A stretch of DNA of 64,000 nt from Paragorgia papillata. Its lineage: Eukaryota > Cnidaria > Anthozoa > Scleralcyonacea > Coralliidae. The notes below the pieces were generated by a model. It had not been told where the DNA came from, did not search any database, and was given only the letters and a program-made list of their open reading frames with translations. Both the position numbers and the translations under genes were made by a program. The number at the start of each line of letters is the position of its first letter. The stretch's first letter is position 1. This document shows, one piece after another, positions 1 through 64,000 of the stretch. The stretch is from positions 821,001-885,000 of the forward strand of contig JAWNZC010000232.1 of the NCBI GenBank assembly GCA_035771165.1, given 5' to 3'.

Positions 1-246
1 TTGATACCAATAGCAGAAATATTTTTAATGGGCTTTTTTCGTCTCTTTCCGTACTACGAAAACATAAAAAGTTTCCGTGGCGCGCATCTTAATTGGTACA
101 CCAAATTCGTCATCTCCGCTGGCTTCGTTTTTGGAGCCGGATGCAATCGAGTTACATAGAGATCAGTGACTGTCAATCAGAGCGTGCGTATCGAGTTGAC
201 TATATAATAAACTCCAATCTCGTTCCCAGAGCCCACGTTCCCTACC

Positions 247-395
247 CGGGAAACGAGAGACTCTGGGATAATCCGTTTCACATCGATATTTCATTTGCTG
301 ATGAACACAGTGAACGCTATATAATAACTCTTCTTCCGGATCACAAGAATCCTGTGATGGCGTGAACGGATTATCCCAGAGTCTCTCGTTTCCCG
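247..395. repeat. foldback repeat (MITE-like)
   Basis: Two inverted arms of about 33 bp (247-280 and 363-395) surround an AT-rich loop of about 80 bp. Each arm contains AGAGACTCTGGGATAATCC or its complement, with one indel between them. The sequence just left (about 210-230, CTCGTTCCCAGAGCC) resembles the terminus of the element at 14635-15412, so this may be a relic of that family. Small reading frames here are artefacts of the palindrome. Confidence 0.65.
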
Positions 396-1131
396 CCCGA
401 TGGGGATAAAGGCATAAACTAGCTTCCTTCATATCAAATGACTCATCCGTATTCCATAACGAAATTCTTTTTTAGTAATATTTTGTAGTAATAATGACGA
501 CCAAAAAGGCTTTGTTTGTTTAAAATAGAACAACTCTATTTAATATTACGAATTACCAGACGATGGAGTAAGACTCCGAAACGTCATTATTAAAGGTAGT
601 TATTTTGTTTTAAAGAAACAAAGTCTTTTTGGTGATTATTATTTTGGAATATTACTAAAAATGAGGTACGTTACTATCCATTTTCGAGAAATATTTTTTG
701 TATTAAATTTTCTTACAGCGAAACGTGATTTAGAAAGCAAAATAAATATGCAATTTGTGACGCAATGAGTGGTTAGATTGTACAACACATATACTAATTT
801 GTTGAAGAAAATAATTAGAATTTCGGTTAAAACAACGACTTTTGGGTGTGTTATTAGATAACGTATGTAGGCGGGTTATTGTAACCATATGTTGTTTGTT
901 AAAATTAGCAAGTTGCACATGTAATTGTTTACATGGTGTCAGTAAACTTCTCAATATGCGTTGTGCAGGTTTCACGAATCTTACTTTTTTGTAAGTTGAA
1001 TATGTAAGTTGTTTAACGAGTATATCAGAATATTTGAATGACGTAATTTAAAAGAAGTTTGTATGATTTTTCCCTGCTTCAGGTATAAAGTACTTTTTAA
1101 AAAATCCCGTTTATCCTAAATTAATTGGGGG

Positions 1132-1133
<2 letters not shown>
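396..1133. other. no gene seen
   Basis: AT-rich sequence without a convincing coding region, RNA gene or repeat structure that I can name. Confidence 0.5.

Positions 1134-1167
<34 letters not shown>
1134..1167. repeat. (TA)n microsatellite
   Basis: An uninterrupted run of alternating T and A directly precedes the inverted-repeat element at 1168-1368. Confidence 0.9.
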
Positions 1168-1168
<1 letters not shown>

Positions 1169-1368
1169 AGAAATAGAAAATGGCCGCCCGTGTTTATATA
1201 GCCTGATGCAAACACGAGAGTGAGTTGGGAGAATTCGGAAGTTTATGTGAACCCGAGCCATGCATAGGCGAGGGTTTAGATAAGTACTTTCGAATTCTCC
1301 CAAACTCACTCGAGTGTTTGCATCAGGTTATATAACCACAGGGCATCCATTTTCTATTTCTTTTATGA
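1168..1368. repeat. inverted-repeat MITE of about 200 bp
   Basis: The outer arms (AAGAAATAGAAAATGG and complement) continue into inner arms that include GCCTGATGCAAACACGAG and complement, giving arms of about 70 bp with mismatches. It is noncoding. A partial copy of the same terminus (CATAGCCTGATATAAACACG) lies at about 1410-1430. Confidence 0.6.
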
Positions 1369-1667
1369 AATAAGACTAAGAAATGTGCCATGACGTCACA
1401 ACCGTGTTTACATAGCCTGATATAAACACGGTAGTTGACCAATCACAGCGTGCGTAAGATGCAACCTATTATATATATATATACTGTATGCATTGGACCG
1501 AGTGCGAGGTCTGTACGGAAAAGTATTTCCCTGAGGTTTTCGTACAGACAGAGTGACGAAGAAGCGAGGTTTGTGCGATAAAACCGAGGGCAAATACTTT
1601 CCAGTACAGACCGAGCAAACGAAATTAATAAAGAATTTATTATATGGCTATTGGTTCATTTTATTTT

Positions 1668-1986
1668 TAAAGGTGCATTACATTCCGTTCTGCGCATTAT
1701 CCGCCATCTTGTTTTTGTGAGCCTCGAAGATAATTACAGGAAGTACTCTGCTCATTGTAAACCGTTCGGAACAACATGGCAGAAAACCAAGCGTTTCGGC
1801 GAGGATATCTCTTCGGATTTCTTCCGTTTCTTCTAAAAATATTTTGTTTGGAGTACAAGTATATAAGAAAGAAGAAGCAAGAAAAGCGTACAATCTTGAA
1901 TAAGGTATCAGTATTTCCCCCCGTAAATATAGATGTAAATATTAGTTTCGTACGTGAGCAGAACGGAGTGTAATGCATCTTTAAGT
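1668..1986. repeat. short TIR element of about 320 bp
   Basis: The terminal sequence TTAAAGGTGCATTACATTCC is matched in reverse at about 1962-1986 (GAACGGAGTGTAATGCATCT) with two mismatches. The interior has only short overlapping reading frames with no recognisable product, so it is treated as a nonautonomous DNA transposon. Confidence 0.55.
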
Positions 1987-2229
1987 TCCGAGTGTTGTTT
2001 TTGTCTTAATAATCATACCTGTTAAGGTTTTCGTGTCGCTTCTTGGCCCTCTTGATTACACCAGTTTGGCTTTTATTTGTCGTGTTTTTAGATAAACAGC
2101 TTTATCCTCTAAGGAGAAAAATGTTTCCTTGTGGCGAGAAGCAAGCAGAAAACCGCCGTTTCAATCGCGTCGACTTAGCTTAATTGCGGTCATCAAGCGT
2201 GAGTGGGCCGCTTGTTTCTATAAGAGAGT

Positions 2230-2990
2230 GAGTGGGTCGGTTGTTTCTATAACTTATAGACTATAAGGCTTGTATTTTCCTTTCTATAATGCTTGTATTT
2301 TCCGTTTTGAAAGTCGAAAGTAACATCTAAAACGTTTACCACATGTAAATTTGTCTGGGCTGTTATTTTGAGGCCGAGCTGTTCGAAAATTTTGTGTAGA
2401 TCTTTTCTTGACTTGTCTGGCAATCTCGCGGTTTTGTTCTTTAAAATGGTCAATCCGTCATTTCTATATAGGCCGATATTTTCTTTGCCCAACTTTTTTC
2501 CAAGGCTGTTCAAAATAAAAAGGCCAACCAGTTCGCAAATTTCGGCGCCGTCATAGCTACCATGGTGACATCAGATAAATCTGTAATTTCATCGCTGTCT
2601 ATATTTGTCAAATTTCTGGCCCAGGATAATGCTTGGTCCAGTAGGTTTTCAGATATTGATGGATAGAAATCGACAACGTCAAATGAAATAAAAGTGTGTC
2701 TATTTTTTCCGTTGATATTATTAAACCATTCGATTACATTTTGTGTGTTTGTCCATTGATTTGCTTTCGAAATTCTTCTCAATTGGGTATTTATTCTGTC
2801 AAGAATTACTTTACTGAGTTTTCCAGATCAGATTCGCTGTTTGTTTTCGAAATTACCTTTATGGTCTTTAAGTGAAATAAATGCTTCGTGTTTTTTTGTC
2901 TGTTCAATTCTATCACTAATTTTTAGTTTGTTTGAAATGTTTGTTAATTCTTGATCAATCTGTGTTATTGTGTCCTCTGTTATTGTGGCC
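2230..2990 (-). mobile_element. Penelope-like element fragment: reverse transcriptase
   Basis: Minus-strand frames encode the core of a Penelope-like reverse transcriptase. About 2782-2510 gives FISFDVVDFYPSISE, the RT palm motif with its catalytic Asp region. About 2513-2247 continues with GLYRNDGLTILKNK and a segment ending DFQNGKYKHYRK. The two frames overlap at about 2510-2513, and an in-frame stop interrupts the upstream part near 2850, so this copy is decayed. It lies head-to-head with the plus-strand copy that begins near 2990. The family call rests on resemblance to Penelope-like RT/GIY-YIG elements as I know them. Confidence 0.75.
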
Positions 2991-4200
2991 TTTTTATATT
3001 AAACAGCCTTGGAAAAATGTTTGGCAAAGAAAATGTCGGCCTATATAGAGATGACGGATTGGCCATCTTAAAGAACAAAACCACGAGATTGGCAGACAAA
3101 TCAAGAAAATATCTACACAAAATTTTCGAACAACTCGGCCTCAAAGTTACTTTTGACCTTCAAAACGGAAAATACAAGCCTTATAGAAAGCCCAATGACG
3201 ATCCATTGTATGTAAACAAGCAATCAAACCACCCACCTAGCATTTAAAAAAAGCTACCAACATTAATCGGCAAACGCATTTCCTTTCTCTCATCGGACAA
3301 CACAACATTTAAGGAATCCGCACCAATTTACCAAAATGCATTATAAGACACAGTAATTTCAATCAGAAATTAAATTACACACAGCAAAACCCACAACAAC
3401 TACGCAAAAACCGACATCGCAATATCATTTGGTTCAATCCACCATACAACAAAAACGTAAGATCAAACAAAGGACGCAGCTTTCTTAACCTAATCGACAA
3501 ACATTTCCCACCAGAAAACAAACTCCATAAAATTTTCAACAGAAATACAGTGAAAGTCAGTTACAGTTGCATGAACAACGCCAAGTCCACAATCATGAAG
3601 CACAAAAGTTAAAGCACACATACTTAAAACAAATCGGGTATAAAATGAAAACAGCCAGTTGCAACTGCAGGGATAAAAACAAGTGCCCACTTCATGGACA
3701 GTGCCTGACTAATAGCATAGTATACAAAGCAACTGTTTCCACAAGCGACATAAATAACACCAAACACTACATTGGCATGACAGCAAACAATTTCAAAGAG
3801 CGATACAGAAATCACACTAAATCTTTCCAAAACAAAAAATATTCAAACGAAACCGAACTTTTGAAACACATCTGGGATTTAAAAGAAAAGAAACAATATT
3901 TCAACATAACCTGGTCTGTTTTAAAACGCGCGCCTTCCTACTCTGGAGGACCAGGCAGATGCAATTTATGTTTGGAAGAGAAACTTTGTATCATGAAAGC
4001 AGACAAACACTTTTTACTTAATAAAAGATCAGAAATTATTTCGACATGCAGGCATAAAAATAAATTTAATATCAACAATCTAAACAACAATCAAAACAAG
4101 GAAAGGAGTTTGAGGAATCCACCAACCACATGCACGGCCACCTTTCCACCAAACCATTTGTGGGCACACGCCCACCTTTCGACCAAAACCATTTGAGGGA
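2991..4200 (+). mobile_element. Penelope-like element fragment: RT 3' part plus GIY-YIG endonuclease
   Basis: The frame 2951-3247 begins inside the RT (GLYRDDGLAILKNK) and runs to YRKPNDDPLYVNKQSNHPP. The frame 3567-4196 carries a cysteine/histidine cluster (CNCRDKNKCPLHGQC) followed by a GIY-YIG-type nuclease segment (KHYIGMTANNFKERYRNH), the usual RT-then-endonuclease order of Penelope-like elements. The reading frame is broken between 3248 and 3566. The 5' half of the RT is missing and the copy starts at the same region where the inverted copy turns round. Likely inactive. Confidence 0.78.
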
Positions 4201-4320
4201 TGCATTATTGTTTCACCACCCACACGCCCACCTTTCGACCAAAACCATGTCCGGGATGCATTCATCGTGTCACCGCCGCCCACACACCCACCTTTTGACC
4301 AAAACCATTTAAGCGGCCCA
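4133..4320 (+). repeat. minisatellite after the Penelope-like fragment
   Basis: About three units of roughly 55 bp each contain CACCTTTCGACCAAAACCAT or a close variant. They lie immediately after the GIY-YIG coding region, so they may be the 3' UTR repeat of that element. Confidence 0.7.
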
Positions 4321-6532
4321 CGAATCGAAACTACTCAGTCGCCTGAAGAACGCCCCGCGTGAAACTGACAGTTGCGACACTCAACATTTTGAGGTAAGCC
4401 CACTTAAACTCTACTATATATATATATACCACTTATATGTACATTATGAGACTCCAACTTCATCAAAGTACCATCAGTGCCAATAAATTATAGACCAATA
4501 CCTATTTATAAATCACTTTGCAAGCGCTTAATAATGTTACTTTTCTTTGTCAACATCATGCTAATAAACTCTAAACTTAAGTCTGGGAAGCCACACATGC
4601 AGAGTTGCCTGCGCAGGAGGCTACGCCAGGCCCATATATTTTTTTTCGCCCCAAATTTTTCACAAAATTGCAAAATACCTCCCATATATGGAGCCGAGTG
4701 TTCGATCACTTCGAAAATTCATTCGCAGTCATGTTCCTATTCTGTGGTTGTATCAATCACATCACTGATCAACCATATAGGCAACTTACTTAGAATACCT
4801 ACCAACAATTTCGTCAAATGCAAAGCTGGCCGAAGCTGTTGCATCCAAGTGGCAACCGAACAACCGAACAACCGAAAACGATATACAGTATGTTTTTCTC
4901 ATGGCTAGCAGGTCTCTACATTCTATAAATTTTTACTAGTATTCCATCGGTACAGAGATGAGGATGAAAACGCTAACATTCTGGATCTTTATATTGGCAA
5001 TGTATACACTTTCTGATGCCTTTTGTCGAGCAAGTAGCAATTGCGATGTTCATAGGTTTTCCACATGGCTTCAGCAATACTAACAGTTGTTCAACAAGAC
5101 GCGTGCTCAGGCGTTCACTCGGGCCATTGATTACTTTGCAAAATTGTAGTAGGCGACTGAGCGCAAGAAGGTGCCAAAGAAAAATGGAACTGAAGTGAAG
5201 TCACAGTATATACACTAAAATTTGAAGACATTGGTTCATGCATTATTTTATATGTAACCTATGCTCTTTACATCCTGCAATGCAACTATTTTGCAAACTG
5301 GGATTGTTACAGGAAGTGATTTATCTTATAACTTACAACTTGAAACATTTTTTAAATTGCATGTTGCAAAAAATAAATGCTTTATGTAACAGAGTCTTAA
5401 TCATCAGATATTTCAGCTGCTTTAAGACTTGCTTTAGCATTGCTTTGTATCCCAGTGTTGAACTGAAAAAACAGTTTTGTTAATGTCTGTTGAATAAAGT
5501 AATTCTTTTGCTAACATGCTTGAATATTCATGGCCATTTCAGTAATTACCATAGCATTTTGCTAATAGCCTTGGACTTATACTACTTTGTTAGGGGGTTT
5601 GAGTAGGCTTGTAAGGGGATTACTCATAGATCTTTCAAAACATATTAGAAACTTGGTTGGTTGGCTTACATCCAGAGGGGATTACAATTTCATGGTATTT
5701 TCTGTTAACAAACAAATTAGCCTGCATTGCTGTCCTACTTATTTTACTTTGGAGGGGGGGAGGGGGGGCAGGGGAGCTAAGCCCCCCCCCCCCCATTTTT
5801 TGTTGTGGAGAGGCCTGGCCCCCCATTTTAATAACTGGCTATACTAATATTAAACCACAAACTTATGATCAGCAAACCATAAACGCTAACTCTAAACATG
5901 CCTAAATCTAACCCAAATCAATAAAAAAACAACATAATAAACCGTTGTCATTGAAATTGTCATTGAAGGTTTTGTCCATTATATTAATGAAGAAAATCAC
6001 CCCTCAGAATGCAGGAAATGGTATTTCCACGACTCTAGATTTCAAAATGTTCCTGATACTTTCCTGATCCTCGTGAAATAGCAGGCTGGTAGTAGTTTAG
6101 TGGCTACTAAATCTCATTTTATACCCACAATTTCAGGGCTACCTAAAATAATGTGACTGCAGGATGCCTGCAGGGATAATGTAAATAAAAATGCAAAATC
6201 TTAGGGCACGGGTGTAAAAGATGTCCCATGCAGGTGCTTGACAAGTTCCCAGCATTTTATTTTACTGGGGCACCATATCAATGTGGATGTCTGTACAGTT
6301 TGCTCTAAGGGTAAGGGGCAGCTGGGGCAATGAAGATTGTTGTGCAACACATCTCAAGGGCACTGAAGTTTGTAATGAAACATATATCAGTTGCCCCGGG
6401 GTGCCCCATTGCCTAACTCTCTACACTGGCCTGAGTGCTGGGTGTCATTGCCGAGTGCTGGGCACTGCCACCCACCACCACCCACAATGAGCAGAACCTA
6501 GCCTCCTCTGCAGGCAACTCTCTGGCTACTCA
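4321..6532. other. no gene seen
   Basis: This stretch has no reading frame with recognisable protein content. A G-rich/C-rich patch at about 5750-5830 looks like the worn end of a DNA transposon. The rest is unremarkable AT-rich DNA. Confidence 0.5.
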
Positions 6533-6624
6533 GAATTGTGACTTTTAATCTGTACGGGCAATGTTTTAGTCGAGATCAGAACTGTGGCTTTTCAACTGTA
6601 CAAGCAATGTTTTGGTCGAGATCG
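6533..6624 (+). repeat. 46-bp tandem duplication
   Basis: Two adjacent 46-bp units (6533-6578 and 6579-6624) share the skeleton CTGTACNNGCAATGTTTT followed by GTCGAGATC. There is no coding content. Confidence 0.8.
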
Positions 6625-6898
6625 ATCGCGATCTTTATGTTGACAAAATTGTCAGCACCCTTTATTCTAATTCTATCAACACAATGTGATTAGGTTACAT
6701 ATTAGTAATTATCCACCTCCTGGGATGTGCTAGCTAAAAGGGCAGGCTTGAATTTGACTGATACATTTATTGAGAAAAAAAACCCAGTAGATAACCAATA
6801 ATCAATTATGAGTGAGTTTTAGCATTTGATAGAACAATTTGCAAATACGGTGAAGTGAAAATATGATTAGTATAAGTTATAAGTACTATTTACAGAAT

Positions 6899-6990
6899 GA
6901 GTGGCCGTTCTGTATCGGGGTATACAGACACGAGGCGAAGCCGAGTGCCTGTATCCCGATACAGAACGGACACGAATTCTGTAAATGACT
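6899..6990. repeat. foldback palindrome
   Basis: Arms containing GTCCGTTCTGTATCGGG-like sequence flank a short loop (ACACGAGGCGAAGCCGAGTG). Similar architecture with the core GAGGCGAAGCCGAG occurs at 9660-9812, so the two belong to one foldback family. Confidence 0.65.
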
Positions 6991-7129
6991 TCTAAAACGA
7001 TCCAATTTGGTTATTTCATTGGCGTAGTAATTTTTCTAAAAAAACGTTGTCTAAGTCGAGAAAATCAAAGCTAAAGTTTATGTAAATCAAGAGGAATCTG
7101 TATCACGTATACAGACACTCATTAAACAT

Positions 7130-7172
7130 GGATTTTCTTTGTGTTTTCCTCATGAATTATTAATGAGTTTTA
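7130..7172 (+). repeat. dispersed terminal module, copy 1
   Basis: The sequence CTTTGTGTTTTCCTCATGAA continues into a small palindrome (CTCATGAATTATTAATGAG). The same module is found at about 9908-9952 and 43110-43152 on the same strand. It probably marks one end of a nonautonomous element. Confidence 0.6.
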
Positions 7173-8422
7173 GAAAGGGCTTTACATCACTATATTACTA
7201 ATATAGATTTTCTCACCCATAGACTTGGTAGTGATTTTCTGTATTTTGCCTCAACGGACGACACATTTGCAGGAGTCGATCACTGACGGACAAATGATGT
7301 CTCAATGGACGAGTTGAATGAGAATTGACGAGCAACAGTATTGATAAATAAAATACGAGGAAACCTGAACATTGACGAAATCGCCGAAATACAAGAATTA
7401 CAAACGCTATATGACCGACAATATCGAAGAATACATGTAGATCGACTGTACTTCTTGTCCTCTGTCTTTGCAAGTTGTGAGTTGGCCGTCACAGATTCGT
7501 GTTCCAAAATTGCGTTAAACCTCGGCGTCTGTGCATTTATATTAATGTAGATGCGTGTGAGCGTATTTTCGATCAAAACAGAACTTGGGCAATTTACTGA
7601 TTGGTCACTAAAGCACATCAACATCAAAGAAATACTTCTTGCATTTGAGCAAAGAAAACCAGTTTCGCAAAGCAGTTTTGCATATATCTCGGCGAGAGGT
7701 ACGAGCAGAGAAAACTTTAAAATGAAAATGAATGAGTCATCACTCAAAATTGTTGCAAAATTCTTGCAAAACCTGAAGGGAGGTATGAGTCATAATCGCA
7801 AAATCATGCCAACAGATTAAGACTCGGCCTACCACAGGTAGCCCGAGTAATGATCTGGCTCACGACTGTCTGTGAATTGGCCTGAACTCAGGAAACCTAT
7901 TAGTAAACCTCACGAAAACTATTAGTTACTATTGCAAACAAAATCCAAGATGTGAGAAGTCCAAGGGCGTAGCTAAGGGGGGGGGGGACCCCGCAATGTT
8001 GGCTTTGTCGGCACAAGTCAAACAGTTGACGGCAAATTGAGGTTGGGACAGATCGATGGGTCGAGACCTTGTGGGAGAAATAACTCCGACAAAATCTCGG
8101 GCAAATTATAAAATACCGACAAAAATATCGGCAAAGTGTTGAGAAAATTAGAAAATGGCGGCAGAACTCGCCAAACGTCGTTGCAAGATTGCCGAAGAAA
8201 GTTTGACAGTTTAGCGCTTTACCGCATCATTACCTGTCTCATCAACCTGGAAGTGCTAGCTAGTGCGGGATTTAATGAATAATCTAATTTTGAGATTTTT
8301 CTTCCTGACCGTTGATATATATGTTAATATAATATCTGATTTCAAATGTAAATAAATACCGTACATAGACAGTGGAGAATCATTGACTCAACAAAGCAAG
8401 AATACTCGACATATTCGGCTGA
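7173..8422. other. no confident gene
   Basis: Opposing reading frames of up to 155 codons at 7280-7747 have no family features and overlap antisense to each other. A G-run following AAGGGCGTAGCTAAGG at about 7967-7990 looks like a hAT-type terminus. No complete element could be delimited. Confidence 0.4.
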
Positions 8423-8971
8423 CTTAAAACATAGTTAGTGGAGGGGGATGGTTTGGAAGCTCCATTGTCTTTCAAGATTATGCAATGGTCATGTTGATGA
8501 ACACAATAGTTCATGTTGGAGGAAGGCAATTGGTTGAAGAAAGGAAATTCTATGAACACGTGACGACGAAGGACTTCGCCTATCTCCCCCGCACAGGTTA
8601 AATTTCGGAGATTGGAGGTTTCGGGGGTCGTCGGAGATGCTCGGAGGCGTCAGCTGGACATAAGTAGTGCGGGCGCACTCCTTATGTCCAGCCGACGATT
8701 TCGACGCATCTCCGACGATCCCCGACATAGCCGATCTCCGAAAGAACCTCTGCGGAGGAGAGAGGGACTTCACAACGAACAAAGAACTTACAACACGTGA
8801 TGACGAAGGACTGCACTAATTAAACCTGAACGTTGCTATTGGATGACTGCTTCATTATACAGAAAATACAATACGTTCAGTGACCGTGAAATTAGACAAA
8901 TTGAAGAAAAGCATGGAACGATGACTTTTGCCGAGTTTCCAAACCACCCCCTTCCACTAGCTATGCTTAAA
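8423..8971. mobile_element. nonautonomous TIR element with 7-bp TSD
   Basis: The element 8430-8964 starts CATAGTTAGTGGAGGGGG and ends with the near-complement CCCCCTTCCACTAGCTATG. It is flanked by CTTAAAA at 8423-8429 and 8965-8971. The interior contains a GC-rich inverted repeat (about 8605-8740, arms with CGTCGGAGATG), which explains the spurious reading frames there. No transposase is encoded. Confidence 0.7.
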
Positions 8972-9659
8972 ACTCGACACGCACGCCATATTTATACAAT
9001 GTAAATCTAATACAATATTGGAAAACCATGGACAATACCCAGCAAAACCGACAAAATGACGAAAAAAGTCATTTGATGACGATTACCGACAAGAATCCAA
9101 CAAAATTTACCACGAAGTTCTACGGAGGGAAATGTGTCGCGTACGAAGTGGCTGGTTCTCAGGCGAACCATTCGTATCAGCAGCACTTGCAACTTGTGAG
9201 AACTTAAAAGAAAAATTGTTCCCCAATATTTATTAAATACTAAATATGAGAATAAAAAGGTAAAACCGAACAAATTTGATCTGTCCATTCTAATACTAGA
9301 AATTGGAATATAAATACTAGAAATTGCTATATCTTAGGTTAATTGCTGCTCTTATAATACACATATAGATTTATATATGTTCTCTAATTATTTACGATGC
9401 GATCACATATGCAGCATATCTTTCCAAGTTGAAAAATAAATTAATTGTCAAAACAACTCGGAATACACTGTCACTAGTGTCATAAATTAAGAATTAACCA
9501 AAAAGGGAAATATGACGCGTTCAGACCACGCCCAAACCACGCCCTTTTGTCGGCAAAATATAGTCATGCATCCCCCCAAAATAGAACTCGCTCCGCTCCT
9601 GGTGAGAACACAAGGAACATTCATGAAGATGACAGACTTTGAGGAAACAGTTTGTTGAC

Positions 9660-9812
9660 ATAATATATCAAACACGAGGAGGAGTGTTTCATCAGGATAT
9701 CCAAACACCGAGACGTTTGTTGGAAACCGAGGCGAAGCCGAGGTTTTTGAACAAACTTCGAGGTGTTTGGATATCCTGATGAAACACTCCTCCTCGTGTA
9801 TGATATAGCATC
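9660..9812. repeat. long foldback palindrome
   Basis: Arms of about 65 bp (ACACGAGGAGGAGTGTTTCATC and complement) flank a core that contains GAGGCGAAGCCGAGG. The arms are nearly perfect, so the repeat is young. A minus-strand frame of 109 codons across it is a by-product of the palindrome. Confidence 0.8.
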
Positions 9813-9907
9813 TCAAACAAATCAGTATTTTAAGAGAAAATCAAGATGAAAATTTGCTTAATTTATGTAATTTCTTCCTCCGATATCCAAACCACCGACA
9901 CGGTACT

Positions 9908-9952
9908 GATTTCCTTTGTGTTTTCTCATGAATTATTAATGAGTTTGAGATA
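9908..9952 (+). repeat. dispersed terminal module, copy 2
   Basis: This carries the TGATTTCCTTTGTGTTTTC plus CTCATGAATTATTAATGAG module shared with 7130-7172 and 43110-43152. As at copy 1, it lies downstream of a foldback of the GAGGCGAAGCCGAG type. Confidence 0.6.
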
Positions 9953-9959
9953 GTAACGT

Positions 9960-10569
9960 AACCGTATCTTTATATTTTTGCATTATTATTTATGTGCTTT
10001 ATTACTAAACGAGTTTTATATTTGTTACGCTGAGCATAGGAGGCTTGTAGACACATGTATGTTTTATGTATCCTATGTAAATTTGTGTTTTTACCGACTG
10101 TTGCTTGTCTTCGAGTTTGAGACAATGGACAGTAGTCTTATTGATCCGTTCGGATTTATATTCAATGTTGTAAGTGCTTTGAACCTTTGAGTATGCAATT
10201 TTATCACATATCTTGGTGTTCATCTTGATATCAATTTTGATGCATAGATTGAGTAAAAATATATTCATCATAAAAATAACTTTGAACCACTCGTGTTCCT
10301 CATGTATACATACAGTAATACGTTAATGACATATCGGCCATTATAACATCAACAGCCAAGTGTGTGTTATATGCTGATAGAACCAAAATCTATAGAGAAA
10401 TTAGAGCGTCTGACATTCACCTACAGTACCAGTGCTGCAGAGTCAAAGAGCCTTCTCAACATGCTCTAAAGCAAAAACATGGAATCAGGATTCATGTTGT
10501 ATGAAGATATTTGTGGCTTTATTTTACTAGTCACCTATTGCATATTTCCTAGTGCATGAGTGCATCTGT
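9960..10569. other. no gene seen
   Basis: AT-rich sequence with short overlapping frames only. Confidence 0.5.
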
Positions 10570-11008
10570 CAGACAATAACTAAAATCAGTAAGGTTGAAA
10601 GACTACAGTGTAGGGCAACTAAATATATTTTAAGTTTTTGAAATGACAGGATGATTTATCATACAATCTGAATGATCATCTGAAAACAGTTAATCTACTA
10701 CTAGACCATTATCATACTGGCATGACTTGAAAGATCTTACATGTATATATTTTAAATGCTATACAGGTCACTACAATATTCCTATTAATAGTTTTGTGCA
10801 ACTCAATAATTCAGTCAGAATCACTAGAAACAGTTCAGAACTAGATGTACTAGTTTATAAGTGCCGTACTAAACTTTTTTAAGCTAGTTAATACTTGTAT
10901 ATTTAAACTTTGGAGCAGTCTACCTTGCTCAATACCAGATTCTACCTCAGTTAATCAGTTTAAAACTCAACTTTCTAATCACTACATTAATTCTGTAATT
11001 ATTAGTTA
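10570..11008 (+). mobile_element. non-LTR retrotransposon 3' remnant (RT C-terminal tail)
   Basis: Plus-strand translation, allowing frame changes, gives the characteristic end of LINE ORF2 proteins. One part reads YNIPINSFVQLNNSVRITRN and a later part reads LWSSLPCSIPDSTSVNQF followed by K-rich and HY residues. The layout (conserved W-S/N-SLP then F-K-x-x-L) resembles CR1/L2-type elements. No RT core is present and frames are interrupted, so this is a 5'-truncated dead copy. Confidence 0.6.
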
Positions 11009-12268
11009 ATGCTTACGACGTCAATAACTTTTTTTTGGAAATCAATGTTTTTTTAAATGTTCTTCATCCCGACCTGTAACGTACTCTCTTCTAAACAGCT
11101 TACTGCTACTGACCTTAATCACTTATATCTATTGTATTTGGTTATATGATTATCCTGAATTGTGAAATGGTCTATAGAATTCAGGATAATCCCGAATATT
11201 AAAGAAAATGAAACCCGAACCTCTAAACCTGACCCTAACCCTAACGATAACCCCCGGAAAAAGTTCTACCAAAGGGAGAAAGTTCCGCCTCTCAGACCCA
11301 ACTTGCGGCTGGTCACGTGCCGCCTAAACGAATTTTAAATCATGGGAGGGGTGGTAAGCTTTAGTAAGCTGCACACTCAATGACAATGCTACAACACAAG
11401 TCCAGTTTTAATGCGTGTGTCATCGGCTTTCCCGAGGGGGGGGGGACCCCTGACTGTACCTAGGGAATTTAATGACTTTCTGGGGGCTTTGGATCAAACT
11501 TTTGCCCGTGGTGTAAAGCAAATATAGGAGCTTTTGCCCCAATACCAAGGGGAAATGAGGGGGGTTTTACGTACAAGAGACGTTTATATGTACACAGAAC
11601 AAGTTTTTTTTTTAGTCTGATTTTGCAAAACTTCGCTAATTTAACAGCAATTTGCTCTAAACTTTTTTTTCAAACATTATGGATGCTCGAAAGTGATCGT
11701 GAAGGTTTCGTACAATTCCGGATTTCCTGTTTTTAGCGATAACGTTCCGATATGTTCCCGATATGACCACGCGCTTCGAAGTGCCGGAAGTGGATTGAAA
11801 ATGGCGGCTTTGAAATAAAATGTTGCGAAGGTATTAAAGTTTTTATTAAATGACTTGTATATATATTAAACGGTATTTCACTGTTGCAGCTATTTAATAA
11901 ACAATAGCCATATTTAACTAGTCATTGTTAGTAGGTGTTTGCATACGACTTGCTTCTGTGTTTATGAATATCAATTTTGCTCACTCATCCGTTGGTTCGA
12001 CTCATTTTGTGAAATGTGAATGCTGCCAGCTCAACACTCCACTTAGACTTTCCCAAAGTCCTTCCCAGTCTTTTTTTCGCGGTTTTGTAACGCGCAAAAT
12101 CTACCGCTGGATTCTGTATCGGGGTGTAGATGGGGGGGTGTCATTAACTCCTTAATCTAGCCAATAAGAAGCACATCTTAAAAATACATTTATAATGAGT
12201 TTAAATGTAATCACTTTAATGTGACGTGACATTTAATATGTTTGGATAGAAAGATCACAGCTAGAAAT

Positions 12269-12756
12269 ATGGTTGTACTGGAAGACGCGATTAGTTATGG
12301 GCTTGCGAAGTTAGGATATAAAGAGATGAGAGGTCGACAACACGAAGTAGTCGAAGCTTACACACTTGGAAAAGATGTATTCTTAAGTTCGCCGACTGGT
12401 TCAGGGAAAAGTTTATGTTTTGAAATCGCACCGTACGTGCTTGATTGCATGAAGCGAGGCTTTTATATACATGTCGACGAAGAACCCATCAAAACAGTTT
12501 GCCTTGTTGTTGCGCCTCTAATATCTTTAATGAAAGACCTAGTGCATACAGCACTACGAGAAAAACATGTGGCAGCGATCTGTGTTGGCCCGGAATGTAG
12601 TTCTACAGAAATCGAAGATGTCAAGAACGGCAAGTATAATCTGTAATTTGCCAGTCCGGAAGCGATACTTCAGACACACAGAAATATATTCAGAAGTCAG
12701 TTGAAACACTGTATTGGAGCTGTATTTGTGGATGAAAGTCACTGCATTGCAAAGTG
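12269..12756 (+). pseudogene. RecQ-like helicase, first exon (broken)
   Basis: The frame encodes the N-terminal half of a RecQ/DEAD-type helicase core. It has a Q-motif-like region (RGRQHEVVEAY), a Walker A PTGSGKS, motif Ia (VVAPLISLMKD) and, after an in-frame TAA at 12644-12646, SPEAI and a DESH motif II ending at a splice donor (TG|GTAAGA at 12756/12757). Apart from the stop the frame is continuous, and Walker A is intact, unlike the copy at 30551. The start at 12269 is the Met nearest the first helicase motif; 12242 is also possible. No second exon follows because the element is internally deleted. Confidence 0.7.
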
Positions 12757-12990
12757 GTAAGAACGGCAAACAACGTTGGTTAGAGCAGTATCACTACAGA
12801 AATGCCTTCCAATTATTAGTTCGATGTTTTCGCAAACGTTCGTCTTTTCCTTTCCAACGAAAAGTCGTCGTCGCTTATCTGGGTCGTTTACATCTTTACC
12901 ACATTGCAAACACAGCCCGTCCTTCGAAGTGGGAGAAAGCATTACTCTTTGAAATGTCTTAGTTGGCGTAAGAACTGTTGAATTAGCCAT
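12757..12990 (-). pseudogene. ZAD-like zinc-finger first exon (truncated)
   Basis: From Met at 12990 the minus strand reads MANSTVLTPTKTF, then CLQCGKDVNDPDKRRRLFVG and a further Cys in VVCR. The C-x2-C pair followed about 50 residues later by another Cys resembles the ZAD/treble-clef N-terminus that also begins the DUF6589-type gene at 40764. The frame then runs into the helicase exon antisense, marking the deletion junction. It cannot make a complete protein. Confidence 0.5.
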
Positions 12991-13629
12991 GAAAACATTG
13001 CCTACTAGCGCTAAGCGCAATACGAGATGAAATTGACAAGGTGAAGCAGAGTCGAGGTGTGAAACTGACATCCGAGATTATTTGACACACCCCAATAATT
13101 ATAATTAATTTTTGCGCCAGAATTGCTAATCAGATTTAAAAACAGTCGAGCTCACGCCTTCGGCGCTTGTAGAGATCGACTTGTGGCAAGTCTACACTCG
13201 TCCATTATTAATGAAACTAATGGTGAGAGGACGGTGGGGGTGGGGGCTTTGTAAAATTTTGTTGCCCAAAGTGTGGGGGAATATTTTCCCCTGGGAAGCC
13301 GATGACACGCGCATAATACTCATATTCTGAAATCTGATATTAGATTTAGGCGAACTATAAAGTTTACTAAAAAGAATGAAAAACGCGATTCAACAACTGT
13401 ATTTACCTGAGTTTCTGTTGATGACAAATGCGCGTGAAAGGACAGTCGGCTTGATGTTGTATAGTTGTATAAATCTCTCCTGAATCGCTTCTTTCGGCAC
13501 TTTTCGCCGCGATTATCGGGGCATTGGCTGAAATGTCAATGCATTTTTTTATGCGAGAGAAAGCGGTTTGGCTCTCGCAAACCAACGTCTTGAACTTTGT
13601 GAAATTTTGTAATCTTCTTTCACGTGGCC

Positions 13630-13785
13630 TTTAGATTAAACGAGGAAGAGCACTCGTCGGAAAGAAGTCTTTTGCCGTAACGCATTTCTGCCGAATAAAG
13701 CAGTTCAAAATTTGCCTTGTTGTAGAAATTCTTAAGGGACTTCACATCATCAACACTGCGACAAAGTCGACATGTATTCGACAGT
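13630..13785 (-). pseudogene. second ZAD-like zinc-finger fragment
   Basis: Minus-strand translation gives NTCRLCRSVDDVKSLKNF and then RYGKRLLSDECSS. The C-x2-C, KRLL and late Cys are again ZAD-like. Upstream, a Met-led frame (MSHPKVKESPKKIYQ) is one frame away, so the exon looks frameshifted. It lies outside the inverted termini of the 11.4-13.3 kb element and may belong to a second relic of the same family. Confidence 0.4.
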
Positions 13786-14280
13786 ATGTGCATTAGTCGA
13801 TTGGTATATCTTCTTCGGGCTTTCTTTAACTTTTGGATGCGACATGATCTTTTGTTCTTCGACGACGTACACCAAAGAAAGCGAGATATGTTTTGTCAAC
13901 ACCGAGTACGTTCGTTTTTTGTTGTTTTCATTTCAACAGATATTTTGCGATCAGACAGCCTGGCACCAGACAACGACGCCAGACGTAATATATTATTTGT
14001 ATAAACAAAACGGTGAAGCGGTTTTAATTGTGCCTTGGTCACTCCTCCCCGAGTATTTTTTAAATCGTTAATTGAAACACCCCCCCCCCCCCCATTTTTA
14101 GGGGGTCAATTTCGCAGCGGTGTGCGGAGCAGCGGAGATAAGAACTTGGGTACGAGGTTCTCTCAGAACCTGACTACAACACTCCTACTATTTTTTTTTT
14201 TGTTATATACTTTTAAGTTGAACAACCCGCATGATGTGGGACAGAGAAGTCCCCTAGGCTTCAGGATAATTCTAGACACT

Positions 14281-14457
14281 TTAAGCCTGGTTTCCATATT
14301 GTCGTAAGAGCCGGCGGCATGGCTGCGACAAGGGGCAATGGTCCAATCGCATACAGCTTTTTATTGCTCGCTAATTCAACACTGTCTATGATTGGACCAT
14401 CGCCTCTTGCCGCAGCCATGCCGTCGGCTCTTACGGCTATATGGAAACCAGCCTTTA
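14281..14457. mobile_element. Harbinger-like MITE with TTA TSD
   Basis: The element 14284-14454 has termini AGCCTGGTTTCCATAT and complement (one mismatch), extended by further inverted sequence (CGTAAGAGCCG). TTA flanks both sides (14281-14283 and 14455-14457). A 3-bp TWA duplication with paired TIRs is the PIF/Harbinger pattern. Confidence 0.65.
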
Positions 14458-14571
14458 AGGCCCCGTTTACACTAGAGCAAAACCATCCTGATTCACATTG
14501 TTTTTTATTCCCATGAGGATGAAGAACAATGTGAATCAGGATACTTTTGTTCTAGTGTAAACGGTGTCTAA
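14456..14571. mobile_element. Harbinger-like MITE with TAA TSD
   Basis: The element 14459-14568 has arms CCCGTTTACACTAGA and complement, plus inner arms ATCCTGATTCACATTG and complement. TAA precedes and follows it. It abuts the previous MITE, sharing the TTTAA sequence, so one inserted at the edge of the other. Confidence 0.65.
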
Positions 14572-14625
14572 ATTGACAATTCAGGATAATCCTGTTCACA
14601 AATGTGAAGTATGCACCACATTCAG

Positions 14626-15421
14626 CATTCGATCCAATCTCGTACCCAGAGCCTGCGATCCTTTTGGTCATTACCAAGGAACGGAGGTTCTGGGAAACTC
14701 CGATGAAAAAGACCCCAAAATTGGGTTTTTGTTCCCAGTCCTCTGGTTCCCAGTTCCCTATAATTTGTTACTGTCATCGACGATCTTTAGCTTGTTCGAA
14801 GACCAAGGAAAATATTTGTTTACCGATAAAGAATGGCCCAGTATGTTTTACAAAGCTCTTGACAAAGCGCTACAATACAAATGGTCTTTCTTAGCTTTCC
14901 TCTAAATCGTCAACTGGGCGATTTAACGAGAGTGTTTTATATGTCCGCGTCGCCATCGGCACTCAGCAGTGATCGGCTCAACCGCTCAGGTAAGGAATTG
15001 TACTTTCTGTCAGTAATTTTAGCTAAACTACATCGACCTTGTATTCTCTAATATAATTTTAAAGTTCTGAGACGGAACTGCGAAGAATTACGAGACGAGT
15101 CAGACGATGGACGTTTGTTTGGCGACGAAGCAGAAGCATAATAATAGTTCTAACTTGTATAAACTATTAATAGTTCTAACTTTTTGCTGTTTTTAATTAT
15201 TTCATGTGCTCAATTGTATTTTGGGTCTATCGTGTATAATTATGTGTTACAAAACGTCGAGAAATCGATTAAACAAGTTAGCAACGTGCACACTATTTGA
15301 AGTTTTACTGTTTTTAAACTAACCAATCAGATGACAAGTTTCATCGGAGTTTCCCAGAGCCTCTGATCCTTGGTAATGACCAAAAGGATCGCAGGCTCTG
15401 GGTACGAGATTGCCTTCGATC
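14626..15421. mobile_element. long-TIR element with 9-bp TSD (Mutator-like)
   Basis: The element 14635-15412 has inverted arms of about 74 bp that begin CAATCTCGTACCCAGAGCC. Flanks CATTCGATC (14626-14634) and CCTTCGATC (15413-15421) form a 9-bp duplication with one mismatch. Long TIRs and a 9-bp TSD fit the Mutator superfamily. The interior has no transposase. Reading frames at 14564-14905 have no family features. Confidence 0.6.
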
Positions 15422-16490
15422 TGATCTTCCTCGGCCCACTCCCACGCGCGAGCGTTATAGAGACCTCCGCACTTTCCAGTAGCCCGAGTGCACACCTGAC
15501 CCAGGCGTCTTGTTTATTAAGGGGGAGATTACATGGACCGGGCTAGCCCGCTTTATATATCAAACGCATGTTGTTTTAACATTTCGATTACATGGCAAGC
15601 GGGCTAGCCCGGTTAGCCGGGATGAAAATGTCTATGTAATCATTTTCATCCCGGCAAGCCGGGCTGAAAAACTGTTGATCTCGCTTCGATACGCATTCGT
15701 TTACTTGACTGTGTGAATAAATAGTGCTGAAAGGAACTGAAATAGAACATCAAAACGTTGTTTGTGTGTTTCGTGATCGTAGCGAAGATTAATAAACAAG
15801 GCGCCTGGTCAGGCGTTCACTCGGGCTACTGCAAACTCGCAGCTTAAATTACCTATAAAAGTCTAAACATCATTGGTCACAGATAATAGTCAAAACACAA
15901 TCTAATTCTCCGATAGAAAACACAATTCGCAATACACAAAACACGATTGCCTGTATTTAACGTATTTCCACACAGCGTTCATATGTCGAGCCCCTTCTGA
16001 TGTTAAATATCAACACAGCACGATCATGTTTAATCAGCGATTGTAAACGTATATAAGATCAAGATACCTGCCAGCGACATTACTGAACAATAGCTATGTC
16101 TTTGAACACACTGAACACGTCCAAGAAAGAACATTTGACTTCAAACAACTTGATCAAACATCAGGATTCAGGAAAGCGAAGAAAGAAAACATGACGATTA
16201 GCATTTAGCACGCATCACCAGCCGCGCAAGGCCTGATGCATGGGATGACGTAATGATTGCCATTTCGAAACATAGACAAAAAAATAATAACGGATCCGAA
16301 ACCTAGACTCGTGTACCACAGCTAGCCCGAGTAATGAATAAGTCATCGTGAAGACTCTTTCGTGGGTTAGCTAAGACAATAACAATCTCTTTATTAACGA
16401 CAGGCTTACAAAATAAGTAATAGACTAATTAGTGTACTAACGTAACTTTCCCCTTATTTACTTGATAATTGCGAATTTCGGCCTGAACTC

Positions 16491-17572
16491 ATCCCGGCTA
16501 GCCTGCGTGCAGACGCTCCTTCCCCCTCCTGGAATCGGGAAACGGAGGTCTGCGAAACGGTGTTCGTAATCGTGTTCTGGTCACGTGAGTCGTCACTGGA
16601 TTTTAAGGACTAATATGTGATTGGTTGACAAAGGATAATTTAAAGTAGCCGATATTTCACTGGTCAGATTTCTGATGATCAGGAAGTGCTATAGCGAGTT
16701 GTCTATATTGTCTTCCTTTGTCCACTTTGAAATGTCAAGATGTACTGTACATTCTCTGCTCTTGTGAAATTTTGAAGCATAACGACAAAAACCTGGTTGA
16801 CGGTAAAGGTGCATTTAAAGTGAACGAAGAATTAGTACTATACGCTTGAATTTATTGTTCATTCGAAGTCACCATATATTTGCAGGTCTTAATTGTGTCG
16901 AGGAGCTTAAAAAAACACCGGCGGTGTAATATAAAATAATCTGCGAAAAGTCGAGGCTGACCTCTACGATTTACGTCATTCAACACTTCCATGCCAGTTG
17001 TGAGAAATCGATTGTGCGAGTACTCACACGAGTTCTCCGTCGAAATGACTTGCTACCGTTCCAGACAATATAAATCGCAATCAGCTTGGAATATTAAATA
17101 ACAACATCGACACCAACAAAAGTCTCAATTTCTTCGCACCCAAACGCTGTTGACTTTTTGCCAATTCATCCATTCTATCATCAATATAATTTCTCTCAGC
17201 ACAGAACTGTCGACAAAAATAAACACTGTATTTGCAAATTTCACCAGAAATTACGTTGAAATTTAAAAACAAATCAGTTGCAAAGAAACCTGTCAAAATA
17301 TGACGCCGCATGAGTTGAATGATTTGTTTTTAAATGTTCAACGTTTTCAGATGAAACTTGCAACTTTCGAACGTAAACAAACTTGAAAATAATCGCAAGC
17401 CTAATAATGGTGGCTTGCAAATGGCAGTATTGGTGTGGTAATTATGCTAGCATATCAAATTAATTATTTTGGTTCACGTGACCAGGAACACGATTACTAA
17501 CGCCGTTTCGCAGACCTCCGTTTCCCGATTCCAGGAGGGGGAAGGAGCGTCTGCACGCAGGCTAATCCCCGC
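16491..17572. mobile_element. nested hAT-like nonautonomous element
   Basis: The element 16499-17564 has TIRs of about 95 bp starting TAGCCTGCGTGCAGACGC and nearly identical in the two arms. ATCCCGGC (16491-16498) and ATCCCCGC (17565-17572) form an 8-bp duplication with one mismatch, the length typical of hAT elements. The interior is noncoding. Confidence 0.65.
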
Positions 17573-17646
17573 TTACCGGGCTAGCCCGCTCCATGTAATC
17601 GTTTCGTAAACTCATCTACCCCGGTCGGCATGTAATCGCCCCCAAG

Positions 17647-18032
17647 GACCCCGTTCACGCTATGCCTGTACGAAATCGTGCCGGTATCAAATCATCACGG
17701 TCCGGTATCATTTCATTCCGTTACTATTTTTACAGTTTAGTTAACTCCATTATTATTAAATTCCGCCATCACGCTTCTTTTACGCCGTATTTTTTAAGCA
17801 GAGAAAAAAGTTTCGAAAAACCACGATGAAATCATTACGGTAAGGTGTTTGTGCCGATAAAGGAATAATTTCTTTACGGTTTCATATCATTCCGGTTAGC
17901 ATTACGGTTTCAAATCGTTACGGTTAGCATTACGGTTTCATGTCATTTCATTCCGGTATCGTGTGAACGCAAGGCCTAACCGAAACATTTCGTTACGGTT
18001 TCATTTCGTACCGGCATCGTGAACGGGGTCTA
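17647..18032. mobile_element. nested MITE, GGACCCCGTTCACG termini
   Basis: Termini GGACCCCGTTCACG and the complement of GACCCCGTTCACG bound about 385 bp. The interior is made of repeated short motifs such as CATTACGGTTTCA and TCATTCCGGT in both orientations. It sits inside the composite element and interrupts it. Confidence 0.6.
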
Positions 18033-18299
18033 AGTCTTCGCTATGATCACGAAACACACGAACAACGTTTTGATGTTCTATTAATTTCAGCACTATTTAT
18101 CCACACAGTCAAGTAAACGAACGCGTATCGAAGCGAGTTCAACAGTTTTTCAGCCGGGATGAAAACGATTATCTGGACATTTTCACCCCGGTTAACAGGG
18201 ATAGCCTGCTTGTCATGTAATCGAAATGTTCAAAACAAAACATGCGTTTTATACATAAAGCGGGCCAGCCCGGTCCATGTAATCGCCCTCTTAATTCTT

Positions 18300-20395
18300 T
18301 CATGTCCGGTCTTTGGTATTTTATTCTGGCTAACGCCAGACGATTTTATTCACCTCTGGGAAAGCCCTCGGACAGGAATCAGTCAAGGTCTTCGTTAAGG
18401 TTTGCAGGGTCATTTCGGTTAAACGCTCTCAATTCGTCAGAATTTATGACCCAAAAATAAAATAGATATCGTTAGAAGCTATTAACTTGTAGAATACAAC
18501 GTTGTCTTTAATTTTGCGATAAACACAAACCACTAATTATTGTAAATATTTCAAGTAAAACCAGAGGGCTTCACTCCGGGAGACTCAGTAACTCTTTCCT
18601 GTCCAAATCGGTCTTTAGTATTTTATTCTGGTTGACGCCAGACCTAGCCTAATTTCTAAGCCTTTCGTTTCCGCCATTGAGCTTGGCCGCGTAGTCGGTT
18701 TGGGTTCTTGGGAAGACTGGGGAGAGGCTGGAAACGAGAAGGCCTGGCAACATTCGCAAAAAGGTCCTGCCCAGAATCGTTTAGGCCCTTCGAGTGTTCC
18801 TCGGAACTAGTAAATCTACCGTAAACAATACTGAGTTACAGTATAAAAGCACAAGAATGTCTGGGAAGATTTTACCAAAGATCTTGGCCATCGAAAGAAG
18901 GATATATGGAATATATTCAAATTGGAGCTCGGAATGAAAATGTAACTGTGTAACTTTCAACTTTTGTTGGCTGCAGAAGGAAAGCTAGTGATAAGAAAGC
19001 TAGGCTAGTGAACCTTCGTCGATCCGAGGTGAGTAGGCTTGTATAATTTTATGCAGATGTTAATAGTAAACGTCGGGAAACACTTAGGACGCCACAACAT
19101 CACAATTCTTCCTCACTGATAAACAACTGAGCTGGAAAGTGAAAGTGTTTACGAATTTTGCTAGGCCTTCCCCAGCCGGTCCGTTCGGATCACTTCCGAA
19201 ACGTGTCAGACCATTTTATTTATCTCTGGGGAAGCCCTCGGACAGGAACGAATTAAAAAGCGTTTTATTTGTATAGGTAATAGCAAGGTTTCGAGTGCAA
19301 TTTGGAAAAAACATGCACGAGTGAGTTTTACAAAGACTATCAAAATTGCCCGAGTCCGAGTGCTATTTGAGGTCTTTGAAAAACTCATGAGTGCGTGTTT
19401 TTTTAAATTGTACGAGCGTTTTCATCTGACGTCACGGCGGCCATATTGGTGTACCAAAACAATGAAATAGCGGCCATATTGGTGTACGGCATGGGAATTA
19501 GCTCTTTCCTATTCAAATATTTCGTATTGTTTCACCACCCGAATGGGGCCACCGATCACGTGAGTGAAAACGCTATATTACTTATTAATAACATACATGA
19601 AAAAATTTAGCATAAAGATAATCTTTCTAATCAAAATGCTTTGTTCAAATAACATACATGAAAAATAACAAATAACAGTAAGAGGTTTTTTTCTAGTTAG
19701 AAATTATTTTTGTACAAATTAAAAAAAATAAAAAAATTTGCACTGTATTTCCTTTTTTCAGCACTGTATTTCCTCAAAACTGCACTGCTCTCAACCAATC
19801 AGAATTGAGAAATTTTTTCATGTATATTATTAATGTCGGAATCGAACTGCGAAAATTCTTTTTAACAAAATTAAACGGTTTGTTCTTAAGCCCTAATCAA
19901 ACGAGAACGCAAGTCTTCGCAAGTTGGCAGTCACGCTATCTCAGCCAGCCGCTCTGAATAATTTCCTGAAAATATCATGTACCGTGATAAAGTTAAAACT
20001 TGTTGAAAACACTCATGAAACCTTTATTTTGTTAATTTGGGTGTTCGAACGACCGCCACAGAAATTCTGACTGCCAACTTGCGATGACTTGCGTTCTCGT
20101 TTGATTAGGGCTTTAAGTCGTCCCGAGTGAAGTTCTCTGGTTTTACTTGAAAAATTCGCAACTATTATTGGCTTGTGTTTATCGCAAAATCAAATACAAC
20201 ATTGTCTTCTACAAATTAATAACTTTCTAACGATAAATTCTGACAAATCGAGAGCGCTTTACCGAAATGACCCTGCAAACCTTAACCAAAGACCTTAAAG
20301 AAATAGGTTTTAACCCTTTGAGGCCTTGACCTCTGAATAAAATCGTCTGGCGTTAGCCAGAATAAAATACTAAAGACTCCTCTTCAGGCTTCAAA
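18300..20395. mobile_element. long inverted-repeat element of about 2.1 kb
   Basis: Arms at about 18310-18600 and 20105-20390 are inverted copies sharing TATTTTATTCTGGCTAACGCC, AAGGTTTGCAGGGTCATTTC and CAAGTAAAACCAGAG. The CTGGCGTTAGCCAG palindrome in the arms also forms the core of the 113-bp satellite at 26361-26905. Additional partial copies of the terminus occur at about 18595-18650 and 19195-19240. No gene is present. Confidence 0.55.
19886..20115. mobile_element. Harbinger-like MITE with TTA TSD
   Basis: The element 19889-20112 has near-perfect arms of about 40 bp starting AGCCCTAATCAAACGAG and ending in the complement. TTA lies at 19886-19888 and 20113-20115. It is nested in the right part of the preceding element. 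Confidence 0.7.
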
Positions 20396-20695
20396 GTGTT
20401 AATACGTTCCATATTATATAGAGAATAATACGACACGAGAAATAAATTTCATTTTTCCAAACATCCATGTATTGTTCTGTTTATTATATAAAAAATGGTC
20501 CTATTGCCTTGCAAAAACAGCAATAAACTATAATGCTGATTCAGCGATAATCGTCACATGTGCGATTATTATAAATAATCGCACATGTGAGATTATCACT
20601 TTTATTAGTGGCGAAAAAAATCAATAAAACACTTTATTTTATATAATAAAAAGCAATAATTCATTTTTAATTAAGGCTAGTTAGTATAAATGCAC

Positions 20696-21497
20696 AGCAG
20701 GGATGTAGCTACGCTGGGCGGCGCCGGGCGGCACCGCCCGGCACAAACTATAAGCGCCCAGCACTCGAAGTAGTTTTTCCAAAAGCGCCCGGCACATTAT
20801 GCAGTTTCTGTGGAGCAGCATCTTTGTTATGTAATTATGTAATTCATCAGGCTCCGTGATAAGTACGGAACTTTGCCTAAACAGATAAACGTTTGCACGA
20901 TTTTTATTTGGCATTGGTCACAAAAAGGCAGCTGTCACGGAGTACGTCGCAGTCTAGACCGGCGCCGCTGATAAGTTTATAAATAAAATTTGAGTGTGGA
21001 TTCAGAAATAATAAATACAAGATCTGATTAGGTCTTGTAAACAAAGCCTAGACAGTTTTAACTGAACTACTTTAACGACCTTGCTGCTTTGGTACACACG
21101 ACAACTCCGCCACACAATGCTGCACATAACGCTTAATTCCTGTTGCTTCCTTACCTAGACATAAACTATATTTATGCCTGAGTAATCTCAAAGGCTTTTG
21201 TTTCTTGTGTTTTTCCGGACAATGACATACATACAATTGTTTGTATATACAGTAAAACAAGAAAAAATGTGAAGTATAGTATTAAAGTTTAGTTGCATTA
21301 TTGTCTGATTAGTATATCCGTGTATTAACAATGCTGACTCTCACTCACAGCGATTCTTAGTTTACCAAGTCTGTCCAAGTCTGTATTTATTAGATTTCCG
21401 GAAAGTGTTTGAATTTATACCCCCCCCCCCCCCCCTAATCGTGTCATTTGATTCTTTTACCCGGCACTCGTTCTCTGCTGGCTACATCTCTGCACAG
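20696..21497. mobile_element. possible hAT-like remnant
   Basis: GCAGGGATGTAGCTA near the left end pairs with the complement of GCAGAGATGTAGCCA near 21483-21497. The left interior has a GC-rich palindrome (CCGGGCGGCACCGCCCGG). Short minus-strand frames have no family features. No TSD could be confirmed. Confidence 0.4.
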
Positions 21498-22120
21498 GTA
21501 ATTATAGAAAATCGCGTGCGCTGATTCGTCAAGCTACTTCGGATTAATTCTCGATAATCACCTACAGCGTTTATTCAAAATGGCCGCCAGCCAAGTTGTC
21601 AATGCGACAGACGACGAAATTGACAATTTTAAAGAAAATGTTGTTCCTAAAAGTACGAAAATGTGTATTTATACTAAAACAATTATTCGCCTCAGGCTCA
21701 GTGAATATCGGTGAATAATAACCTCGACTTCGTCTCGCCACCGTGTAATATCCCCTTTATATAATAACCGAGAAGATATGGATTTTATGTTCGAGTGGCA
21801 AGGACAATATATATGAGATATTGCTCTTACCACGAGAACATAAAATCCATATCTTTGAGCAACCGTGTAATGTTCTATTTAGTATATGCACAATGAAATT
21901 ATGCGTGGAAGTGATGTTGATAAACTGGGTTTAATGCGAAAACTACAACCGCTTGACCTAAAACTTTTAGAAAATCAGATGAAAAATACGACAACTTCTC
22001 CGAATACGTCATTTTACGTGAAAAACTGAATTAAACAAGTTACTTGGTCAAATTTACTTGATTCGAAACTTACGGCAATAGGCGTAAATTTTGACTTGTC
22101 GATATATCACTCGCGAGCGT

Positions 22121-22219
22121 TACATATATATATATATATATAGTTCAATCTACAGACACGGTGTGTCGCTGTACAACAGCTCATCAGTGTAGCTTGGAAC
22201 AATCTGAATGAATTTCATC

Positions 22220-22276
<57 letters not shown>
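22121..22276. repeat. (TA)n microsatellites
   Basis: Two runs of alternating TA (about 22121-22142 and 22223-22276) are separated by about 80 bp of unique sequence. Confidence 0.9.
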
Positions 22277-22277
<1 letters not shown>

Positions 22278-22596
22278 GAGAAATACCCAATCGGTTCTCG
22301 GATGTAGTAAAATATGGATTCTACGAGTGTTTTAGTTGCTAGTAAAATACTCCTTTCCATATAATAAACACCGATATTAACCTCGCCTTCCGCGAATAAT
22401 TGTTAAATAGTGCATTTTTATTCATACACTCACACAACGTATATACTTATCAACATTAATTCATAATTTCGTTTCCTTCATGTTTTCATCTGCAATAACA
22501 CTTTCAAGCAGAGGTGTTTTATTCTTATCTTTGGAAATGGCTTGCTTTGCTTCCAAGTCCTGCAGACAAATATAAAAATAAAAAAACAAGCTATTA

Positions 22597-22915
22597 CTAC
22601 TCTAACACGAACACGAACACGAACACGATCTCGAACACGAAAAACAGCACGAACTTGAACACGAACGCGAACTTGAACACAAAGTCAAACACGATCTTGA
22701 ACACGAAATTGAATACGAACACAAACTCAAAATCGAACACGAACACAAACTCGAAACCCAACACGAACCTGAACACGAATTTTAACACGAACACAAACTT
22801 GAAAACAAACACGAACGTGAACACGAACTTGAGCTCGAACACAAACTCAAAATCGAACACGAACTTGAACACGAACACACGAACTTGAACACGGACTCAA
22901 ACACGAACTCGAAGC
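22597..22915 (+). repeat. AACACGAAC-type minisatellite
   Basis: About 320 bp consist of degenerate 6- and 12-bp units (AACACGAACTTG, AACACGAACACA). The unit length is a multiple of three, so the plus strand stays open and translates to Asn-Thr repeats and the minus strand to Phe-Val repeats. Both long frames are repeat artefacts. Confidence 0.85.
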
Positions 22916-23225
22916 GAAAGTCTCTAAATTTCAAGTACCTGCCAGTATGCCAGTAATTGTTGTAATCATTTTCATTTGTTCATCCATATCGTAAACCAAA
23001 CAATAACCAATCTTATCACAAACATTTTGCCAAATAACGCAATTTAAATCCACAACATGACCAAACAGTACTGGACCAGGAATACGAGCAAGCACTTTTG
23101 ACTAAAAATACTGTAAGCCAAAAGCAAATGAAATATCTTCTGGGCGTAGACACCTGAAATAATCCCAAAAATATTATAGTTCAACTGTTGTTAATTGCTC
23201 AATCAGAGTTTAGTCTAGGTTATTA

Positions 23226-23708
23226 AAGTGCCCCTAACCTCGAGAGTTTTTATTGTCTTGCTTGGAAGAACGTTTAAAACGATAAAGTAACTTCTTTGGA
23301 AGATTTTCGCTTTGTTTTTGAGATATTTCATTTTGTTTGACATGCAAATGTCCGGAATTTACGTCACATATGCACAATGACTTATCAGAGAATGTTATGT
23401 ATCTTTGCGTTCATCAAATAAAAACACTAAAGTATGAATAACATGTGTGCGTGTTTCTCCCACAACACCAAACTTCTCGATTTTAAAGGATTTCGTTCGA
23501 GAATGAAAGAGATAAACAAACTTCTTCGATAAGTCATTATGCATGTGTGACGTAAATTCCGTACATTTGCATATTAAACAAAATGAAATATCTCAAAAAC
23601 AAACCGAAAAATCGAAAATCTTCCAAAGAAGTTACTTTATCATATTAAAAGTTCTTCCAAATAATTGTTCTTCTACAATAAAAACTGTCGAGGTTAGGGG
23701 CACTTGAA
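23226..23708. repeat. foldback element of about 480 bp
   Basis: Long inverted arms of about 170 bp each start AAGTGCCCCTAACCTCGA and include TCTTTGGAAGATTTTCG and GGAATTTACGTCACA with their complements. The central part is about 130 bp of AT-rich DNA. It is noncoding and immediately left of the Penelope-like fragment. Confidence 0.7.
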
Positions 23709-23714
23709 AAAAGT

Positions 23715-24775
23715 ATTATTAGTTTTGTGGAACATCACGTAAAATATTTCTTTGCTAAGCTTTCGGCCTGTTGGCTTAGGCCTTCATCAGAGCATTAACA
23801 ACAAGCTGTTGGCTCACGTCATTTATAAACTAAGCAACTGATCAATTAAATCACGTAAGAATACAATAGCGTATCACGTTAATGTTATTAATTAAAAAAC
23901 AAAATCAAGAATGTTCTCCGAATAGGGCACTCCACGTGCTGTTTAATGGCTGTCCCTTTTGAGAAATAGTGCGATGTTTTGCAATCTTGACTAGATTCTC
24001 CTGTTCTTCGCGTGAAGTATTGCTTGTCGCTGGCTAAGAGTGACATCTCTTCCCACTTAACACGATGTCATACTTCCAAACGTGTTTGCCAACTGCAGAC
24101 TTACCGTGTTGGGCTTTTATGCAACATGTCTTGCTCTTTGCAACATCTCGTGCTCTTTCAGGCGAGTTGAAAGATTCCTTCCCGTTTCCCCGATGTAAAC
24201 CAAGCCAAGATAAGCTATCCACCTCATCTTTATGTGCGAAAAGTACCTTGAACAATTTATGTTGACTTCTGTGAAATACCTCATAGCAGCACGATTTAGA
24301 ATCCTCTCAATCTTGTGGGATGCTGGTCAGATGTACGGAGGAGAAACTGAAGGTGGTTCTTGCTGGGGCTGAGTATTCGGCTCCGGATGTACCGAACGTG
24401 GCATAGAAGCTTGAATCATCTTCTCAGGAAAACCATTGTTAGTTAAAACCAACTTCAGGTTATCTAATTGTTCAAATTGTTCGCGCTCGATGAACGAGAG
24501 TTTTGCACTCAGACGATTTGATGCTTGGATGGTGGAATGAAGTGTAGTTAAGGTATCTGTCAGTGTGTGTTGGTTTTCGATAAACAGTATGACTTAAAGT
24601 CCCATCTTTGCTTAGTCCCATCTATGATCAATTGCTCAATTTATAAATGACATGAGCCAACGGCTTATTGTTATTGCTCTGATGAAGGTCTGAGTCAACA
24701 GACCGAAAGCTTAGCAAAGAAACATTTTACGTGGTGTTTCCACAAAACTTATTATTACATTATCGCCCTGAAAAC
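23715..24775 (-). mobile_element. Penelope-like element fragment with inverted ends
   Basis: Minus-strand translation from about 24,600 reads THTDRYLNYTSFHHP, a segment typical of the C-terminal part of Penelope-like RTs. It is followed at 24255-24034 by KESFNSPERARDVAKSK and KSAVGKHVWKYD, a worn GIY-YIG endonuclease. Both ends carry the same sequence inverted (GCTTTCGGCCTGTTGG and complement; CACGTAAAAT nearby). Most of the RT is deleted, so this copy is nonautonomous. Confidence 0.7.
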
Positions 24776-24779
24776 TTTC

Positions 24780-25238
24780 AAAGAATTAAACATTCGCAAT
24801 GTTACTTTAAATTCTCGGTTGACTGATCAGTGTAAAAGGTGTATTTTGTGAAGTACTTAATGTATTTTAAATATATCTTATCAAATCATTAATAATGTAT
24901 AAGGAACTAATTCAAAATAAATGATGTTTAATGAATATTTGTAAATACTGTTAAAACATTGATTAATAAAATATCAATATTTTATTAAAATTATAATACA
25001 TTAGTGACTCAAATTCAGCTTTTTCTGACTTTATCTAACCTTTCCTACGACTCTTAGACAAAGAGTTCGTCATTTACATTTAGAATTTGATAACTTACTC
25101 GCCTTCAGCTCGCCATTGTAAATGCCCATAAAGATCAGCCGTTCATATTTTAATTACTACATAGAACCCCATGTTTATTATTTATACTTTTAAATGAGGC
25201 TTAATGTAATTTAGGCTAGGTGAAAAAGGAGGCAATGC
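24780..25238. other. no gene seen
   Basis: AT-rich sequence with no coding or repeat structure that I recognise. Confidence 0.5.
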
Positions 25239-25908
25239 TAGTCATTGGTCACTCATTATAATATGGGGATTATCTCAGCGCTCATCAAAGTCTTGTCAGC
25301 GTGGGCTGAGCTTGACTGGTTTTGCGCGCGCTATCTATTTATTAGATATTTGAGCAGTGGTCACTCATTTATAATTTGTGGGGATTATCTCAGCGCTCAT
25401 CAGTCTTGTCAGCGTGGTCTGAGCTTGACTAGTTTTGTGCGCGCTATCTATTTATTAGCTATTTGGTCAGTGGTCATTCATTTATAATATGTGGGGATTA
25501 CCTCAGCGCTCATCAAAGTCTTGTCAGCGTGGTCTGAGCTTCACTGGTTTTGCGTGCGCTATCTATTTATTACATATTTGGTCAGTGGTCACTCATTATA
25601 ATTTGTGGGGATTATCTCAGCGCTCATCAGTCTTGTCAGCGTGGTCTGAGCTTGACTAGTTTTGTGCGCGCTATCTATTTATTAGCTATTTGGTCAGTGG
25701 TCATTCATTTATAATATGTGGGGATTACCTCAGCGCTCATCAAAGTCTTGTCAGCGTGGTCTGAGCTTGACTGGTTTTGCGTGCGCTATCTATTTATTAC
25801 ATATTTGGTCAGTGGTCACTCATTATAATTTGTGGGGATTATCTCAGCGCTCATCAGAGTCTTGTCAGCGTGGTCTGAGCTTGACTGGTTTTGCGCGCGC
25901 AATTTATT
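25239..25908 (+). repeat. six-copy tandem array, unit of about 115 bp
   Basis: Each unit contains GGGGATTATCTCAGCGCTC, TTGTCAGCGTGGTCTGAGC and a GCGCTATCTATTTATTA segment. Copies 2 and 4 share variants (GACTAGTTTTGTGC), and copies 3 and 5 share others (GTGCGCTATC with ACATATTTGG). The array therefore grew by duplicating a dimer. Open frames across it are artefacts. Confidence 0.85.
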
Positions 25909-26360
25909 GAGTTGATACTTGGGGATGTCTTGCTTTGCGCTGTGTTGACCCACCTACTCCTGATAGAATGCAAGGTAAGTATATATTTCCACTGCTTGAC
26001 AGTGTGACTGGTGCCTGGAGGTGGGCTATGGCGGGGTTGCCATGGTCACCTCTGATCAGGGGGGTGGCATCCCCCCTGGGGCTTGGCACCAATCCTCCAA
26101 TAACGTCTATTGGGGAATTATTTTTAGAGCTGTTTATTACGCAGAAAGATTTCTAAGTTCCCTAGTGGGACTTGAACCCACAACTTTGAAGACAATTTCT
26201 GCCAATAATTGATAGTACAAAAAAAGATGGTGGCAGTACATTTAACCAATGCTTTGCAACGTCTAATCAGCCCAAATAACAACTAAACATTGTTTGTCAT
26301 GCTAGATGTATTAAGTAAGCCACAACTTCATTCCTAGTTTCCTACCAAAGTTGATCACTT

Positions 26361-26905
26361 TAACACTTTGAGGCCTGGACCTCTCCCTGTGTTGAATAAA
26401 ATCGTCTGGCGTTAGCCAGAATAAAATACTAAAGGCTCGTCGTCAGGCTTCAAATTGTTAAAGAGATAGGTTTTAACACTTTGAGGCCTGGACCTCTCCC
26501 TGTGTTGAATAAAATCGTCTGGCGTTAGCCAGAATAAAATACTAAATGCTCGTCGTCAGGCTTCAAATTGTTAAAGAGATAGGTTTTAACACTTTGAGAC
26601 CTGGATTTTTCCCTGTGCTGAATAAAATCGTCTGGCGTTAGCCAGAATAAAATACTAAAGACTCGTCGTCAGACTTCAAAGTGTTAAAGAGATAGGTTTT
26701 AACACTTTGAGGCCTGGACCTCTCCATATGCTGAATAAAATCATCTAGTGTTAGCCAGATAAAATGCTAAAGACTCGTCTTCAGACTTCAAATTGTTAAA
26801 GAGATAGGTTTTAACACTTTGAGGCCTGGAACTTTCCCTGTGCTGAATAAAATCGTCTGGCGATAGCCAGAATAAAATACTAACGCCTTAAAAGGGTTAA
26901 AACCA
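26361..26905 (+). repeat. five-copy 113-bp satellite
   Basis: Unit starts at 26361, 26474, 26587, 26700 and 26812 are 112-113 bp apart. Each unit begins TAACACTTTGAGGCCTGG and contains the palindromic core CTGGCGTTAGCCAG followed by AATAAAATACTAA. The core is the same as in the arms of the element at 18300-20395, so the satellite probably derives from that terminus. Confidence 0.85.
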
Positions 26906-27736
26906 TATTTTCCAATAGTTCTGAAAAAACGATATTTACTGCATGCATGCAAAGGATTGTGATTAAATGTACAAGTTGTCATATTTTTCGTTACGGTTAA
27001 TTTACCTCCAATCACGAGGTCATTCAGGTTTCCTTTGTATTGACTATAGTGGAAAAACACAAGAAAGCTCTTGGTCAGCACACTCGATAAAACCATGTTT
27101 GCTACAGACAAAAAAACAATGACAAATTCAGGGCATGAGATTTCTGGTATCCCGATATCCCGGGGATACCAGATTTTAAGTTTGGATACTGGGCATCATA
27201 AGCTCAGTAGTGGACAATTATTGAGCAGCTATCCCAATTAATGTTGTCGTTCTTCGCATCTTGTCTGCGTATGTTGGCAGTGCGCGCAAAGATTAAATGA
27301 TAGGCATACATGAAGTAGTACTAACCAGCAGGCTCTGGGAACGAGAATAAAATATTCGATCTCGGTGTTTAGTGCTGAATTTGATGGATTTTGACAATTC
27401 TCTTTACAATTATGTTCAAGACGTAATAAACTAAAGTATTAACACTCTTATCGATGCGTTATTGCACAGCTAGGCATACACTAGTGTAGTATGAATAACT
27501 GTCACTGCCAGACTGGAAAGTTTGTAAACTGAATGCGCAACGGAGATTTGTATATTTCTTATATGCGAGCAATTGTCAGCCGCAAGGCTGAAACTGCGCA
27601 ACGGAGATCTCTGTTGCACGGTACAAACTTTCCAGTCTATTGTTGTGTTAAATAAAAGTTAACCTTTGTTTGGATACTGCTTATTGGAATATCTACTATC
27701 CAAATGTGGGATACTAATGTTCAAGGAGGGATATGC

Positions 27737-28065
27737 AATTTACAGTTAAAATGGAAATACCTTCCCACTTCTTCTTCTGTAGTTCGTTGCGTATTACTGT
27801 ATTTCTGTAGCCGCTACCAAAGCCTGAGAATATTTTTTGTTGAAAACTGTACATAAATAGGATAATTTATCTTTAAATGGCATTCATTCATAATACAATG
27901 GATATTTATCCCAAATCAATACCAACAGATGAATATACATCAAGAATTGGTGACTTTTGTCACTAGACGTTCCTCACGCTTCAGTAGTGGCTACAGAAAT
28001 ACAGTAATACACAACCAACTACAGAAGCGGAAGTGGGAAGGTATTTCCATTTTGACTGTAAATCA
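27737..28065. repeat. foldback element of about 330 bp
   Basis: Arms of about 100 bp include TTTACAGTTAAAATGGAAAT, CCTTCCCACTTC and TACTGTATTTCTGTAGCC with complements on the right. The interior is unique and noncoding. Confidence 0.7.
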
Positions 28066-28294
28066 AGGCCCGTCGAGAGCTGGGATGGCCCCTGGGTCAA
28101 ACGTTGGAGCCAGCCTCTGGTTTTCTCAACCGGGATCCCGGCAAATCCAAGACAATTTTTCTGATGTAAACACTCCGTTCCGCCTTGCCGGGACGATAAT
28201 ATGCTGACTTTGCAATATTTGACATGTGATGCAAAAACAAAAATGGCTTCCACAGAGAAGAGGAGTGCCTAGTCGTTTGCCTAGTCCGGCTACT

Positions 28295-28620
28295 CCGAAC
28301 GTTTTCTCAAGAAATAATCCAATGTAGAAGTTATAAAATATATTGGCATTCACCTTGCTAAAACATACGTACAGTTTATCCGACCAAATAGCTTAGTTTC
28401 CCTAAAAAAAAGCGAAATACCGAACATGTCCAAACCATAATAGCGGCCGCTATTATGAATTTTTTTTTAGTATGTATTATAATCTGTCTTCTCCGAATGT
28501 TTTCTCGTGAAATAAACCACTGTAGTAGCTTCAAATATACTGGAAGAAGGATAATTCATATGGCTAAAACATACGTATAGTTTATTCAACCAAATAGCTT
28601 AGTTTTCTTAAAACTAGATC
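28295..28620 (+). repeat. dispersed repeat of about 205-bp unit, left copy
   Basis: A unit containing AAAGCGAAATACCG, ATAATAGCGGCCGCTATT and ATAAACCACTGTAG is present about one and a half times. The same sequence in the same orientation is at 42305-42556. It lies about 1.5 kb outside the left end of the 10.8-kb transposon. Confidence 0.75.
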
Positions 28621-28974
28621 CCAAGGATAGTGCAAAGTTTCTTGTCAAAGATAATAACAATTTTTGCCACATGCACGGACAGAGCTGCCAACCCCCCAAG
28701 TTAATTTAATACAAGCCTAAACTCAGACAAACAACCCAAAATACCCCAAATTACGATTGTGTGATGATTATGTTGCTAGCTTCACGTTTTTTAGCCTTGC
28801 GAATCGTCTGCCCAATCACGCGCTAAGTACACACAGGTAAAACAGATACATGTGGAACCTCGTGTAGAACTTAAACATTCGTGTTTATTGCCAGGGTTAT
28901 TCGTACAGTTGTTTATTGAACGCCAAATCAAAATGCGAAGACAGTCTACAATCTCCAGTCTTCAGAATTTGTTA

Positions 28975-29599
28975 CTGAGCTGCAGGCTTTTAGCCAGGCA
29001 GCCGTCCAGCCGTCCTATGGACGGCCACTTTGGAAAAATCAGGTTTTTGGACGGCCACTTTTTGTATGGACAGTCATGGACGGCCTAAGCAAAATATTCT
29101 CCTCAAACAACAACTTACATGTTTTCGCTTTTCTGATGTTTCTAGATTTCTGTTAGCTGCTGTTTACTTCAGCTACTGTGTAGGCTTTGTTACTTATTTT
29201 TGCCAAGGCCATGCAGATATGACGATTGATTGCGCCTTGCGAGATCGATTTAACCACGTATATGTATATGTACATGTAAACCATTATGTGGCTCTAACAT
29301 GAAGTAGCAACCACGTTGTTTAATAAAACCGCTCTTCAATAAGTTTGGCACGCTCACTTGTTCCAGACTCCTCGCCTCCTCCGTCCAACCACGCGATACA
29401 ATATAAAGATGTTTTAATTTAATTTGTGCTTTTTATTTAATTTCTTTATATTTTTCTCAATAGTGCCATCAAAACGCGGGAAACGCTGTTTCAGAGATCC
29501 AAAATTCCAAAATTTTCCGGGGGTAGTCCGCCGGGCCGCCCCCTTCCAATTTTTTTGGACGGCCATTTTTTAAATCCTGGCTAAAAGCTTACTGAGCTG
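28975..29599. mobile_element. hAT-like nonautonomous element with 8-bp TSD
   Basis: The element 28983-29591 begins CAGGCTTTTAGCCAGG and ends with CCTGGCTAAAAGCTTA. CTGAGCTG occurs at 28975-28982 and 29592-29599. Near both ends GGACGGCCA motifs are repeated in opposite orientation (subterminal repeats). No transposase frame is present. Confidence 0.75.
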
Positions 29600-29836
29600 A
29601 CGTGCAAAACTGCTCGAGCCCCACTCGTGTAAAATATAACAGACACGAACGAACAACACTCTACAAACCGACTTCACAACATCGTCATTCGTCAACATGC
29701 CAGACCATATTAAAGTGAAATATAAAGTTTTTAATATTTATTTGCATCTTCCGCTAGGCAGACAATAAATCCTTTCGTCCAGACCATATTTAATTAGCCA
29801 TGCAGCTAAGCCTAGAAAAATCGTTGTTTCGAGAAG

Positions 29837-29925
29837 AAAATTGATCGCAACCTCCTCCCCAGGGCCATTTGTGGGGGCTGGGCCAAGATGGCGGCCAAGA
29901 ACAAATGGCCCTGGCACAGGCTGAC
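29837..29925 (-). repeat. dispersed repeat of about 90 bp, copy 1
   Basis: It contains CCAGGGCCATTTGT in both orientations around CTGGGCCAAGATGGCGGCC. An inverted copy lies at about 41500-41600. One copy is about 240 bp left and the other about 530 bp right of the 10.8-kb transposon. Confidence 0.7.
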
Positions 29926-30166
29926 CTATCACCACATCTGATTGGTCGAGATAACGTTGGATGTTTTAGGTATTCTGATTGGTGGAAACAAGGCGGGCGG
30001 CAGGCTAGCTCGCGGGTATCTGTTTATAGGCTCAAATTATATTAAATAAGTGATACCTGAGAATTGCCGGCTGTTAAAAACAACTTCAAAATGAATAAAA
30101 AGCTGGCGAAACACCCGTTAAAACGTCGGAAGAATATGTAATGATGGGTCGTGTCATCTCTGTGCC

Positions 30167-30402
30167 TACCCTGGATGCCAGAGGTTCTTGGGGGAAAGAT
30201 GGGGGAAGGAAGGGGAAAGGGAGGGGGGAAAGGGGGAAGGGAGGAGGAAAAGGGGGGAGGGGAGGGAAAGAGAGGGGGAAAGGGAGAAGGGAGGGGAAGA
30301 AGGGGGGAAGGGAGGGAAAGAGAGGGAAGAGAGGGGAAAGGGAAGGAAAAGGGAGAGAAAGAACCTGGGGTGGCACGGTTTGCGAATCTCACTTCCATGT
30401 TT
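30167..30402 (+). repeat. left TIR with purine tract
   Basis: The outer 25 bp match the right end exactly. An almost pure G/A tract of about 170 bp follows. The inner conserved block TTGCGAATCTCACTTCCATG also matches the right TIR. GCCAGAGGTTCTT near the outside and AAGAACCT near 30360 are inverted, so the purine tract could form the loop of a hairpin. Confidence 0.85.
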
Positions 30403-30550
30403 AGATTCTGGGTGCAGAAATTGAACTAGGCACATGATTGGTCAGTTATAATTAGCAGTGATTGAAGCGATATGATTGGTTAAGCAAAGAAAACCGGTTT
30501 TGGTAGAGCTTTTTACAGTTTTAGGTCAAAACGCAAAAACGACAGAGAAA

Positions 30551-33500
30551 ATGGGAGAGATATTTACCGAAGCAGTTTCTGCAACTCTAAAAGCACTTTT
30601 TCCGAGGATAGGAAGCTTAAAACAACAGCAAGAAGAAGCCATTTTTCAATTTATACAGAGGAGAGATGTGTTTGCCGTGTTGCCTACTGGTTGGGTGAAG
30701 TCGTTGAATTTTGAAGTTGTTCCAACGTTGTGCTCGTACTTACACAACAAAGGTTTGCCTTACCCAGATAAAGCTATCGTTCTCGTCGTATGCCCGCTAA
30801 ATTCCCTTGTGGCTTCACACATAAAGGAACTTGATAGTTTGGGAATCAGATCATGTTCGCTTTCAGGAGAAAACGTTGATGAAAATGGCCTATATTCTGG
30901 ACACTATTCCTTCGTTTTCACAAGTCCGGAAGCCATAATCAATGAAGAAAAATGGCGAAAGATGTTACGAAGTGATATCTATCAAAGAAATCTTTTCGGC
31001 CTGGTTACTGACGAAGCTCATGTTGTGCCTAAATGGTAAGTACTTCAGTGATTGTATACTGAATGTGATTTTTGTGATTATACAAACAGAAAACAGAAAA
31101 CAAATGCGTTACGAGTTGCAAACTTTAATCCAACGACGTGTCGATAAATAATATTGAGTAAACTAGAAAAAGGGAAGCGCTTGTAATTCTCTTTTTAACT
31201 GAACAGATATAAAAAAAGATGATAAAACAGAGGATAGGGAGCAAAGTTTGGGTTAGCCATTAGATTGTCAGAAAGGACAAAGCCAAAGGGTTTTGCCATG
31301 TTACACGTAATTATTTCTCCCGTGCATCTAGTAGAAATTTGTTATCTAGCTAGGTATCTCGTTAAAATCAAACACATTTTGATTATTTAATAGTAAAATG
31401 AAAAGGCAAGGAGATAAGGGATGAACCATTATTTTTCTTATAAATTATTAGTAGGTTGCTCTGCGGGATTGCGTTTGGACATGATAATTAATTTCCAAAC
31501 TAGCAAATTGGTACAAAAAATGTTACCCTTTCTCCTGTTCCCTTTACCAATCCCTCATAGGCAATCTTATATATTTCTCTCATATCTCTTAATAAGCATA
31601 GCGGCAGACGAAGCATAGCGGTAGAGCGGAGAGCCGCTATGCTTATCACACAAGGGCCTCTGGCATCCTGCAGGGTTCAAAAATGTCCAAGACAAGTACA
31701 AATATGTTCCTTAGGCCTTAGGCTTACATTTCCCCCCCCGAGGCAAACCAGTGCCGAAGCGAACATCACAGGTTAGCACACTATTAATACCACTGATTAA
31801 TGCTCAGTTTCAGACTTGTTGTCTTGCACTAGTTTAGATTATAATCAATCAAGCAATTAAAATGTTGCGACTAGAATTCATTTTCCTTAAGTTAGGGAGT
31901 GGTCATTTATTTGGGGGGGGGGGGGGGGGGGGGGGGGGCAAATGGGGGGGGTAAAGAAAGTTTTACTCTTCTATATTGGGGAGGGGGTCAATTTTGCTTT
32001 TAATACTGAACTATTGAATCAAGGTGTTGACTTGTGTTGATTGGGGGAAGGGTGGGTGGGTGGGGGGTGGGGGTGTTTGTTAGAAAAGCTTCAAGTGATA
32101 TTTGTGGGGTGGGGAGTTTGATTTGACCCTTGAAGGGGGTCAGAAAAGTTTTTAACCCCTATTTTCCCCAATTACCAACCCCCACCCCGCCCCACAAATA
32201 ATACCACTCCCTCATAGACTGTGCAATTGTTTAATTTTTGTATATCCATTCAATTAGAAATAACCTCAACCTCTGTGATACTTTTAACAATAAACATGAT
32301 ATTTTTATTGTGTTGTAGGGGTCAAGTGAACATCAAAGAAAGAAGAGCAGCTTTTCGTGAGTGTTTTGGACACCTTGGTGATATCCGGTCTCTTCTACCA
32401 TCCAACTCTCCTCTGTTGGCTTTAACTTGCAACTGCAACAGAAGAAGTAAGGAACAGAACAACTAAAGCTCTTGCTTTGAAAGCTGACGTCGTTCATATT
32501 CGTGTGTCTCCTAATAGAGCAAACATCTATCTTTACAAGTTAAATGTTGGAAGTGACTTATCTTGTTTTAGATGGTTACTGGATACTCTAATAGAAAAGA
32601 ACCAAGATACACCCAAAACCATCATCTATTGCAGAAGACAAAAGGATTGTGGCCAGCTATTTTGCCATTTCCTGCATGAACTTGGTGATGGTGCATATTT
32701 GCCATCTGCTGCTAAAATATCTGTAAACTGTTTGCTTGGTATGTACCATGCAAACACCTTAAATAAACACCAGAAACGTGTTATTAATGAACTCCTAAAG
32801 GAAGGTGGAGTCCTGAGGGTTGTTTTTGCCACCACAGCCCTTGGCATGGGTATCAACATTCCAAATGTCAGATATGTCATACATTATGGACCCCCCAGGG
32901 AGGTTGATGATTTCATGCAGGAGATTGGAAGAGGGGGCAGAGACGGTGAGGAAACAAATGCGTTAATGTTTTACAATGGTGTACAGCTTCGTAATTGTGA
33001 TAAAGCAATGAAATCTTATGTAAAAAGTGAAAATATGTGTCTCAGACAAATCATCTTAAATCAGTTTGAGGAAACAAATGTACCGAATCAAGGAACCCAT
33101 AAATGTTGTATGGTGTGCCATAAATTGTGCAAATGTGAAGGTGAAACATGTGCCATCCCACTTTTGTCTTTTCAGACATCAAAACCACCTAATAGTACTG
33201 AGGTAAATGAACAGCCAAAAAAACGAACAGTAAGTTTTCAGGAGAAGGAGTTACTTAAAGAACTACTAACAGATTACCAAAAAATGTTAGCTAGTAAGTG
33301 TCCATCATATTATTTATCATCTTAATCATGTACTGGTTTTACAGATGCAGTTATTTCATCAACTGTTAAGAAATGTAAATTTATTTTCACACTCAACGAT
33401 ATTGTAAAGCACGTCCCAGTATACACAAGGTCGCATGCAGTAGAGATATTATTAATATTAAATGACATATTTGATGATATTGATATAAGTACAGAACTTC

Positions 33501-33658
33501 AAGATGAATGTACACAACTAACATTACCTGAAATGTTGGATTATGATCTTGAATATGGTGGAGATGACTATTCCGATAGCTCTTTTGAATCTGGTTGTAG
33601 TGATTCAGATACAACTGTGACATCAGTGCTTTCAGGGATTAATGACCTACATGTATGA
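30551..33658 (+). pseudogene. RecQ-like helicase gene, three exons, inactivated
   Basis: Exon 1 (30551-31035) encodes the N-terminal RecA lobe, with VFAVLPTGWVKS where Walker A should be and a DEAH motif II. The donor is TG|GTAAGT. Exon 2 (32319-33293, after TTGTTGTAG) encodes motif III and lobe 2, with TIIYCRRQKDCGQLF, VVFATTALGMGINIP and EIGRGGRDG (motif VI arginine finger), then a Cys-rich RecQ zinc-binding-like region (CLRQIILNQFE, CCMVCHKLCKC). Exon 3 (33345-33658, after TTTTACAG) adds an acidic tail and a TGA stop. The Walker A glycine before Lys is Val, and one extra base near 32427 shifts the frame just after motif III. The fold is clearly helicase, but this copy should be catalytically dead. 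Start chosen at MGEIFTEAV; 30476 is an in-frame alternative. Confidence 0.8.
31036..32318 (+). other. helicase intron 1 with G-rich insert
   Basis: This 1.28-kb intron has GT and AG ends. A poly-G run (about 31913-31938) and surrounding G- and C-rich patches between 31895 and 32215 are inverted relative to each other (GAGTGGTCATTTATTTGGGG against the complement near 32190-32215), so a nonautonomous element sits in the intron. Confidence 0.55.
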
Positions 33659-33774
33659 TAAAAAATTAAAAATGTAATACTCTTGTTGTGAATCATCCAA
33701 TAAAGGATTAATAGACTTTAACTTACTTTAATATATTCCAGTTTCTTTGGAATGAATTATAATTATATGAAAAT

Positions 33775-33938
33775 AGTATAAGCAGGGGCGTAGCGTGTGG
33801 GTGTGTGTGTTGTGCGGGGTGGGGGGGGGTAGGGATGTGTGACCCCCCACCCACACACACACACAATTTGGTAATTGAGGAAGCGAAATAGAGGTACACC
33901 CCCCACTCAGAATTTTTCTGTTCGCCACTGAGTATAAG
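33775..33938. mobile_element. 148-bp hAT-like MITE with 8-bp TSD
   Basis: The element 33783-33930 begins CAGGGGCGTAGCG and ends TTCGCCACTG. AGTATAAG flanks it on both sides (33775-33782 and 33931-33938). It inserted in the gap between the two convergent genes of the 10.8-kb transposon. Confidence 0.8.
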
Positions 33939-36900
33939 AATGTTTGCATATTTATTAAAATATTGTTCTGTACCTGTTTGGCTGTTCCAGCTTATGAAGT
34001 TGTTTTTTGTGAGAAGTTATCCAGTCATTCAACTGTCTGAAATTAAGTTTGGATAGGATGTTACTTGAAATACTAGGAAAGTGTTGGTATTTTCTGCCAG
34101 GACTGGATTTGAAGATTTTTCAGTAGTCCCTTAGTAAGGTTATTTAAATGTTCCAGCCTCAAATCCAGAGATATGTTCCTTCCATTACCACCTCTTGAGT
34201 TGACAGTCCTGTTCCATGTCAAACAGTGTGCCTGTCTTGAGGTCAGCATTGCCTTTACTCCAGCTTGTAGCAAAAGACTTGCCAATGCATACTTAGTATG
34301 ATTATATGCCTTAAATATCAATAGGGAAAATTTCCAACAGCAAAGTATTCTCTCTCCATCACCCTCTTTTACAGCATCGTGAAAGTTGGCAATGAATAAT
34401 CCAAAACTGAGTCTGGAACATGCATAGTTAAACCTGTGAATTACATAAAAATTACTATTTAAGTTGTCCATAAAAAAACATGAATACAAATTTATTGAGC
34501 CATGTGACAATGAAAAAACTACGTTTCTTGGTTAATTTCTACTGTACCTTTCATCAACATTCTTGTGTTCAGACTCATGAGTATTCTGATTCTCTGTATT
34601 CTCTAATTGTAAGACAACGCCGTGTTTCTTAATTTCATGATTATCTCTAGCTTTAGCATATTTGTAGGGCTTTTGACAGATTCTGCACTGAATCGGTTGT
34701 GGATTTGGTGGATTTGGTGGATTACTAGCTGTCTGGATGGCAGATTGTATTTCCTCGTGGACAGATTGTTGCTCTTTCATCACAAATTTTTCTAACATGG
34801 CTTTAATGTGTCTGTTCAACCAAATCCTTTTCTGCTGAGTATTTGCATTGAGTATATCTGGAGGAACAAATGATTATGTAGGAACATTGATATCATTCAT
34901 TCCAAAGTACTTCATCATGGCAGCAACAACAAAGGCATCAGTTTCCATTGTCACATATTCCTTGCAGCTGTTTAAGTTGTCCAATACATTAGTAGTCTTT
35001 GCATTGGTACAGGAGATAATGTTCATATTAGAGCAGATTGTACCACTATCACCAGCCGATGACATTTTAAAGAAAATGTCATAAAGAATCTGAAAACAAA
35101 ATTTAGTGTAAGTTATAATAATTATAATAATTGAAAACATTCAGGTAATAAATAATCTCTCAATTAAACGTCATGCTGGGAGTGGTTCAACAAGCTTGCT
35201 GCAATTTAATTATCCATGGCAACAGTAAAATTCAAAATGGAAGCCTATTTGGTAAATTACAGTTTTTTTAAATGAATCTTTATTATTAGCATTAAGGGTG
35301 GAAGATGTTTTACTGTATACTGGCCCTCCAATATACAGTCGTTGGAATGATAAAAAGTGCATTCCCCCCAGCAAATTTTAGGCCTTTTTTAGCCCATTCT
35401 CAAAGATATTGAGGGTGGGGGGGAGCTTAGCCCTTTCTTAGAAATATTGGGGGTCCAGTGGCCCCTAGCCCCCCCCCCCCCCATCCATGAATATACTTGT
35501 AATAAAGGAGTGAAAGATATCAAAACATGACTGGCATTCATACAAGCAAATGAATAGCATTTTAATATTATATAAAGACAATAAGGTGAGTACATGTAAA
35601 CTTGTATCAAATAATATTAACCATTAATCTGGTTGTCAGCGGTCAATGTAATAAATCTTTGCATGGGAAATGAATTGGTTTATAATTATATACGAAGGAG
35701 CTATGCAGTCAATACTTTACCTGATACAAAATGCGAATGAAGTGGGTCATCACCATCACTTCAAGCAATAGCAGCATTTCTAGACCCTTCTTCTGTCAAC
35801 TGATCCCCTCCGAAATATACTTTCTCAAGTATTTCTTTAATTTCAACATCACCTTTTTTGTAACTGCGTATGGGAACATACTTGTCATGCAGGTGTTGAA
35901 GGATGTCTATCATTTCTTCATTCTTGTTTTTATTTTTGAAAAGCAAACCAAGGGAATTCTGAAAATAGAAAATATTCACTTTAAATATATGTTATAATTC
36001 TATACCTGCTATTTTAAGAGGGATTGTGATCACGTGACCTCTTACTGCAAGTTGCCTATTGTTTAGTTAACTCAAATATGGCTGTTATTATACATCGAAA
36101 CAGCAGTCAAATAATATGTTGTTTCTAAAAGCATGTACCGGTACTGGTAAATAAGGCAAATGGGTCAACACGGTACAATGGTAAATGACCCATTTGCCTT
36201 GTTTGCATATCAAACCTCTAATAATTATCTGTAACAAGAGCTATTCCTGTATATGCTCCTCCCCCTTAATCCTTTGGACCTTGCAATGGCAATGTACACA
36301 AGTAATGTACCAGAATACTGGTACATGTACTGTACATGTAAATGATTGAACGTTTTGTTTTATACCTGATCTGATTTTGTTCCCATAACTGATGAATAGC
36401 GATGTAGAATGTGCCATACAACTGCTTTTTTGAACACATGTTGAAGTGCTGGAATTCTTGAGACAACAATCCTAGACACAAGTGGAATGAGATTGTGCAG
36501 GAGATCTTGATTATCCTTTGGTGAAGGAAGAAAATCAATGTTCTCCATCTCGCATATGGACTTAATTGGCTTGTCGTTTGGATATTCATGTCCACTGACA
36601 CGATCAAGAATGCCATTTAAATTAAACCAGTGTACAGAATCATTTTGTTTGGTAGAGGACATGTGTTTTGCTTTCACGAGGAAGTCCACATTGTCTCCAA
36701 TGATTTGATAACCCGGTACATCTACATGTGCATAATGAATAGCAGGCAATTTTTCATCAAACATGTTCTCCTCAAATTTTTCACCCAATTTAGCATTCAC
36801 ACGTCTTTTAAGTTCAGTCTTAATATCCGTTGATAATGTATCTTCATTTATTGTGTGGGGAATAGATGCACATTCTACGTCAGGCATATCTACATCAAGA

Positions 36901-37478
36901 GAACCAGCTATTATGGCTTCTTCTTGCTCTCTTTTCATTGCTACAATCTCTTCTTTAATAGAAGAAATGTGCGAATCCAACTTGCATCCATACTCTTTGT
37001 TCTTTTTCCACTGCAGAACATCCTCATTGAAGTTTTCACCAAACTTGTCAATCATCTTCAGAGTTTGTCTATGACTCATGCATAATCCAAATCGACTTCC
37101 ACGAGTGTATAACTAAAAAGGATTAACAACATGTTTATATGGGTAACGTGAGGTTTTAACTTAGTTTATACAGTTAACTTATGAAGATTCTGACTAACAT
37201 GTCTTTTTTTTGGAATAGATTTGGGCAAGCCAACTTTGCATACATTTATGTATAATTTGCAATTCATCAGTATAACGATTAATACATAACAAACCACAAA
37301 TTATTTTAAACAAAGTGATGGCTTCAGCTTTATTTGAAATATGTTAATTATCTAGCTGACAAAAACCTAGGTTGAACATCAGTATCATATTAGTCAGTCA
37401 GATTAATTATGTTCACCCTTGCTCAACCTTATGTCATCACATAATATTGATAGAGCTGAGTGAACCAAAATATTTGTA

Positions 37479-37907
37479 AGGGCCTGTAACGTTATACAAG
37501 GAGGTGGGTGACCCTAGTACCCAGGTTACCCTAGCACTCGGGTTACCCTAGCTCTTGTATATTTCTTATTTTTTTGTTTATCGTGTTTTATACAAGGACA
37601 CTAACCCGGGTGCTGAGGGTCACCCTATCACACCACTAGCTGGCTGGTTACCCTAGTAGCTGGGTTATGTTTGGTCCTTGTAAACGTGTTTGGTAGGGAT
37701 AACTAACCTACCCAGGACAACTTTTTGCTAGTTCCAGGCTTCTTGCCATCTATTATTAGTGCTTCCGGTCTAATAAAGTTGACCCGGGCAGCAGGGTGAC
37801 CCTACTTGTGAAATTTTCTTTGTATAAACCAAGGCTATATTTGACCCGGGTGCTAGGGTAACCTGGGTGCTAAGGTAACCCTACCTCCTTGTAAACAGGC
37901 CCTGACA
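37479..37907. repeat. MITE-like foldback in intron 2
   Basis: The ends read AGGGCCTGTAACG and the complement of AGGGCCTGTTTACAAGGAGG. The interior repeats GGTTACCCTAGC and related motifs in both orientations. It lies in the intron between exons 2 and 3 of the DUF6589-type gene and its right end touches the splice donor region of exon 2. Confidence 0.65.
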
Positions 37908-38970
37908 TACCTGCTTTTCAGCTCTTCCATGCCAGAATAATATTGAGATTTTGTAACTCATTGCTGAAATCGTTGGATTTCTGTTCCTCAGCATCAATGA
38001 TGTGGCAACACTTGCAGCCCAAGAAAAAGATATCTCTTTTCTCTTGTCCGTTTCATTTGCAATTGTTTCTCCTTTGGCTTTGTTACCCTTGTTGCAGTGT
38101 CGTCTGTCTACATTTGCTGCAGCTCTCAAACATTTATAAAATGTTGTGGCTTTAGTTGAGATCTCATATTCCATACTTTTAGATGTCAGATTCACAATGT
38201 TATCGGGAGTTCTATCACTGAAGATAGATGGTGTTTTTAATGAACATAAGTTCTTAAACTCTGACTTGATTTCTTGTTCAAAAAATGTAAATGCCACTGC
38301 TTTCATCTCTGCGGTGACCAACATAGCTCTTACTGCATACCCATACTCTCCAGTGGCAATATTTCTTACAACATTGGCATCATTGCCTTCAATAACCTTT
38401 CTTACCAACTTGGAAGGGTACTGTATATTAACCTACAATGAATTTAAATTTGAAAAAATTGTTACAAAATCGCAGCATTTCATAATTTATACCCTGGATC
38501 TCATCTTGTTCATTCGTCGTTTGATTTATAAAAACATAACAGTGTCGTTCACGCTTTGAACAACCAAACTTAAAATTTTGTCTGCTGCATGAATAGAGAG
38601 AGTCATCCGACTACCCGAGGGGCAAATCACTCCTGAAAAAGTGTAGCCAAAAATCATGCGATTTTTTCATGATTTTTTCATTTTTCTCATGATTTTTTAT
38701 TTTTTTGTGATTTCTTTGTGATTTTTCTGAAGGTGTACGTGATTTAAATCAGTGAATTGCCCCTCGACTAAAAACAAATAAAACCCATATAAAAAATTAA
38801 ATTTTTAAGCTTACTTGCACTGTCGATTTCGTAGATGGAAAGTCAATTACATCGTCTTGAAAACACCCCAAGAATGGATCAGCGTCTGGGTTTTCTTCAG
38901 TCGTTGTTCTAGTTTCATTAATTGTGGAAGAAGGTGCAATCACCAACGTCGAAGACATAGCAGATGCCCG

Positions 38971-40286
38971 GGCTGCAGGGGCGGATCTAGACGAAAATGT
39001 GACTGTTGCAAATTAGTGACGATACCATTCTAGGGGGGTCCGGCGGCATGTTCCCCCGGAATTTTTTGAAATTTCAAACCCCAGAAACGGCATTTCCCGC
39101 ATTTTGAGTGAAGATTCCAGCTAATTCTGCAGCAGGCGCAATTCAAATTTCACACAAGAATAAAGGGCCAAATACGACAATATTTGTTAATATTGGATTT
39201 ATATTAAAAATCTACCAATAAAAACTGTTGACAACAATATCTGTTTGTGTAAAATATGATTGTTTGATAATATATTAATTGATCAACATACCTAGTACTC
39301 GTCTATTAGTTCTACGCAAGCAGCACGTTGACTGCAACGTTAAAGATTAACGTTTATTAAATAAATATAATACTGTATCTTACTCACTACATATGTGACT
39401 GAGAATGAATTCGCGTTCAATCATATAAATACACACAAAGGCTGATCTCAGTCATAATTTGCATATTTTATTATTCAAATAATAACCCAGGCAATTTATT
39501 ATTCATGAGCTTCACATACCTCACTGCGTTGTGCTTTGAAGAGCGCAATTCTTAGCTGCGCGGGAACTGCAACTTCGAATAGTTAATACACAAACATACA
39601 CGGCGAGGATCATCCTTCTTTATTTCAAATTCGCTCTTAAGACATTTCTCACAGTAACGCTTAAGAGCAATCAACTCATCCTCCTTTTCCTTAGGAGAAT
39701 AACTCATATCATCCAAGACGCGCAACAGTTGCTATAAAACGTTGTTGGACGCAATGGTGAACAGTAGCCAAGGGAACGAACGAGTAATTACATCACATCA
39801 TAGTCTAATCATCGGAGATTTCTTCGCTCTAGTGAACTGTAGCGGAAGTTCATGAAATGCAGCAAAACGTGACCTAAATCTGGCGTGTTGATTGGTTTGC
39901 TACAGTCAACAACTGTAGCGGCTACAGTACAAATTTACCACAACTGTAGCCGTCGTAACACATCGCCACCACCTCGGAATGCGCCTTTGCGCGAGGCATT
40001 CTAGTGAGAGAAACATGAGCTGACAATGCAGTTCAGATCAATTACGGGCAGGCTCAATGGGCACAGCATGTTGCATGTTTGTAGGTTGTGCGCCCGGCCA
40101 TAATTTATATAACACGCGCATGAATGCCTGAAATGGGGGTTTTGAACTTTGGAAAAGCTGAATATTAGTGACATATTATGCAGATGGTGTTAATTTAATG
40201 TTAATTTAATTTAATCATATTTTTTCGGGAAAATCTGACTGTAGCATTCGCTACAGTTGCTACAGTCTAGATCCGCCCCTGGGCTG
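38971..40286. mobile_element. hAT-like element inserted in exon 1, 5-bp TSD
   Basis: The element 38976-40281 has TIRs CAGGGGCGGATCTAGAC, perfect at both ends. GGCTG lies on each side (38971-38975 and 40282-40286). A 5-bp duplication would fit the hAT5 group. The interior (about 1.3 kb) has no transposase. It interrupts the coding frame of the ZAD exon, so it inserted after the host transposon's gene was formed. Confidence 0.75.
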
Positions 40287-40843
40287 GCTCGTTAGAAGTT
40301 GGGAAAAGGACCTTGACATTGTTCCTTGTACGTCGCACTTGCTGCTTTGGAGGCTTTTCTGCGCTAAGAGGAGATCCCTTATGACAACGCTTGAATCGCG
40401 ACATTTCCCGTCTGTTACTCTGTGACGAGCAAGTATTATCATACAAAGTTTTAAATGTCGGTACCTCTTTCGTTATGAGTTCTATTGCCTTTTCCAATCT
40501 CTCCATTTTCTGAAAGCAGTTAATACAGATAATAGAAGAGCATAATTCGTCTTGTTGTAGTTGGCATTCTAGTATGCTGGAGAGGCGTTCAACTAATCGA
40601 GCCTTCTTAGCTTTTTCACCATTGAATATGTTGTAATTACCCATTCTTGTTTTGGAAACATTTGCATCGCATATTATACAAAAATGGTTGCAATTATATA
40701 CATACTTTCGGGGAGTTTTGTTGGCCATTTCAATGCTCGAAGACAAAATGAGCCATTCTGACAAACGGAAGTGAGTGAGTTGACAGGTAAAAGTGACGTC
40801 ATAAAGTCAAAACCTGTTGTTTACAAGTTCTGTGCCAAGGTAC

Positions 40844-40972
40844 AAACATGGAAGTGAGATTCGCAAGCCGTGGCGCCAGAGGTTCTTCCCTCCTTTCCCC
40901 CATCTTTCCCCCTTTTTTCTCTCCCTTCCCTCTTTTCCTCCCTTCCACCAAGAACCTCTGGCATCCAGGGTA
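40844..40972 (-). repeat. right TIR with purine tract
   Basis: This is the inverted counterpart of the left TIR, shorter because its purine tract (pyrimidine on the plus strand) is only about 65 bp. AAGAACCTCTGGC at the outer end and GCCAGAGGTTCTT at its inner border form a 13-bp inverted repeat around the tract. The inner block CATGGAAGTGAGATTCGC matches the left TIR. Confidence 0.85.
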
Positions 40973-40981
40973 CTCTGTGCC

Positions 40982-42304
40982 CTGGCTGCCATACAACGAA
41001 GTCCATGGGACAGCAATTTAGAGTGCTTTCTAAATCGGGCGAACAAAAGACTTGGTGAACAAGGTCAAAATGTATTTTGGCTGCGAAAGGAAAGTACACC
41101 ACAGCGCAGAATTTACGTGTTTGGCCATTGAGAAGCAGGCTTTTTTCAAACAAGAATTATCGACTAAACGAAGCCTAAATGCTTATCAAAACGCTGAATT
41201 GAATCCACCGTAAACTCACGAAAACAAGGCGGCCCGGCCAGACAACGGCAATCCAGTTTCTTGCGAATTTGGTACAACGGTAAAGCAAACGATAAATATT
41301 GAGCATTTACAGATATTTATTAAAAGTCTATTTATTTTAATAATTCGACAATGTATTTGGAAATGAATGTTTTGATTGTTTTCAGTTTGGGTCAGTCAAG
41401 CTGAACTAAATATTCGGAAAAAATTTTGCCTGATCACTAGGCGCGTTAAACTTAGTGAAGCCTGGGTCCGAGTCCAAAATTAGTCAAAATATGGCTCATT
41501 TTTTTGCAGCCTGTGCCCGGGCCATTTGTTCCCGCCATTTTGTTTTTGGCCGCAATCTTGGCCCAGCCCCCACAAATGGCCCTGGGGACGAGGTTGAATT
41601 GATCGCTCCTTTATGTTTCTCCGCCATTGTTGTATTGGCCAGCCGTAAACAAAACCACGCGTGCGCAGTGCTACTGCTATTCTAATATATTCCCAGGGAA
41701 AATTTCTTTCATTCTTGGTATATTAAGATATCCACGTATTTCAAGAAATATCCATAGATAAGGTACAAACCTGTCTGTTATCTCTCTTTAGGGCTTACGA
41801 TCGCTTTAAGCGACATAAATATTTGTCGTCTATGAAAGACTGATACTAGTGTTTCACATTTTCACTGGTTTTAGCCTTTCAGCTACGACAAGTAGGTATG
41901 TCGTTAAACCTGGTATGTTTACCCCCTGAAAGTTTACACTATCTATGTATCTATGTATGTATCATGTGAATTTCGTCACTCATCACAATCATAGTCAATC
42001 TAGATATGGTCTGGAAACTCAGCTAAAGTCTTTGGTCTATCTTTTTGTTCGCCTTTATACATTTTTTGTGCACGGTGCACGGTCACTGAACAAATTGTAT
42101 TTTAGTATAATGAACGAATTGTCCAATAGCAACGTTTCAGTTCAATCACTCAACCGTGCTATTTAAATATTAATAAACCTAAAACAAAGGATGTGGACCG
42201 TGTAAGGTACGGTTCAACATAAAATCACATCTCATTATAGGCGCTTTGAAGTTGGCCGAGTTTCCAGACCATATCTCGATTGACTATGTCACAACACTGC
42301 AACG
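40982..42304. other. no gene seen; dispersed repeat copy at about 41500-41600
   Basis: The only recognisable content is the second copy (plus orientation) of the GGGCCATTTGT / TTGGCCGC repeat also found at 29837-29925. The frames here are short and featureless. Confidence 0.5.
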
Positions 42305-42556
42305 TTTCTGGCTTTGCACAAAAAAGCGAAATACCGAGCATGTCCAAATCATAATAGCGGCCGCTATTTTGAAATTCTTTTTCGTATGTATTATAATCTG
42401 TCTTCTCCGAATGTTTCCTCGAGAAATAAACCACTGTAGAAGCTATCAAATATACTGGAAGAAAGATAATTCATCTGGCTACGACATACGTACAGTTTAT
42501 CCGACCAAATAGCTTAGTTTTCTTTAAAAAAGCGAAATACCGAACATGTCCAACAC
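42305..42556 (+). repeat. dispersed repeat of about 205-bp unit, right copy
   Basis: It matches 28295-28620, including ATAATAGCGGCCGCTATT and ATAAACCACTGTAG, with a second partial unit starting AAAGCGAAATACCGAACATG near 42530. Confidence 0.75.
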
Positions 42557-42694
42557 GAACTAGAGATGCTTGTTGAACGTCCCGGGTATTCCAGGGTGAA
42601 ATCGTCCCGGTAGAAACATTCTCATGTAAACCCGTGATGAAAAACGTCCCGTCCCAGTAAACGTCCCGTCCCGCCTCCAATGTAAACAGCCCCT

Positions 42695-42965
42695 AAGAAA
42701 ACTCTACTTGGCCCAGCTGGGATTCGAACCAGCGACCTTTGGTTGACTAGTCCGATGGTCAAGTTAGGGGCTGAAGGTCGAATGATAGTATGTAGACTGT
42801 TATCTAGATATTGAAGAAACTAGTCTGTTTTAAAATATCAAATAGCCTAAGTTCTATCATTCGACCTTCAGCTCCCAACTTGACCTGTAGCTCAGTTGGT
42901 AGATCATCGGACTAGTAAACCGAAGGTCACAGGTTTAAATCCAAGCTGGGCCAAGTAGACTTTTC
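42695..42965. repeat. inverted pair of tRNA-derived sequences
   Basis: The right arm (about 42884-42958, +) has a perfect box A (TAGCTCAGTTGG), a CTAGTAA loop that would give anticodon AGT, and a degraded box B (GGTTTAAATCC). The left arm (about 42712-42782, -) has an intact box B (GGTTCGAATCC) but lacks about 20 bp of D-arm with box A. Acceptor stems do not pair properly in either, so neither is a functional tRNA. Arms are joined by a loop of about 100 bp and share CTTGGCCCAGCT and ATTCGACCTTCAGC with inverted orientation. Confidence 0.6.
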
Positions 42966-43109
42966 TCTACTTGCCCAGTATGTGATAAATATTGTTTAAA
43001 ACATGAACAGCGGTGTTTTATGAAATTTAAAAATCAAGCACACAGATTCTATACCATTATATAGTATTCTTTCTGATATTGAAAAGATATAAAACTATGG
43101 ACATGCTAC

Positions 43110-43152
43110 TGATTTCCTTTGTGTTTTCCTCGTGAATTATTAATGAGTTTTT
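43110..43152 (+). repeat. dispersed terminal module, copy 3
   Basis: CTGATTTCCTTTGTGTTTTC is followed by CTCGTGAATTATTAATGAG. It is the third copy of the module at 7130 and 9908, with one base changed in the palindrome. Confidence 0.6.
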
Positions 43153-43751
43153 AACACTTGAAACATATGTATATATAGTACAAATTTTATTAAAATTACC
43201 TTTTAACTACTCAAATTCTTCACACGCAATAGAAATTTCTGTGGCAGTACCTTCATTCAAATTAGAGAAATTCATCATCATCTTATTCTCCAGGGCTGAT
43301 ATTTTTTCCTAGGAAAACAAAAATGTACATGTTTTCGATGATATATATTTTTTAAAAACTTTAAAAATATTCGTTGCATTAACCTTCGATGTGGAGGTGT
43401 TGGTGTGATCACATTGCCTCGTACAGGGGGGACTGGGCAGTCGGGCTTACCGGGCAAACACCCGGTGGGCCCCTTGCCTGTTGGGCCCCCTTTGGGCCCT
43501 TAAATTGTTTTGACTTTGCAAAAGTACAAAAAGGCTATGTATCAATCAGGCAATACATGCTTAGGATAAAATAATTATCTAGCGTTTATAGTGGAAGCTG
43601 TAGTTTCTTCCGACGTTTCGAGTTACCGAATTATGAAGAAAGCAATTAAACGTGGTGCAGCGAAGGCGTAAGAAAAAGGTGGATGACATGCAAGAAGCAG
43701 CTCCTCTGAAAAGAGAACAATGTTTAGGGTCCGTGGAGTTGGAGGGAGGTG

Positions 43752-43905
43752 AGTAGTAGTAATATGAGGTTTCTAGCTCATTTTTCAAAACATTATCAAA
43801 AACCCTATTTAACACTTTCATTATAGCATGTCTAATATTTTACCAACAGAATATTAGACACCACCCCCACCCAGCCCAATTATTAATACTCACGCAGCGG
43901 TTAAC
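43752..43905 (+). repeat. Polinton left TIR (154 bp)
   Basis: It matches 61048-61201 in reverse with one difference (CCCAGCCC against CCCAACCC). The last four codons and stop of PolB (43890-43905) lie inside it. Confidence 0.95.
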
Positions 43906-46898
43906 CTACAATGACCAATAGCCAGTGTACTTATCCCATCAGCCCCAATTATTCTTTTGTCATCATTAGCCGAAAGAGCGATCTTATCAATGTGCTCTGT
44001 GTAAATCTCATGCTGACGGGATCTGAACGTATTCATTCCTTTCAAAATATCTTTTTGGGTGAACAGACAATCCTTATAATCCTGGAATGTAATCTCATTC
44101 TTAACCACTCCTTTTTTGACTCCCTTACATTTCTTGACTTCGTCTTCACTGTCGACTGCATCTCCACTTCGTTCGTCCAATTTGTAAGCGTACAACTTAC
44201 TCCTTAATCCAACAAATTCTAAAATTTGTTTTCTTCCCGCCTCATCCTTCATCATACCAATAACTTTCTTGTTAACTCCGGTTTGAATACCACTACTATG
44301 GTTATCCGGAAAGTTGCTGGTGTCGAACTTGGTTGCAACATCCTTGGAGATGTCCTTGTAAAAGTCATCGGTTTTAATTTCGTGGCACAATGAATCCGTA
44401 TCCGTAAACAGCAAACTCGCCTTCTTTCCATACTTAGGTTTAATGTACTCATAATGAAAGTCGTACATAAGAGTTTTACTGACATCTAAAATACTCATTC
44501 CCAAGTAGATGGGTTTGTTAAGTTTTACCGTTGTTTTCTGCATATGAACTGCAACTAAGTTTTCTGTAAATATGTTAACTCCATTAAAGTTGGTTTTTTT
44601 AGCTAATTTTTCTAACTGGTTTTCATTGGTGACAAGTCGGACATCCACCCTATTTCTTACGTTTTCCATAGTTTTACCGAATACCGAGTTGTTCATTAAT
44701 TTAAAGAAATCCTTTTCGAAGTTGGATGTAGCCATAGTTCTTAAATCTGTGTTAAGTTTTATGTATTCCTTTAACCAGGGCTCCTCCACAAATGTAATGC
44801 CCCGGTGAATTTTAGTTAATTTTAATCCTAGTTTTAAACATTGCTTTAATGCTTTGTGGTGAATAACGTACTTTTCCTTGTTATACAAATTGGGGATAAG
44901 TTTTTCTACTTTGTTCACTGTTACCCGTTCGGCAGCTAATGGATACTCATTATGTAATTCGTGTAGACTTTCTGGGTATGTTATGTCTACCTCCAAAATG
45001 CACGGATATTTTTCCCAAATCTCTAGTTCCGCTTCGCTCATCCACTTAAAGTCTCTTACCGGCAACGGTTCAGACATTGCCCAACCATACAGGTTGTTAG
45101 CATCCAAATATATAATGTAAACACCTTCGTTATTAGGATCGTACTCTATTAAGTACTTGTTGTTAGCCTTGGCGTATCTTTTCATGATGGTGCTAATCCC
45201 ACCTCGAATTCCCTTTTCCACCATTAGGTACATATCTGGATCTGTTAGTAAATCCAGTTTTACCCCAGTTAGTTTAAGATCGGCATCCCAAGCCAAACCT
45301 GGCGAGGTGTAGTACCACAACGGATCTAATCCATAGTTTTGTTTACACACCGCCCTAAAACTTTCCATTACGTCTGCAAGTAACAAAACATCTGTTTTTA
45401 AATACAAATTATAGTAATCCCTCATGGTTTTACAACCAAAACTTCTCCAAACATTTTGAGCATGCTTGTAATCTGCTTTGCTGATGTCGGTGTTGTTCAA
45501 CTTAGAGTAGAACTCAGATTTGGCTGGTAAACTAGGATGACTTAACTTATCGAAACCGGACATAAATTCATAGGGGAATACACCCTTTTTCTTTAAAAGA
45601 TTAACTTGTTCGTTAGTGTATTCACTGAATCCTTGTTCTACAGTTTTAAACTGGTTTGGTTTTAAGTTTTTGACCAATGAGTCTAATGAACTTAATGTAA
45701 ACTTTAGGGAATCTAAAAATCTTAACTCACACTTAATTTCCCAGGGTTTTCCTTTTTTGTTGGTCCCAGATTCCATTACCACTTTTTTACTAAAACTAAT
45801 GTATTTTTCATCAGTTTTAGGGATACAGTCTATTTTTCCTTCCGAAAGACCTAAACTTTTAATGAACAGATGGGAGTCATACCCCTCTAAATTATGAAAC
45901 AAAACTGGGATGAAAGTAGGTTTCTTCATTTTCAGGTTGCATTGGTTGTGTGCCGCTCCACGAAACTTTCCTGTTAGATGGCAATGGTCTCTTATCCGAT
46001 CGGTTCCCAACTCTTTTTTACAGGTATAACAATTTGTGGCTGCTTGGAAAGCGTCTTCCTCCTCCATGCTCATTTTAATGGGTTCGTTAATCTTAGTTAT
46101 TTCATATATTTCCTTCATCTCCTTTTCCACGGATTCTACGAATTTTTTACCAATATCCTCTCCTTCATTTTCCATTGTGTAAAGCACAGTTTTAGGTTTG
46201 TAAATTTTGTCATCTATACATTTAACGGTATAGCAAAACCCACTTGGTTGATGTTGTTGATAGGCAGTTGTATGGCTTTCGTCGTCATTCTTTTGCACCG
46301 TGTCAATAGGTAGAATGAATGACTCAAAGTCGGCGTAAATAACGAATGGAACATCGGTTGTTTTTTGGTGTTGTTTAAAGAACACTTTTGAGTTTTCCTT
46401 TGGATATTCCTGTTTTTGTGCGGTATGCATGTTACAAATTTCTTTGTGGTTGATTAGCTTTTCCTCGCTACCAAAGCTGTTAAGACAGCGGATGCAAATA
46501 TGTTTAGGGTTTTTGTGTTTACTAAGTTGTTTACCAATAAGTCTACTTAACCTTTTTACCACACTGTAGTGGTTGTCAAAGAAGAACAGCGTTATACTGT
46601 TTTCGTTGTTGTTTTTACTAATTTTAAGGGGGAAAACCATTTTGGTTTCGTTATCAAAACTAAGAACATTAATGTTTATATTGTTTTTGTTTTCAAATTT
46701 TGGGATGTCCTTAATTTCTGTTGGAAACTTTGTTTCCTCCCAGTTAAGTTTCTCGGATTGCAGTTTTAAGGTTTTGGTTATTCTTTCTTCGTTGTTTTCA
46801 ACAGGATTTAAAGCTCTTGTTACCGCCCACTTAAAACAGAGGTCATCATTCTTTTTGATGTTGATGATGGCTTTTTTTTTTGATGGGATGCGAGGGAT
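43890..46898 (-). pseudogene. polB: protein-primed DNA polymerase B (main part)
   Basis: The frame is open from 46898 to the stop at 43890; from Met at 46640 it is 916 aa. Seen in that numbering: a zinc finger (C49, C52, H65, C69), exonuclease motif I (D104, E106), an HNH-like C-x2-C/HCH cluster (C204-C234), exo II (D255) and exo III (Y413, D417). The polymerase motifs are A (D513, NLYGW), B (KLMNNSVFGK at 647-656) and C (D747-T-D749). All catalytic residues are present. Codons upstream of 46640 include CFKWAVTRALNPV, which belongs to the protein, so 46640 is not the true start. The N-terminal region is in another frame (46820-47770), and no AATAAA start motif precedes 46640. It would replicate the element from a terminal protein. 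Broken by frameshift, otherwise well preserved. Confidence 0.9.
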
Positions 46899-47770
46899 TC
46901 AAGCATTTTTTGTTTCATGTGTTCGTACTCCGTTTTTGCTTCATTTTCTGATATCATGGAGTGCGTGAAACTTCTGAAGTGAGCAGTTGTTATTTCTACT
47001 TCATCGGGTATTAAGTCATGTTTTTTAAGTTTACAGGTGAGTACCGTAATGACTTTTTTCCCAACACTATCGGTTTCGTTAATTAAGTTTAACACAACCC
47101 GGGTTGTGTTTTCCAAGAAAACACTTGGATTTTTAATTCCGCTTCCAGGGATTACCCATCTGGCGGCTCTTCCACTTATTGCGTCCGAAACGAGGGTGGC
47201 GTATATGTTGTTCATGTTTTGTGTTTTCATTTTTTTGCTGTGAACACTCCACAACTTTTTACTAAGTTTTTCACGGATGTTTCCTAACTTTTTTGATCCT
47301 TTCCATTTTTGACCCTCTTTAAGGTTAAATTGCCGTTTGCTTTCTTGTTTAATTTCCTTTGTCCACTTGATTGTTTCCTTGTTTTGTTGTTTTTTGTATT
47401 CTTTGAATTCTTGTTTTAGTCTTTTTTCTGTTAGTTTTTGTTGACGTTTGGTTTCTTGTTTAATTTCTGCATTCCATTTACGAGTTTCCTTGTTTTGTTG
47501 TTTTTTGGATTCTTTGAATTCTTGTTTTTTCCAGGCTTTTAAATCTTTTTCCAACTGTTTGTCCAAAACTTTTTGGAGTTGTTTTTCTTGACGTATGCTT
47601 TGCTTTTGTTCCCGTTGTTGTTTCTTTTCTTGTTCTTTAAGTTTCTTTTCTTGCTTCCGTTGTTGTTTCTTTTCTTGTTGTTGTTGCTGCTGTAGTTTGT
47701 TCTTCTCTTCTTGTTTTTCCTGACGAATTTGAATTTTACGCAAATAATTATTTAAATTTGAGTTCCACAT
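46820..47770 (-). pseudogene. PolB N-terminal region (separate frame, coiled-coil rich)
   Basis: The 316-codon frame starts MWNSNLNNYLRK, preceded by ACTAATAAAAGAGAAGA, the element's start motif. Residues 1 to about 170 are a Gln/Lys/Glu-rich coiled coil; about 190-290 is a folded part (AARWVIPGSGIKNP, ITVLTCKLKKHDLIP, EAKTEYEHMKQKMLESL). It overlaps the PolB frame and runs into a T10 tract at 46872-46881 (A10 in the sense strand). I infer that it is the natural N-terminus of PolB, detached by a frameshift and probably a small deletion near that tract. The residual possibility is a genuine separate gene for a terminal or accessory protein. Confidence 0.65.
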
Positions 47771-47839
47771 TCTTCTCTTTTATTAGTACAATTCTGCATA
47801 GATGAAGTAAACAATTTTTGAAGATTTTACGAGAAAAAA

Positions 47840-47865
47840 ATTCATATTTTAAAAAAAATATGAAT
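47840..47865 (-). terminator. hairpin after the 115-aa gene
   Basis: ATTCATATTTT and its complement form an 11-bp stem with a 4-nt loop, immediately after the stop of the gene ending at 47872. The same stem sequence follows the gene ending at 55105. Confidence 0.6.
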
Positions 47866-47871
47866 TCATGT

Positions 47872-48219
47872 TTATGGTTGGTCTTTAGGAGCTAAACGTT
47901 TAATTGTATAACCTCTTACGGTTGCTCCTCTTTTTTCATGGAATGGTATACAACTTGGGTTAATACAAAGATGTTTTGCAGCTTTGTAAATACTTGTGAA
48001 TGTCAGCTCTTCTTTATTGTTTGTTAGTATAATACCAACTGGTTTTTTAATTTTGTCTCTGTTGCACTGATCGTATGTTTTGTTGGCGGTAAATGGGAGA
48101 TTAAGTAATTCACACAGTTTTTCTTTGTTGTGTTTTGAGGTGTACTTAATACCTTGTTCCCTTCCTTTTTGACGAAGTTGTCTAAGCGTAAAAGTTGTGT
48201 TTAAATTAATGTTATTCAT
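47872..48219 (-). CDS. small DNA-binding-like protein (SAP-like plus NUMOD1-like)
   Basis: A 115-aa protein. Residues about 10-45 (TLRQLRQKGREQGIKYTSKH) look like a SAP/LEM-type helix-turn-helix. Residues about 72-110 (FTSIYKAAKHLCINPSCI then GYTIKRL) have the AAK-x-L-x-I and G-Y-x-I/V pattern of NUMOD1 DNA-binding modules. NUMOD1 is normally an accessory of homing endonucleases, but no nuclease domain is visible here. The start has ACTAATAAAAGAGTACT directly upstream, and a hairpin follows the stop. Domain calls are by eye. Confidence 0.6.
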   Translation of the reverse strand: MNNINLNTTFTLRQLRQKGREQGIKYTSKHNKEKLCELLNLPFTANKTYDQCNRDKIKKPVGIILTNNKEELTFTSIYKAAKHLCINPSCIPFHEKRGATVRGYTIKRLAPKDQP

Positions 48220-48248
48220 AGTACTCTTTTATTAGTGTATTTTTATGT

Positions 48249-48264
48249 TTCACAACTGTGAAAA
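48249..48264 (-). terminator. short hairpin after the 84-aa gene
   Basis: TTTCACA and TGTGAAA form a 7-bp stem just downstream of the stop at 48286. It is weaker than the other hairpins. Confidence 0.4.
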
Positions 48265-48285
48265 AACGCTCTTTTTTGCAAAATT

Positions 48286-48540
48286 TTACCAACCAAACGG
48301 TATTTCGCTAATTCCATCTTCGATGTTTTCACCATAGATTTTAGCTATAGTGTGTTTAAACTCTTCTCTTATGGTTTGTATTTGTTTTGTTTGTTCCTCT
48401 TCACTTAGGTCTCCTCCCTTAATGATATTAATTAGGTTGTTTTTTACAAAATGTGTGGATTTGATATGTTTGCGGATTACATTAAAATGAGAGTCATTCC
48501 GTTCGCGTTTAATATTCATTTCATTACCAAAAATAATCAT
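48286..48540 (-). CDS. hypothetical 84-aa protein
   Basis: I do not recognise it. The start MIIFGNEMN at 48540 is chosen because TATAATAAAGAAATAAC lies just upstream; a longer frame to 48612 would overlap the divergent gene. The protein is polar, with a helical middle (HFNVIRKHIKSTHFVKNNLINIIKG) and an acidic, EE-rich end. It is transcribed away from the gene at 48586, sharing a 45-bp intergenic region that has an AATAAA on each strand. Confidence 0.5.
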   Translation of the reverse strand: MIIFGNEMNIKRERNDSHFNVIRKHIKSTHFVKNNLINIIKGGDLSEEEQTKQIQTIREEFKHTIAKIYGENIEDGISEIPFGW

Positions 48541-48585
48541 TGTTATTTCTTTATTATATACTATTTTTCCGTAAATAAAATACAA

Positions 48586-49082
48586 ATGCGCGAAATTTTC
48601 AACTTTAACCACATTTCAAAGGATTTACCTAAGGAGCAAATGGAAAGATTTAAAAGTACATTTGCGTTCTATCATAGATTATCAAAATGTTATGGTAAAA
48701 TGTTTAGATTAGCAAGACGGAGAGATTTTGTTCTAATGTTTTTAAAGGTTGGTTTGTTAACCGGCGGCGCGGGGGCACTGTGTTGGGTTGTATTACACTT
48801 AATCCGTTTATTTTAGGTGCCATGTCTGGTGGTGGTTTGTTGTTAGCTGCTTACATGAGGAAGGTTAATCTTTCAAAACAAAAGGATAGACACAAATTTG
48901 CACAAAAAAATTACAAAAAAATTTTAGACAAACTTCGTGAGTTTATGAGAGGGGTTCACTTTGATCAGGCTCAGTTTGATGGTGAGTTGATGATGATTGA
49001 TGACTTGGTTCGGGAGTTGTGTGCTGAGATTCCAGACTCGGTTGATAGGTGGTATAACCAGGAATACAAGTGTAATTCTTAA
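48586..49082 (+). pseudogene. two-TM Polinton membrane protein, frameshifted
   Basis: The first frame (48586-48816) starts MREIFNFNHISKDLP and reaches a hydrophobic helix (LMFLKVGLLTGGAGAL). The second frame (48780-49082) continues with a second hydrophobic segment (NPFILGAMSGGGLLLAAY) and a helical, charged C-terminal domain ending YNQEYKCNS. The two frames overlap in a G-rich stretch (GCGGGGGCACTG, about 48768-48779) where loss of a single base would explain the change. Only the first frame has the AATAAA start motif (GTAAATAAAATACAAATG). I recall similar two-helix proteins from other Polintons but have no named function. Could be a sequencing error. Confidence 0.6.
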
Positions 49083-49218
49083 CTGTTTTGTTTGTCCATC
49101 CTATTTGAACGTTTCCCTCCATTGTAAGTGAATCTTTTCCAAAACTGATGCCAAACTGAAACCCTTTTCGGGTGTTATGGTTTTTGTTTAATTTGGTTTT
49201 ACTTTTTGAGTTTCCCAT
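48943..49218 (-). CDS. possible small myristoylated protein
   Basis: A 91-aa frame starting MGNSKSKTKLNKNH; Gly2 and Ser near position 4 fit an N-myristoylation signal. AATAAA abuts the ATG, as at the element's other genes, which favours reality. Against it, the last half overlaps the opposite-strand membrane protein gene and is low-complexity (Ser/Thr/Pro/His). The start is inside a perfect 25-bp palindrome that also contains the ATG of a short plus-strand frame. Confidence 0.45.
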   Translation of the reverse strand: MGNSKSKTKLNKNHNTRKGFQFGISFGKDSLTMEGNVQIGWTNKTVKNYTCIPGYTTYQPSLESQHTTPEPSHQSSSTHHQTEPDQSEPLS

Positions 49219-49323
49219 TTTATTAAAATGGGAAAGTCCAACTTACGGGTGAAAAAAGTTCACCAAACGCGAAAAAACTATGTTTTTTTTTTTCACGATA
49301 ACAAGTGTTTAATTAGTATTAAT

Positions 49324-49869
49324 TCAAGCGTTATTGGAATTAGCAGTATCGCCACTACACTCGCCTGTACTAACGTCTTTATCAACATGTACTTCATTTT
49401 TATTTGTACACTCACCGCGTTCGGTTTCATTCTCACCACGTTCAAACCATACGTGTTTGGCAACTATTAATCCTCCTGATAGTAAACCAATCATGGGAAT
49501 GTATGGTGACACCTTTGCAACCATTTGTTTTACGTCATCATACAAAAGTTTGTTGTCTGATAACTCCTTTGCAAGTTTTCCATTTGAACCAACCATGTTA
49601 AGTTGCTCCAATAATCCTGAAAATTTTGTTATTAAACTTTCCGTTAGCTGGCTGTTAACGTGCTCCATTTGTTCCATTTGATAGTCGTGTTTAATTTTTT
49701 CCAACGCACTTTGCGATGCCTTTTTTATATATTTTTCTGAATGTTTAATTTGTTTTGCCGCCGACAAGCGGATGAGCTCATCTCTAAGGTTGTTATTTTG
49801 CGGAACATCGCAAAAACTTTGCGGGCTAGATGGGAATTGTAAATCTTCGGTTTGTTCGTTTGTATTCAT
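49324..49869 (-). CDS. Polinton protein with coiled coil and one TM helix
   Basis: A 181-aa protein. Residues 1-30 are polar. Residues about 35-115 are helical and probably coiled coil (KYIKKASQSALEKIKHDYQ). One TM segment lies at about 122-140 (YIPMIGLLSGGLIVAKHV). The C-terminal tail is acidic and Cys-containing. The start is ACTAATAAATG with the motif overlapping the ATG. No family function is known to me; likely a virion or membrane component by analogy with similar Polinton genes. Confidence 0.65.
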   Translation of the reverse strand: MNTNEQTEDLQFPSSPQSFCDVPQNNNLRDELIRLSAAKQIKHSEKYIKKASQSALEKIKHDYQMEQMEHVNSQLTESLITKFSGLLEQLNMVGSNGKLAKELSDNKLLYDDVKQMVAKVSPYIPMIGLLSGGLIVAKHVWFERGENETERGECTNKNEVHVDKDVSTGECSGDTANSNNA

Positions 49870-49893
49870 TTATTAGTGTAGAATAAGGACTTA

Positions 49894-50463
49894 CTAGATG
49901 TATTTTCTTATTGTTTTACGATTTTTGTACAATATATATCCAAGTGCAATGGCTAGTGTCCAAAAACTTTTGGATAACCAGGCGATTCCCTTTGCACCCC
50001 ACGTTAGCGCAGTTATAAGAACATTTACCAAAGGAACCAATATTGGCGCTGTAGCCTTTGCTAGTTTTGCAACCGCCTTTGCAACTTTACCTGTTGCTCC
50101 CGCCGCTGCAGCCAGACCTTTTCTGCCAGCTATAACAACTGTGGTTATAATTCCAGCTATGGAAATAGCTATAGCTGACAACATACCTAAGTTGTTTTTA
50201 GCAAACTTTTTAAACTTTTCAAATTTTGTGAGATCGTCCTCTCCAATCATTTCGTTAAGTTTTTCACTAACAGGTTTTAGGTTTTGTTTTAATCTAAGTT
50301 CATCAGCTTTTAGTTTTGCAACATCTGAGATGTTTTTGTAAACAACTTTTTTACGTCCATCTACTTCAGCTTCCGCCTTATCATTCCAATATTTCTCAGC
50401 AATTTCAACTGCATCCAAATTTTCTATATCGTTAACCGCTAATATTCCTCCAAGCTCTCTCAT
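49894..50463 (-). CDS. Polinton membrane protein (possible 3' part of the upstream gene)
   Basis: The 189-codon frame has a soluble N-terminal part and two hydrophobic regions (about 91-113, LSAIAISIAGIITTVVIAG; about 139-180, with a glycine/alanine-rich linker between). It ends in a basic tail (KNRKTIRKYI). The frame is open about 36 codons upstream of its first Met, back to the 3' end of the 50547-51149 gene, and its ATG lacks the AATAAA start motif. I infer that it is the second half of that gene, displaced by a frameshift, or is read by frameshifting. An independent gene remains possible. Confidence 0.55.
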   Translation of the reverse strand: MRELGGILAVNDIENLDAVEIAEKYWNDKAEAEVDGRKKVVYKNISDVAKLKADELRLKQNLKPVSEKLNEMIGEDDLTKFEKFKKFAKNNLGMLSAIAISIAGIITTVVIAGRKGLAAAAGATGKVAKAVAKLAKATAPILVPLVNVLITALTWGAKGIAWLSKSFWTLAIALGYILYKNRKTIRKYI

Positions 50464-50546
50464 TTCCTCATTGGTGAGTTGTGTTCTGTCAAGCGTGTCT
50501 GTGTTTATAGCTATTTCATCTTGTAATCTATCTATAACGTTAGCTC

Positions 50547-51149
50547 TTATCCGTTTACGCTTGGTGTTCCTGGGAGATTACCAACTATTTCCTCTATGGT
50601 GTTGTTTGCTGTTAAACTATGTTCTTGTTCCGCCTGGTTTAATAGGTTTTTATATTCTTCAACAACACCTTTAATTTTTTCATTACTACTTAGAAAAAAC
50701 TCCTTTCCTTTTTGCACAACAACTTTAACGTCTTTGTATAAAATTCCGTTCATCTTTCCAGTTTTTCCGCTTATTGAAATTTTACTTTTTTCCACCAACT
50801 TTTTTGACATTGGTCCATCCTTCATTACCACTTCCTGCTTTAAATTTTCGCGAAGTAATAACTTTCTGTTTTTTGTAATTTTTCTTTTTTCTGCGATTTC
50901 CCACCGTTTTCGCACCGCTTCTTTGTTTATTTCCTCTCCTTCCCGTTCCGCAACTTCTTTGTATCTGTTGATCCATCTGTTTTCGCTATCTTGATCAAAA
51001 TCCAACTCAATGTTTGGATTATCGTAATTATCATCATCAAGATCATCTTCGTAGTCATATTCATCTATAAAACTTGTTTCTTCTTCTTGAGCTTCTCGCT
51101 CTTCAAAGTTGTCAAATTTATCAAATGTTTCAAATTCAAATCCTTCCAT
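50547..51149 (-). CDS. acidic Polinton protein (possible 5' part of a split gene)
   Basis: A 200-aa protein starting MEGFEFETFDKFD. The start is chosen at 51149 because TTTTGGTAAATAAAATG precedes it exactly as for the integrase; a Met four codons upstream is less likely. The first 60 residues are strongly acidic (EEREAQEEETSFIDEYDYED), followed by a basic helical middle and a Glu/Asn-rich end. No recognised domain. It runs directly into the open frame of the 49894-50463 membrane protein. Confidence 0.6.
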   Translation of the reverse strand: MEGFEFETFDKFDNFEEREAQEEETSFIDEYDYEDDLDDDNYDNPNIELDFDQDSENRWINRYKEVAEREGEEINKEAVRKRWEIAEKRKITKNRKLLLRENLKQEVVMKDGPMSKKLVEKSKISISGKTGKMNGILYKDVKVVVQKGKEFFLSSNEKIKGVVEEYKNLLNQAEQEHSLTANNTIEEIVGNLPGTPSVNG

Positions 51150-51214
51150 TTTATTTACCAAAATAACACAACAAAAACATTATATTATTTCTTTTAATCA
51201 CTATAATAAAGAGA

Positions 51215-51730
51215 ATGTCTTATTATTGTTTTTACGAATGTGAACACATCCCAAATGAATTAAGATGCTGTACTGAGTGTGGTGAACCCTTACCAGATTC
51301 CTATTATGACGATGACATCTGTTTGCATAAAAAAACAGCTGTTTTAAGTGGTGAAGAGATTTGTATTAAGTGTGGTGAAGTGATTAACCAAGTTTTTAAA
51401 CAAGGTAGTAATTTTAACCATGTTATGAAAAGAAAAAGTAAAAAGGTGAAGCCAAATGTTGAGAAAATTTCAAAAAGAACAAAACGTTTTATTAATGTGT
51501 TGAACACACTGTTCCCAGATTTTGTTATTCCATCGAATATGTTTGACTTATTCCACCGCATTGAGTCTTCTTTTAACCTTTTTGCAAAGGTTGGCGAGCT
51601 GTTTCCGAATATGAGAATTGTGGTTTTTTACGTACTTAAGGAATGTGGTTTTCCTGATTTGACCAAATTAGTGCCATTACCAAAATCTAAAAAGAGTTTT
51701 AAACAGTTAGAAGAATTTCTTGGATACTAA
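51215..51730 (+). CDS. TFIIB-like tandem zinc-ribbon protein
   Basis: A 171-aa protein with two CHCC zinc-binding modules: C9/H11/C18/C22 (with extra Cys at 5 and 19) and C36/H38/C50/C53, each ending in C-x2-C-G-E. The second (SGEEICIKCGEVI) closely matches the TFIIB zinc-ribbon layout. The rest is helical (FINVLNTLFPDF, MFDLFHRIESSFNLF, RIVVFYVLKECGF), about the size of one cyclin repeat. I infer a transcription initiation factor acting on the element's own promoters. The fold assignment is by eye. The start has ATAATAAAGAGAATG. The 3' end overlaps the convergent 499-aa gene by 24 bp. Confidence 0.6.
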   Translation: MSYYCFYECEHIPNELRCCTECGEPLPDSYYDDDICLHKKTAVLSGEEICIKCGEVINQVFKQGSNFNHVMKRKSKKVKPNVEKISKRTKRFINVLNTLFPDFVIPSNMFDLFHRIESSFNLFAKVGELFPNMRIVVFYVLKECGFPDLTKLVPLPKSKKSFKQLEEFLGY

Positions 51731-53206
51731 AAACACACCAGCAAATGAAACTCCAAACACTAGCGGTAGCACCACCTTTGAATGATCATCGGTTTCGCCG
51801 CGTTCCACCTCCCTTTGACTAAATTTAAGCTTTTTTACTTTACTTTGTTTGGTCGGTTTGCTAAAGCTCTCCCTTCCTTCGGATGCTTCGCTGAAGCTTT
51901 GCGGGTCCACTTTGTTTAATTTTATGTTTGAACCAAACGTCATCCCTTGTGTTGCTATTGTTAGCGTGTTGTTAAAACCGGTGATAGGTTTAATTAAAAT
52001 TCTCATGTCAGACGGGATGAGAATTACTCCTGGAGAGATTGCATAATTTAAAATTACATTTGTGTTTTTTATAGCTTCCCTCATGTTTGAAATGGACACA
52101 GTGGTATCATCCTGAGCTATTGTATCTTGCATCAACTTCACAAACACATCTTGTGTTTGTAAACTTTTTGCTCCTTGATTAATTATGCTCCACCTTGTCT
52201 TTGCCTGTGCACCCAAAATACAATAGACATAACTTTCAACCGACTGTTGAAACAGCTTTCTTCCCAACGATGTTATTCCTTTTGTGGTTTTTGGAATAAA
52301 AAGTAAATAATCATTACTTCTAGCCGTTTTTCCACCCATATATTTCTCATATTTTATGGATGCGCCGTAGTTAATGTAGTTGTTGTGATTCTTTACACTT
52401 CTTACATTTCTTAAAATATAGTTGTACGTTGTTTCTTGAAAGTTTTTAAATTCTTCAGGATGTAATGGTGAATCACTGTATTGTGTTCTCCATATTTTTC
52501 TAACGGGGGAGTATTTTTTTAGTAAGTCCAAGACGTCACCCGTCATATACTTTTTAAGTTTTGTTGGATCTCTTAAAAATCTTCTTAGATGATAACTTAA
52601 ATGGTACTGAACAATACTTGTAACAATGTTTGATCCACCTCTTTTCAACTTGTTTGTTAGATGTTCCTCAGATATTCCACACAAATAGGTTGCAACATAA
52701 GTTGCGGCGATAGCGGTAAAGTACGGATTGTTAAGGTAGTCAAATTTACCATAAATTTCGTAAATGTCATCTGAAACATTGTTGTCTGATGTGTTGGTGC
52801 TTGGTAAACGGGCTACAAACTTTTTGTTTTCCGTTACATACATCACCATAATGCTAAGATCTAAATTAAACATTTCTTCATCCGGATGAATTATAAGCTT
52901 TTCTACATAATCCCTCACAACCCACCCCTCTGGCCAGTATAAATACTGAGTGAATAGTGGGTTGTCTTTAAATTTTGAAGATGTGATGTTAAGCAGGGTG
53001 TTTAACTCATTTGGATCCTTAAACAACACTTCTCTACTGGAAACCTCCTCTTTTTTGTTAAATGTTATTACAAATTTAAACAAATTTACGTCTGCATTTG
53101 GATACTTCTTTAAAAAGTCTTTCCGAAGATTGTTTTGCTCCTTGGTTTTCATTCTTAAAATTTTTTCGTTGTACTCCTTTAGGAACTTTTGTTGTTTTGC
53201 ATTCAT
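51707..53206 (-). CDS. large Polinton protein of unknown function with C-terminal TM
   Basis: A 499-aa protein, intact. The N-terminus is a Lys-rich helix (AKQQKFLKEYNEKILRMKTK). The central 350 residues are globular without a motif I can name (LYWPEGWVVRDYVEKL, YLLFIPKTTKGITSLGRKL). A Ser/Lys/Arg-rich linker (about 445-475) precedes a C-terminal hydrophobic helix (VVLPLVFGVSFAGVFLV) and a basic end, a tail-anchored topology. Start CCAATAAAATG. The gene is divergent from the integrase with about 50 bp between start codons. Confidence 0.6.
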   Translation of the reverse strand: MNAKQQKFLKEYNEKILRMKTKEQNNLRKDFLKKYPNADVNLFKFVITFNKKEEVSSREVLFKDPNELNTLLNITSSKFKDNPLFTQYLYWPEGWVVRDYVEKLIIHPDEEMFNLDLSIMVMYVTENKKFVARLPSTNTSDNNVSDDIYEIYGKFDYLNNPYFTAIAATYVATYLCGISEEHLTNKLKRGGSNIVTSIVQYHLSYHLRRFLRDPTKLKKYMTGDVLDLLKKYSPVRKIWRTQYSDSPLHPEEFKNFQETTYNYILRNVRSVKNHNNYINYGASIKYEKYMGGKTARSNDYLLFIPKTTKGITSLGRKLFQQSVESYVYCILGAQAKTRWSIINQGAKSLQTQDVFVKLMQDTIAQDDTTVSISNMREAIKNTNVILNYAISPGVILIPSDMRILIKPITGFNNTLTIATQGMTFGSNIKLNKVDPQSFSEASEGRESFSKPTKQSKVKKLKFSQREVERGETDDHSKVVLPLVFGVSFAGVFLVSKKFF

Positions 53207-53255
53207 TTTATTGGAGTGAAAGTTACGTTTGAAAACTATGTTTTTGGTAAATAAA

Positions 53256-54254
53256 ATGACAGAAGATGAAAAAACTTTACTCGATCTTGAGTTAAGAAAT
53301 TTATATTACAACCCGGTAACGGGCTATCAAAGTGCGGAGAAGCTCTATCAAAAGGCGGTTGAAGGAAATATTGAGGGAACAACAAGAAAGTTGGTTAAGG
53401 AGTGGCTGAGTTCACAAACTGTATACACAATACACAAACCGCTAAGAAAACCAGGTAAAACGCAACGCACCTTTGTTAAAAACTTAGCTGACCAGCTTCA
53501 AATGGACTTAGTTGATATGGCTAAACTTAGTTCAGAAAATGTGGATCGCGTTAGCGGAAAAAAGTATAACTGGATTTTAACCGGAGTTGAAATTTTAAGC
53601 AGATTTGCGTTTACCGTTCCAGTACATAGAAGAAACAAGGAAAGTATGGTTGTAGCTGTTGGGTTAATGTTGAAAGAATTTAAAAACCACTTTAAAAAAT
53701 ATCCAGATGTTGTGCAGTTTGATAATGGTAACGAGTTTTATAACGTTGGAGTGAGGTCGCTTCTTGGTTCTCACAACATTGACTATTTTTCTACACTGTC
53801 TACACGTAAAGCCGCTATTGTAGAGAGATTTAACAGAACATTAAAAACTAGAATGTGGAAATATTTCACATTTAAACAAACTAAAACTTGGGTCGGCGTT
53901 TTAAGCAAGTTTACAAAAAGTTATAATAACACAATACACTCAACCATCAAAAGAAAACCAAACAGTGTTAACATGGATAACCAGGATGAGGTGTTCTTAA
54001 CGCTGTACGGAATACCACCGGTAAAGTTTCCAAATCCTAAATTTAAGGTTGGTGGTTACGTTAGAATATTTAAATTTAAAAAAAACTTTTCTAAGGGTTA
54101 CGATCCAAATTTTACTAATGAAGTTTTTAAAGTTGCAGCTGTGTACCGTGGTAATCCAGTAATGTATAGTTTAGAGGATGAAGACGGAGAGGGTATAATA
54201 GGTAAGTTTTACAACGAAGAACTAGTTGGCGTTACACTTAACAACAAAAAGTAA
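53256..54254 (+). CDS. int: retrovirus-type DDE integrase
   Basis: A 332-aa protein, intact. The core has the DDE triad: D84 in QMDLVDM, D156 in QFDNGNEF and E190 in IVERFNRTLK, with 33 residues between the second D and E. The C-terminal part (VGGYVRIFKFKKNFSKGYDP) is a basic SH3/chromo-like DNA-binding region. No N-terminal HHCC finger is visible, but residues 1-70 are helical. It would insert the element with a 6-bp staggered cut, consistent with the GAGGTG TSD. The start at 53256 follows TTTTTGGTAAATAAAATG; Met codons at 53229 and 53238 lie before the motif and are rejected. The stop codon region is duplicated in the array that follows. Confidence 0.92.
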   Translation: MTEDEKTLLDLELRNLYYNPVTGYQSAEKLYQKAVEGNIEGTTRKLVKEWLSSQTVYTIHKPLRKPGKTQRTFVKNLADQLQMDLVDMAKLSSENVDRVSGKKYNWILTGVEILSRFAFTVPVHRRNKESMVVAVGLMLKEFKNHFKKYPDVVQFDNGNEFYNVGVRSLLGSHNIDYFSTLSTRKAAIVERFNRTLKTRMWKYFTFKQTKTWVGVLSKFTKSYNNTIHSTIKRKPNSVNMDNQDEVFLTLYGIPPVKFPNPKFKVGGYVRIFKFKKNFSKGYDPNFTNEVFKVAAVYRGNPVMYSLEDEDGEGIIGKFYNEELVGVTLNNKK

Positions 54255-54440
54255 CCTAAGCAACAACAAAAAGTAACCTAAGCAACAACAAAAAGTAACC
54301 ATATAACAACAAAAAGTAACCATATAACAACAAAAAGTAACCTAAGCAACAACAAAAAGTAACCTAAGCAACAACAAAAAGTAACCATATAACAACAAAA
54401 AGTAACCTAAGCAACAACAAAAAGTAACCTAAGCTAGCTG
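54240..54440 (+). repeat. 21-22 bp tandem array seeded by the integrase stop
   Basis: About nine units of AACAACAAAAAGTAACC plus either TAAGC or ATAT follow one another. The first unit is the 3' end of integrase itself (codons Asn-Asn-Lys-Lys-stop), so each unit repeats the last codons and stop. Two unit types alternate in blocks, showing duplication of multi-unit segments. Confidence 0.9.
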
Positions 54441-54660
54441 TTAAGCAAAATTAAACAAAATTAAGCAAAAAATAACTAGCTGTTAAGCAAAATTAAACAA
54501 AATTAAGCAAAAAAATAGCTAGCTGTTAAGCAAAATTAAGCAAAATTAAGCAAAAAATAGCTAGCTGTTAAGCAAAATTAAGCAAAATTAAGAAAAAAAA
54601 TAGCTAGCTGTTAAGCAAAATTAAACAAAATTAAGCAAAATTAAACAAAAATAGCTAGTA
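54430..54660 (+). repeat. five-copy 42-43 bp AT-rich array
   Basis: Units start TAGCTGTTAAGCAAAATTAA and end in A-rich sequence with TAGC. Units differ by A/G changes and A-run length. The array lies between the integrase minisatellite and the 139-aa gene. A role as origin, enhancer or spacer cannot be decided from sequence. Confidence 0.9.
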
Positions 54661-54685
54661 AGCCTTATAACTTTTTCACTAATAA

Positions 54686-55105
54686 ATGAGTACAGAAGAA
54701 CAAACCATAACAAAAGTAGTAGAAAAAACCAAAAACCCAAAAAGGGTTGAACAAGGACACAGATTGGCTTCAGTTAGTTTGGCTGCAAAGTCAAAAAAAA
54801 AAGACGAACGAAACCGGCTGCAGGAGGAAGCACAGGAGCAGTCCAACACACAGTCAACAAACATCAACACAACTTTAACCATCATTGGTACCATTACAGG
54901 AGTTATCGGAACATACATTGCGTGGAAAAACTTTAGCAAACAAAACAACAAAGTGGAACCAACAGAAGGAAGGGATGACTTTGACGATTTGGTTGAAACA
55001 ACTGAAAAAAGGAAAAGTCCACCAGCAAAAACACAACCCGAAAGTCCACCAGCAAAAACACAGCCAACTGTTGTTTACAACAATCTTGATGACGATGATA
55101 TCTAA
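54686..55105 (+). CDS. single-TM Polinton protein
   Basis: A 139-aa protein. The basic N-terminal segment (KNPKRVEQGHRLASVSLAAKSKKKDERNRLQEE) resembles a small conserved Polinton family I know but cannot name. A TM helix is at about 61-80 (NTTLTIIGTITGVIGTYIAW). The tail is polar with a duplicated SPPAKTQP motif and ends in four Asp plus Ile. Start TTCACTAATAAATG with motif overlapping the ATG. A strong hairpin follows the stop. Confidence 0.7.
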   Translation: MSTEEQTITKVVEKTKNPKRVEQGHRLASVSLAAKSKKKDERNRLQEEAQEQSNTQSTNINTTLTIIGTITGVIGTYIAWKNFSKQNNKVEPTEGRDDFDDLVETTEKRKSPPAKTQPESPPAKTQPTVVYNNLDDDDI

Positions 55106-55117
55106 ACAAGTTTATAA

Positions 55118-55144
55118 AATTCATATTTTTTAAAAATATGAATT
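55118..55144 (+). terminator. hairpin after the 139-aa gene
   Basis: AATTCATATTTTT and its complement are separated by one base, a 13-bp perfect inverted repeat starting 13 bp after the stop. It matches the stem at 47840-47865. Confidence 0.65.
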
Positions 55145-55152
55145 CTTTTTTG

Positions 55153-55197
55153 TAGAAAATTCACAGTTGTAAACCATTAATTCCACACTAATAAATT
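55153..55197 (+). promoter_or_regulatory. duplicated 5' module upstream of the capsid gene
   Basis: TAGAAAATTCACAGTTGTAA continues through CCATTAATTCCACACTAATAAATT. The same 45 bp occur at 57753-57797, upstream of the 75-aa gene, with two substitutions plus a third at the last base, where ATG is ATT here. The identity argues for a promoter or 5' UTR element shared by the two genes. Confidence 0.7.
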
Positions 55198-56403
55198 AAT
55201 AAGGAAAGACAAACTATATTAAAACCTGGTTATCGTCGTCTCAAAAAGAGCGATATAACTGGGGATCGTACACGACACGTAATTACCTTTAATCCAAACA
55301 GGGCAAATCCTGGTGAAGAAATTTATATTCAAATACCAAAACTAAAATCTGGTACAACCCTTATTCCCGACAAAATGTTTTTAGTCTTTCACTTTAAAAA
55401 CTCAAACACCAAGTCATGGTTCAAGAGCAACCTGGCTAAACAGTTGCAGAAACGGTTGAGAGTAAAATTTGCAGGGGAAACAGTATATGACAACTCGGGT
55501 GAAAGTCTTCTTAGATCATATGAAGATCTTTGGTTGGATAGTGATGTTCGCGATAACATGTTAGAAGATGGAATTGGAACTGAAAACCAGCGAAAGGTTG
55601 TTTCCAAATCTGACGATGCAACTTCTGACGCATACGCCTCAGTTTACGAAACCAAGCAAAGAATCCGTTTAGGTCAGATTTTATCCGATCATGGATTGTA
55701 CGCACCATACAACATGGCAAACGACATGCAATACATCATTACTTTGCCACAAGCTAGTGAAATTATGACCGCCCAAAGCAGTCAGTCTGTCGAAGGATAT
55801 AGTCTTGAAAACCTTGAGCTTGAATACGAAACCATTAACAACGCCAGTCTCGTGCAGGAGGTCGAAAGTGGTTACAATGCAGGAAGATCACTAAGCTTTG
55901 AACACGCCACCCTCATGAAGACTGTGGAGTGGACCAGCTCAGACACCCTAATCAACGAAACCATCAACCTTCCACGAAAAAGCATGAAGGCAGTTGTGAT
56001 GCTATTCACAAAAAAAGTTCGAGGTGGTTCCGAAGAGTTTGTCTTCCCAAACATCGAGAACATAAAAGTCACCGTCGAAGGAATTCCAAACAGTGTTTAC
56101 TCACAGGGGATTGTCAAACGTAGACTTTTTGAGGAAGCCGAAAGACTGTTCAGACAGGAATCCAACGCAGTAACATCAAAAGATTATTACACAGGCGACA
56201 AATTCGCACTGGTTGTAGATCTAAGAACCCTTGATGACAACAATCTGTATGGACACGGAACAAAACTATTGTCAACACAGTCAGGAATTATGCTTGAAAT
56301 TACCAAAAAGGCAACAACAGCAAACCTAAAATGTCATATTTTTGTGCTGTCTGACGGTGTCCTAAAGGTACAAGCTGGTGAATTCCGTGGACTTAGTTAT
56401 TAA
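55195..56403 (+). pseudogene. major capsid protein (double jelly-roll), start codon lost
   Basis: The frame is open from 55195 to 56403 (402 codons); the first ATG is at 55375, inside the conserved N-terminal part. Codons from 55195 encode LKPGYRRLKKSDITGDRT and TFNPNRANPGEEIYIQIPKL, which belong to the capsid N-terminus. At 55195, where the element's start motif (CACTAATAA) predicts ATG, the codon is ATT. Downstream, LGQILSDHGLYAPYNMANDM, NLPRKSMKAVVMLFTKKVRG and DKFALVVDLRTLDDNNLYGHG are typical of Polinton major capsid proteins, which form the icosahedral shell as trimers. Apart from the start, the frame is intact. Non-AUG initiation is the alternative explanation. Confidence 0.85.
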
Positions 56404-56439
56404 AACCAAAGGTAAACCGCACAAAGTTCCTAAATAAAA

Positions 56440-57036
56440 ATGAACCCATTTAACATGATTATAGTTGGAATGACAAGTTGTGGAAAAACACATTATATGT
56501 TAAAAATGTTAGAAGAAAACTACAAAAAACAGTTTGAAAACATATTCTTAATTTGTCCTACATTTGAGTGGAACAAAACTTATTTGGAATGGAAACACTT
56601 AAATGATCCAAATTTCTTTGTTATCCCATGCAGTCAAAACCAAACAGAAGACTATCTAAAATTTGTTGTGGATTATTGTAAAGGAACAGAATCACTAATT
56701 ATTCTTGATGATTGTGCATCTGGCCAAGCTGTAAAAAACAGAACCAGTGAACTGGTAAAACTTGGATTTGGAGCAAGGCATATGAACATTAGTACAATTG
56801 TAATAACGCAACAACTAACAAGTATTGCAAAACCCTATCGAGAGAACATATCAAAACTAATATCTTTTTACAATCCAAACAGAAAAGACATGCAAGTTAT
56901 TTTGGATGATTATTTGGATATTGGTAAAGAAGAATAAAAAAACATTAAAAAAACATTAAAATCACAAAAATATAGTAGATTGGAAATTAACCTAAAACAT
57001 CCATACAACCACGAAATTAAATGCGAGGAAAGTTAA
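56440..57036 (+). pseudogene. FtsK/HerA-type genome-packaging ATPase with an in-frame stop
   Basis: Walker A GMTSCGKT at residues 10-17, Walker B SLIILDD ending at D90-D91, and a sensor-like ITQQ at 122-125 identify the A32-type packaging ATPase. A TAA at 56935-56937 ends the frame after 165 codons (DYLDIGKEE). The same frame stays open for another 32 codons to a TAA at 57034, encoding YSRLEINLKHPYNHE, which looks like the natural C-terminus. A single nonsense change therefore truncates it by about 16 percent. ATPase motifs lie before the stop. Start CCTAAATAAAAATG. It sits between the two capsid genes. Confidence 0.85.
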
Positions 57037-57108
57037 AAACAATCTTAACAATTAAAAAATTATATGCTGTTGTTGCATATAATTTTACTTAAAAAACAGC
57101 AAATAAAG

Positions 57109-57747
57109 ATGAAAGTATTAAGAATTATTATTCAAAAACAAGACGGTTATGAAACAACCGTTAAATTTGACGAACCGCTAATCGTCAAAAATGAAAGTTT
57201 GGTCGTAAAACATGCAACTGTGTTTTGGGATTTTAACAACATAATTACACCAACGCACATTACTCACGGATCAAAAAAAATAAAGTTTTATGGTGGTTAC
57301 TGGACAGCAAACATGATTGTCGAAAAACTGGAAAAAGAAAACATTCGCGCAGAGTTAATTCATTACTCTCAAAAAATTAAAATATCACCAACAGAAAACC
57401 TTGCATTGTTAAACTTAGCTCCTCTCCTTGGCTACGAAGCCAGCCACAGCCGCATCCCAAAAGGAGGAAGTTTAGTTTCTTCCACACCAGTCAACGTAAA
57501 TTTGGGAATGAAATATGTTGAGGTTAAATGCAATGCAGTCAACAGATCACAAACCTTATTTCAAGGCCGTCGTGATAACACCATCGCTATGCTTCCAATT
57601 ACCACAACTCAGTCACTAAAAGGTTCTGTAACACAGTACAATGATATCAACAGCAAAATAAAATTAAATAACGGAATTTACTCAGAGCTTAAGTTTACAA
57701 CAACTCAAAAAATAGGTGATATAATGTTGGAAATAGTTATAAAGTAA
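57109..57747 (+). CDS. minor capsid (penton-type) protein
   Basis: A 212-aa protein, intact. The N-terminus MKVLRIIIQKQDGYETTVKF and the β-rich remainder (GMKYVEVKCNAVNRSQTLFQG, YSELKFTTTQKIGDIMLEI) match the single-jelly-roll minor capsid proteins found next to the packaging ATPase in Polintons, which occupy the capsid vertices. The start is set at 57109 because CAAATAAAG precedes it; an in-frame Met 15 codons upstream is rejected. Confidence 0.8.
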   Translation: MKVLRIIIQKQDGYETTVKFDEPLIVKNESLVVKHATVFWDFNNIITPTHITHGSKKIKFYGGYWTANMIVEKLEKENIRAELIHYSQKIKISPTENLALLNLAPLLGYEASHSRIPKGGSLVSSTPVNVNLGMKYVEVKCNAVNRSQTLFQGRRDNTIAMLPITTTQSLKGSVTQYNDINSKIKLNNGIYSELKFTTTQKIGDIMLEIVIK

Positions 57748-57752
57748 AATTA

Positions 57753-57797
57753 TAGAAAATTCACAGTTGTAAACCATTAATTCCACGTTAATAAATG
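57753..57797 (+). promoter_or_regulatory. duplicated 5' module upstream of the 75-aa gene
   Basis: It is the second copy of the module at 55153-55197, ending GTTAATAAATG with an intact start codon. Confidence 0.7.
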
Positions 57798-58022
57798 AGT
57801 ATTAACAAAAAGGAAGTTATACAAGATTTATATGATGCCGCATTGGTCACAGCCGGAGCTGTCGCCGTCAGCATGGTATCAAAAAAGTTGACCGGACAAA
57901 GTTTAGCTGCACCAGCCAGTCTCAAAGAAACCGCCAAGTTAATCGTCGCCGTTGCCGTTGGAAGTTTTTTAGTTGAAAAGGTAAAGGAAAAAGGCTACCT
58001 TTCAAAAAGTGTTATGGCATAA
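57795..58022 (+). CDS. small hydrophobic Polinton protein
   Basis: A 75-aa protein with two hydrophobic helices at about 15-32 (AALVTAGAVAVSMVSKKL) and 47-63 (AKLIVAVAVGSFLVEKV). It lies in the capsid/packaging block, 47 bp after the minor capsid gene. It is probably a virion membrane or core protein; no function is demonstrated for this family to my knowledge. Confidence 0.65.
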   Translation: MSINKKEVIQDLYDAALVTAGAVAVSMVSKKLTGQSLAAPASLKETAKLIVAVAVGSFLVEKVKEKGYLSKSVMA

Positions 58023-58058
58023 GAAAACATACTAAGAAATTTTTTTATCAAATAAACA

Positions 58059-58472
58059 ATGGCATTAGCAATTGCACAAACAGTTGGAGGAGGTCTATTT
58101 AACGCGTTCTCCTTCGCAGGTGCTGGTTACCTTTTCCAACACCTCAACAAAACAGGTTACGAAAAAGAAACAAAAAGACACAACAAAGCTATGGAAGAAC
58201 TAGCTCAAGCTAAAGAAAAATTCTACGAAGATGAAACAAAAAGAAAACAAAAAGTTGCGGAACTAAAAGCAGAACTCCACAACGCAAAGGATGACATGGT
58301 TGAAACGGAGATAGCTTTCAAAGCATTAAAAAAAGTACTTGACCAAAACAAGCCGTTACCGCCAATGCTCGAAGATTTCTACCAACCATCAGACGAAATG
58401 AAAAAATACCAAATCATTGCGCTAACCATCGCAGGTGCTGGTGGCGGATTCCTACTACAAAAAATTATTTAA
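58059..58472 (+). CDS. Polinton protein with terminal hydrophobic helices and central coiled coil
   Basis: A 137-aa protein. The hydrophobic N-terminal helix (about 8-29, GGGLFNAFSFAGAGYLF) and a C-terminal one (119-137, IIALTIAGAGGGFLL) bracket a charged coiled coil (about 35-100). LEDFYQPSDEMKKY before the last helix is a conserved signature I associate with Polintons. Start CAAATAAACAATG. A strong hairpin follows. Function unknown. Confidence 0.7.
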   Translation: MALAIAQTVGGGLFNAFSFAGAGYLFQHLNKTGYEKETKRHNKAMEELAQAKEKFYEDETKRKQKVAELKAELHNAKDDMVETEIAFKALKKVLDQNKPLPPMLEDFYQPSDEMKKYQIIALTIAGAGGGFLLQKII

Positions 58473-58482
58473 AAACATTCAG

Positions 58483-58511
58483 TTTTTCTAAGGTGTATTG
58501 CCTTAGAAAAA
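58483..58511 (+). terminator. hairpin after the 137-aa gene
   Basis: TTTTTCTAAGG and its complement form an 11-bp perfect stem with a 7-nt loop, ten bases after the stop. Confidence 0.65.
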
Positions 58512-58540
58512 TTATTATTTTTTGAACAATATAATAAAAG

Positions 58541-59209
58541 ATGGAAACACTAAAGTTTTACATTAATCAGCTCAACCCAAAACGTGCTGAAATGCATACA
58601 AAATCTTGGTGGATGGTTGGTAAAATTATTTACCAACAAGGTAAAGGTGGTGTAGAAGGATATAATTACTGGCATGATTTTTCAAAACAACATTTAAGCT
58701 ATAATTCTGTTTGGGTTAACAAAAAATGGGAAAGCTTTAAAAAAGATGAAAAATTGTCATCGCTAACAACAATTATACAATACCTTTACGAAGATGGTGG
58801 AACTGTGTACAATCCTAACCATAATCTAGGTGTTGAAAATGAAGAGGTTAAAAATTTTGTTATAAACAAAATAATTCCTAAACTCTCCATTAGAAGAATG
58901 AGAAACATCAACGCTCTAAAAAATATATGTTCTGCATTGTATCACATAACCAACGGTAATTTACCCAATACAGCGTTAGAAAAAATAAGCAAAAGAATTA
59001 AGGATCCTAATTTAAAAAATCTGTTTCATCAATTTTGGAAAACAAAATACTTCTCAGCGCCATACGGCATCAACAACATCATATTTTGGTACAACAGCGA
59101 TGAAGAGGAAAAGTATCTTAAACGTAAGGAGTGGGACACAAAAGGATTAAGTAAAATTTCGCTATATTCTCCTAGTAATTTAAACTGGTTGAAAAACTGT
59201 GCACTATAA
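58541..59209 (+). CDS. PriCT-2-like protein
   Basis: A 222-aa protein. Residues about 20-85 (KSWWMVGKIIYQQGKGG, then GYNYWHDFSKQH, WVNKKWESFKK and SSLTTIIQYLYEDGG) show the W-x-x-V-G, YxYWxxFS and K-W-x-x-F pattern of PriCT-2, the domain that follows primase cores in many viral primase-helicases. No primase or helicase domain is in this protein or elsewhere in the element. The remainder is helical and unrecognised. Start ATAATAAAAGATG; the next gene begins 8 bp after the stop. Confidence 0.5.
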   Translation: METLKFYINQLNPKRAEMHTKSWWMVGKIIYQQGKGGVEGYNYWHDFSKQHLSYNSVWVNKKWESFKKDEKLSSLTTIIQYLYEDGGTVYNPNHNLGVENEEVKNFVINKIIPKLSIRRMRNINALKNICSALYHITNGNLPNTALEKISKRIKDPNLKNLFHQFWKTKYFSAPYGINNIIFWYNSDEEEKYLKRKEWDTKGLSKISLYSPSNLNWLKNCAL

Positions 59210-59217
59210 TAAAAGAA

Positions 59218-60240
59218 ATGTGTGACTATTCTGAACTTAATATCAATGCAAACACTAACTTTCAAGTTCGAAATTTTCGAACAAAAAATACCTACTCCTA
59301 TAAAAACTGGCTCAACGCAGTGCGAATTATATACAACTTCTCAAAATATGAAAAAAATCTAAACAAAGGATTTAACTACTGGCGAGCGTGTTCGGTTAAA
59401 ATGTGTGGAGATGATTACAATGACACCTGCACTCACAACGCTTGGATTTGTCATCATAAAAACCATTCCCATGAAAACCCGTCATTATTCGCAAGTAAGC
59501 AATGGTTAAATGATGGTGAACTACTGTTCGATCTATCGGATGGTTGTAACCATGTTTATGATTCGTGGGCAAATTCAATAGAAAGAAACCAACCGGAGAA
59601 ATTTAATTCTATATTCTCATGGGAAATGTGGGAAAACTATTCGGATGAAAAATGGGAAAACAAACGTGAAATCTTTAAAAGATTCTTCGATGGGGATGAA
59701 ATAGTCACCCACTTCTTCGATAACGGGTTTACGCTATATCATGAAAACAACTACACATTTGAAAAATATGAAAAGGAATACAAAAAGGGATGCATAGAAA
59801 AACATATAAAGTTATTAAAAGCAAAAAAAGAAAAAGAAGATATAAAACATAACAAAAAACTTAAAAAAAGTTTAAAAACCCAACAACAAGTGTTAAAACC
59901 ATGTATTCAAGATAACACAGAAGATGAAAAAGACTTCGATGAGTTAATGAAAGAAAGGCAACAAATTCAAAAACAAATGTATCTTGAACTTAATAAAAAT
60001 ATTATGCGAATTAACAAAATAGTCTCAAACAGAAAAGAAGAAATATTTGTAAAATACTATAAAAAACAAAAAGAAGAAGAAGAGAAAAAGGAAACCGTAG
60101 AAGAAATGTTTTCTGATAAAATATTTTGTGAAGAAGTAAAAACACCAACACCTAAATTAAATGAGGACGGTTTTAAAGATGATGAGGACGCCTATGTAGA
60201 CGAAGAAGATGAAGAAGAGGAAGAAAACTACAACATGTAA
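59218..60240 (+). CDS. PriCT-like N-terminus with coiled coil and acidic tail
   Basis: A 340-aa protein. Residues about 28-60 (YKNWLNAVRIIYNFSK then GFNYWRACSVKM) echo the preceding gene's W/YW pattern. A Cys/His-bearing stretch (CTHNAWICHHKNHSHEN) follows. About 180-300 is a Lys/Glu coiled coil, and the last 40 residues are strongly acidic (DEEDEEEEENYNM). The two genes may be an ancient duplication. Start ATAATAAAAGAAATG; spacing suggests one transcription unit with the upstream gene. Function unknown. Confidence 0.55.
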   Translation: MCDYSELNINANTNFQVRNFRTKNTYSYKNWLNAVRIIYNFSKYEKNLNKGFNYWRACSVKMCGDDYNDTCTHNAWICHHKNHSHENPSLFASKQWLNDGELLFDLSDGCNHVYDSWANSIERNQPEKFNSIFSWEMWENYSDEKWENKREIFKRFFDGDEIVTHFFDNGFTLYHENNYTFEKYEKEYKKGCIEKHIKLLKAKKEKEDIKHNKKLKKSLKTQQQVLKPCIQDNTEDEKDFDELMKERQQIQKQMYLELNKNIMRINKIVSNRKEEIFVKYYKKQKEEEEKKETVEEMFSDKIFCEEVKTPTPKLNEDGFKDDEDAYVDEEDEEEEENYNM

Positions 60241-60247
60241 AAACTTT

Positions 60248-60274
60248 AATTTCTAACCTTTTTGGTTAGAAATT
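60248..60274. terminator. hairpin between convergent genes
   Basis: AATTTCTAACC and GGTTAGAAATT form an 11-bp stem around a T5 loop. It lies 7 bp after the plus-strand stop and 16 bp before the minus-strand stop, so it could serve both genes. Confidence 0.7.
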
Positions 60275-60289
60275 TTTAAACCACTTTTT

Positions 60290-61033
60290 TTAAAATAGTT
60301 GTTGATCAATCATTATTTCCTCACTTATAGATTTTATATCAGCTGGTTCTAAAAAACCTTTAACAATCTTTATATCATATATTTTTCCTTTAAAAGATTT
60401 TGCAAATGGACTAATATAACTTGTCAACCTTTCGTTTGTAAATATTGAACCAAATGGATCACCTATTAATTTAGGATTCGCTGTAAAATCTGAGTCTGTA
60501 CTGCGCTGTCCATTAACATGGATACAGCTCCCACTCAACATCCAATGACACGATATCAAATGCTTTTCAAAAATGTTAATCCCAGACGGTATTGTACAAA
60601 TGTACTTCTTAGTTGGTATTGCTCCACCGTATGAAGTCTTGTCCGTCGTCCCCATCTTGTATGCAATAAATTTATCATAACCACCATTATCGTTGCCAAT
60701 AATGTAACCCCAATTAATGGAGGGCCCTCCAACACTGCCAACAACCTGCAGCGTAACAAACACCGAAACGTTGATGTACATCAACTCTGGACATCTAAAC
60801 AACATATAACTTTTCCTCGCGTTCTGAATATAGTCTGGTCCTGGTGTTGGTCCCTTTTTATATTCATTTTGAAAAAGTGAATGTTTGCCATCCTTCAATC
60901 TTATAATTCTTGTTCCCTTCTCAGCTTCACCAAACCGTTCCGCCGACGCCATGTTAACGGAGAAGACTGTAGTAAAGTGGTCTTGCGATTGTGTTAGTAA
61001 ATGGAAGTTGTTGAAACCATAATATATACTCAT
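60290..61033 (-). CDS. LamG-like protein next to the right TIR
   Basis: A 247-aa β-rich protein. The C-terminal part (KSFKGKIYDIKIVKGFLEPADIKSI) has the G-x-I-x-D/S-hydrophobic ending and downstream helix of LamG/concanavalin-like lectin domains; a WMLSGSCIHVNGQ segment fits the preceding strands. No signal peptide or TM helix is visible. It could be a capsid-surface or attachment protein, or cargo; the sequence does not decide. Start TATAAATAAACAATG, 15 bp inside the TIR boundary. Confidence 0.5.
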   Translation of the reverse strand: MSIYYGFNNFHLLTQSQDHFTTVFSVNMASAERFGEAEKGTRIIRLKDGKHSLFQNEYKKGPTPGPDYIQNARKSYMLFRCPELMYINVSVFVTLQVVGSVGGPSINWGYIIGNDNGGYDKFIAYKMGTTDKTSYGGAIPTKKYICTIPSGINIFEKHLISCHWMLSGSCIHVNGQRSTDSDFTANPKLIGDPFGSIFTNERLTSYISPFAKSFKGKIYDIKIVKGFLEPADIKSISEEIMIDQQLF

Positions 61034-61047
61034 TGTTTATTTATAAA

Positions 61048-61201
61048 GTTAACCGCTGCGTGAGTATTAATAATTGGGTTGGGTGGGGGTGGTGTCTAAT
61101 ATTCTGTTGGTAAAATATTAGACATGCTATAATGAAAGTGTTAAATAGGGTTTTTGATAATGTTTTGAAAAATGAGCTAGAAACCTCATATTACTACTAC
61201 T
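61048..61201 (-). repeat. Polinton right TIR (154 bp)
   Basis: Inverted counterpart of 43752-43905. The upstream region of the LamG-like gene begins inside it. Confidence 0.95.
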
Positions 61202-61207
61202 GAGGTG

Positions 61208-63641
61208 CATGGACCAATCTTCGAGTCGTTCTTTGCAATTTGTTGAGATTACTCAAAAAGAAAATGTGGATCTAAAAAGTTTCAAACACTTCAAACATCT
61301 AATTTACAATCATATTAAAATATATGTTGTATAGCCCATAAGTGGTTAGCGCATGGGAAAGAATGCGTACGAAATGAGTCGTCCTTTGTTTTTATTTGTA
61401 ACCCTCAGGCCTTAACAGGCTTTGACCTTACAGTCCATGCATATTTTTACATTTAATATACTATTTAAAGCCTAATTTGGACAAAATCTTTGTTAAAAAT
61501 AACGAAATGTGCCATTACAACTGCTGTCAGAATGCGGGTAATGCCATTTCAGAGACCCAAATTTCAAAAATTTTCCGGGGGATGACCCCCCCCCCCCGGA
61601 CCCCCCTACACATGCGGACCCACAACAACTTGATTTGGAAATCGGGCCCCTTTTTACAGCAAATCGACCAGGCCCCTCTGACGTTGCCAGTCCACTGCTG
61701 GCCTCGTAGAGAAAAGCTAGATATTCCTGCCTGAGCTATATATTCCACTCAAAAATCTAGAGTTGGTCTCGGCTACGCCTCGACCAACTCTTACGATTTT
61801 TTCGTGCTCTCCCAATTTCCCGCGTGCATCCATAACTCGATGGAGCACGCTAAACCGTGAGCCATTTCTTAAATGGCAGAAAATAGAAATTGCAAACATT
61901 GAGCCTGCGCTATTTGTGTAGCAGTCTTTCGCTTAAAACCGTATTTAACCCCACGCATCCCCGGGGTCATATATTACTACTCGTGTTTTTAATTTATGCA
62001 CGTTTTTGAACCCGAAAATAAAAAATAAGCAGTTTTATTATATGGCAGCAGCGCTGAGAGGTCCGAATACGGAAATCCTGTAGTTTGATTGGTTCATAAG
62101 CGGTCGGATATTTCCCGTATCCGCCCGCTCAGGCGGAATCTGCCGTTCGGGACCGTAAGTTCATAAACAAAATGGCAGTCATGTCAGTATATGCAACAAG
62201 ATGGATTATTATTTCAGAACTACTCATTGTTGAAATATATCGTGCAGGTATGTTGTTAGAAATTTTATAAGCTTTCATTTGATGTATAGTTCCAGTTTCC
62301 ATGTTTTGTGAAAGTTTTTAAAATGTCCAAAACGTTTGTAACATTGTTCGTAATAATATAACATTTACTTCTCACAAGAATTAGAATTTCAGATGATTTT
62401 TTATTCAACTACTTAACGTACGATCTTGAGCAATATGTCAAACAAAAGCAATTGAAAAATACTATTTGGGGGAGAAACTCAACGGAAGGTACTTTAAAAA
62501 TGGGAAAATGTCTGCCATTTTCGTTTAGTTCGCAAGAAAGATGGGTCGAGTTTTCACAGAACGTTCACAACATTTATGGCCATACAATAAACTACTTATT
62601 GACCTCGCTTGTTCGGTCTGTACTAGTGAAATATCGGACCTCTGTTTTTTTGCACAGACCTCAACTCGCTGCGCTCGTCTCGGTCCGTACTAAAAAAACA
62701 TCGGTCCGATATTTCACTAGTACAGACCTCACGCTCGGTCAATAAGCAGTTATCATTAACTTTTAATTACTGAAAAAGTTTGAATTTCAAAATTTCCTTC
62801 CATTTTCCTTCTATATGACCAAATTTCCTTCCAATTTCCTTCCAAATTTTATTTCCTTTTTTTTCCCTTCCAAATGCCAAAATTTCCTTTTGGAAGGAAA
62901 TTTCCTTCCAAGTGGAAGCACTGGACTGATGACGAAGGTATTCGGGAAATACTCGTAAACCACTTGGAAATTTAGTTAGCTTTCAAAATTATATAAAAGA
63001 TTCTAAACCTTACTATTAGTATTAAAATAGTTTCTTTAGACTTAAACAAAGATTACAAATAAAATAATTTTAGATGCTTTAATTTAAAATTGGCCCTGTA
63101 ATAACGTGAAGAGCGTGGGCCGGTGATCAGAAAAAAAAAGCATGTAGTCAAGAAAAAATATCTCATGACCATTTTGGTAAATTATTTGTGTTTAATGATT
63201 TTTATGAACTACATAAGCAGGAGATTGTTTTCAGCGATTGAATTTTTAATATTGCATCCTGGTTGTCCACAGTGCCATTTTGAAAATTGAGAAAATTTAG
63301 GATTAAAAAATATTGTTGTTTTTTTCATCATATTTTCTATCATTACAACATATACCAAAAACACTCACCACACTATCAGCACAGAAAATTTCAGCCCAAT
63401 CGGTTAAATTGTTGGTGAGATATCCTTTCTTAAAGGCCAAAAATATTACGTTTCGGGAAATTGGCTTTAAAGTTTCAGTAACCTAAAATTAGACTTTAGA
63501 AGGGAAAGATACAAATCTTTTTGGACTATTTAGCGATTTAAAGTTTTTCAGTTATCTGTTATGAGGAGAGGGTCACTCAGAAGCCTCCTGCCTCATATGA
63601 TACCCCCTCAGCCTCTCTCAATGCCTCTTCTCTCTGTGTCC
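61208..63641. other. no gene seen; transposon-end fragments and a foldback
   Basis: A C/G-run with CCCCGGACCCCCCTA (about 61580-61612) resembles sequences inside the hAT-like elements at 29500 and 39030. At 62590-62745 an inverted repeat (GGTCTGTACTAGTGAAATAT and complement, with an inner ACAGACCTC pair) forms a foldback related to the one at about 1484-1640. Repeats of AATTTCCTTCCA occur near 62790-62910. Confidence 0.5.
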
Positions 63642-64000
63642 TTAAAAGTTGCTCGCCTTTGCGGCGCCGTTTAAATTTTTCTGAAACCTGTAAGTCTGAT
63701 TTGGCAACTCTTTTTCTGTCCTTCGAGTTGCCGAATTTAAACCATTATTGATATGGTCAACTTTCCACTCCTCAAATTCTTCCAAATTTTCTTTGCATTG
63801 GGACCTTTTCAAGGAATATTTCTGGCAACACTTTGAAAGTATATGATAATCCAGTACCTCCCCAGTATCCACGGATATTACAAAGAAAACACCAAATAGT
63901 GAAGTGAATCTTCTTTTAGCCCATGTTCCATCAAAACTTGCTGCAACATCCACAATGTTGTTATTTCCGAGTTCAATGTCACTTTCTTGTTCTACAACAT
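63642..64000 (-). pseudogene. Mutator-like transposase fragment (runs off the window)
   Basis: The minus-strand frame, open to the window edge, reads VDVAASFDGTWAKRRFTSLF, GVFFVISVDTGEVLDYHIL and SKCCQKYSLKRSQCKEN. The D-G-T-W...SL-x-G-V...D-x-x-T-G pattern fits the Mutator-like transposase domain found in invertebrate elements, including the catalytic Asp region. The frame stops at 63642 in low-complexity sequence. The upstream part is outside the window, so completeness cannot be judged. Confidence 0.6.

Follow-up and report, generated by a model that had tools for sequence, protein, structure and literature searches.

A 10.8-kb transposon, probably of the AcademH lineage, pairs a predicted RNase H-fold DUF6589 transposase with a convergent RecQ-like helicase

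The window (the whole 64-kb stretch of DNA analysed here) contains a real transposon of 10.8 kb with exact limits (Table 1). We assign it with good confidence to the AcademH lineage, as an element that is likely moved by cut-and-paste by a predicted RNase H-fold DUF6589 transposase and that carries a convergent gene for a RecQ-like helicase.

The 9-bp target-site duplication (TSD) CTCTGTGCC is present twice in the window, at the two borders of the element, and nowhere else; 0 of 100 shuffles held it twice. The terminal 23-mer TACCCTGGATGCCAGAGGTTCTT is exact and inverted at the two ends (0.00 expected), and the outer arms are 97% complementary across 30 bp. A sequence-only reading had described exact termini with a 9-bp TSD on both sides, which these data bear out; the inverted ends are real, but exact over 23 bp rather than the 25 bp given then. 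Other copies, where that reading had proposed to look for 9-bp TSDs, have them: the duplication is exact in a second full-length copy (C408) and in all 15 further copies whose flanks are complete, 17 of 17 with the window copy. At least 16 other insertions in the same genome carry this kind of duplication. The 17 TSDs vary in sequence; their middle is T-rich but no base is constant, which rules out a target motif. Four G-quadruplex (G4) motifs lie within the first 220 bp of the window element and 3–5 on the left in each copy that was examined; a strict G4 motif is absent from the right end in 18 of 18 copies of this family; the interior of the window element also has four strict motifs. A purine/G4 end as a lineage-wide feature is ruled out by a related family (~53%) that has a TACCCTGG end and no purine tract.

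Table 1. Features of the window element (positions in the window)
Feature	Position	Strand	Remarks
Left TSD	30158..30166		CTCTGTGCC
Left outer terminal inverted repeat	30167..30189	+	23 bp, exact
Left homopurine spacer	30190..30358	+	169 bp, A+G 99%
Left inner inverted repeat	30359..30402	+	opens with decayed inverted copy (10/13) of 13-mer GCCAGAGGTTCTT
RecQ-like helicase exon 1	30551..31035	+	DEAD domain; Walker A differs from C408 copy
Possible non-autonomous insertion	31524..31677		154 bp, helicase intron 1; ACCCT ends, near-9-bp repeat flanks (weak, by eye)
Helicase exon 2	32319..33293	+	Helicase_C; 1-bp frameshift near 32428 in motif III
Helicase exon 3	33345..33658	+	
Transposase exon 6 and 3' end	33960..34433	-	DUF6589; candidate catalytic E 34364-34366; 3' limit provisional
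Transposase exon 5	34548..35089	-	C2H2-like finger in insertion domain; in-frame TAA
Transposase exon 4	35721..35958	-	GGDQLTEE, candidate second D 35803-35805; in-frame TGA, internal loss
Transposase exon 3	36366..37112	-	GDN, candidate first D 36693-36695
Transposase exon 2	37911..38432	-	
Transposase exon 1, 3' part	38815..38973	-	
Nested inverted-repeat element	38976..40281		5-bp TSD GGCTG
Transposase exon 1, 5' part	40287..40728	-	ZAD-like zinc finger
Right inner inverted repeat	40844..40887	-	exact inverted 13-mer at 40875-40887
Right homopurine spacer	40888..40949	-	62 bp, 97% (purines on minus strand)
Right outer terminal inverted repeat	40950..40972	-	23 bp, exact
Right TSD	40973..40981		CTCTGTGCC

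In a Pfam scan of 10 ORF pieces the helicase matched PF00270 (1.4e-9) and PF00271 (9.8e-18). The relative P0005 matches BLM, WRN and RecQ chains in the PDB; on the NCBIfam model of the RecQ family it reaches 190.8 bits, below the cut-off of 219.8. From a comparison among copies we use the identities only, setting aside the synonymous/nonsynonymous and stop counts: helicase exon 3 was apparently read out of frame in it, with 7–8 stops in all three copies where the exon is present and none in the fourth. On the opposite strand, a window exon matches DUF6589 (PF20231) at 2.3e-13 and 50.1 bits (gathering cut-off 27), and the protein P0121 scores 160 bits on the same model. The convergent RecQ-like helicase and DUF6589 genes described earlier are thus confirmed in both domain and orientation. 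The second gene had been called ZAD/DUF6589-type, of which the DUF6589 part holds; ZAD (PF07776) matches only below its cut-off (E 0.0014, 19.3 bits against 28). An Rfam scan gave no match reaching the gathering threshold.

The gene pair had been read as belonging to the element, and recurrence supports this: C408, searched for these two genes only, carries both, and there are 62 convergent DUF6589-helicase pairs genome-wide. Young short copies without both genes also exist. Such copies would speak against this reading if they carried a known transposase; since the middle of L020, the one gene-less copy translated, has no open frame >67 aa, we do not count them against it. The other finding that would speak against it, genes lying mostly outside such ends, was checked in part: of the 149 DUF6589 matches, about 140 are <90% identical and represent other families, among which one end of one family was examined. 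Neither a left end nor a TSD was found for family A, whose two copies belong to a single 19-kb stretch that is duplicated or allelic. The DUF6589-RecQ pairing recurs across divergent families in one genome. Named relatives come from Exaiptasia, Stylophora, Porites, Acropora, Clytia and Branchiostoma, and none was found in viral or prokaryote contigs.

Because AcademH is reported to combine a helicase with 9-10 bp TSDs (excerpt of PMC10045372) and a RecQ helicase is mentioned for Academ (excerpt of PMC3627910), the gene content fits a published group, and the earlier statement that it fits no nameable superfamily with 9-bp TSDs falls. AcademH (Kojima 2020, Mob DNA 11:15) is also treated in PMC10799480, and the AcademH paper's title speaks of animals or fungi. 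The window element resembles AcademH, as excerpted, in being a DNA transposon of animals with a helicase gene and a TSD length within the reported range. AcademH elements have terminal inverted repeats, as does the window element. The comparison with AcademH covers these element features, and an Academ kinship of the DUF6589 transposase is putative; the ends of the window element are 13-mer pairs around a purine tract.

A DUF6589-RecQ superfamily separate from Academ, working in an AcademH-like way (helicase, 9-bp TSD) with a transposase of other origin, seems to us unlikely. It would account for the comparison of the DUF6589 profile with transposase-strand ORFs of an XPG/HIRAN element in the same genome, presumably AcademX, in which similarity was at control level (hhalign probability 0.2%; one sequence, three incomplete exon pieces). 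It would also fit the distribution of XPG_I, for which none of 52 places has a listed DUF6589 match within 15 kb, and the absence of the word DUF6589 from the papers searched. That comparison, however, covers only the one sequence and three exon pieces, the AcademX identity of the XPG element is our assumption, and helicase plus 9-10 bp TSD is the very combination that the excerpt of PMC10045372 gives for AcademH. Similarly unlikely is a superfamily of its own in which the RecQ helicase would be an obligate partner opening structured ends, each a pure-purine tract between inverted 13-mers, with G4 motifs on the left. RecQ helicases unwind G-quadruplex-type substrates.

Structure modelling suggests that DUF6589 is likely an RNase H-fold recombinase, in line with the earlier suggestion of a recombinase. 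DDE transposases fill the ten top places among the fold matches of the model, led by those of hAT (Hermes) and P elements; the match is moderate, and a family absent from the list (VIA) is not thereby excluded. Conserved acidic residues follow one another as expected (candidate triad D305, D466, E709), and we predict an RNase H fold with its D, D and E residues in GDN, GGDQLTEE and KEGDG. Folding the core only gave a poor model with matches without meaning, and sequence matches of DUF6589 to solved structures included no hAT or P element relatives. hAT and P elements are not known to carry a helicase gene and have 8-bp TSDs. DNA transposase is thus a likely function for this Pfam family of unknown function. 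We consider it very unlikely that DUF6589 is an accessory or host-derived gene and that the mobilising enzyme comes from elsewhere: its annotation and the moderate structure match would allow this, but the window copy yielded no gene other than DUF6589 and the helicase, both recur in C408 and in the convergent pairs, and the fold matches and ordered acidic residues point to a transposase.

The nuclease of AcademX is XPG-type, and no XPG match was found in the 10 ORF pieces scanned or is listed at the window locus. Together with the 9-bp TSDs, this rules out AcademX, the sister lineage with a nuclease instead of a helicase and a 3-4 bp TSD (excerpt of PMC10045372). Zisupton/KDZ elements likewise carry accessory genes, but these are TET/JBP genes and the TSD is 8 bp (Kyakuja 7 bp; excerpt of PMC12730594); TSD length and gene content rule them out. 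We give practically no credence to a KolobokH-type element, in which a Kolobok transposon carries the RecQ helicase, although KolobokH is likewise a DDE transposon with such a helicase (excerpt of PMC9587614). The Kolobok TSD, as excerpted, is TTAA (4 bp), whereas all 17 copies whose TSDs are fully visible have varied 9-bp duplications, which rules this reading out; the helicase here, moreover, has a convergent gene of its own, and the relatives of named origin are animals. A Helitron-like rolling-circle element driven by the encoded helicase can be dismissed, since Helitrons are not known to have inverted ends or TSDs, whereas every one of the 17 fully seen copies has exact inverted ends and a 9-bp TSD. 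The 10 ORF pieces scanned contained no HUH/Rep domain.

For an AcademH-lineage transposon, the helical N-terminal region and the two kinds of finger, ZAD-like and C2H2, may bind the ends, where the inverted 13-mers would provide two binding sites each. The DUF6589 enzyme would cut the target 9 bp apart, and the RecQ helicase might unwind the termini or else resolve gap and strand intermediates. A replication-coupled or repair-assisted mechanism, as the sequence-only reading suggested, is hypothetical. The system also allows a test of why a transposon should bring along a RecQ helicase, because its ends, numerous partner copies and a young non-autonomous substrate of 1.66 kb are available.

The window copy would need the proteins of another copy to move, because both its genes are broken. 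Its transposase gene has exon 1 split by the nested element, stops in exons 4 and 5, part of exon 4 lost and, as read by eye, a frameshift near 34110, close to the end. The unoccupied site of the nested element is seen in the C408 copy.

The limits and gene content proposed for this element in the sequence-only reading, namely exact termini with a 9-bp target-site duplication (TSD) around a convergent RecQ-like helicase and DUF6589 gene, were confirmed by the inverted repeat and its flanks, by domain matches and by exon reading (see table). The ZAD/DUF6589 label held for DUF6589 (Pfam PF20231), which was matched alongside a weak hit to C2H2; the N-terminal ZAD-like finger was matched only below threshold. 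Exon limits come from reading of the sequence, backed by relatives rather than by transcripts.

Coordinates of the element and of other features in the window
Feature	Position	Strand	Observation
Element	30167-40972		exact inverted repeat of 23 bp at the two ends (0 expected by chance)
TSD CTCTGTGCC	30158-30166, 40973-40981		directly flanks both ends; sole two occurrences in 64 kb
RecQ-like helicase, three exons	30551-31035, 32319-33293, 33345-33658	plus	GT-AG splice sites and translation
ZAD-like/DUF6589 gene, at least six exons	40728 to about 33960	minus	
Nested inverted-repeat element CAGGGGCGGATCTAGAC	38976-40281		5-bp duplication GGCTG
Possible 154-bp non-autonomous insertion	31524-31677		helicase intron 1, ACCCT ends (by eye)
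Polinton/Maverick-like ORFs	43890-60240		by eye from the ORF list
GIY-YIG-like ORF	3531-4196	plus	by eye

A 263-bp left-end query gave at least 40 matches in the 617.9-Mb genome, the window included (40 scored of 132 candidates). Of the 39 other matches, 26 start at the beginning of the inverted repeat (query base 9 or 10), so the TSD is not part of the element. We fetched the best 20 of these 39 places. Both ends lay inside the fetched stretch at 16; all 15 copies with full flanks carry exact, mutually different 9-bp duplications, and at the 16th (L028) the two right-flank bases in view, of nine, both agree. The right end fell outside the fetched stretch at the other four, all of which were extended. 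The C408 copy proved to be full-length: it measures 10,340 bp, carries both genes and is flanked by the exact duplication GTTCGTCCA; no right end was found within 11.5 kb at C268, C413 or C414. In all, exact 9-bp duplications flank 17 of 17 fully seen insertions (window counted), and a second full-length copy carries the same gene pair, two points that the sequence-only reading had proposed to check. Window and C408 are 98.8% identical over 4698 bp of exons and 97.8% over 4673 bp of non-exon sequence.

The window copy is dead. Its helicase has a 1-bp frameshift inside motif III and a Walker A motif that differs from that of C408. The gene for the predicted transposase, the DUF6589 product, is split by a nested element whose unoccupied site is visible in C408. 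Exons 4 and 5 of this gene contain in-frame stops, a part of exon 4 that is present in relatives (the EDWH region) is missing, and the gene appears frameshifted near its end. Among the copies read (window, C408 and C414), none was shown to have both genes intact: the transposase exons of C408 are stop-free in alignment to P0121, a DUF6589 protein relative, and its helicase exon 1 carries an indel; the C414 helicase exon carries a stop. By eye, the possible insertion in helicase intron 1 of the window copy has near-identical flanks of 9-10 bp and holds GGATGCCAGAGG, which resembles the element's main terminus.

Fifteen of the 16 short copies (L012-L014 and L017-L028) are 1.65-1.67 kb long and join about 448 bp of left end and 184 bp of right end to a different middle of roughly 1.06 kb; the other, L016 (1195 bp), is the element with a simple internal deletion. 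The middle, read in L020, matches neither the window nor any of the four long stretches (C408, C268, C413 and C414), and none of its open frames exceeds 67 aa; it apparently replaced the interior once and then spread. The 15 copies diverge just 0.3-1.33% from their majority sequence, indicating that the family moved recently.

We compared the ends of 18 copies (window, C408 and the 16 short copies). At each end, in 18 of 18, the outer 23-mer is followed by a tract with 95-100% purine in one of its strands (138-190 bp at the left end, 51-62 bp at the right) and then by the 13-mer GCCAGAGGTTCTT in inverted orientation. The left inner 13-mer keeps 12 of 13 bases in every copy except the window (10 of 13), and the right one all 13 except in L014 (12 of 13). 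Strict G-quadruplex motifs number 3-5 at the left end in all 18 copies, with none at any right end; the window has five outside the element (53 kb) and four in the element interior. Because the copies are close relatives, this is the design of one family and not 18 independent cases.

The transposase and helicase genes form a unit. Transposase exon 3 has at least 149 genome matches (150 scored of 252 candidates), at least seven of them long and at 93% or more (window included), and the main helicase exon at least 135 (135 scored of 449). Among the matches listed, a helicase match lies within 15 kb of 67 of the 149 transposase matches, and in 62 of these 67 pairs the genes converge as in the window; conversely, 66 of the 135 helicase matches lie near a transposase match. 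Shifting the helicases at random by between 50 kb and 1 Mb gave a mean of 1.4 neighbours and at most five in 500 trials, a somewhat low control in that it ignores contig ends and some offsets fall off contigs. Decay, helicases that went unscored or lineages free of a helicase could explain the 82 transposase matches with no scored helicase neighbour. The convergent pair is also kept in a family at about 53% identity, represented by a single region, duplicated or allelic, on C50 and C48. On the helicase side this family has the end TACCCTGGGACAGAGG, without a purine tract; neither the opposite end nor a TSD was found. A distant DUF6589 family (28-30%) occupies at least 17 places (e.g. C29, C318, C12 and C280) with a common query span and a 192-aa frame; a listed helicase match lies within 15 kb at five (C173, C193, C350, C87 and C390).

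Outside this genome, helicase relatives occur in Exaiptasia, Paramuricea, Stylophora and Acropora, among others, and DUF6589 relatives in Porites, Stylophora, Clytia, Branchiostoma and Exaiptasia, among others. The source contigs of the Exaiptasia proteins P0003 and P0173 have the same listed length (212953), as do those of the relatives P0021 and P0142 (4698), which suggests a shared contig for each pair.

The element is real and well bounded, and adds a family to a kind already known. The gene content had been thought to fit no nameable superfamily with 9-bp TSDs; this does not stand, as AcademH has a helicase and TSDs of 9 or 10 bp in the accessible part of PMC10045372, matching the RecQ-like helicase and 9-bp TSD here, and AcademH is therefore the most likely assignment. 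The same portion gives AcademX TSDs of 3 or 4 bp and ties the difference to helicase versus nuclease. Excerpts of other sources mention a RecQ helicase in Academ (PMC3627910), cover fungal AcademH helicases (PMC10799480), and describe KolobokH with the TTAA target of Kolobok (PMC9587614) and the KDZ group (PMC12730594). A literature search for DUF6589 found no paper in the collection searched. The title of the original AcademH paper, as cited in reference lists, names animals and fungi. Kinship of the transposase with Academ, a defining feature of AcademH, was addressed through two other places of this genome. L033 (4111-9912) and L034 have in common at least 5.8 kb that encodes XPG_I and HIRAN domains on one of its strands, an element we take to be AcademX-like; XPG_I has 52 genome matches, perhaps including host genes. 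The ORFs on its other strand lack Pfam matches, and those of L033 (one sequence, three exon pieces) show no similarity to the DUF6589 profile beyond that of two helicase controls.

The bounded element, 9-bp duplications, paired genes and young gene-less short copies are observed, and the DUF6589 protein is predicted to be a DDE transposase. We consider a cut-and-paste transposon of the AcademH lineage with a predicted RNase H-fold DUF6589 transposase to be probable. In the fold comparison of the DUF6589 model an unrelated entry scored level with Tn5, which makes the RNase H fold a tentative prediction. Such a transposase would recognise the paired 13-mers at each end, make staggered cuts 9 bp apart in the target and move the short copies in trans; the RecQ helicase might open or resolve DNA at ends or gaps. 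The analysis adds a likely function for DUF6589, the extent of its pairing with RecQ within one genome, and the end design of the family.

Elsewhere in the window, the Polinton/Maverick-like ORFs include, by eye, polymerase B-like, integrase-like, capsid-like and packaging-ATPase-like frames, and the ORF with a GIY-YIG-like endonuclease look is perhaps a Penelope-like element remnant.
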